A stretch of DNA of 34,207 nt, from assembly GCA_034440155.1 (NCBI GenBank), contig JAWXBN010000051.1, positions 1-34,207 on the forward strand, in the 5' to 3' direction. Below the pieces are notes generated by a model. That model was not told the origin of the DNA and made no database searches. It saw only the letters and a list, made by a program, of their open reading frames with translations. This DNA is from Verrucomicrobiota bacterium (lineage in GTDB: Bacteria > Verrucomicrobiota > Verrucomicrobiia > JAWXBN01). Made by a program: the position numbers and the translations under genes. Shown here piece by piece: positions 1 to 34,207 of this stretch (positions within the stretch are counted from its first letter, which is position 1; each line of letters opens with the position of its first letter).

Positions 1-81
1 AGCCTGCCCCTGGGCATTAAGAAGGCGCGAAGGCAAAAAGGCCATGCACAGGAGGCTCAACGGGCAAAGGGCGATGAGTAA
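1..81 (+). CDS. C-terminal tail of an upstream gene (partial)
   Basis: Frame 1 is open from the window edge to a TAA at 79-81 and encodes 26 residues, rich in Lys, Arg, Gln and Glu (it ends QRAKGDE). The composition is typical of a charged C-terminal tail, and the LysR gene downstream runs in the same direction after an AT-rich gap, so this is plausibly the end of a gene that starts outside the window. Nothing in the fragment identifies a family. It could also be a chance open frame, because 26 codons is short. Confidence 0.35.
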   Translation, partial: SLPLGIKKARRQKGHAQEAQRAKGDE

Positions 82-212
82 CGCCCGGAAAAGTTCTATA
101 TTTTGGAATATCATATTTTTCTGTTCTTTCTTTCCCCCGACACTAGAAAAAATTAATCATTCAATCCAATATATGTTATTTACATTTTTGATATATATAA
201 TATATCGATCAC
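82..212 (+). promoter_or_regulatory. AT-rich upstream region of the NhaR-like gene
   Basis: This stretch is much richer in A and T than its surroundings and includes a run of alternating TA around 191-205 with a TATAAT at 196-201, only 11 bases before the ATG at 213. A TTTACA at 179-184 lies too close to that hexamer for a normal -35/-10 pair. No Shine-Dalgarno sequence precedes the ATG. A promoter here, with a very short or absent leader, is an inference. Confidence 0.35.
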
Positions 213-1130
213 ATGTCTTTCCTGAACTACCATCATCTCCGTTATTTCAGAGCGATCGCTAATGACGGTAACCTCACCCGTGCAGCGCAGCGCCTGAATA
301 TCTCTCAATCCGCCTTGAGCATCCAGCTCCGCAAACTCGAAGAAAGCCTGGGGCAACCACTCTTTGAAAGGAAAAATAAATCGCTGATCCTGACAGAGGC
401 TGGCCGTATCACCCTTGATTATGCCGAGTCCATTTTCCTCGCGGGGGAGGAGCTCATGGACACCTTGCATCACCGTGATGCCGGCAGACGCCAGATCCTC
501 CGGATAGGTTCGGTCACCACCCTGTCACGGAATTTCCAGATCGGTCTCCTCGCGCCCTTCATCGACAAACCCGGCACGGAACTCATCATCCGCTCGGGGA
601 ACCTGCGCGAACTCCTCATTCAACTCGAAGCCCACACGATCGACCTGATCCTTTCCAACCTCCCCGTCCACCGGGACTCGAATACACGCTGGCACAGTCA
701 CCTCATCGATGAGCAGCCCGTCAGCCTCGTGGGTCGACCCGGGAAATCCTCAAAAAAATTCCGGTTCCCAGATGATCTCAGCACAATTCCCCTGAATCTC
801 CCGGGGCCCGAAAGCAATATCCGGGCGGCTTTCGACCTCCTCCTCAGCCAAGAGGGGATCCGCCCCATCATTGCCGCCGAGGTCGACGACATGGGCATGC
901 TCCGAGTCATGGCGCGGAATTCCAATGCCCTCACCCTTGTCCCCCAGATTGTGGTGAAGGACGAACTCACCCAAGGACTCCTGACGGAATGGTACCGTTT
1001 CCCCCAGATCAAAGAAAGTTTTTACGCCATCACCCCAGACCGTAAATTTCCCAATCAACTCGTCAAAGACTTGATCGCCCCCCAAACCAAAAAGTTTGCC
1101 CAGTCAAAAAGCTCGGTCAAAATTAAATAA
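213..1130 (+). CDS. LysR-family transcriptional regulator, NhaR-like
   Basis: The 305-residue protein has the LysR layout: an N-terminal winged helix-turn-helix (about residues 5-65, with the 'LNISQSALSIQLRKLEE' recognition helix region) and a substrate-binding domain (about 95-295). The opening 'MSFLNYHHLRYF' and the pattern 'LLIQLEAHTIDLILSNLP' resemble Escherichia coli NhaR, the activator of the nhaA sodium/proton antiporter gene, so it is placed in the NhaR-like branch. A CPA1 antiporter lies 4.3 kb away at 5453, but nothing shows that it is the target. An 8-bp inverted repeat spans the stop codon. The start is fixed by the family's conserved N-terminus; there is no clear ribosome binding site. 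Confidence 0.85.
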   Translation: MSFLNYHHLRYFRAIANDGNLTRAAQRLNISQSALSIQLRKLEESLGQPLFERKNKSLILTEAGRITLDYAESIFLAGEELMDTLHHRDAGRRQILRIGSVTTLSRNFQIGLLAPFIDKPGTELIIRSGNLRELLIQLEAHTIDLILSNLPVHRDSNTRWHSHLIDEQPVSLVGRPGKSSKKFRFPDDLSTIPLNLPGPESNIRAAFDLLLSQEGIRPIIAAEVDDMGMLRVMARNSNALTLVPQIVVKDELTQGLLTEWYRFPQIKESFYAITPDRKFPNQLVKDLIAPQTKKFAQSKSSVKIK

Positions 1131-1141
1131 ATCGACCGAGC
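1111..1141 (+). terminator. Hairpin across the stop codon of the LysR gene
   Basis: GCTCGGTC (1111-1118) and GACCGAGC (1134-1141) are perfect 8-bp inverted repeats with a 15-base AT-rich loop that contains the TAA stop. There is no T-tract after the stem, so it is a weak candidate for an intrinsic terminator and may instead be an mRNA-stabilising 3' structure. Confidence 0.35.
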
Positions 1142-1249
1142 AGGACGCAATCTCGGGGGAGAGACATTCTTCTAAGGGTAAACCACACAACTTACCACGA
1201 GTTCCCAGTAAAGGGTGATTGTGGAGCGATTTGTTTTCTGGGCGGATAT

Positions 1250-2128
1250 TTATTTTAGTTTTCCGGATTTCCACTTCGTGACGAGTGATTTCCAGATTTT
1301 ATCGGTTTCTTTGCGCAGGAGACAGGCATCCTTGTAAACGTCGGGGAATGTGCTCAATCCGTAACCGCTCCCGAAAGGTCCGAACTCCGGACACACATAG
1401 AGGGTGGCACCGGCTTTAGCTTGTGGGCCTTTGATCCATTCAGTGAGCAGGTCATTGACAAATTCCAGATAAGCCTTACCATCATTAGTCAGAACCCCTT
1501 TGCCATTGCTCAAGGGGACTTGGCAATGGTGCCCATTAAACGGGCGGAGGTGGAGCTGGAGGGAGGCCTGGGTCAGATCGACATGATCAACGAGGAGACG
1601 GTTACGGTAAGGAGGACTGATGTGTTTGACCACGGCAAAGTGGGAGAAATCGAAACATAAATTAATGCGTTGGCCAGTCTTTTGTTTGTAGAGCCTGGCG
1701 ATCTCGTAGGTTTTCTCGGGAGTTTCTGTACAGGTATCGCGGTGCACCTCCAAGTCCATGATCTTATCGAGCCCGAGGGTCTTTGCGTATTTGACCATTT
1801 CGATCCAGACTTTCACGGCTTCTGCCGGAGTGGTGTCGTGGTCACAGGCTTGGACATTGATACGGGAAGGTTTACATAGGACAGCGGCATTGAGGCGGTC
1901 CTGATAAGTTTTCAGGCTGCCGTCGATATAAACCACACAATCCAAACCGGCCTTGCGGGCGATTTCAGCGACTTCAGGGGAGGCGCCGATGCCGGCGGTG
2001 GTGAACCCCTCCTCTTTGATGATCTTGCAGCGTTGCTCTTCAGACCAGGGTTTCTTCTCGTTGGGATAATTCCATAAGGTCCAGAAATTCATGAATTGTT
2101 TTAAGACGGGAGTTTTTTGAGTGGCCAT
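1250..2128 (-). CDS. Sugar phosphate isomerase/epimerase-like TIM-barrel protein (copy 1)
   Basis: This 292-residue protein belongs to the xylose isomerase-like TIM-barrel superfamily (AP endonuclease 2 / sugar isomerase-epimerase fold). Motifs expected to carry the metal site are visible: 'DLEVHRD' (Glu), 'FDFSHFAVV' (Asp and His), 'LHLRPFNGHH' (His) and 'CPEFGP' (Glu). The substrate cannot be read from the sequence. I start it at 2128 (MATQKTPVLKQF) because this aligns with the start of the adjacent paralogue; the upstream ATG at 2176 would place the start inside the neighbour's terminator. It lies directly downstream of the paralogue (2201-3091), separated by that terminator. It is almost certainly a tandem duplicate, with most of the core motifs identical between the two. 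Confidence 0.85.
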   Translation of the reverse strand: MATQKTPVLKQFMNFWTLWNYPNEKKPWSEEQRCKIIKEEGFTTAGIGASPEVAEIARKAGLDCVVYIDGSLKTYQDRLNAAVLCKPSRINVQACDHDTTPAEAVKVWIEMVKYAKTLGLDKIMDLEVHRDTCTETPEKTYEIARLYKQKTGQRINLCFDFSHFAVVKHISPPYRNRLLVDHVDLTQASLQLHLRPFNGHHCQVPLSNGKGVLTNDGKAYLEFVNDLLTEWIKGPQAKAGATLYVCPEFGPFGSGYGLSTFPDVYKDACLLRKETDKIWKSLVTKWKSGKLK

Positions 2129-2154
2129 AATTAGAATATTTTTTGTTGGGTTGA

Positions 2155-2187
2155 TAAAAAAAAGCCCCGCTATCAAAAGCGGGGCTT
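2155..2187 (-). terminator. Intrinsic terminator of the second isomerase-like gene
   Basis: AAGCCCCGCT (2162-2171) and AGCGGGGCTT (2178-2187) form a perfect 10-bp stem with a 6-base loop. Read on the minus strand, the stem is followed by a T-tract (the A-run at 2155-2163). It lies 14 bases after the stop of the gene at 2201-3091, so it ends that transcript just before the paralogue begins. Confidence 0.9.
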
Positions 2188-2200
2188 ATCATAGAGTTCT

Positions 2201-3091
2201 TTATTTTAATTTACCGCTTTTGAAAGCAGTGAGATGCTTTTTCCAGATTTTATCTGTTTCCTTGCGCAGGAGGCAGGCATCTTTCCAGACATCGGGGAAT
2301 GTGGTCAGGCCGTAGGCACTACAGCGAGGCCCAAACTCCGGACACACATAGAGGGTGGCCCCGGCTTTGGCTTGTGGGCCCTTGAGCCATTCGGCCAGCA
2401 GGTCGCTGACGAATTCGACATAGGCTTTACCTTCCTCGGAGATTTTACCTTGTCCATTTGTCAGGGGTACCTGGCAATGGTGACCGTTGAAAGGACGCAG
2501 GTGTATTTGCCGCGCAAATTGCGTCAGGTCGAGGCGTTCGACGAGCAAACGGTTTTTGTAAGGAGGATAAATGTGTTTGACCACGGCGAAGTGCGAGAAG
2601 TCGAAAGACATCTGGATTTTTTTCTTAGTCTTTTGCTGGTAAAGCTTCGCGATCTCGTAGGTTTTCTCAGGGGTTTCCGTGCAAGTATCACGGTGGACCT
2701 CTAGATCAATGATATCAGCGATGCCCAGTTTCTTTGCGTACTCCATCATGGCGAGCCAGACTTTAACGGCATCCTTTGGCAGGGTGTCGTGGTCACACAT
2801 CTGGACATTTACACGGGCGGGTTTACATTTAGCCGCAGCTTCGAGCTTAGCTTTATAATTTTTCGCATTCGAGTCGATATAGACGACGAGTGCCAGTTTA
2901 TGTTTTTGAGCGAGTGGCAAAAAGAGATCAGGGTCAGCCCAGATGCCCACAGAGTCGAATCCTTGTTTCTTGGCTTGTTTGAATTTCTCGTCCATCGACC
3001 ATTCTTTTTTCGTATCATCGATGTCAGGCTGGTGGATCAAAGTCCAGAGGTTTGCGAATTGTTTAAGTACAGGTATTTTTTGGATAGCCAT
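2201..3091 (-). CDS. Sugar phosphate isomerase/epimerase-like TIM-barrel protein (copy 2)
   Basis: A 296-residue paralogue of the gene at 1250-2128, with the same TIM-barrel family motifs: Glu131 in 'DLEVHRD', Asp164 and His167 in 'FDFSHF', His197 in 'IHLRPFNGHH', and the late 'CPEFGP' Glu. It is a little longer near the N-terminus ('DIDDTKKEWSM'), where copy 1 has a shorter segment. These enzymes are usually divalent-metal-dependent isomerases or epimerases acting on sugars or inositols in the cytoplasm; the exact substrate is unknown. A strong terminator flanks each side, so it is probably transcribed alone. The GCAAATTGC motif at 2514-2522 encodes part of 'TQFARQ'; the same place in copy 1 reads 'TQASLQ' and lacks the motif. 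Confidence 0.87.
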   Translation of the reverse strand: MAIQKIPVLKQFANLWTLIHQPDIDDTKKEWSMDEKFKQAKKQGFDSVGIWADPDLFLPLAQKHKLALVVYIDSNAKNYKAKLEAAAKCKPARVNVQMCDHDTLPKDAVKVWLAMMEYAKKLGIADIIDLEVHRDTCTETPEKTYEIAKLYQQKTKKKIQMSFDFSHFAVVKHIYPPYKNRLLVERLDLTQFARQIHLRPFNGHHCQVPLTNGQGKISEEGKAYVEFVSDLLAEWLKGPQAKAGATLYVCPEFGPRCSAYGLTTFPDVWKDACLLRKETDKIWKKHLTAFKSGKLK

Positions 3092-3116
3092 AGGGGGTAT
3101 GCTTTTTTTAGGGGTT

Positions 3117-3150
3117 AAAAAAAAGCCCCGTGCAAATTGCTCGGGGCTTT
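3117..3150 (-). terminator. Intrinsic terminator with the iterated palindrome in its loop
   Basis: AAAGCCCCG (3122-3130) pairs with CGGGGCTTT (3142-3150), and on the minus strand the stem is followed by a T-tract (the A-run at 3117-3124). It sits just after the stop of the DUF5069-dehydrogenase gene. The 11-base loop contains GCAAATTGC (3132-3140), the nonamer repeated across the window and itself an inverted repeat. Confidence 0.88.
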
Positions 3151-3164
3151 GTGATTAAATTATT

Positions 3165-4421
3165 TTACTTTTTGTGGAGCGTGCGTCCTTTGAATGTGAG
3201 CTCAGCCACACCGGACTTGTCGAGGTCGCCGATACCGAGCTTGACCATTTTGTCGAACTGGGCTTTGGAGGCGACGGCCACGGGGAGATTAAGCTTCGCT
3301 TCGGCAGCCAGGGCTAGGGCGATGCCGGAGTCTTTTGCGGCATGTTCGCCGGAGAAGAAACAGCTATGGTCACGGTTCTGCATGTCTTCACCATCCGTGA
3401 CCAGCACGCGGGAATTTGCTCCGGTCTGGCTGAAGACTTCGCGGACCATGCTCAAGTCGAGCTTCATCGCGTCGGCGAGGCCGAGGCCTTCTGCGAGTCC
3501 GGCCGTATTAATATTCATGACCATATTTACGAGGGCTTTGACCTTCGCGGCGTCCCCGGCTTTACCGACGAAACGGCAGATCACACTCATCGCATTCAGG
3601 ATAGGAGAAACTTTCTCGAATACTTTGACGTCACCACCACACATCAGATAGAGGGTGCCGTTACGAGCTTGAGTAATGGAGGAGGCCATACAGGCTTCGA
3701 GAGTTTTTGCACCGGCTTTTTGGGCGGCTTTCTCGACTTCGAGGTGGATAGCCGGGGAGAGGGTGGCGCAATTCACGAATATACGGCTGCGGGCACTAGT
3801 CAGGAGATTGTCGCCTTTGGCGAGGAAGATCGAGCGCATCGAGGCGTCATTAGTCACCACGGTGATGATCACATCGGCGGAGGCGCTGACTTCGGAGAGT
3901 TTTTCCGGGGCGGCGCAACCGATTTCCTTGGCGAGGGCTTTGGCCCCGACACGGTTCACGTCATAAACAGCCGTGACATTAAATCCGAGGTCTTTCAAGC
4001 GGCGGGCCATATTCGCACCCATCCGTCCGACACCGACAAATGCGACTCTGGTCGGGACGAAACGTTTCTCGTCGAAATCAATGACATCCACCATGCGGGA
4101 GACTCCACGGATGCCTTTGACGGTACCGGGATAGGTCAGGACAGCTACATTAAAAGCTTTGATATCGGCGGCTTTGGCTTTCGAGTTTTTCTTCACCCAT
4201 TTCTCGATATCGGCATCGTCCGAGAGGGTGTTGACGGCTTCGATAAAATTATTTTTGCTGATCTTTGTAGTTTTCAAAAACATCCCATCGTAACCACCGC
4301 AAAAATTTTTCAGATAATCTTTGGGCAAGGTTCCATCAAGGAACATACGGGCTTTGTCGATGAAGCGTGGCAAGTGGACGTAATTACCGAGGGTTTCTTT
4401 CGGACTGCGGGGATATTTCAT
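3165..4421 (-). CDS. DUF5069 - NAD(P)-dependent 3-hydroxyisobutyrate dehydrogenase-like fusion
   Basis: The 418-residue protein has two parts. Residues 1 to about 120 match the DUF5069 pattern ('PRSPKETLGNYVHLPRFIDKAR...'), a domain of unknown function. From about residue 125 it is a beta-hydroxyacid dehydrogenase: a Rossmann dinucleotide motif (VGVGRMG, 129-135), the 'NCATLSP' substrate region and an all-alpha C-terminal domain with 'LAEGLGLA'. Members of this family oxidise 3-hydroxyacids such as 3-hydroxyisobutyrate or tartronate semialdehyde with NAD(P). In the usual catalytic Lys region this copy reads 'AAKVKALVN', so the catalytic residue should be checked by alignment. An AGGAG ribosome binding site precedes the ATG. 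The fusion is unusual to me; the substrate is unknown. Confidence 0.85.
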   Translation of the reverse strand: MKYPRSPKETLGNYVHLPRFIDKARMFLDGTLPKDYLKNFCGGYDGMFLKTTKISKNNFIEAVNTLSDDADIEKWVKKNSKAKAADIKAFNVAVLTYPGTVKGIRGVSRMVDVIDFDEKRFVPTRVAFVGVGRMGANMARRLKDLGFNVTAVYDVNRVGAKALAKEIGCAAPEKLSEVSASADVIITVVTNDASMRSIFLAKGDNLLTSARSRIFVNCATLSPAIHLEVEKAAQKAGAKTLEACMASSITQARNGTLYLMCGGDVKVFEKVSPILNAMSVICRFVGKAGDAAKVKALVNMVMNINTAGLAEGLGLADAMKLDLSMVREVFSQTGANSRVLVTDGEDMQNRDHSCFFSGEHAAKDSGIALALAAEAKLNLPVAVASKAQFDKMVKLGIGDLDKSGVAELTFKGRTLHKK

Positions 4422-4529
4422 AACGATTTTGTTTACTCCTGAGTTATTGGTTCAATAAGGAAACTCTAAAACAACCAAAGACGGCGAAAACCGCAAGGAA
4501 AAGGTTCGCTGATTTGGATTGAATAGTTT

Positions 4530-5375
4530 TTAGGCACGGCCGGCAAAAAACGGGTTGTATTTTTTCTCGAGGCCCACGGTCGTCAAAGGGCCGTGACCAC
4601 AGCAAAGGATCGTATCGTCCGGAAGGGTCAGGATCTTGCGGAGATTATTCTCAAACGCATCCTGGAAACTCACCAATCCCCCACCCATGGAACCTGAAAA
4701 AATCGAGTCACCCACGAATGCGTAGGATTGCTCCTCACTCAGGCCATCGACGATATAGGTAATGCCCCCGGCGGAATGTCCCCCCGTTTCCAGCGCGGAG
4801 ATTTTGAACCGCGCAATTTGCCATGAGTCACCTTGTTTCACGGTAGATTGGACACCCTCGACGGGTTCGCGTTGCCCGATAAAGGCGCGGGTGCAACCGG
4901 TTTTCTGCATGAGCCGGTCGATCTCCAGGATATGGTCGCCGTGTGAATGGGTCAGCAGGATCGTGTGGAGCTGGAGTTGATTTTGTTTAATCGTGTCGAG
5001 CATACCATCACAATCGGTGCCGGTATCGAAAGCGACGGCCAAATGGCTTTCACGATCCCAGATCAGGTAGGAATTCACCACGATGTCATTTTTATAGGGG
5101 GTCGCATACATCGCGAAATCTTGGGCGGTCTCGATCTCGCCGGGGTGCCATGTCTTTAAGGCGCTGGCGACGAGTGCATCGGCATTAAGCTGGGCAACTT
5201 GCGCGAGTTTGCGCAGGGAGGCTTCGTCCCCCGGACGGAAATGGCCTTCCTTGAGTTTGGTCACATCAGCCCAGTTCACCTCGGCCTTTTTGGCGGCTTC
5301 CTCGTAACCAAGGCCGCGGCCCCGGATGGATTTGGACAGGATATCGTTGTATAAATCTTCTAAAGGGATCATCAT
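4530..5375 (-). CDS. Helix-turn-helix / metallo-beta-lactamase-fold hydrolase fusion
   Basis: Counting from the ATG at 5375 (281 residues), the first ~65 residues look like a small XRE-type helical DNA-binding domain ('YEEAAKKAEVNWADVTKLKEGHFRPGDEASLRKLAQV'-like helices). The rest is a glyoxalase II-like metallo-beta-lactamase hydrolase: HSHGDH (143-148), His200 in 'GGHSAGG', Asp223 in 'VGDS' and His261 in 'CGHGP', the expected di-metal ligands. The family hydrolyses thioesters such as S-lactoylglutathione or oxidises persulfides. The frame can be extended to a TTG at 5411, but two in-frame ATGs at 5375 and 5372 are preferred. The gene is divergent from the antiporter at 5453 with fewer than 80 bases between the starts. 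Confidence 0.82.
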   Translation of the reverse strand: MMIPLEDLYNDILSKSIRGRGLGYEEAAKKAEVNWADVTKLKEGHFRPGDEASLRKLAQVAQLNADALVASALKTWHPGEIETAQDFAMYATPYKNDIVVNSYLIWDRESHLAVAFDTGTDCDGMLDTIKQNQLQLHTILLTHSHGDHILEIDRLMQKTGCTRAFIGQREPVEGVQSTVKQGDSWQIARFKISALETGGHSAGGITYIVDGLSEEQSYAFVGDSIFSGSMGGGLVSFQDAFENNLRKILTLPDDTILCCGHGPLTTVGLEKKYNPFFAGRA

Positions 5376-5452
5376 ATTTTTGATCAAAAACCTTTCGTAA
5401 CAGAGATGCAACTTGTTTTTGGCTCGGATCCCGCTACAAAATCTCCCTTCGC

Positions 5453-6637
5453 ATGCCTTACCCCATTGAATTCATCATTCTCACCGCCGCAGTTCTTTTG
5501 ATCATGGGTATACTGGCAAATAATATCTCGGGTAAATTTGGCGTGCCCGCCCTTTTAATTTCCTTGGCGATAGGAATGTTTGCCGGGAGTGATGGCCCGG
5601 GCGGGATTTGGTTTGACGACCCTTGGGCCGCACAATTTTTCGGAACCGTGGCCTTAGCCAGTATCCTTTTTTCTGGGGGGATGGAAACAAAATGGCTAGA
5701 GATCAAGCCTCTCATGCCCAAAGGTGTGATTCTTTCCACGGTCGGGGTGCTGATCACGGCACTGGTCGTGACAATCGCCTGTTTTTATACGTACTCGATC
5801 GACTTTAAAATCGCCTTGCTCATCGGGGCGATTGTTTCCAGTACGGATGCCGCCGCCGTTTTTTCGGTGATGAATGCCGCCAAAGTGAAGCTCAAGGGGC
5901 ATTTAAAACCGCTTTTAGAGTTTGAATCCGGTAGTAACGACCCGATGGCCATCATGCTGGTGGTGGGCGTCATCGAATGGATCAAAGTCCCGGAAACCAC
6001 CTTAGCCGCATTCATCCTGATTTTTGTGAAGCAGCTGGGGCTCGGACTTTTCTTCGGACTGGTGATGGGCAAGTTGCTCGTCCGATTCTTGCACGTGATG
6101 AAATTTGACTTTTCGGCTCTCTACCCCGTTTTAACTATCGCTGCTGTATTCTTTATTTATGGATTTACTGCGAGCCTCGGGGGGAGCGGGTTTCTCGCGG
6201 TGTATGTCGCGGGTATCCTGGTGGGTAATAGCCGCTTCTACATGAAAGCCCCGGTCAAATCTTTCTCCGACGCTGTTTCTTGGTTGATGCAGATTTTAAT
6301 GTTCTTGATCCTGGGTTTACAGGTCTTTCCGAAACAACTCCCCGGCGTTGCTTGGGAAGGGGTATTCCTCTCGCTTGTCCTGATTTTAATCGCCCGGCCC
6401 CTGAGTGTCTTTATTTCCCTCTCCCCCTTCCCGATGAAAACCAATGAGAAATTTTTTATTTCCTGGGTCGGCCTACGCGGGGCCGTCCCGATTGTGCTGG
6501 CTACCATGCCTCTGCTAGCCGGTATCGCCTATGCCGATGCGATTTTTAACCTCATCTTTTTTATGGTCCTAACCTCCATCCTCATTCAAGGGACCACTAT
6601 CCCCTTCATGGCCAGACTCTGCAAAGTCTCAAAGTGA
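5453..6637 (+). CDS. CPA1-family cation/proton antiporter (NhaP/CvrA-like, short form)
   Basis: This 394-residue integral membrane protein has about a dozen hydrophobic segments and the signature residues of the monovalent cation:proton antiporter-1 family: 'SSTDAAAVF' (129-137) and 'ESGSNDPMA' (158-166), whose acidic residues bind the cation. It would exchange Na+ or K+ for H+ at the cytoplasmic membrane. It ends right after the last transmembrane segment and lacks the C-terminal TrkA_C and CorC-like domains of NhaP2/CvrA (about 580 residues), so it is the membrane core only. A hairpin follows, and the downstream gene is convergent. Confidence 0.88.
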   Translation: MPYPIEFIILTAAVLLIMGILANNISGKFGVPALLISLAIGMFAGSDGPGGIWFDDPWAAQFFGTVALASILFSGGMETKWLEIKPLMPKGVILSTVGVLITALVVTIACFYTYSIDFKIALLIGAIVSSTDAAAVFSVMNAAKVKLKGHLKPLLEFESGSNDPMAIMLVVGVIEWIKVPETTLAAFILIFVKQLGLGLFFGLVMGKLLVRFLHVMKFDFSALYPVLTIAAVFFIYGFTASLGGSGFLAVYVAGILVGNSRFYMKAPVKSFSDAVSWLMQILMFLILGLQVFPKQLPGVAWEGVFLSLVLILIARPLSVFISLSPFPMKTNEKFFISWVGLRGAVPIVLATMPLLAGIAYADAIFNLIFFMVLTSILIQGTTIPFMARLCKVSK

Positions 6638-6651
6638 GGAATAGAAATCTT

Positions 6652-6682
6652 CCTCTCCCCCTATTATAACAATCGGGAGAGG
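6652..6682. terminator. Hairpin between the convergent antiporter and fdhD genes
   Basis: CCTCTCCC (6652-6659) and GGGAGAGG (6675-6682) form an 8-bp stem with a 15-base AT-rich loop, followed by a long G-run on the plus strand. It lies between two genes that end towards each other and could act for both. It lacks a clear T-tract on either strand, so confidence is moderate. Confidence 0.5.
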
Positions 6683-6697
6683 GGGGGGGGAAATCCT

Positions 6698-7510
6698 TTA
6701 AACGATTCTTTCCTCTCCACTATAGATATTAAAAGTTTGCCCGCGTAGGAAACCGATCAGGGTTTGCCCGCTTTCTTGCGCGAGGGCGACAGCGAGGCTC
6801 GATGGGCCGGAGACGGCGGCGATGACCGCGATACCGGCGGAGAGGGCTTTTTGGATGATTTCAAAGGACGTCCGCCCACTGACAAAAAGGATGTGCTCGT
6901 CCAACGGAAGCAAATTGCTCCGGGCGGCATAACCGATGACTTTGTCCACGGCATTATGACGGCCGACATCCTCACGCAGCACGAGCAAATCACCCGCCCG
7001 GCTAAAAAGCCCGGCGGCATGGAGTGAGCCCGTCTGCTCAAAAACATTTTGTGCCGCGCGCAATTTGTCCGGGAGCGAATAAACGATCTCCCGCGCGATT
7101 TGCACGGAGGAAGTCACCGGGGGGAAATGCCCGTGGATACTTTCTATCGATGCTTTGCCACAGATCCCGCAGCTCGACGAGGCATAGAAATTCCTCTGGA
7201 GGCGGGCGGTGTGAAAGGGGGTATCAGGTGTCAGGAAGTCATTAAGGATATTCTGGAGACGTGCGGCCTCACCCTGCTGGCAATATTCGATTTGCGCAAT
7301 TTGCGCCGGGCGGGTGACGATTCCTTCGGTAACGAGGAATCCTGTGGCGAGCTCCTCATCATGGCCGGGGGTGCGCATGGTCACGGCGACACTCTGGCCT
7401 TTGACACGGATTTCGAGGGGCTCCTCCACGGCGAGGACATCGTCTTGAGCCTGCGCCGGGGCGGATCCGGTGATCCTCGCTTTTGAACAATGGGTGACAC
7501 TGGGATTCAT
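6698..7510 (-). CDS. fdhD: Formate dehydrogenase accessory sulfurtransferase FdhD
   Basis: The 270-residue protein matches FdhD over its whole length: 'EEPLEIRVKG' near the N-terminus, 'ELATGFLVTEGI', the catalytic CGIC pair (114-117) and the C-terminal 'DVGRHNAVDKVIG' and 'SGRTSFEIIQKA' blocks. FdhD transfers sulfur from IscS to the bis-MGD molybdenum cofactor and is needed for active formate dehydrogenase and related molybdoenzymes. No formate dehydrogenase is in the window. The only bis-MGD enzyme here is the nitrate reductase 15 kb away, so a direct partnership is only a possibility. The start at 7510 matches the family length. Confidence 0.93.
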   Translation of the reverse strand: MNPSVTHCSKARITGSAPAQAQDDVLAVEEPLEIRVKGQSVAVTMRTPGHDEELATGFLVTEGIVTRPAQIAQIEYCQQGEAARLQNILNDFLTPDTPFHTARLQRNFYASSSCGICGKASIESIHGHFPPVTSSVQIAREIVYSLPDKLRAAQNVFEQTGSLHAAGLFSRAGDLLVLREDVGRHNAVDKVIGYAARSNLLPLDEHILFVSGRTSFEIIQKALSAGIAVIAAVSGPSSLAVALAQESGQTLIGFLRGQTFNIYSGEERIV

Positions 7511-7647
7511 TACGGGAAAAAAGTTACCGCAGATCGGCGCGGATTTACACAGCTTTTTTATAGGGAATTTTCTTTTTACCTCGCAGCAAATTGCTCGAGG
7601 TCGGGAAAAAAGCTCCCGTTTTTAAGCTCTTCTCCCCCCCCTGTTTT
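7511..7647. other. Intergenic region between olsA end and fdhD start
   Basis: It is short of genes but contains a strong stem-loop carrying the iterated nonamer (see 7578-7601) and several A/T tracts. No promoter for fdhD could be picked out with confidence. Confidence 0.5.
7578..7601. repeat. Stem-loop centred on GCAAATTGC
   Basis: ACCTCG (7578-7583) pairs with CGAGGT (7596-7601), and the loop AGCAAATTGCT (7585-7595) can itself pair, leaving one bulged C. It gives about 11 paired bases. It is not followed by a T-tract on either strand, so it is not a standard terminator. Confidence 0.7.
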
Positions 7648-8433
7648 TTATACGGAGATAGCAGTAGTCTGTTGCTCGTTAGCGGGCAGGGGCAACTCGG
7701 GGTGGAGACTGCGGTGTAAACGGGAGACTTCATTATGCAGGTTTTGGGTGGTATGTTTCCGGCTGGAGTGAAAGAGCATGGGAGCGGAAAAACGGACATT
7801 CACTTCCATGGCAGGGGTGCCGAGCATCCGCCAGAGATGGGGGAGCAGGAGGTCGTTACCGGCATAACTGGCCCGGGCATTGTCCTGATAGGCGATGGCC
7901 GCCGCTGTGACAGGGTTCTGCCCCTCACAAATGGATTCAATCAAGGGTGAACGGAAGGGGAGCACTTCTTGGCCGCGGGATGATGTGCCTTCCGGGAAAA
8001 AGGCCACTTGTAATCCTGCTCCGAGCAAATGGCGTATCTCGGCGATGACCCGTGCGACATCACCGCGTTGCTCCCGTTTAATATAGAGTATGCCCCCGTG
8101 GGTCGCTAGCCATCCGAAAAACGGCCAGCGGGCGATATCCGCTTTCCCGACAAAAACAAAAGGGCATAATGAATAGAGGACAAAGATATCGAGGTATCCG
8201 AGGTGATTACTGACGAGGCAACCCTTTTTCGGGCAGGCCCCAAAAACATTGATTTTCAGACCGAAAATATTCACGAGTTTACCCGCGACCCGCGAGCCCC
8301 AGGCGATTTGCGCGGCTTTTATTTTGACCGGATCATCCGATCGAGATTTTGAGATGAGTACATACTCCAAGGCACTGCTACCCAGTACCCAGGCCAGCCG
8401 GATTAATCTAATGCATGCACGTGGAAAATTCAT
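7648..8433 (-). CDS. olsA: 1-acyl-glycerol-3-phosphate acyltransferase-like protein, probable OlsA
   Basis: The 261-residue protein has the PlsC acyltransferase blocks: the catalytic NHxxxxD (NHLGYLD, 76-82), 'GGILYIKR' and FPEGTSS (146-152), plus a hydrophobic N-terminal segment that suggests membrane association. PlsC-type enzymes transfer an acyl chain to a lysophospholipid, and the OlsA members acylate lyso-ornithine lipid. Its start overlaps the stop of the OlsB-like gene by 4 bases (ATGA), so the pair is translationally coupled and very likely makes ornithine lipid, a phosphorus-free membrane lipid. The assignment to OlsA rather than a generic PlsC rests on this context. Confidence 0.82.
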   Translation of the reverse strand: MNFPRACIRLIRLAWVLGSSALEYVLISKSRSDDPVKIKAAQIAWGSRVAGKLVNIFGLKINVFGACPKKGCLVSNHLGYLDIFVLYSLCPFVFVGKADIARWPFFGWLATHGGILYIKREQRGDVARVIAEIRHLLGAGLQVAFFPEGTSSRGQEVLPFRSPLIESICEGQNPVTAAAIAYQDNARASYAGNDLLLPHLWRMLGTPAMEVNVRFSAPMLFHSSRKHTTQNLHNEVSRLHRSLHPELPLPANEQQTTAISV

Positions 8434-9341
8434 AGGGATGTCATACCCTGATCGTCCCTTTGAAGGCTGGCTGAATCTTCTAATCCTAATAACTTCAGCA
8501 AATGAGCGTGTGAGATTTTGTGGAGGTCGAGGACTGTCAGGAAGTCGATGGTTTTAAATTCCGCATCAAAGGCCGGGGGACTACAGATTTTTGCGCCGAG
8601 GTGCAGGTAAGCTTGCATGAGTTTCGGGGTTTTCGGGGCATTGGTTTTCCCCTTTGCTAAGAGACGGCAATCCAGATGTCGCAAGGGAACCGTCGGGAAA
8701 TCAGGAGACAAAAGATTCTCCCGGGCGAAGACCTCAAAAAGGGCGACTCCTTCCGCAGGGGTTTGGGAAGTCAAGGAACTGCACCCCGCAAGATAACGGA
8801 CTCCGGCAGAAAATGCGTAATGGGCGATCCCACGCCAGAGCAGGCTGATGACGAGCAAATTGCGCGCATGCCGGGCCACACAAGCACGGCCCAGCTCGAT
8901 AAATTCAAAACGCACAGGCTCAAAAACGGAGAATTCAAACTCCCGTTCACAGTAGTATCCCCGGTTACAAAGGGCCTGCGCCCCCGACTGCATCCGGTAA
9001 GTGCCGACGATCTGGCCGGAGTGGATTTCCTCGACGATTAAATGCTGGCAGACCGCGTCAAATTCATCCTCGTCCCGGCCCGTGGCGTGCGCGGTATCGA
9101 GACCTTCCTTGAGTTCGACATTAAATATCTGGTACCGGAGTTTCTGGGCTTTTTTGATATCATCCGCATTCATGGCGAAACGCACCCGGAACCCGCCCTT
9201 TGTGCTGGTCCAATCTGCCAACGGGATCGTTCCTCCCCCGGCAATTTTCAACGGGATTTCCGGCCTAGAGACTTTTGAAAGGATATGTGTCTGCACAGTC
9301 CCTACAAAAAGGCAGGAACCAGAAAAAGAACAGTGACACAT
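8430..9341 (-). CDS. olsB: L-ornithine N-alpha-acyltransferase-like protein, probable OlsB
   Basis: The 303-residue protein fits the OlsB / hemolysin-like GNAT acyltransferase family: 'QKLRYQIFNVE', 'DEDEFDAVCQHLIVEE', 'GQIVGTYRMQ', 'FIELGRACV' and 'YLAGCSSL' occur in the family order. OlsB attaches a 3-hydroxyacyl group from acyl carrier protein to ornithine to give lyso-ornithine lipid, the substrate for OlsA encoded immediately downstream with a 4-base overlap. About 45 residues precede the conserved domain and contain several Cys; no better in-frame ATG exists, but this N-terminus is uncertain. The ATG overlaps a TGACAC inverted repeat that may be an operator. Confidence 0.83.
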   Translation of the reverse strand: MCHCSFSGSCLFVGTVQTHILSKVSRPEIPLKIAGGGTIPLADWTSTKGGFRVRFAMNADDIKKAQKLRYQIFNVELKEGLDTAHATGRDEDEFDAVCQHLIVEEIHSGQIVGTYRMQSGAQALCNRGYYCEREFEFSVFEPVRFEFIELGRACVARHARNLLVISLLWRGIAHYAFSAGVRYLAGCSSLTSQTPAEGVALFEVFARENLLSPDFPTVPLRHLDCRLLAKGKTNAPKTPKLMQAYLHLGAKICSPPAFDAEFKTIDFLTVLDLHKISHAHLLKLLGLEDSASLQRDDQGMTSL

Positions 9342-9370
9342 TGTAACGTGTACGTGTCAGATTTGTGACA
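9334..9370. promoter_or_regulatory. TGACAC inverted repeats over the olsB start
   Basis: TGACAC (9334-9339) and GTGTCA (9354-9359) form an inverted repeat with 14 bases between. A third half-site, TGACA at 9366-9370, is inverted relative to the second. The array overlaps the start codon and upstream flank of olsB, where a repressor could act. The binding protein is unknown. Confidence 0.35.
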
Positions 9371-9684
9371 AAAAAAAGTCCTTCCTCACGGACCCGTCGT
9401 GCCGACCGCGAAAGTTTTTATAACTGGCAAAGGCACACAGCAGGACAGTGTGAGATCGAGGAAAATACCAATGCCCTTGGCCTGACTTTGTGTAGGGCAA
9501 GCGGCCCTGCTTACCACGGGCCAGAGAGTTTCACAGCACACATCCGGCATTCGGCAACCGGGCCGGTCGCCCTACACAAAATGAGTTTGGTCAGCCCTAT
9601 TCCGAAACATCACCCTCTTCCCCCCCCGGCGTTGTTCAACACTGAATACAAGAACCTCTGGTTTTCTGTAGGCTGGGAACTGTT
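9342..9684. other. Gene-free interval at the left edge of the nitrate island
   Basis: This 340-base interval holds the upstream flank of olsB and one copy of the 86-bp repeat element. A 107-codon open frame on the plus strand (9365-9688) reads through the repeat and has no recognisable domain, so I do not call it a gene. Confidence 0.6.
9491..9576 (+). mobile_element. 86-bp inverted-repeat element, copy 1 (MITE/REP-like)
   Basis: It begins TGTAGGGC and ends GCCCTACA. In this copy the perfect terminal inverted repeat extends outward to 12 bases, TTTGTGTAGGGC (9487-9498) against GCCCTACACAAA (9569-9580). The whole 86 bases recur at 26033-26118 in the same orientation with a single difference (G at 9561, A at 26103). 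Short, non-coding, with terminal inverted repeats and near-identical copies, it fits a miniature transposable or REP-like element. Confidence 0.8.
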
Positions 9685-10590
9685 TTAATGGAATTCTTCG
9701 GCAGCAGTACGGCAAAGGCCTACAAAAGTTTCCTCGGCCAAGCTCAGAGAATGGGTACGACGGTGGATAATGCCCCACTGCCTCCTTAATTTTTTTGAGC
9801 CAAATGAGATTCCGACGAGCGAACCTTCGTCAATCTCATCGCGGGCTACCCAAGCCGGCATGATTCCAATCCCTAATCCGATTTTGACCATTTCTTTAAT
9901 GGCTTCCATACTCCCCATATCGATGGCCAGCCGCAGTGAGACCCCAAGGCCTGAAAAATAGTGTTCGATCATTTTAAAGGTAGAGCTGTTCTTGGTATAG
10001 ATAATCAAGTTCTGCATTTTGACATCGCTCAGAGGGGCTTGTTTTAACTTTGCCCATGGATGGAGGGGATCCACGACAAAGATAAGTTCATCTGAAAATA
10101 GCGCCTTAAAAATCAGCCCGAGATCATCCTGAGGGCGTAAGGTAATCGCCAGATTAACGTCTTGATTAATGACATCGTCTATTGCCTGATGGGTGTCTGA
10201 GGTCCTAATATCGATCTTACAACGGGGGAAACTTTCTTTGAATTCGCGAAAAACCGAAGGCAGTAAGTGCTGACAAATGGTGATGGGACTTGTCAGGCGT
10301 AAGCGACCGACACCCCATAAGCCCAAGTTTTTAATCTCGCTACGGGCAGTATCCATATCATTGAATATGCGTTTGGCGGTCACTTCGAGTTGTTCCCCGG
10401 CCTGGGTCAGGCGTACGCTCTTGCCTTCACGCTCGAATAACCGGCATTCCAAATCGCTTTCTAGCAATTTGATTGAATGGCTAATGGCGGGCTGGGATAG
10501 ATTGAGGATTCTGGCCGCCGCCGTAAAGCTCCCCTCCCGGGCCACCGCAAGGAATGCAGAGAGATGGAAACTGTTTAGGGGAATATTCAT
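9685..10590 (-). CDS. LysR-family regulator divergent from the nitrate genes
   Basis: The 301-residue protein has a LysR helix-turn-helix (about residues 4-63; 'GSFTAAARILNLSQPAISHSIKLLE') followed by a typical inducer-binding domain. It is transcribed away from the nitrate genes with only 93 bases between the two starts, the usual arrangement of a LysR protein and the operon it controls. By analogy with NtcB of cyanobacteria or Cbl/NasR-type controls it may activate nitrate assimilation in response to nitrate or nitrogen status. That role is inferred from position, since LysR sequences do not reveal their ligand. No exact copy of the GCAAWTTGC motif lies in this gene; a one-mismatch copy occurs near 10464. 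Confidence 0.88.
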   Translation of the reverse strand: MNIPLNSFHLSAFLAVAREGSFTAAARILNLSQPAISHSIKLLESDLECRLFEREGKSVRLTQAGEQLEVTAKRIFNDMDTARSEIKNLGLWGVGRLRLTSPITICQHLLPSVFREFKESFPRCKIDIRTSDTHQAIDDVINQDVNLAITLRPQDDLGLIFKALFSDELIFVVDPLHPWAKLKQAPLSDVKMQNLIIYTKNSSTFKMIEHYFSGLGVSLRLAIDMGSMEAIKEMVKIGLGIGIMPAWVARDEIDEGSLVGISFGSKKLRRQWGIIHRRTHSLSLAEETFVGLCRTAAEEFH

Positions 10591-10683
10591 CTATAAATAT
10601 TATTTATCATAACTATAATTATAATCCATAGAAATAATGACATAAAAACGCCATGTGGTATCATATCTGCTTTTTAAGCTGGC
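10591..10683. promoter_or_regulatory. Divergent promoter/operator of the nitrate island
   Basis: This 93-base gap between the LysR start and the first nitrate gene is very AT-rich, with nested ATAA/TTAT dyads at about 10598-10627 of the kind that LysR proteins (T-N11-A) bind. A TGG-N10-GC arrangement at 10656-10671 resembles the spacing of a sigma-54 promoter, but it would place transcription start almost on the ATG, so I do not call it. Divergent promoters are inferred. Confidence 0.55.
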
Positions 10684-11778
10684 ATGAAATGGACAAGCAA
10701 AGTGCATAAAAAATTACAACCTGATCATGCGATTTTGAGGTTGGGTTATGTCTCGCTCCTGGATAGTGCCCCCATTGTGATCGGTAAAGAGCTTGGATTT
10801 TTCGATAAAGAGGGACTGAGAGTGAAGATCAGTAAAGTACTGGGATGGGCGTCTGTCAGGGATAAAATCATCTACTCAGAATTAGATGCATCACAAGCCG
10901 TGGTTGGATTGCCTTTCGCGGTGAGCCTCGGCCTGGGGTGCCCCGTTCGTCCCTGTATCACTCCCATGATCCTGAATCTCCACGGTAACTCTATTACATT
11001 ATCTGAAAAAATCGCCAACAACGGAGTCTTTGACGCCCGGTCATTAGGAGAATGGAAATCCACCGTCCATAAGAAACTTGTTTTCGGCGTGGTATCAAAG
11101 GTCTCCACACACTATTTTTTAATGAAGGAATTTCTTTTGATGGCCGGCTTAGAAGAAATGCGGGATTATGAACTGGTCGTGATTCCCCCCCCGCTGGTCT
11201 GTGCAAACCTCGAGTCAGGAACAATCGATGGATTTTGTGTAGGAGAGCCTTGGAACTCCATTGCAGCAAAAAAGAAATCCGGACGGATCATTGCCCGGAG
11301 TGCTGATTTGTCCCCCGGACATCCCGAAAAAGTCCTGATGATGACAGAGGAATTTGCACACAAACGGCATGATGAAGTGATTTTATTAAACAGAGCCCTC
11401 TTGAATGCTTGTGAATACTGCGAGGAAAATTCCGAGCTAGTAGCCGAAATAATGGCACGCAAAGAATATCTCAATATCCCAGCAGCTTTACTTTTTGATT
11501 GTTTACGCGGGAAATCTTTTGAAGCCATCCCCTCTCAGCAACTTTCCAGCATACTAAATCCATTTATTTTCCGACGCTTTGATGCCAACCGCCCGTCTTG
11601 GGCCAAAGAAGATTGGATCCTCCAACGAATGGTAGCCCAAGGCATGGCGTCTGAACAATTCCGCCGCTCGGAACGTATCCAACGGGTCATTTTTCGTGAA
11701 GACATCTTTGATGCATCGACAGCTCTCACGCAGAAAAAAACCTCATCCACACCTTTAGCATTATCAATCAAACACTAA
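10684..11778 (+). CDS. Cytoplasmic NrtA/NasS-like nitrate-binding protein (no signal peptide)
   Basis: This 364-residue protein belongs to the NrtA/CmpA/NasS solute-binding family: 'LRLGYVSLLDSAPIVIGKELGFFDKEGL', 'WASVRDKI', 'PPPLVCANLESGTIDGFCVGEPWN' and 'HPEKVLMMTEEF' all have counterparts in the exported NrtA encoded next (11794). It has no signal peptide, lipobox or twin-arginine motif, so it should stay in the cytoplasm. Two roles fit: a NasS-type nitrate sensor, or a detached version of the regulatory NrtA-like domain that cyanobacterial NrtC carries at its C-terminus and which the NrtC-like ATPase here lacks. No NasT-type ANTAR protein is encoded in the window. It is the first gene of the island, and its start has no clear ribosome binding site. 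Confidence 0.82.
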   Translation: MKWTSKVHKKLQPDHAILRLGYVSLLDSAPIVIGKELGFFDKEGLRVKISKVLGWASVRDKIIYSELDASQAVVGLPFAVSLGLGCPVRPCITPMILNLHGNSITLSEKIANNGVFDARSLGEWKSTVHKKLVFGVVSKVSTHYFLMKEFLLMAGLEEMRDYELVVIPPPLVCANLESGTIDGFCVGEPWNSIAAKKKSGRIIARSADLSPGHPEKVLMMTEEFAHKRHDEVILLNRALLNACEYCEENSELVAEIMARKEYLNIPAALLFDCLRGKSFEAIPSQQLSSILNPFIFRRFDANRPSWAKEDWILQRMVAQGMASEQFRRSERIQRVIFREDIFDASTALTQKKTSSTPLALSIKH

Positions 11779-11793
11779 ATACAGGAGCCCGCT

Positions 11794-13065
11794 ATGATTC
11801 ACACTGGAAAACCTCAAACATCACGCCGCCAATTCCTCTCTACGGGAGCTAAAATATTAACTGCTACCACGCTTTTATCCTCCCTGCCAAAGTCATGGGT
11901 CGGCAATGTTTATGCCGCGACCGACACACCAGAAGTGACTGATATAAAATTCGGCATTATTGCACTCACGGACTGTGCCCCATTTGTAATCGCCTTTGAG
12001 AAGGGGTTTTTCAAAAAATATGGAATTAATGCGACAATCACGAAGGGGGCGAGTTGGGCGGCCATCCGTGATAACCTTTGCAGCGGGGATATCCAGGCCA
12101 CCCATATGCTCTTGGGGATGCCACTAGCGTCCACAATGGGACTTGCCGGGAGCCCGAAAAAATCAATTGTTGTCCCGTGGATCATCAACCTCAATGGTCA
12201 AGGGATCACCCTAGATGCAAAATATAAATCACTGAATATCAAGAATGCCCTTGATTTAAAACCTATTGCTGCAAAAGCCACTGCCGAAGGCAAACCTTTG
12301 AGCTTTGCAATGACATTCCCCCCCGGCACCCATGCGATGTGGTTACGTTACTGGCTAGGTATGGGTGGGATTAACCCTGATAAAGATATCTCCCTGATTA
12401 CCGTTCCTCCGCCTCAGATGATAGCAAATATGAAGGTGGGCAAAATGGATGGCTTTTGTGTTGGTGAGCCTTGGAATGCCCGGGCGGTTACCGAGGGAAT
12501 CGGTTATACAGTGACCACCACCCAGAAAATCTGGCCTGACCATCCGGAAAAGGTATGTGCATTCACGGCGGAATTTGCCGCGAAGAACCCCAAAACAGTC
12601 AAGTCCGTCCTCAAAGCACTCCATGATGCCAGCGTCTGGTTAGATCAAGTCTCTAACCGCGCTGAAGCCTGCCAGATCATTAGTAAACCGTCCTATATCA
12701 ATTGTGATCCTGCAAGTATTTTAGGGAGGATTAATGGGGATTATGATTATGGCACGGGGGAAAAAGCAAAGGAAACCAATACCATGATTTTCTCGGACCG
12801 GAATACAAATTACCCGTCACAATCTTATGCAAAATGGTTTCTTTCCCAATACCGCAGATGGGGCCTGACGGAGGGGGCACCTGCCTATGATTTAATCTCG
12901 AAAGAAGTGATGCGTGGCGATTTGTGTGTCGAGGCAATGAAAGAAATCGGTGTCACAGTCACTCCGGATGACAACCAAGTCCTTAAACTAGTTGATTCAA
13001 CATTTAATCCTGCCGATCCGGAGGCCTATGCAAAGGGTTTCGCGATTAAAAACCTGAAAGGATAA
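11794..13065 (+). CDS. nrtA: Nitrate ABC transporter substrate-binding protein, Tat-exported
   Basis: The 423-residue protein begins with a twin-arginine signal (SRRQFL, residues 10-15, then a hydrophobic stretch and a 'VYAA' cleavage-like region). The mature part matches NrtA: 'IKFGIIALTDCAPFVIAFEKGFFKKYGI', 'GASWAAIRDNL', 'VPPPQMIANMKVGKMDGFCVGEPWN', 'WPDHPEKVCAFT' and a C-terminal region shared with CmpA/NrtA. It captures nitrate (or nitrite) in the periplasm for the permease encoded immediately after. Bicarbonate (CmpA) cannot be excluded from sequence alone, but the downstream nitrate and nitrite reductases make nitrate much more likely. AGGAG precedes the start; it follows the cytoplasmic homologue after a 15-base gap. 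Confidence 0.93.
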   Translation: MIHTGKPQTSRRQFLSTGAKILTATTLLSSLPKSWVGNVYAATDTPEVTDIKFGIIALTDCAPFVIAFEKGFFKKYGINATITKGASWAAIRDNLCSGDIQATHMLLGMPLASTMGLAGSPKKSIVVPWIINLNGQGITLDAKYKSLNIKNALDLKPIAAKATAEGKPLSFAMTFPPGTHAMWLRYWLGMGGINPDKDISLITVPPPQMIANMKVGKMDGFCVGEPWNARAVTEGIGYTVTTTQKIWPDHPEKVCAFTAEFAAKNPKTVKSVLKALHDASVWLDQVSNRAEACQIISKPSYINCDPASILGRINGDYDYGTGEKAKETNTMIFSDRNTNYPSQSYAKWFLSQYRRWGLTEGAPAYDLISKEVMRGDLCVEAMKEIGVTVTPDDNQVLKLVDSTFNPADPEAYAKGFAIKNLKG

Positions 13066-13070
13066 TTTAC

Positions 13071-13895
13071 ATGGAAACAACCCTGAAAACAAAAAAGGAA
13101 ATGTCTCCACAGCGAATCAAAATACATGTGGACTGGCCGTCCATCATCCTACCGGTACTGGGCTTACTTGCCGTTCTTCTCTTTTGGCAAATCAGCTCAA
13201 TAACTTGGGCCCAAAATCTCCCCGGACCGGTATCCACATGGCAGAAAAGTAAAGAACTCGTGATGGATCCATTTGCAAAACGGGGTGAAATGGATCAAGG
13301 GATCCTCCGGTTCACTTGGTATAGCCTCATCTTGGTGGGTAAAGGGTACGCCTTGGCACTTTTAATCGGCACACCCCTCGGGTTACTCTTGGGGCTTTCG
13401 TCCGTATTCACCAAGACCTTTGATCCCATCATCCAGATTCTTAAACCTATATCGCCCTTAGCATGGTTACCGCTGGGTCTGATTCTTTTTTTAAAAGCTG
13501 AACCCAGTGCGATATTTACCATTGCGATATGTTCCATGTGGCCAACAGTCCTGAATACAGCCATCGGTGTGCGCAATGTACCACAAGACTATCTGAATGT
13601 CGGTAAAGTGCTCAATCTTTCCCGTTTCAAAATGCTCTATAAAATAATCATCCCCTCGACACTCCCCTATATGTTTACGGGATTCCGACTCTCGTTAGGA
13701 ATAGCATGGCTGGTGATTGTCGCTGCTGAAATGTTAACCGGGGCCGCCGGTATCGGAGGATTCCTCTGGCAGGAATATAATGCCCTTATCTATGAACACA
13801 TCATTCTCTGTATCATCGTGATCGGACTAGTCGGATTTATCCTCGATCGGTTCATGGTGATTATTGAAAAGCAAGTAGAATACTTTCTGTCATAA
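13071..13895 (+). CDS. nrtB: Nitrate ABC transporter permease
   Basis: The 274-residue membrane protein has about six hydrophobic segments and a binding-protein-dependent transport inner membrane domain: 'GYALALLIGTPLGLLLGL', 'PISPLAWLPLGLILF' and the cytoplasmic coupling loop around 'LNVGKVLNLSRFKMLYKIIIPSTLPYMFTG'. It closely resembles NrtB. It forms the channel through which nitrate enters, driven by the two ATPases encoded next. It starts 5 bases after the nrtA stop, with an AAGGATA just upstream, and is followed by the first ATPase after an 11-base gap. Confidence 0.93.
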   Translation: METTLKTKKEMSPQRIKIHVDWPSIILPVLGLLAVLLFWQISSITWAQNLPGPVSTWQKSKELVMDPFAKRGEMDQGILRFTWYSLILVGKGYALALLIGTPLGLLLGLSSVFTKTFDPIIQILKPISPLAWLPLGLILFLKAEPSAIFTIAICSMWPTVLNTAIGVRNVPQDYLNVGKVLNLSRFKMLYKIIIPSTLPYMFTGFRLSLGIAWLVIVAAEMLTGAAGIGGFLWQEYNALIYEHIILCIIVIGLVGFILDRFMVIIEKQVEYFLS

Positions 13896-13906
13896 GGAAA
13901 CCAATC

Positions 13907-14773
13907 ATGCCCTTCCTCGAACTTAAAAACATTGAAAAGTCTTATGGTGACCGATCCATCCTTAAAGGAATAAACCTTTCCATGGAAGAAGGGGAATTCG
14001 TCTCCATCGTGGGGTATTCAGGAATGGGTAAGACAACACTGATCAGTATGATTGCGGGTCTGGTCACCCCTGACAAGGGAGAGGTTGTTTTTAAAGGAAA
14101 ACGGATTAATTCAACCAGCCTCGACCGGGTGATGATTTTTCAGAATTATTCACTCTTACCTTGGCTGACCGCGCAAAGGAATGTGGAGCTGGCTGTCGCC
14201 CAGGCATTTCCTTCATTATCAAGGAAAAGAATTGCAACAAAAGCAATCGTCGCCCTCGAAAAAGTCAAACTCGGGCACGCCCTATCCCGGAAGCCATGTG
14301 AACTCTCTGGAGGCATGAAACAGCGTGTTTCCCTCGCACGCGGGTTAGCAATGGAACCCCAGATTCTTTTGCTCGATGAGCCATTAGGGGCACTTGATGC
14401 GCTGACCCGGGCGGAATTACAAGATGAACTTGTCCGTATCCAGCAGGAAGACAAAAAAACATTATTAATGATCACTAATGATGTGGACGAGGGCATTATT
14501 TGTTCTGACCGGATCATCCCTCTTTCCGCCCTCCCCGGGGCGACCTTGGGTGAAGCAATCCCTGTCACCGTATCCCGGCCCCGAGACAGGAAACGACTCA
14601 ATCATGACCCTTCTTATCACAGGGATCGGAAAAAAGTCCTGCAATACCTGCTCTCACATGGCCCCCGTGATTTGAACCTGTCGAACGCCGCGCAAGCTCA
14701 TCAAAAACCAATAGGGATGGAGATGAGTGATCAAGAATCAAAAAATCTTCAATGCGGAGTGACCCACCTATGA
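13907..14773 (+). CDS. Nitrate ABC transporter ATP-binding protein, NrtC-like without the C-terminal domain
   Basis: A 288-residue ABC ATPase with Walker A GYSGMGKTT (36-44), signature LSGGMKQRV (133-141) and Walker B 'ILLLDEPLGALDA'. At the switch (H-loop) position it has Asn191 in 'MITNDVDEG' instead of His. After the ATPase fold comes a short tail with 'IPVTVSRPRDRKRLNHDP', similar to the linker of NrtC/CmpC. Cyanobacterial NrtC continues with an NrtA-like regulatory domain of about 400 residues, which is absent here. AAGGAAA precedes the ATG, and the stop overlaps the next start by 4 bases. With the second ATPase it probably forms a heterodimer; the altered H-loop suggests one degenerate ATP site. 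Confidence 0.88.
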   Translation: MPFLELKNIEKSYGDRSILKGINLSMEEGEFVSIVGYSGMGKTTLISMIAGLVTPDKGEVVFKGKRINSTSLDRVMIFQNYSLLPWLTAQRNVELAVAQAFPSLSRKRIATKAIVALEKVKLGHALSRKPCELSGGMKQRVSLARGLAMEPQILLLDEPLGALDALTRAELQDELVRIQQEDKKTLLMITNDVDEGIICSDRIIPLSALPGATLGEAIPVTVSRPRDRKRLNHDPSYHRDRKKVLQYLLSHGPRDLNLSNAAQAHQKPIGMEMSDQESKNLQCGVTHL

Positions 14774-15594
14774 TCCAAGACTGCTATGTCGATTTCAGCC
14801 GCCTCCACAAGGAATTTAATACTCGTAATGGTATCCTAACAGTGGTCAAAGACTTTAACTTAAAAATCCCGCGCGGGGAGTTTGTCACATTGATCGGCCA
14901 TTCCGGTTGTGGAAAAAGTACGGTACTCTCAATGTTGGCAGGCCTCGAGACAGTCACCTCAGGCGTGATCGTTATGGCCGGGAAAGAAGTCACCGGTCCA
15001 GGCCCAGACCGCGGGATTGTCTTCCAATCCCCATGCCTGCTTCCTTGGTTAAGTGTATTAAAAAACGTCACCCTAGGATTGGATGAGGTTTTCCCGTCAA
15101 AAACCAATCAGGAAAGAAAATCCATGGCCCGCCATTATCTGCAACTGGTGGGACTCGGGAATGATATTGATAAAGTCCCGTCCGAACTTTCTCAGGGCAT
15201 GCGCCAGCGTGTGTCTATCGCCAGGGCATTTTCTTTGAATCCAAAAATGCTCCTTTTAGATGAACCATTCGGGATGCTCGACGGGATTACGAGAATCGCG
15301 CTCCAGCAGGAATTGGTTCGTCTTTGGGAATCTGATAAAAAAACAGTCCTCATGGTGACCCATGATGTCGATGAGGCTGTTTTCCTCTCAGACCGGGTCG
15401 TGATGATGACGAATGGTCCTGAAGCTACTGTGGGAAAAATCCTGAAGGTCGATCTCCCTCGTCCGCGCCACCGGGCCGAAATCATGGATGATCCTCGATA
15501 CTATGAATTAAGGGGCGAATTACTCGATTTCCTTGAGTCCCCTCGTATCCATACCCCGGATGAAGTACCCACATTTTCATCGAATACAAAATAA
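14770..15594 (+). CDS. Nitrate ABC transporter ATP-binding protein, NrtD-like
   Basis: A 274-residue ABC ATPase with Walker A GHSGCGKST (43-51), signature LSQGMRQRV (140-148), Walker B 'MLLLDEPFGMLD' and an intact H-loop His198 in 'VTHDVDEAV'. The middle 'GPDRGIVFQSPCLLPWLSVLKNV' is typical of the nitrate/sulfonate/taurine ATPase group. The ATG at 14770 overlaps the previous stop (ATGA) and has GGAGTG upstream; an in-frame ATG at 14752 lies inside the preceding gene and is less likely. The signature has Gln in place of the usual second Gly. It powers nitrate import together with the NrtC-like protein. Confidence 0.9.
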   Translation: MIQDCYVDFSRLHKEFNTRNGILTVVKDFNLKIPRGEFVTLIGHSGCGKSTVLSMLAGLETVTSGVIVMAGKEVTGPGPDRGIVFQSPCLLPWLSVLKNVTLGLDEVFPSKTNQERKSMARHYLQLVGLGNDIDKVPSELSQGMRQRVSIARAFSLNPKMLLLDEPFGMLDGITRIALQQELVRLWESDKKTVLMVTHDVDEAVFLSDRVVMMTNGPEATVGKILKVDLPRPRHRAEIMDDPRYYELRGELLDFLESPRIHTPDEVPTFSSNTK

Positions 15595-15635
15595 TTACCA
15601 ATGAGTCCAACCCACCTAACAAGAAAGGAAGAGCT

Positions 15636-17189
15636 ATGAAACAGATAATCAATCAATCGGGATGTAACCGAAATAATCAAGGGTCAAAAATAATCCGGAC
15701 AATTAATGCAAGACATAAGCTATTAGCAACCTTCGGTATAATCATGTCCATGATTGTATTGCCGGGTAGGGCCGGCAGCAACATCACTGCCGAAAACAAA
15801 CTCCACAGCCCAGTCATTGAATCAGGATTGGAGTGGAAACCGGGGGATCCCATGGCGGTCGCCGGAGGAGCCTTACTCTTCGACCTCCAAGAGAGGTTAC
15901 GTTTCGAATACCGCGATAATAATTTTGATTTTAATGACTATGTTGACTCGATTACCGACGATAATTATCTCCTGCAGCGTCTCAAAATCGGTATGAAAAT
16001 CAAGCCATCGGATGATTGGGCCGTTTATGTCCAAGGCCAGGATTCTCGCGAATATTTCTCAGACCGCCCTAGTTACCCAGGATTTAACGGTGCAGAGGGG
16101 GATTCATATATCGGCCTTAAACAAGGATACTTTGAATACTGGAACTTTAAAAATTGCCCGTTCGGATTTAAACTCGGTCGCCAGGAGCTCAATTACGGGG
16201 ACCAGCGTCTGGTTGGTGCTTTTGATTGGAATAATATCGGTCGCGTTTTTGACGGGTTACGGATGCATTTCGAGCAGGAGAAATGGAATATCGAGGGGTT
16301 TGCCGTACTACCGGTGAATATGAGAATCGGTGATTGGAATGAACCAGAGACTCAAGACCGCTTCTTTGGAGTGTATTATACTGCAAAATACCTGGAGTCA
16401 CAACAAACGGATGTATACGCCTTTTTCCGGAATAAAACGGATGCAAATGCTGGATTCCCTACGGGCGGTTATACACGTGAGACCCCGTTATCGCCGAATT
16501 CTGTCCCCGGCAGCCAAGCGGGTAACTATGTGACAATCGGCACCCGGGGTAAATCAACAAAGGGCAAGCTCGGCCCATGGGACTATTCCTACGAAGCAAA
16601 CTTGCAGGTCGGGACGATTGTGAATAATGCCGCTGGTACCAGCGTGCCAAATGCCACCACCCGCCGCCGTGATCTGCTCGCATATGCCGGATACATGCAA
16701 GGCGGATACACCTTTACTCACCCGATGAATCCGAGGATAGCCCTCGGATATGATTTTGCCTCGGGGGATGAGAGCTTTACGAGCGGGACGGGGAACTCTT
16801 TCCAGAATCTTTTCCCGACAAACCATAAATTCTACGGGTACATGGATCTTTTTGCATGGCGCAATTTGCACAACCCCCATGCGAACTTCAGTATTAGTCC
16901 CGTTGCCAAACTCAACCTGTCCCTCGATTACCACGCCTTCTTCCTCGCTAATACGAATGATTATTGGTACCGGGCCAACGGATACACACCTGTCAGGACC
17001 GGGGCTAACCGCCTCGTAGCAGATCGTTTTGTCGGACAAGAAATTGATCTCGTCGCTAAATATTCTGTGACAAAATGGATGAAAACTGAAATTGGTTATT
17101 CTTATTTTCTTTCGGGATCATACCTCTCTGATACGGGCCCCGGTAACAACGCAGATTTCTTCTATACCCAGGTGGAATTCCAATTCTGA
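15636..17189 (+). CDS. Outer-membrane porin of the alginate-export type, in the nitrate operon
   Basis: The 517-residue protein starts with a basic stretch and a hydrophobic segment ('LLATFGIIMSMIVLPGRAGS'), a plausible signal peptide, followed by a beta-strand-rich body with many alternating aromatic/polar residues. 'DLQERLRFEYRDNNFDF', 'RLKIGMKIKPSDDWAVYVQGQDSREY' and 'KLGRQELNYGDQRLVGAFDWNNIGRVFDG' match the alginate-export domain family of large beta-barrels, and the chain ends in Phe ('VEFQF'), as outer-membrane proteins usually do. AGGAAGAG precedes the start. Its place between the nitrate ABC transporter and the reductases suggests that it passes nitrate through the outer membrane; the substrate is inferred from context. 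Confidence 0.82.
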   Translation: MKQIINQSGCNRNNQGSKIIRTINARHKLLATFGIIMSMIVLPGRAGSNITAENKLHSPVIESGLEWKPGDPMAVAGGALLFDLQERLRFEYRDNNFDFNDYVDSITDDNYLLQRLKIGMKIKPSDDWAVYVQGQDSREYFSDRPSYPGFNGAEGDSYIGLKQGYFEYWNFKNCPFGFKLGRQELNYGDQRLVGAFDWNNIGRVFDGLRMHFEQEKWNIEGFAVLPVNMRIGDWNEPETQDRFFGVYYTAKYLESQQTDVYAFFRNKTDANAGFPTGGYTRETPLSPNSVPGSQAGNYVTIGTRGKSTKGKLGPWDYSYEANLQVGTIVNNAAGTSVPNATTRRRDLLAYAGYMQGGYTFTHPMNPRIALGYDFASGDESFTSGTGNSFQNLFPTNHKFYGYMDLFAWRNLHNPHANFSISPVAKLNLSLDYHAFFLANTNDYWYRANGYTPVRTGANRLVADRFVGQEIDLVAKYSVTKWMKTEIGYSYFLSGSYLSDTGPGNNADFFYTQVEFQF

Positions 17190-17196
17190 AGTGACT

Positions 17197-18990
17197 ATGG
17201 CCGATATCATACAAATTCCCGAATCCGCGCCATTTAGCCCGGACCAGAAAGCCTGGATCAATGGTTATCTGGCCGGTCTGATGGCTGTGGGAGCCTTGAC
17301 GGTCCCGGCGGGCACATCGGCGCAGGGACGGGCCCTTGAGGAGGGACTCCCGAGACTCTTAATCCTTTTTGGATCCCAGACGGGGACAGCCGAAGGGTAT
17401 GCACACGAGGTAGCCAAAACCGCAAAGTCATCAGGGTTTCATCCATCGGTCGTAAACATGTCGGATTATGGTTCTCTCGATCTCAACCGGGAAAAGAACG
17501 TGCTTTTGCTGATAAGCACCTATGGTGACGGGGATATGCCTGATTCGGCCCAATCCTTCTGGGATTTTCTCTCTGGCACCACGAATCTTTCTCTTCCACA
17601 TATTTCGTTCTCGGTGCTCGCATTTGGCGACAAGAACTATTCACAATTCTGCCAAGCCGGAAAGAAATTTGATTCCTTGCTCGAAACAAGTGGAGCCATA
17701 AGGATTCATCCCCGTGTGGATTGTGATGTCAATTATGAAGGTGATGCCCTCAAGTGGCTGACTGGCGTAATGCAAATCGTGGGCAAAGGAGCCCCCACGA
17801 CACAAGTGAGTGTACACGATGTGCCTCTCACGGACACGGACGATCAAGCGCACACATCTATTCCCCAATGGTCAAAATCAAATCCTTACCAATCACATTT
17901 ACTGGTTAACAGGATATTGACAGCTCAAGATTCTGAGAAAGAAACACGACATTATGAATTTAACCTAGAGAGATCAGGGCTTACTTATGAGGCGGGTGAT
18001 GCTTTAGGGGTCATACCTTCAAATGATCCTGTGCTCGTTGATGGGATTATTTCACTATTAAAGATCGATCCGGATACCCTCGTATCGACGGGAGGAGGGA
18101 GGGAAAGAAAATTGCGTGATACACTGATCAGCACCTTTGATCTTACAAAACCATCCTCTGATCTTATTTCCAGAATTGCGGAACTCTCGGGGAGTTCGGA
18201 ACTCAAACGTTTACTCGATAACGACCATACCTCAGCCTTGAAGGATTACCTGTGGGGCCGGGATGTATTGGATATTCTTGAAAGCCACACCGTTCGTTTT
18301 GAGAGTATTCAGGATTTCCTTTCGCCCCTGCGCAAATTGCAACCAAGACTTTACTCGATTTCATCATCACAGAAACTTCACCCGACATCGGTTCATTTAA
18401 CGGTCGCCACAGTCCGTTATCATTCACACGGTCGTCACCATGGAGGAGTGTGTTCCACCTTCATGGCGGACCGGGCGGGTAACTCCACTCCCGTGCCGAT
18501 TTTTGTCCATTCATCTCCTGGATTCAGGCCACCTGCGGATGCAGATGCCCCAATGATCATGGTCGGGCCCGGTACAGGCATTGCCCCTTTCCTAGCCTTT
18601 TTACAGGACCGGAGGGCTATTGGTGCCAAGGGCTCTCACTGGCTTTTCTTTGGAGAACAACATTCTACCACGGATTTTTTCTATCAGGATGAATTAGAGA
18701 AATTTGCTACAGACGGATTTCTGTCCAAGCTCTCCACGGCCTTCTCAAGGGATCAGGCACATAAGGTCTATGTCCAACACCGCATGGTCGAAGAAGCCGG
18801 AGAACTCTGGAAATGGCTTCAAGAAGGCGCCTATTTTTATGTCTGTGGGGATGCGAGCCGAATGGCTAAAGACGTGGATGTCGCACTCCACGAAGTCTGT
18901 GAAAAGGCGGGTGGCCTCTCTTCAGTCCAGGCATCTGAATACATTAAAAAACTCAAGATGGAAAAACGTTATTGTCGTGACGTTTATTAG
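17197..18990 (+). CDS. CysJ-like NAD(P)H diflavin reductase (electron donor for NirA)
   Basis: The 597-residue protein has an N-terminal flavodoxin domain (FMN loop GSQTGTAEG from residue 59, 'STYGDGDMPD'), then an FAD-binding region (RLYSISSS, 384-391; 'GGVCSTFMAD') and an NAD(P)H-binding part (GPGTGIAPF, 457-465; 'FYVCGDASRMAKDVD'). This is the layout of the sulfite reductase flavoprotein CysJ and cytochrome P450 reductase. Here it precedes a nitrite reductase, so it probably passes electrons from NAD(P)H to NirA. Residues 17-28 (QKAWINGYLAGL) form a short helix also found at the N-terminus of NirA. The start at 17197 was chosen over an ATG at 17092 that lies inside the porin gene. Confidence 0.88.
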   Translation: MADIIQIPESAPFSPDQKAWINGYLAGLMAVGALTVPAGTSAQGRALEEGLPRLLILFGSQTGTAEGYAHEVAKTAKSSGFHPSVVNMSDYGSLDLNREKNVLLLISTYGDGDMPDSAQSFWDFLSGTTNLSLPHISFSVLAFGDKNYSQFCQAGKKFDSLLETSGAIRIHPRVDCDVNYEGDALKWLTGVMQIVGKGAPTTQVSVHDVPLTDTDDQAHTSIPQWSKSNPYQSHLLVNRILTAQDSEKETRHYEFNLERSGLTYEAGDALGVIPSNDPVLVDGIISLLKIDPDTLVSTGGGRERKLRDTLISTFDLTKPSSDLISRIAELSGSSELKRLLDNDHTSALKDYLWGRDVLDILESHTVRFESIQDFLSPLRKLQPRLYSISSSQKLHPTSVHLTVATVRYHSHGRHHGGVCSTFMADRAGNSTPVPIFVHSSPGFRPPADADAPMIMVGPGTGIAPFLAFLQDRRAIGAKGSHWLFFGEQHSTTDFFYQDELEKFATDGFLSKLSTAFSRDQAHKVYVQHRMVEEAGELWKWLQEGAYFYVCGDASRMAKDVDVALHEVCEKAGGLSSVQASEYIKKLKMEKRYCRDVY

Positions 18991-19003
18991 AAAGTGTATC
19001 CCT

Positions 19004-20788
19004 ATGATATCTAAACAAAAGACTCCTGATTTGATTAATGGAAAAATCGTCACCGACGATCAGAAATCTTATTTGCAAGGCTTTTTTAGTGGTTTGGCAA
19101 ACCGGGGAATTACTTTTTCAGATTTACAAGGGCTTTTCTCGGGGCCGGATAACATGAAGCCGACGACTAAAAATACTGATGTCCCCTTGATTTTTGAAGA
19201 ACGCGTCAAGAATGAGGAACACCCCCTGGACAGTTATTATCTTCTCGTGGAAAATGCCCAAAATAATAAAGCCCCCGATAAAGAGGAGACATTCCGTTTT
19301 AAATGGCATGGGCTCTTCTTTTTAAGTCCGGTGAAAGATGCTTATATGGCGCGTCTGAGGATACCAGGTGGTTTCTTAAAAACATTTCAGCTCCGTGAAA
19401 TTGCTAATACGGCCCAAGAACTCACGAGTGGTTACGTTCAGATCACGACACGTGCCAATTTTCAAATCAGGCTTATTGAGCCCCGCAATACCATGGAATT
19501 CCTAAGGCGTATCCAGTCGGTGGGGTTACATACCCGTGGGTCTGGGGCAGATAATATCCGTAATATCACGACAAATCCAACTGCTGGTATTGATCCGCAC
19601 GAATTAATAGATACGACCCCGTTTGTCCACGAGTTAGGGCAATTCATTCTTTCCCACAGGGAATTTTATGATTTGCCACGGAAATTTAATATTGCATTTG
19701 ATGGCGGTGGATTAATCGGGTCTGTCGAAGATACAAATGATATAGGATGCAAGGCTGTCCGGGTAATTCAAAATAACCAAGGAATAGAACCGGGAATCTA
19801 TTTTCGTATTAAGCTTGGTGGGGCTACTGGACACAAGGCTTTCGCCCACGATACCGGTGTCTTAATTCGGCCTGAAGGACTGGTTCAAGCCGTTCTAGCA
19901 CTGATCCGTGTCTTTATCACACATGGTTGCAGGACGGATCGTAAAAAATCTAGGCTCAAACATCTTTTGGAAAAAATGCCGATTCCCGATTATATAACCG
20001 CTGCAGAATCCCTCTTGGGGAGCAAACTGCTCAGAGACCCTTTTGATAAAGATGGTGTGTCTGGAATCTGTGCGCCCCACATACTCCCCCCTGCACCCCA
20101 TTCCCATGTAGGCGTCTTCCCCCAAAAACAAGAAGGGTTTTATTATATAGGCATAGGAATCCCTGTAGGCCAGGTCACCCCACACCAATTACTGGCTTTA
20201 GCAGATATCGCGGATCAATACGGTCACGGGGAGATAAGACTGAGTGTTTGGCAGAATATTATTCTTCCATGGATCATCGAGGGAATGCTCGATAAGGCTC
20301 TCAAAAAAATCCATAAACTGGGTTTTACCGTCGAGCCATCGAATGTCAGCAGCGGGATTATTGCCTGTACCGGAAACCGGTTTTGCAAGTATGCAGCGAG
20401 TGATACAAAGGCACACGCTATTGCACTCGGGAAATATTTAGATAAGAAGGTATTATTGAAACACCCCGTAAATATTCATTTTACAGGGTGCCCTCATTCT
20501 TGTGCCCAGCATTATATGGGGGATATTGGCCTATTGGCCACAAAGGTCGGTTCCGGCCCGACGTCTGTCGAAGGGTATCATATTACTATTGGCGGGGGAT
20601 TTGGTGAGTCCCGCTCCATTGGAAGGGAAATATTCAAGAGTATTCCCTTTAGTGAATTACCCCAGTTAATCGAAAAAATACTTAATGGCTACCTTCGCCA
20701 TACGTCGGATATTGGCGGGAGTTTCCAGGATTTCACCCGTCGCCATGATATCAACACACTCCAGGCTATATTTACTAATAACGAATGA
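19004..20788 (+). CDS. nirA: Siroheme [4Fe-4S] nitrite reductase, NirA type
   Basis: The 594-residue protein carries the siroheme/[4Fe-4S] ligands Cys455 and Cys461 (CTGNRFC) and Cys496 and Cys500 (CPHSC). It has the two-fold nitrite/sulfite reductase ferredoxin-like half-domains ('ARLRIPGGFLKTFQLREIA', 'RLSVWQNIILPWI'). The 'TGNRFCKYAASDTKAHA' and 'TGCPHSCAQHYMGDIGLLA' wording is that of NirA rather than CysI. It reduces nitrite to ammonium with six electrons in the cytoplasm. Residues 20-31 (QKSYLQGFFSGL) resemble the N-terminal helix of the flavoprotein encoded upstream. An open frame extends to 18704 inside the flavoprotein gene, but the ATG at 19004 follows the flavoprotein stop by 13 bases and is preferred. 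It overlaps the next gene by 4 bases. Confidence 0.92.
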   Translation: MISKQKTPDLINGKIVTDDQKSYLQGFFSGLANRGITFSDLQGLFSGPDNMKPTTKNTDVPLIFEERVKNEEHPLDSYYLLVENAQNNKAPDKEETFRFKWHGLFFLSPVKDAYMARLRIPGGFLKTFQLREIANTAQELTSGYVQITTRANFQIRLIEPRNTMEFLRRIQSVGLHTRGSGADNIRNITTNPTAGIDPHELIDTTPFVHELGQFILSHREFYDLPRKFNIAFDGGGLIGSVEDTNDIGCKAVRVIQNNQGIEPGIYFRIKLGGATGHKAFAHDTGVLIRPEGLVQAVLALIRVFITHGCRTDRKKSRLKHLLEKMPIPDYITAAESLLGSKLLRDPFDKDGVSGICAPHILPPAPHSHVGVFPQKQEGFYYIGIGIPVGQVTPHQLLALADIADQYGHGEIRLSVWQNIILPWIIEGMLDKALKKIHKLGFTVEPSNVSSGIIACTGNRFCKYAASDTKAHAIALGKYLDKKVLLKHPVNIHFTGCPHSCAQHYMGDIGLLATKVGSGPTSVEGYHITIGGGFGESRSIGREIFKSIPFSELPQLIEKILNGYLRHTSDIGGSFQDFTRRHDINTLQAIFTNNE

Positions 20789-22518
20789 TTCCTCCCTTAA
20801 AATATTCCGAAGGTGACTTGCAGGAGCAAATCCCCAGAGCAAAACCTGTTTCCACAAAGGATCTGCTTCAAAATTTGCTTATCGAGCAAAGGTCATTAAC
20901 CGCTGTCGAGGAATTCGCACAGCAACACGCCGATATTCACCATCCATTACAGGCTAAATACTATCAAAACCTTATTCCTGTGAATCTTCCGCAATCAGGG
21001 GAACAATTTGCTTTTGAAGTCGATTTGGATCGCTGCTCCTCCTGTAAGGCCTGTGTGAGTGCCTGTCACAGCTTGAACGGTCTCGGTGATGATGAAATAT
21101 GGCGATCTGTAGGCGTTCTCCATCCGGCTGTGAACGCGGGCCAGGGACAAGTCACAGTAACGACCGCCTGCCATCACTGTCTGGAGCCCGGATGTCTCGA
21201 AGGATGTCCGGTCACAGCCTACGAAAAGGACGTGATAACAGGAATCGTCCGCCACTTGAATGACCAATGTATAGGTTGCCAGTATTGCGTCATGAAATGT
21301 CCCTATGATGTGCCCAAATACTCGCCACATCTCGGGATAATCAGGAAATGTGATATGTGCCACGATCGCCTCAAATCATTGGAAGCACCGGCATGTGTAC
21401 AAGCATGCCCAAATGAAGCCATTAAAATCACAATCGTCTCCACTGCCTCGATTTCAGAGCGGGCGGCTAATGGCGTTTTTCTGCCGGACTCTCCTGATCC
21501 CGGGTACACAAAGCCCGGTACGGTTTATACTTCTTCAAAACCCATTCCTTCAAATATGCTGGGCGGGGATCATGATAAATTAATCATCCAAGACGGACAT
21601 TGGCCACTGGCTGTGATGCTGGTATTGACCCAGGCTGGGATTGGATTTTTAGGGGCTCAAATAATCGGCAGTGCCGTCGGAGTATTACCCACTCTCGCCA
21701 ACCGATGGATGGCACTCCTGGGATTAATTATTTTCTCCGGTGGAATGGCTAGTAGCATCCTGCATTTGGGGCAACCGCTGAAGGCATGGCGCTTTTTCCT
21801 TGGATTACGCACATCGTGGCTCAGTAGGGAAATTCTGGCTTTTGGCGTTTTGACATTATTGGCGACTGTTTATGTCCTCGCATTATGGACGGAGCCTATT
21901 TTAGAAGGACTATCCACACACTCCCCCAGCAGGTTAATCTCAGGGTGGATACAGGGGCAGTACCATTGGGTGCAGACAATTTATCCGGCTGTATTACCTA
22001 TTGTCTCTGTCACCATCCTGATCGTGGGGATCACCGCAGTATTTACTTCCGTCATGGTTTACGCTGTTACTCGGCGGCAATTCTGGCGTTGGGAAGTCAC
22101 CTTGCCACGTTTTCTCGGGACTGTCATTATTTTTGGTCTGTTTGGGCTGCTCTATTTTACCCTTCATTTCAGATCATTTCCCGTCGATATAACATTGTTA
22201 ATATGGGCAGTGGTGATATCGTGTACATTTAAAATACTCGGGGAAATGTCTCTATTCCTCCACCTACGGGACAGGGGACACCCGGCGATCAAACGCACGG
22301 CCATCCTCTTGCGAGGGCCTCTCAAAAAACTTATGCTCACGCGGATCATCTCAGGAATAGCAGGAGGAATTTTCCTGCCCTTACTCCTTTTGACTCCAAA
22401 TGGTCACCCGCTTTTTGTCGCATCACTCTCATTAGGATTTTGGCTATTAGGTGAATTCACTGAACGCTCACTTTTTTTTAAAGCGGTTTCTCCCGATAAA
22501 ATGCCAGGAGGAATATGA
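20785..22518 (+). CDS. Fused four-cluster Fe-S / DmsC-type membrane anchor subunit
   Basis: The 577-residue protein fuses two subunits that are separate in DMSO reductase. After an ~80-residue lead, four Cys groups (first C84-x2-C87-x2-C90-x3-C94; then 'CHHCLEPGC', '[11 protein letters not shown]' and 'CDMCHDR...CVQAC') provide ligands for four [4Fe-4S] clusters, as in DmsB. From about residue 270 the protein is hydrophobic with roughly eight membrane segments ('[20 protein letters not shown]' opens this part), as in the quinol-oxidising anchor DmsC. There is no signal peptide, so the clusters face the cytoplasm. It overlaps nirA and the nitrate reductase by 4 bases each, so it is probably the electron-input subunit of the latter. 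Confidence 0.88.
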
Positions 22519-24734
22519 TTAATCTCAAAAGGATTAAAATTCCCGATATTAAAAAAATACGCGAGTGGAAAGGGGCACTGACAGCGGAACTAGTCCAGTT
22601 TCCCGGAAAATTCGGGTTAGGCAGGTTGCCTAAACGTTTGGAACCCGATGCGACGACCACCGCGGTCTGTGGTTTTTGCTCAACGGGATGCGGGCTTGAT
22701 ATCCACCTCAAAAATGGTGAAGCAATCAATCTTTCAGGTAAAACCGATTATCCGGTGAATCTCGGCATGGCGTGCCCCAAAGGATGGGAAGCCCTTTCAC
22801 CCCTTGATGCGCCTGACCGTGCCCTGACCCCCTTATACCGCAGTACACGCGAAGGTGACCCAAAACCAATATCATGGGAATCGGCCATAAACCTTTTCTG
22901 TGAAAAATTCAAACGCGTCATGGACACTCATGGTTCTGGCTCAGTTGCTTTCTTGAGCTCGGGGCAAATTGCTACCGAGGAAATGGCCTTCCTCGGGGCA
23001 CTCGCGAAATTTGGAATGGGTTGGATTCATGGTGATAGTAACACCCGTCAATGTATGGCCACTGCCGCTACTGCTTATAAACAGTCGTTTGGTTTTGATG
23101 CACCTCCTTATACCTATCAGGATTTTGAAGAGTCAGACGTGATTATTTTAATCGGTTCAAACATTTGTATAGCCCATCCTATTATGTGGCAAAGGGTTTT
23201 ACGGAATAAAAACAAGCCCGAAATCATCGTCATCGATCCGCGCAAAACTGAAACAGCTGTTGCAGCCACCCGACATTATGCCTTATCCCCTAAAAGCGAC
23301 CTTACGCTCCTTTACGGTATCGCCCATATACTCATCCAGGAGGACTGGGTAAAACATACTTATATAGAGGCTCATACTGAAGGATTTGAAGATTTTAAGG
23401 AGCACACCGCTCACTTTACCCCGCAAATGGTTTCGGAAACGTCCGGTTTGTCCGTTAAAGAACTCTACGAATTTGCATACACGATCGCCCATGGCAAAAG
23501 GGTTTCATTCTGGTGGACGATGGGTGTCAACCAAGGGCATGAATCCACCCGGACAGCACAAGCCATTATTAATCTCGCCCTCATGACAGCCAATGTGGGC
23601 AGGCCGGGGACAGGGGCAAATTCAATTACCGGCCAGTGTAATGCCATGGGATCAAGGCTTTTCAGTAATACCAGCTCCCTATTCGGCGGCAGGGACTTTA
23701 CCAAAGCCTCGGATCGACTGTGTGTAGCGGATATTCTTGCTATTCCTCTCGATAAAATACCGGTAAATAATAGTCTGGCCTACGACCAGATTATCGACGG
23801 AATCGATGAAGGAAAAATCAAAGGACTCTGGATTATCGGGACCAATACCGCACATTCCTGGATTAATCAGGAACGGTTTCGTCGCATTGCCCAGAAACTT
23901 GAATTCCTTGTTGTTCAAGACATGTACTCCACTACCGATACCGCGCAAATTGCGGATTTAGTCTTGCCTGCGGCTGGATGGGGAGAAAAGAATGGCACGA
24001 TGATTAACTCTGAACGCCGGATTGGTTTAATTAAGAAAGTCAGAAAAGCACCCGGAGAAGCACTATCAGATTTTAACATCTTTAAACTGATTGCGAATGC
24101 ATGGGGTTGCGGGGCTGAATTTGATCGTTGGAATAGCCCGGAAGAAGTTTTTCAAATCATCAAAGATATTTCCAAAGACCAGCCCTGTGATTTGACAGGA
24201 ATACGGGACTATCAAATGATCGATCATGCCCATGGCATTCAATGGCCCTTCCGGGAGGGGGATATATTAACGAGTGATCAACGTCGTTTATTTTCTGATG
24301 GCCTATTTTTCACTCCCACAAACCGGGCGAAATTTATTTTTGAAATGCCAAACGCTCCATCAGAGCAAATAAATCATCATTATCCCTTTATCCTACTCAC
24401 CGGCAGGGGAAGCTCCTCCCAGTGGCACACACTCACACGGAGCGGCAAGTCTGATGTGTTAAATGCATTATCTCCTGACTGCCTTTGCGTGGAAATTAAT
24501 CAGGAGGATGCTGCCCTGTCGAATATTTATACCGGTGACTCCGTTACAGTCGAATCATCCCGCAAAAAAATTATTTGCGTGGCCCGGGTCACGCCCAATA
24601 TAAAACCGGGACAATTATTCATGCCCATGCATTTTGTCGAGGTGAACAAGCTTACCCAAGACAGCTTCGATCCTTATTCCCGACAGCCTTCATACAAATA
24701 TTCTGCGGTTAAAATCTCAAAAACAAAATCATAA
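22515..24734 (+). CDS. nasA: Assimilatory nitrate reductase, bis-MGD molybdopterin catalytic subunit
   Basis: The 739-residue protein binds an N-terminal [4Fe-4S] cluster (Cys52, Cys55, Cys59, Cys87) and has the molybdopterin oxidoreductase fold, with '[16 protein letters not shown]' placing Cys180 as the probable molybdenum ligand, as in NasA/NapA. The C-terminal part carries the molydopterin dinucleotide-binding domain ('[19 protein letters not shown]'). There is no twin-arginine signal, so it is cytoplasmic, which fits an assimilatory enzyme reducing nitrate to nitrite. It is the last gene of the operon, coupled to the Fe-S/anchor gene by an ATGA overlap and a GGAGGAAT site. Other bis-MGD oxidoreductases are possible in principle, but the neighbours strongly favour nitrate. 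Confidence 0.9.
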
Positions 24735-24886
24735 ACCTCCTTGTTAAGCAACTAGCCCCGGTAGATAGTCCGAGGATATCTGCGGTCATTTAAAAATCTC
24801 CCATTTCCTCACAACCCAAATCATACATATTATATTCGTGGGCTTCCTGCACTCCGTGGTGCAAATTGCGCTCCTCAAAGGGGATT
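24735..24886. other. Gene-free gap after the nitrate island
   Basis: This 150-base gap holds one exact copy of the iterated nonamer (24861-24869) and a small hairpin, GGGGAT at 24880-24885 with ATCCCC at 24889-24894, that touches the end of the adjacent pseudogene. No convincing terminator follows nasA. Confidence 0.5.
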
Positions 24887-25940
24887 TTATCCCCAGAGAT
24901 ACGAGATGGGAACAGCGAAGAGCTGAGGGCCGAATGGCACGATAGATTCCCCGTCATAAAGCAAGACTCCGGAGGAAAAGGTCTTGCCCGTATCGCCATG
25001 CAATTTGCGCAGGCCCTTAAAATCCGCCTCAGTCACCGTTGATGATGCCTTAATTTCAATTCCCGCAATCTTACCTGCTGATTCAATAACGATATCGACT
25101 TCGACCCCATCTTTATCCCGGAAGTGGCTGAAACTCACAAACTGGGCACGCCCAGTGGATTGTCGACGCAATTCCTGATAATAAAATGTCTCCAAAAGCC
25201 GTCCGAAAGCGGAACGATCCTGCCAAAGAGTTTCCTCATCCAATCCTAAAATGGTACACGCCAAGCCGGTATCCCCAAAATGAAGTTTGCCCGTTTTGAT
25301 GAGACGCTTCAACCGGTTGCTGTGCCATGGGGGGGGAGCTCTCCTAAGAGGAAAATCCTCGCCAAGAGAGTCAAATACTCGCGGATCGTGGGGCGGCTGA
25401 TCTGGAAAGGTGCCGCTAGCTCGGAAACATTGACCAGGCAGGCGGCTTGTCCTGCCGCCAGACTCAGGAGCCGGGGCAGGGCATCAAGGGCCCTGATATG
25501 CCCCAAGTCACGAATATCCCGTTAAATCAATGTTTCAACATAATCACGATACCAAGCGGCTTGTCTGTGGGCAGAGCTGCGTGCTAAAGCGGCAGGGTAT
25601 CCCCCACGGGTGATCCCCCGGGCTAAATCCTTGCCTTGGCGCACCCCGCTCACCCCGGCCTTCCAGTCACCGCTCAAAAGCTTTGTGATCAATCGGGGTT
25701 TACTTCCGCAGAGTTCGGCTTGTGTGATTGGATGAAGCCGCAAAATGTCTAATCGTCTGGCCATTGAATCGGCAAGCTAGGGCAAAAGCAGGACTTCATC
25801 CAAAATCACCTTTTCGGGCAGGCTGGCGACAAATCCGACAGGATCGGATTGTGCCACTGACTTTTGCACATCATCATCAAAAGTCAGATACTCATATCCC
25901 CTTTGCTCACCCACAAGATGAATGAATCGGCTAATTGCAA
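24887..25940 (-). pseudogene. Broken AAA ATPase with DUF4143 domain
   Basis: Three reading-frame pieces on the minus strand together spell an ATPase of the AAA_14/DUF4143 family: 'GEQRGYEYLTFDDD', 'LPEKVILDEV', 'DILRLHPITQAEL', 'ISRPTIREYLTLLARIF' and 'KLHFGDTGLACTILGLDE'. It is inactivated in several ways. The N-terminus with the Walker A loop is missing. The segment expected between 'LDEV' and 'LLLP' appears deleted and is followed by an in-frame TAG (near 25777). A TAA (25522-25524) interrupts 'ETLI*RDIRDL'. An 8-base G-run (25329-25336, C-run on the coding strand) is one base short, since adding a base joins the frames into 'PPPWHSNRLKRLIKTGKLHF'. The end of the left boundary at about 25940 is approximate. 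Confidence 0.85.
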
Positions 25941-26004
25941 GTTTATATCCGTCCAATAGAAAGTTAGCGTTCGTCCAATTGAAAAAATATATTAGCCAGG
26001 AAGG

Positions 26005-26143
26005 AAGTGCTAGGTGCTAAGTTAGCAGAATGTGTAGGGCAAGCGGCCCTGCTTACCACGGGCCAGAGAGTTTCACAGCACACATCCGGCATTCGGCAAC
26101 CGAGCCGGTCGCCCTACAACTGAGTACCTAGCACCTCGCACTT
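26005..26143. repeat. Outer inverted repeat enclosing element copy 2
   Basis: AAGTGCTAGGTGCTAAGT (26005-26022) and the sequence at 26126-26143 are inverted repeats matching at 16 of 18 positions. The 86-bp element (26033-26118) lies between them, so two inverted repeats are nested. Copy 1 at 9491 has no such outer arms. Confidence 0.7.
26033..26118 (+). mobile_element. 86-bp inverted-repeat element, copy 2 (MITE/REP-like)
   Basis: It is identical to 9491-9576 except for A at 26103, with the same orientation and the same TGTAGGGC/GCCCTACA ends. The flanks differ from those of copy 1, so the repeated unit ends at, or within a base or two of, these termini. Confidence 0.8.
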
Positions 26144-26408
26144 AGAACATCCTCCCCTTCGTGCGATTCGTGCTGCAAATTGCTCCGACCAACGGCAAGA
26201 GAGCCGTTCTCCAAGCATCGGGGGGCGTTCCGGCTAAATCCGTCTTGGTAACGAACGCTGCCTGATTGAATTCTTCTTTTCACCCGGTGCTTGTGGACTT
26301 CCCCATCTTGACCTCGTTTAGTTGATAAACAAGGGGGAGTTAATTTCCAAAAACAACGCCTGAATTATACGTAATAAATCTTCATTTTGATTCCTATTAC
26401 TGAATTAA

Positions 26409-27080
26409 ATGGTTGCAAAAATAGCTATCACTACTATAAATATTAAAAAGACTGGTATTATATTTGTGGATAACGATAATTTTCAACAACCTAATCTGAT
26501 AACTGTAAAAGAAGCAGCTAATTACCTCAGAATTCCTGTACCCACAGTATATTATTTGGTTCAGAGGGGGCAATTACCCGCCGTTCAAATCGGGGGTCGT
26601 TGGAGGATTAAAAAGGACGAGATCGACACTCAAATCCTCGGGAAGTCCGCATCTGACTCTTCTTCATCTGCAAATCAAGCGAAAACGGATGCGCCTGTAG
26701 CGACCCCACAAATCCTCATTATTGATGATGAGGTCATGATTCACCAATTGATTAAAGATGTACTGATTGAGGATAATTGCAACATTGACTCCGCGCTGAA
26801 TGGCCAAGAGGCCATGAGCAAGATTTCCGCAAAAAAATACGATCTCGTATTCCTCGACATGGTATTACCTGAAATGTCTGGCGACCAGATTTACGAGTAT
26901 ATTTCAAAGACCCAGCCAAATCTCATGGTGGTGATTATCACCGCTTTTGTGGATAATAAGGTCCTTGATCGCGTCCTTTCCACAGGCCCGATCACCATTT
27001 TGCCAAAACCAATCGATATCCACCAGCTCCGCCAGCTCACCAAAGTCTTGGTTCATTTGCATCCTGCGCCCAAAAGCTAA
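26409..27080 (+). CDS. Helix-turn-helix (excisionase-type) / response-regulator receiver protein
   Basis: The 223-residue protein has an excisionase/MerR-like helix-turn-helix at about residues 30-75 ('LITVKEAANYLRIPVPTVYYLVQRGQLPAVQIGGRWRI' in pattern), a Ser/Ala-rich linker (80-100) and a receiver domain (about 101-215). The receiver has its phosphorylation set: Asp106/Asp107, acceptor Asp150 in 'VFLDMVLP', Thr178 and Lys200. The order, DNA-binding domain first, is opposite to that of classical response regulators. No histidine kinase gene is adjacent, so it is an orphan here, and its target is unknown. The ATG at 26409 gives 25-30 residues before the domain; a GTG at 26466 is a possible alternative start. 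Confidence 0.85.
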   Translation: MVAKIAITTINIKKTGIIFVDNDNFQQPNLITVKEAANYLRIPVPTVYYLVQRGQLPAVQIGGRWRIKKDEIDTQILGKSASDSSSSANQAKTDAPVATPQILIIDDEVMIHQLIKDVLIEDNCNIDSALNGQEAMSKISAKKYDLVFLDMVLPEMSGDQIYEYISKTQPNLMVVIITAFVDNKVLDRVLSTGPITILPKPIDIHQLRQLTKVLVHLHPAPKS

Positions 27081-27141
27081 GGGAATTTCCCTCGAGGCTT
27101 TCAGCGACTCGTTAGAAAAATGTCCAAATAGCTGGACTCCA

Positions 27142-28284
27142 TTACCGGTAGAGTGACAAGGTTTTGCTGATTACTTGACGAATGTCATAACCGTCGACCA
27201 CCATTTCCCGGGCTCGCCGGCACATCTGTAAACGGAATGGCGCATCAGAAAAAAGGGTTTCAATGGCTTGAGCAATAGAGGAACCATCTTTGGCGGGAAC
27301 AATCAAACCATTGACGCCGTGGGAAATAATCTCCCGGCATCCGGGCACATCGGTAGTAACCGATACACGGCCACAAGCACCGGCTTCAATCAAGACTTTC
27401 GGTAAACCTTCCCGGTAAGAAGGTAACACCACCACATGGCACTGGTGATAAACTCTCACCATATCCTTCTGGTGATCTATCCATTCGATCAGGCCACTGC
27501 CGACCCATTCATCGAGTTCATCTCCGGAGATCGAACTACGATTGTGCGGGTCGATCCCTCCGGCTAAAACCATTTTTAACCCCGGAATCTTGCCCGAGGC
27601 CCGGAGGATTTTTGCCGCCTCGACAAATTCATAAATCCCCTTGTCCCGGAGAAGGCGGGCCGGCAAGGTGCAGACAAAACCCCCGGCCATGTCAGGCTCC
27701 GGGGAAAAGATGAATTCATCAATATCCACTCCCGAGCCTCTGATCAGTGCAATTTGCGCGGGGGTGGCGATTTGTGCAGAGATGAATTCCGCCACATCAT
27801 CACGGTTCTGGAGGATGACTTTTGCCCCCGGGGAAGCGCAAATAAACTGCATCAGGGAAAAAACAGCTTTACGCCAGAGTCTGGTTTTCCAAGTCGTCGT
27901 CAGGAATGTACTGCCAAAACCGGTTACCGCCAAGATCATGCGGGGAATCCTGCACAACCGTGCAGCCAACCCCCCGAAAACCACCGCTTTAAATGCGACA
28001 CAATGAACCACTGCCGGACGGAGTGTGAGTAAACCCCAGAAAATCGATAAAAAACAATAGAGCTCCAGGAACGGATTTTGCATGGCCCGGCCCAAGGGGA
28101 TTTTCCTTATATGGAACCCCCGGCTGGCTAACTCATCCACACGCCCAGTGTCCGTGGTAAAAATCCAGACATCCCACCCATCCTCCAAGGCCGCACAAGC
28201 AAGCGGGAGCCTGTGACTGATAAAAAACCAATCGACATTGACGATATACACCAGTCGATTCCGGTTCATGGGTCTATTATCCAT
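27142..28284 (-). CDS. Glycosyltransferase, GT4-like (group 1)
   Basis: The protein (about 380 residues from the ATG at 28284) has a GT-B glycosyltransferase layout: an N-terminal acceptor-side domain ('VDWFFISHRLPLACAALEDGWDVWIFTTD') and a C-terminal group 1 domain with 'LPARLLRDKGIYEFVEAA' and 'VLPSYREGLPKVLIEAGACGR', where the E-x7-E pattern binds the nucleotide sugar. It adds a sugar to a growing surface glycan in the cytoplasm. It starts at the end of the epimerase gene: the ATG at 28284 overlaps that gene's stop codon region, and another ATG at 28269 is also possible. It is the last gene of the polysaccharide cluster. Confidence 0.86.
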   Translation of the reverse strand: MDNRPMNRNRLVYIVNVDWFFISHRLPLACAALEDGWDVWIFTTDTGRVDELASRGFHIRKIPLGRAMQNPFLELYCFLSIFWGLLTLRPAVVHCVAFKAVVFGGLAARLCRIPRMILAVTGFGSTFLTTTWKTRLWRKAVFSLMQFICASPGAKVILQNRDDVAEFISAQIATPAQIALIRGSGVDIDEFIFSPEPDMAGGFVCTLPARLLRDKGIYEFVEAAKILRASGKIPGLKMVLAGGIDPHNRSSISGDELDEWVGSGLIEWIDHQKDMVRVYHQCHVVVLPSYREGLPKVLIEAGACGRVSVTTDVPGCREIISHGVNGLIVPAKDGSSIAQAIETLFSDAPFRLQMCRRAREMVVDGYDIRQVISKTLSLYR

Positions 28285-29212
28285 TTCTTTCGGAGTCCAG
28301 CAAACGGAGGACACCTTCTTGCCAGGAAACTTTCGGCGTGTATCCGATCAGGCGGGCGGCTTTGGTCAAATCCGCCAAGGAATCTTTCACATCCCCCGCG
28401 CGGGCTGGTTCAAAACGCGGGGTGAAGGAAGTGCCTAGGACATGGTTAAACTCATTGATAACGTCCAAGAGGGACACCCTCTGGCCGGAGGCGATATTCA
28501 TGACTTCCCCTTCCAAAGGTTTATCCGAGAACATCGATAATAAATTCGCCTCAACGGCATTATCCACAAAAGTAAAATCTCTCGTTTGTGAGCCATCCCC
28601 GAAAATCAATGGGGCTTGCCCAGCTCTCATGACCGTGGAGAATTTCGCCATGACCCCGGAGTAAGGGCTATCAGGGTCTTGCCGCGGTCCAAAAATATTA
28701 AAATACCGCAGGGTCACCGTATCAATCGGATAACAACGCGCAAAAGTGGTCATATAAGACTCACCCGCGAGTTTACTCACGGCATAAGGGCTGCGCGGGC
28801 TCGGGCACATATCCTCATGTTTAGGTAGTGTGGGAGTATCCCCGTAAACACTCGATGAACCCGCATACACAACTCTTTTGACACCATACTCCACCGCTTT
28901 TTTCAGGAGGAGCAGAGTCCCCACCTCACCAGCATTTTGTGTTTCAATAGGGTCTTTGACCGAACGTGGCACGGAGGGAATGGCTGCTTGGTGGAATATC
29001 CCGTCGATACCTGCCAAGGCTTCATCGAGGGCTTTTTCTTGATTGATACTGCCTTCGACAAAACGAATACGATCCCAGACCGGGGCCAGATTCGATTTAT
29101 GCCCGGTGACGAGGTTATCGAGTACAGTGACACGATAGTCGCGTGCGATGAGGTGCTCGACAATATGGGAGCCGATAAATCCGGCCCCTCCGGTTACAAG
29201 ATAATGTCCCAT
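28277..29212 (-). CDS. NAD-dependent nucleotide-sugar epimerase/dehydratase
   Basis: A 311-residue extended short-chain dehydrogenase with GGAGFIG (8-14), Ser residues in 'AGSSSVYG' and catalytic Tyr143/Lys147 (YAVSK). 'RYFNIFGPRQDP' and 'DFTFVDNAVEANLLS' are typical of UDP-glucose/UDP-N-acetylglucosamine 4-epimerases of the GalE/WbpP group. It likely supplies an epimerised UDP-sugar for the neighbouring glycosyltransferases. Just 4 bases separate it from the UDP-sugar dehydrogenase upstream, as in WbpA-WbpP-type pairs that make uronic acid derivatives. The exact sugar cannot be decided from sequence. Confidence 0.9.
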   Translation of the reverse strand: MGHYLVTGGAGFIGSHIVEHLIARDYRVTVLDNLVTGHKSNLAPVWDRIRFVEGSINQEKALDEALAGIDGIFHQAAIPSVPRSVKDPIETQNAGEVGTLLLLKKAVEYGVKRVVYAGSSSVYGDTPTLPKHEDMCPSPRSPYAVSKLAGESYMTTFARCYPIDTVTLRYFNIFGPRQDPDSPYSGVMAKFSTVMRAGQAPLIFGDGSQTRDFTFVDNAVEANLLSMFSDKPLEGEVMNIASGQRVSLLDVINEFNHVLGTSFTPRFEPARAGDVKDSLADLTKAARLIGYTPKVSWQEGVLRLLDSERNG

Positions 29213-29216
29213 AGGA

Positions 29217-30503
29217 TTAAGCTTTCCAGACTTTTGGTGATTGATTGAGAGCGTTACGCGTATCGACGACGAGCCTTGCTGCCTCCGAGATCAGGGGATA
29301 ATCCACGTCCTTGTGTTTTGTGGAGATCAGGACCAGGTCATAACCTTGGATCTCTGCGGATGTGACAGGCACACTTTCACGTCCGGCAAACCGGGCGTAA
29401 TGTCGCGAGGGGCGGATGACCGGGATATGAGGGTCATGATAGGCGACCGCCGCGCCTAATTCTTCAAGCTTAGCCATCAACTCATAAGACGGACTCTCAC
29501 GGTCATCATCCACATCGGGCTTGTAAGCCAGACCGATAATCAAAATCTTGGCGCCCTTGATCGATTTCTCCACGGAGTTTAAGGCCAAGAGGGTACGTTG
29601 GATCACATAGGCGGGCATTGCGGTATTCACTTCACCTGCCAACTCGATAAAACGTGTAGGCATCCCGTACTCGCGAGCTTTCCAAGTCAGATAAAAGGGA
29701 TCAATCGGGATACAATGCCCACCCAATCCCGGGCCCGGATAAAATGGCATGAACCCAAAAGGTTTGGTCTTCGCCCCTTCGATGACCTCCCAGATATCGA
29801 TCCCCATTTTTTCATATACAATCTTTAATTCATTTACCATCGCGATATTCACCGAACGGAAAATATTCTCAGTGAGTTTAATCGCCTCGGCCACCCGGCA
29901 AGAGGCTACTGGCACGATCAGGTCGATGGCCAAGCTGTAAAGTTCACACGCTTTATCCCGGCACACCGGAGTCAGGCCCCCGACGATTTTGGGGATTTGA
30001 CTAGTTTTAAAGTCTTTATTACCGGGGTCTTCCCTTTCTGGGGAAAAAGCTAAATGGAAATCCTCGCCCGCTCTCAGGCCGGAATTTTTCTCCAGTATCT
30101 CCCGCAGGTCGGTATCCGTCGTCCCGGGATATGTCGTGGACTCAAGGACAACAAGCATGCCTTTTTTCAGGTGCGGAGCGATTTGCCCGCCCGTGCCGAA
30201 AACATAACTCATATCCGGCTCACGATTTGCTGTCAGCGGGGTGGGCACACAAATGATCACGGCATCACATCCACTGATGCGGGAAAAGTCCGTAGAGGCA
30301 TCCGCGCGCGAGTCGTCTGCAAAACAAGCCGCAATTTGCGCGGCGGAAATGTGTTTAATATAGGATTGCCCGGCTTTCAGGGAATCAACCTTTTTGGAGT
30401 CAATATCCAGTCCGAGGACTTTTATCCCCTTTTCCGAGAATCGGAGTAGCAGGGGCAGCCCCACATATCCCAAACCCACGATTGCCACTTGTTCATATGC
30501 CAT
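29217..30503 (-). CDS. UDP-sugar 6-dehydrogenase, WbpA/WecC-like
   Basis: The 428-residue protein has the three-part UDP-glucose/GDP-mannose dehydrogenase structure: NAD-binding GLGYVGLP (10-17), 'ESTTYPGTT', the central 'AEAIKLTENIFRSVNIAMVNEL' helix, the catalytic Cys264 (GGHCIPIDP) and a C-terminal UDP-binding domain ('GLAYKPDVDDDRESPSYELM'). 'GLGGHCIPIDPFYLTWKA' is the version seen in UDP-N-acetylhexosamine dehydrogenases such as WbpA and WecC. It oxidises the C6 alcohol of a UDP-sugar to a carboxylate with two NAD. One exact copy of the GCAAWTTGC motif (30331-30339) encodes 'AQIAA'. Confidence 0.92.
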   Translation of the reverse strand: MAYEQVAIVGLGYVGLPLLLRFSEKGIKVLGLDIDSKKVDSLKAGQSYIKHISAAQIAACFADDSRADASTDFSRISGCDAVIICVPTPLTANREPDMSYVFGTGGQIAPHLKKGMLVVLESTTYPGTTDTDLREILEKNSGLRAGEDFHLAFSPEREDPGNKDFKTSQIPKIVGGLTPVCRDKACELYSLAIDLIVPVASCRVAEAIKLTENIFRSVNIAMVNELKIVYEKMGIDIWEVIEGAKTKPFGFMPFYPGPGLGGHCIPIDPFYLTWKAREYGMPTRFIELAGEVNTAMPAYVIQRTLLALNSVEKSIKGAKILIIGLAYKPDVDDDRESPSYELMAKLEELGAAVAYHDPHIPVIRPSRHYARFAGRESVPVTSAEIQGYDLVLISTKHKDVDYPLISEAARLVVDTRNALNQSPKVWKA

Positions 30504-30506
30504 AGT

Positions 30507-31445
30507 CTAGGAAATGTTTAACCCTACGTTCCGCCCGGCTTCAAGCACTTTGTCCAAACGCTGGGTGTAGAGGTGTTTTTGGCGGCTGAATCCGAGCAAT
30601 TTGCGGCGGCGTTCATTTAACGCCTCCTTATCTTTGATCAAATCCTTTACGATCCCTACACATTCATCGGTGGAGTGGAATGTCGGTAAGGCATATTCAT
30701 CCGGAAAATCATCCGCGAGGTGTTTGCGAGGTTCGATCACGGTAAGCGCCCCGATACTGCTAAAACCATAAACACGAGCGGGCAAACCATGCGACATCCG
30801 GTCGGGTTTATCCGCGGCAGAGCCGATAGAAAGCTGGAGCCAGCAACTGCGTGCATGATTCAGCCACGTGTCCATTTTACCGTCATCCTGACTCTTGATG
30901 AATGAGATTCCCGCCTCCTCAAATGCGGTGGTGAATTCCCCCAGTAACTTTATACGTTTGGCATGTTCTTTATTCTTCGGGTTAAAATTCCCACAGAACC
31001 CGATATCATAAGTGGGAGACTCTTGCGTCACGTCGATTAACTCCACACCACAGGCGTTTGGTAGGTAAACAACGGATTTTGTCCGGGGACTATCCTCCTC
31101 GACGGCGTGTGTAAAAAAAATGTCGAAAGGCCAAAAAAGTTTTTTGATAATGGTCCAGCGGAATTCCGACAGGCCGTTATTCCAAGGGGCATCTATGTGA
31201 TAGATCGAAATGATCCAACCCTTTTTTTTGAGCTGGGAAAACCAACGCGAAAAAATGCCGAGGTTTTTGAAATATTGCTTAAAACTAATCATCACCATGG
31301 CCGGAGGCTCGTTGAATAAATCATCCGTGGGTCGGTGCAGGATCTGGTGGGGATAATTCCGGCGGGCCGCCTCGATTTGAATCGCCTCCACCCCACAATT
31401 CACACGGACAGAATCAAAATTTTCCGGTAATATAAAATAAATCAT
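30507..31445 (-). CDS. CgeB-like glycosyltransferase
   Basis: The 312-residue protein resembles the CgeB/Glyco_trans_1_2 group (spore maturation CgeB-like): 'IISIYHIDAPW', 'YLPNACG', 'YDIGFCGNFNPKNKEHAKRI' and a C-terminal block 'ARVYGFSSIGALTVIEP' with a later 'STDECVGIVKDLIKD'. It has no signal peptide or membrane segment. It probably adds a sugar during assembly of the O-antigen or capsule. Its start overlaps the stop of the O-antigen ligase-like gene by 4 bases, and it ends 3 bases before the dehydrogenase start, so the cluster is one operon. The acceptor and donor are unknown. Confidence 0.78.
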   Translation of the reverse strand: MIYFILPENFDSVRVNCGVEAIQIEAARRNYPHQILHRPTDDLFNEPPAMVMISFKQYFKNLGIFSRWFSQLKKKGWIISIYHIDAPWNNGLSEFRWTIIKKLFWPFDIFFTHAVEEDSPRTKSVVYLPNACGVELIDVTQESPTYDIGFCGNFNPKNKEHAKRIKLLGEFTTAFEEAGISFIKSQDDGKMDTWLNHARSCWLQLSIGSAADKPDRMSHGLPARVYGFSSIGALTVIEPRKHLADDFPDEYALPTFHSTDECVGIVKDLIKDKEALNERRRKLLGFSRQKHLYTQRLDKVLEAGRNVGLNIS

Positions 31446-32881
31446 GTCGTGCGGTTATCTTTCAAGCTTCCCGCGGAATTTGCAATAAACAAAGCCCACA
31501 TCACCCAAAATTGTTGGGCAAATCCGGCGTTAAACAGTTGCCCCATAAAAATATTCAGCGTAAAGGCGAGTAGGCAAGAGCCGAGGGCGAGATTTACTGG
31601 ACCATAACGGTTCGCCAACATCATTTTTAAAAGCAAATAGAGCGAATAACCAATCAACCCCACGATCATCACTAACCCGGGATAACCCAGCTCGAAACGC
31701 CAATTAATCCACTGGATGTGGGAGTGTCCCCTGATGCGCCCATGATCCATCGGCACTTCCACAGGGATTGGACAGTTAATTTGAGGATAAACATATTCAT
31801 TCATCCGGGGTAACCAGCTGGGAATCCCATCAAAAACAATATCCCGGCCCGGGCCGAATCCGAAAAAGGGTACTACACCGGCATTATGGGCGACTTCCTG
31901 ATAAGAAAATTTCCTGACTAATTCCGAATGCGTCTTTTTAAGACCCGCCATCTGGTAAAGAATGATTAATCCAAGGATGGAGGTCATCACAACGACGATA
32001 ATCACGGCGGGAACAAACCTTTTCCGGAAACCTGCGGGCACAACAAAAAAAACCATTGGAATCAGTAACCCTGCCAGAACAAACTCTAAGCTCGTGATGG
32101 GCCCCATCCAGAAACAACTCGGTAAAAACCGGAAAATAATGGCCATCCCGCCCATCACCACATAAAAAACTAACAACCTCATGCGGAACCTCCCCTCCCC
32201 AGACCTCTGGCAAACTAAGACACTCAAGGCTAAAATCATGGCCGCCATAAAGCATAATTGATTCGCACGCGCCCAAGAGGACAGGGACGCCATGAACCCG
32301 CATGCAAAGGCAACCATAAAAAAGGAAAATCCCGCTCGCCCAGTGGAGAAGTGATGGTCAAAAGTAAAAACAGACAGGATCAAGGGCAGGCTCAGGAGTA
32401 AAAAACCATTCTCCCATCCATAATCCGAAAAGACCCCGCGCCACTCGGTATTATCCATGAATCGATAAACCTGCCAGCCATCAACTATCCCGTTAACCAA
32501 TAACCCGGCAAAAATAGCACCTAAAATCAATTTGTAATCCAATTGCCGGGCAAATTGCACCGCACCAAGGGCCAATAAAACCGGGGCACCATAATCCGCC
32601 CACCACCGCTGTTTGGAGTACTGGAAGTCAATTGACAAAAAAAGGCTCACGGATGTGTGCAAGAAAAAGACTAGAAGGAGTAACTTTAGTCCGGTAGGAA
32701 TCCCGGGCATGATTTTTTTTGTCCGGACAATATTTTCAAATGCCATCAGGATAAAAAGCACCATCAGTGCATTACGTAAACCAACAGCATTTGCCAGCGA
32801 CCAAACCAGCAAAAGGCTGGCTAAAACCCAAGTAGAAAGCCGCTCAAAAGCAAATTGCTTCAATCGGCTTTGGGAAAACAT
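31442..32881 (-). CDS. O-antigen ligase/polymerase-like membrane protein
   Basis: The 479-residue protein has at least ten hydrophobic segments and, late in the chain, a hydrophilic region with 'GFGPGRDIVFDGIP' and 'GHSHIQWINWRFELGYPGLVM', the pattern of the O-antigen ligase (Wzy_C) domain, in which the periplasmic loop carries a His. Such proteins join an O-antigen to lipid A core (WaaL) or polymerise repeat units (Wzy); the sequence does not separate these. It begins the polysaccharide operon and overlaps the next gene by 4 bases. The motif copies at 32550 and 32850 encode 'VQFAR' and 'KQFAF'. Confidence 0.83.
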   Translation of the reverse strand: MFSQSRLKQFAFERLSTWVLASLLLVWSLANAVGLRNALMVLFILMAFENIVRTKKIMPGIPTGLKLLLLVFFLHTSVSLFLSIDFQYSKQRWWADYGAPVLLALGAVQFARQLDYKLILGAIFAGLLVNGIVDGWQVYRFMDNTEWRGVFSDYGWENGFLLLSLPLILSVFTFDHHFSTGRAGFSFFMVAFACGFMASLSSWARANQLCFMAAMILALSVLVCQRSGEGRFRMRLLVFYVVMGGMAIIFRFLPSCFWMGPITSLEFVLAGLLIPMVFFVVPAGFRKRFVPAVIIVVVMTSILGLIILYQMAGLKKTHSELVRKFSYQEVAHNAGVVPFFGFGPGRDIVFDGIPSWLPRMNEYVYPQINCPIPVEVPMDHGRIRGHSHIQWINWRFELGYPGLVMIVGLIGYSLYLLLKMMLANRYGPVNLALGSCLLAFTLNIFMGQLFNAGFAQQFWVMWALFIANSAGSLKDNRTT

Positions 32882-32921
32882 GGCGGATGAGTGAAAAATT
32901 CAACGGGTGAGTGCGGTAATA

Positions 32922-33251
32922 TTATGCCGCCCCGGATAATTTCGCCTCAAGTTCTTTCTTTGTGGTCATTCCGACGATTTGCTCGCGGACTTGTCCTTTG
33001 CTGAAAATCAATATGGTCGGTACAGCCCTGATCCCGTATTGGGCGGCGATCCCGTGGTTATTGTCGATATCGACTTTGGTGACTTTGACTAAGCCCTTTT
33101 TCTCTTCGGCGATCTGGTCGATGAGTGGGGCGAGCATTTTGCAGGGACCGCACCAGATAGCATGAAAATCAACCAATACAGGGATATCCGACTTTAAGAC
33201 CTCTGCCTCAAAATTACTCTCGTTCAAAATTAATACATTTTCACTAGCCAT
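32922..33251 (-). CDS. trxA: Thioredoxin
   Basis: A 109-residue thioredoxin with the redox motif WCGPC (33-37), the cis-Pro loop ('RAVPTILIF') and the conserved 'KVDIDNN' strand. It reduces protein disulfides in the cytoplasm using electrons from thioredoxin reductase. The frame is open farther upstream to 33431, but the ATG at 33251 has a good AAGGAA site, and the longer version would add unrelated residues. It lies 40 bases upstream of the O-antigen ligase start and 76 bases downstream of the Pro/Ala-rich gene. Confidence 0.95.
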   Translation of the reverse strand: MASENVLILNESNFEAEVLKSDIPVLVDFHAIWCGPCKMLAPLIDQIAEEKKGLVKVTKVDIDNNHGIAAQYGIRAVPTILIFSKGQVREQIVGMTTKKELEAKLSGAA

Positions 33252-33327
33252 GATAAAAAATTCCTTGTTGAAGTTACTGTTCAGGCAATCTACCTGCGAC
33301 GGCCCGCCTTGCAACACTGAATTTATG

Positions 33328-34207
33328 TCATAACCAATTTGCCGCTTTTGCGAGGAAAAAGACCGCTGTGGCCACTGCCACGCAAGAGACACCCGCCAAA
33401 GCATCCCATATAATCGTATTTTGGGGTGCACTCTCCGCTGAAACCACCGATTTCATTTGCGGGGATGAAGCCGATGGTGTCGGGGTGGCAGGGGCGGGAA
33501 GGACTTGTGTCTGAGGAAGCCTGACCGTCGGAGCACCCGGAGCAGCGGCTGTGGGGTTTACTGCAGGTTTCACTCCTGTAGGGGCGACAGCGATGGGGGC
33601 CGCTACAGCAGAGGGAGAAGCAACCGGTCTAGGCACACTGGTTGGAGCGACTTGTGACGGTGTCATGACTGTTGCCGCAGAAGCGGCACTTGCTACACCC
33701 ACGCCCGGGGTGATTTTTGCCGTACCGGATTTCGGCGGTGCGGAAGGAATTTTAACCCGGGTCGTTTCTTTTTTCGGCGAAATCAAGGGGCTTACTGAGG
33801 AGGCCGCTTTCGGCATGTATCCTGATGAAGGAGAGCCTGGCAAAGAAATCGGGGATGTGGCACTTTTTCCGGCTGGTGGAGGAACCGGTTTTGTCGCTGC
33901 AGCTGGTTTCGGCGGTAAAGGAATCCGTACCGTTTCTTTTTTCGGCGTGGGTTTTGGAGCAGAGCTAATCCCGCTTGATGGACTTGGAATCGCAGGGACA
34001 GGTATCGGTTTTGCCGGAATAGCTATTGCCGGAATTGCTACCGGTCTCGGTGGTAATGCAGATCCGGAGGCAGGTGTCGCGGACACTAAAGCTGCAGGCG
34101 CAGGAGCGGCTACCGGGGCGACAGGTTTCGGAAATGCTGACGGGGCAGGAACTGCCGCTGATACTACTGGAGCTGGGGCGGGAGCAGCTACCGGGACAAG
34201 AGGTTTC
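33328..34207 (-). CDS. Pro/Ala-rich protein with a C-terminal membrane segment (partial)
   Basis: The frame is open to the window edge, so the true start lies outside. The visible ~293 residues are dominated by Pro, Ala, Ser, Thr and Val, with repeated units: 'KPVAPVAAPAPA' and 'KPLVPVAAPAPA' near the edge, and 'KKETVRIPLPPKP' / 'KKETTRVKIPSAPPK' further on. The chain ends in a single hydrophobic segment ('ALAGVSCVAVATAVFFLAKA') before a short NWL tail. It is probably an extended, disordered linker anchored in the membrane by its C-terminus. No enzyme domain is visible; the missing N-terminal part may contain one. The 252-codon version starting at a GTG (34086) is an artefact of the frame having no earlier start in the window. 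Confidence 0.7.
   Translation of the reverse strand, partial: KPLVPVAAPAPAPVVSAAVPAPSAFPKPVAPVAAPAPAALVSATPASGSALPPRPVAIPAIAIPAKPIPVPAIPSPSSGISSAPKPTPKKETVRIPLPPKPAAATKPVPPPAGKSATSPISLPGSPSSGYMPKAASSVSPLISPKKETTRVKIPSAPPKSGTAKITPGVGVASAASAATVMTPSQVAPTSVPRPVASPSAVAAPIAVAPTGVKPAVNPTAAAPGAPTVRLPQTQVLPAPATPTPSASSPQMKSVVSAESAPQNTIIWDALAGVSCVAVATAVFFLAKAANWL

Follow-up and report, generated by a model that had tools for sequence, protein, structure and literature searches.

The window analysed here is a stretch of 34,207 nucleotides from a Verrucomicrobiota bacterium (contig JAWXBN010000051.1), and its nitrate assimilation genes and associated sites are collected in Table 1. At the head of the operon lies the gene of a protein that we name SBPc. 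Its reading frame is intact and, as the original prediction had it, it is the first gene next to the LysR-type regulator gene, which is divergent and 93 bp away. Downstream of NrtA come the genes of NrtB and two short ATPases, then those of a porin, a flavoprotein resembling CysJ, NirA, an Fe-S protein and a nitrate reductase of the molybdopterin type. The NrtC-like ATPase had been described as lacking an NrtA-like domain; this was confirmed, and holds for both ATPases, neither of which carries such a domain at its C-terminus.

Table 1. Genes and candidate regulatory sites of the nitrate operon in the window.
Feature	Position	Strand	Remarks
LysR-type regulator, proposed SBPc partner and operon activator	9685..10590	-	orthologue conserved beside SBPc
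Proposed LysR operator ATAAATATTATTTAT	10593..10607		perfect 6-bp inverted arms, T-N11-A
Promoter-like site for SBPc and operon	10637..10664	+	consensus match; such sites in the region not above chance
SBPc, signal-less NrtA-family protein, proposed cytoplasmic nitrate/nitrite sensor	10684..11778	+	364 aa; Pfam, fold, pocket
NrtA, exported nitrate-binding protein	11794..13065	+	twin-arginine leader (SRRQFL...)
NrtB permease	13071..13895	+	TIGR01183 above its cut-off
NrtC-like ATPase without NrtA-like regulatory domain	13907..14773	+	288 aa
NrtD-like ATPase	14752..15594	+	280 aa; TIGR01184 above its cut-off
NirA-family nitrite reductase, presumed regulated operon	18704..20788	+	longest ORF; start codon provisional
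Molybdopterin assimilatory nitrate reductase, presumed regulated operon	22515..24734	+	

Some further genes of the window deserve mention. Directly 5' of the gene of the NirA-family reductase lies that of the CysJ-like flavoprotein; the Fe-S protein encoded next after NirA resembles DmsB/DmsC and precedes the nitrate reductase (17092-22518, + strand). The flavoprotein is a possible electron supply for nitrate/nitrite reduction. The porin of the operon (15636-17189, + strand) is an outer-membrane protein of the Alginate_exp type with homologues in the same place in relatives, and is perhaps a nitrate channel. A protein encoded at 26409-27080 (+ strand) combines a response-regulator domain with an N-terminal excisionase-type HTH_17 domain; it is not an ANTAR protein and hence not NasT. 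A 141-aa ORF (24887-25312, - strand) matches DUF4143 over its second half only (profile positions 72-160) and is probably the remnant of a longer gene.

SBPc was assigned to Pfam NMT1_2 by profile search (2.4e-62). A sequence comparison with solved structures placed the C-terminal regulatory domains of NrtC and CmpC from cyanobacteria nearest to it, followed by NrtA, and a fold search with its single-chain AlphaFold model (pLDDT 88.6, pTM 0.88) returned the same set (9uak, 9uai, 2g29, 9u9z and 8wm7). Identity to the window's own NrtA is about 30%. The N-terminus is basic and non-hydrophobic and shows none of the Sec, Tat or lipoprotein signal features by which exported NrtA is recognised; export signals were not found in SBPc relatives either. 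The open frame extends only 2 codons further 5' of the ATG (366 aa) before a stop codon is reached, and an overlooked signal peptide is therefore ruled out. SBPc is thus predicted to be cytoplasmic, not exported, and the absence of an export signal that had been claimed for this ORF stands.

The second part of that claim, the presence of the NrtA ligand-binding blocks, was borne out by the alignment. NrtA contacts nitrate through W102, Q155, H196, G240 and K269 (PMC13204499), and all five positions are represented in SBPc, by W55, N102, H143, G187 and K216. The asparagine that stands at Q155 of NrtA is also found in NasS and in the NrtC domain, and NasS has pocket letters identical to those of SBPc at all five positions. 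Across 67 SBPc rows the tryptophan is invariant, and H, G and K occur in 62, 61 and 66 rows, respectively (with G or A counted, the glycine position also falls within the range 62-67). Because the NrtA contact residues are conserved, nitrate/nitrite is the expected ligand of SBPc.

In phylogenetic analyses the SBPc proteins of Verrucomicrobiota were split from NrtA, NasS and the NrtC domain by a well-supported branch (98 and 100). The AU test rejected a placement of the window's SBPc with NasS (p 3e-6) as well as with the NrtC domain (p 0.008) and allowed a single SBPc group including Phycisphaerae (p 0.68). SBPc branches are longer than NrtA branches. We regard SBPc, from these trees, as a clade separate from all three groups; the outcome that would have spoken against the original prediction, a firm grouping with exported NrtA together with a missed signal, did not occur.

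The SBPc alignment was used for a profile scan of 84,980 species genomes, from which the best-scoring 80 loci were taken (a selection, not a census): 66 SBPc loci, 9 fused cyanobacterial NrtC domains and 5 NasS-like loci. Three of the 66 SBPc loci among the matches listed belong to Phycisphaerae and the other 63, wherever named, to Verrucomicrobiota. An orthologous LysR gene lies divergently upstream of SBPc in 61 of these 66 loci, and the same arrangement is seen in genomes of the class that were fetched separately. Five loci were first scored as lacking LysR; one of them (L056) ends at a contig edge, and the remaining four (L070, L075, L103 and L105) are real exceptions among the matches listed, with no LysR found nearby. 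The transporter is much less constant: parts of NrtABCD lie downstream in 45 of the 66 listed SBPc loci, where the exported NrtA is of two distantly related types, an MFS transporter is present in 5, and in 16 no transporter was seen within the fetched DNA. Five single-contig genomes (G013, G031, G049, G056 and G135) have the SBPc-LysR pair, and their one SBPc is the only NrtA homologue in them; in two genomes (G032 and G050) the pair stands alone, away from all nitrate genes seen. The constant association of SBPc is with LysR, not with the transporter.

The evolutionary distances point in the same direction. Mirror-tree correlations between SBPc and LysR were 0.75 (n=32), 0.91 (n=17, one NrtA type) and 0.78 (n=56), far above those between SBPc and NrtD (0.29 and 0.19). 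Co-transfer of linked genes could contribute to this signal, yet NrtD is linked as well in those loci. The window's LysR itself is full-length and ordinary, with a complete substrate-binding domain (Pfam), and its nearest solved relatives are the CbbR-type 5y2v and the cyanobacterial NtcB 8h3v.

Variations on this gene order were also seen. One locus (L084) has two tandem SBPc genes (4755-5735 and 6001-7032, + strand) behind a single LysR gene. Genome G040 contains, besides a normal SBPc-LysR locus (L039), a more distant second SBPc-like gene without LysR neighbour (L041:5872-6867, - strand). A second NrtA-like gene inside the nrt operon was found in two loci (L094:8398-9531 and L152:10053-11195, both + strand; 44-47% to the window's NrtA), the former without an obvious export signal.

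NasT, the partner of NasS, had been reported absent from the window, and a search for ANTAR proteins was extended to the whole genome, of which 97% is assembled. The profile search found no ANTAR protein there (best match 11.3 bits, E 0.97), while on three plasmids with NasT, taken as positive controls, the same search reached about 1e-21, and one relative gave a match at 3.9e-21. NasT is not detectable in the genome as searched, and no copy elsewhere in it came to light to contradict the original prediction. Near SBPc, no NasT was found in the 66 loci among the matches listed. An ANTAR protein occurs in only 1 of 195 genomes of the phylum, while SBPc is common. The nearest NasS genes, on plasmids of Sinorhizobium, Sphingomonas and Rhizobium, lie directly behind an ANTAR or response-regulator gene. 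The sole ANTAR protein of the phylum set (L043:7135-8451, - strand, genome G192) is NasR-like, with a long N-terminal region preceding the ANTAR domain; it adjoins an nrt operon without SBPc, and an SBPc-LysR locus (L145) is located elsewhere in the same genome, so that two regulatory solutions are found in one cell.

Unsupervised palindrome discovery in 59 LysR-SBPc intergenic regions, the window's among them, yielded the family motif ATGAATnnnATTCAT (ATGAAT-N3-ATTCAT), a canonical T-N11-A LysR box present in most loci, with a log-likelihood of 329 versus 18-25 in shuffled sets. A score of at least 9 of 12 was reached in 43 of 47 anchorable regions (mean best score of shuffled sequence 7.3), and the three Phycisphaerae loci score 10-12 of 12; some loci, those of Methylacidiphilum among them, have a weak motif or none. 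In 24 of the 43 regions scoring at least 9 of 12 the motif stands at its most frequent place, in non-coding sequence 2 bp before the start codon of LysR. Since it lies outside the LysR reading frame, an artefact caused by LysR start codons (Met-Asn) is ruled out. The window's box, a perfect inverted repeat, occupies this commonest place and differs from the family motif by paired changes in its two arms. The chance of a score of 10 of 12 at one fixed place is about 4e-4; the case for this AT-rich box is confined to its constant position and its perfect symmetry. We propose the T-N11-A box between LysR and SBPc as the LysR operator. Judged from the promoter-like site, it would lie about 70 bp 5' of the transcription start, and the SBPc leader, of about 13 nt by the same prediction, would be too short for a NasT-type hairpin, which is weak evidence.

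Genome G050 offers a view of sites remote from the gene pair. Here contig C60 carries SBPc-LysR and contig C11 the nitrate genes, and the exact pattern ATGARTnnnATTCAT occurs only twice in the entire 4.7-Mb genome, both times on C11: upstream of nirA, between it and a 578-aa gene, and upstream of the MFS nitrate transporter. Shuffled 19-kb sequence contains 0.01 near-perfect sites on average. C11 was outside the motif discovery, in which the C60 intergenic region (L092) was included. These remote sites lend support to the operator as well as to a nitrate regulon under LysR. The 578-aa gene (L142:14239-15975, - strand), which is situated between the MFS transporter and nirA, appears protein phosphatase- or kinase-like, judged by eye from its first residues. 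The exact pattern was searched in ten genomes; some of the further matches lay between SBPc and LysR, others near unrelated genes. Those in G000 (C89, C100), G206, G155, G040 and G021, near unrelated genes or inside ORFs, were taken as chance occurrences.

Our analysis makes it probable that SBPc is a cytoplasmic nitrate/nitrite sensor that acts through the divergent LysR protein and not through an ANTAR antiterminator. Cooperation with LysR, one of two roles originally considered, is strongly supported by the divergent pairing in 61 of the 66 listed loci, the mirror-tree correlations, the operator common to the loci and the remote sites of G050. The idea of a free-standing nitrate sensor holds as far as the missing signal, the pocket and the LysR pairing are concerned, and sensing itself is deduced from sequence. 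In the proposed mechanism apo-SBPc would bind LysR and prevent it from activating. Closure of SBPc on nitrate or nitrite would release or convert LysR, and from the T-N11-A box LysR would then switch on both SBPc and the operon of nrtABCD, nirA and nitrate reductase. Physical contact between both proteins and ligand control of LysR are inferred. NasS is a cytoplasmic NrtA-like sensor that gates a regulator, and nitrate dissociates the NasS-NasT complex (PMC3795266). Restraint of LysR by apo-SBPc is favoured because that complex dissociates on nitrate. The sign of control is nevertheless the least certain element, and ligand release as in NasS-NasT seems to us only somewhat likelier than co-activation by ligand-bound SBPc. 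By this analogy the system would follow NasS logic with a different output protein.

NasS of Paracoccus, Azotobacter and rhizobia resembles SBPc in that it belongs to the NrtA family, lacks a signal, shares the pocket residues, is encoded next to a regulator gene and has a proposed cytoplasmic gating role. The partner in NasS-NasT, however, is an ANTAR RNA-binding antiterminator that acts with a leader hairpin, whereas on the SBPc side a DNA-binding LysR protein is paired with a DNA operator. Because partner and clade differ, the SBPc system is like NasS yet outside NasS-NasT. The C-terminal regulatory domain of NrtC/CmpC is closest to SBPc among solved sequences and folds, is cytoplasmic and shares its pocket letters, including the N at Q155, but is fused to an ATPase; SBPc is a free-standing ORF of a separate clade that also occurs where no NrtBCD was found. 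Periplasmic NrtA/CmpA proteins share family, fold and nitrate contacts with SBPc but are exported, while SBPc lacks a signal and in its evolution follows LysR rather than the transporter. NtcB, the LysR activator of cyanobacterial nitrate assimilation, is like the window's LysR nitrate-linked and, with 8h3v, a solved relative, but differs in gene order and partner; we know of no binding-protein partner of NtcB. The general principle is known from AmiC-AmiR, where a cytoplasmic homologue of periplasmic binding proteins senses the ligand and gates a separate regulator. That system differs in its type of binding protein, its amide ligand and its ANTAR partner.

The facts counting against a sensor for LysR begin with the LysR protein itself, whose own effector domain could sense nitrate, nitrite or a nitrogen metabolite alone. 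In such a scenario, modelled on NtcB/CbbR, SBPc would only tune the response, e.g. as a nitrate buffer or a second weak input, and the neighbouring genes would be co-inherited under shared regulation. The complete substrate-binding domain of the full-length LysR, its kinship with 5y2v and 8h3v and the four SBPc loci without LysR nearby fit this scenario, and the weak or absent operator in Methylacidiphilum and some other loci and the possible mimicry of the mirror-tree signal by co-transfer also count against our reading. A mere buffer, however, is unlikely to stay beside LysR across phyla or to track it more closely than the ATPase of its own operon, and in G050 and G032 SBPc remains with LysR away from all nitrate genes seen. 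We consider sensing by the effector domain of LysR, with SBPc as a mere tuner, unlikely, if the least unlikely of the alternatives. Slightly less probable still is the other role originally envisaged, in which SBPc would replace the NrtC C-terminal domain in trans, bind cytoplasmic nitrate and throttle NrtBCD, perhaps with PII. The closest solved sequences and folds are indeed the NrtC/CmpC domains, the window's NrtC lacks that domain, an ATPase fused to it was found in no SBPc locus among the matches listed, and in cyanobacteria the domain is required for ammonium inhibition of transport (PMC6603209). Against this stand the SBPc genes of the five single-contig genomes without second NrtA homologue, of the MFS loci and of the loci without a transporter seen, the tracking of LysR instead of NrtD in gene order and evolutionary distances, and the rejected grouping with the NrtC domain (p 0.008); replacement in trans is thus disfavoured.

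Two more alternatives were weighed. A NasS protein whose NasT is hidden in the unassembled 3% of the genome would match the common superfamily and the identical pocket, but the rarity of ANTAR proteins in a phylum rich in SBPc, the lack of NasT near the 66 listed loci, the rejection of a NasS grouping (p 3e-6) and, as a weak argument, a predicted start so close to the ATG that no antitermination leader fits make this very improbable. That SBPc is a decayed NrtA duplicate which lost signal and role, as its longer branches might suggest, is hardly credible for a protein that is intact and pocket-conserved in dozens of genomes and has its own clade and conserved gene order.

In Methylacidiphilum SolV the genes corresponding by order are annotated as 'tauA' (Mfum_140012) and 'cbbR' (Mfum_140011); they are transcribed without nitrate, and tauA is about 4-fold up in N2-fixing cells, in which nitrate reductase is not up (PMC3404531). 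For strain V4, a link of this cbbR with the reduction and transport of nitrate had been proposed earlier (PMC3404531). This is the only prior hint we found; a description of a LysR protein with a NasS-like partner was not found in the published literature, with subscription journals thinly covered.

LysR proteins form a very large family of bacterial regulators, in which ligand sensing is attributed to the protein's own binding domain. We tentatively suggest, at somewhat less than an even chance, a separate class of nitrate-responsive transcription control that is widespread in Verrucomicrobiota and extends to Phycisphaerae. In this class a cytoplasmic NrtA-like protein would be the obligate ligand sensor of LysR, and the LysR effector domain would be the docking site of SBPc, not a nitrate sensor. 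If true, it would be unusual for a LysR regulator to have a conserved second protein as its sensor, and many annotations of SBPc-type genes as transporter subunits would need correcting. The predicted operator makes the LysR regulon testable. The SBPc-LysR pair would also explain how nitrate is detected without NasT in Verrucomicrobiota, including the methanotrophic Methylacidiphilum.
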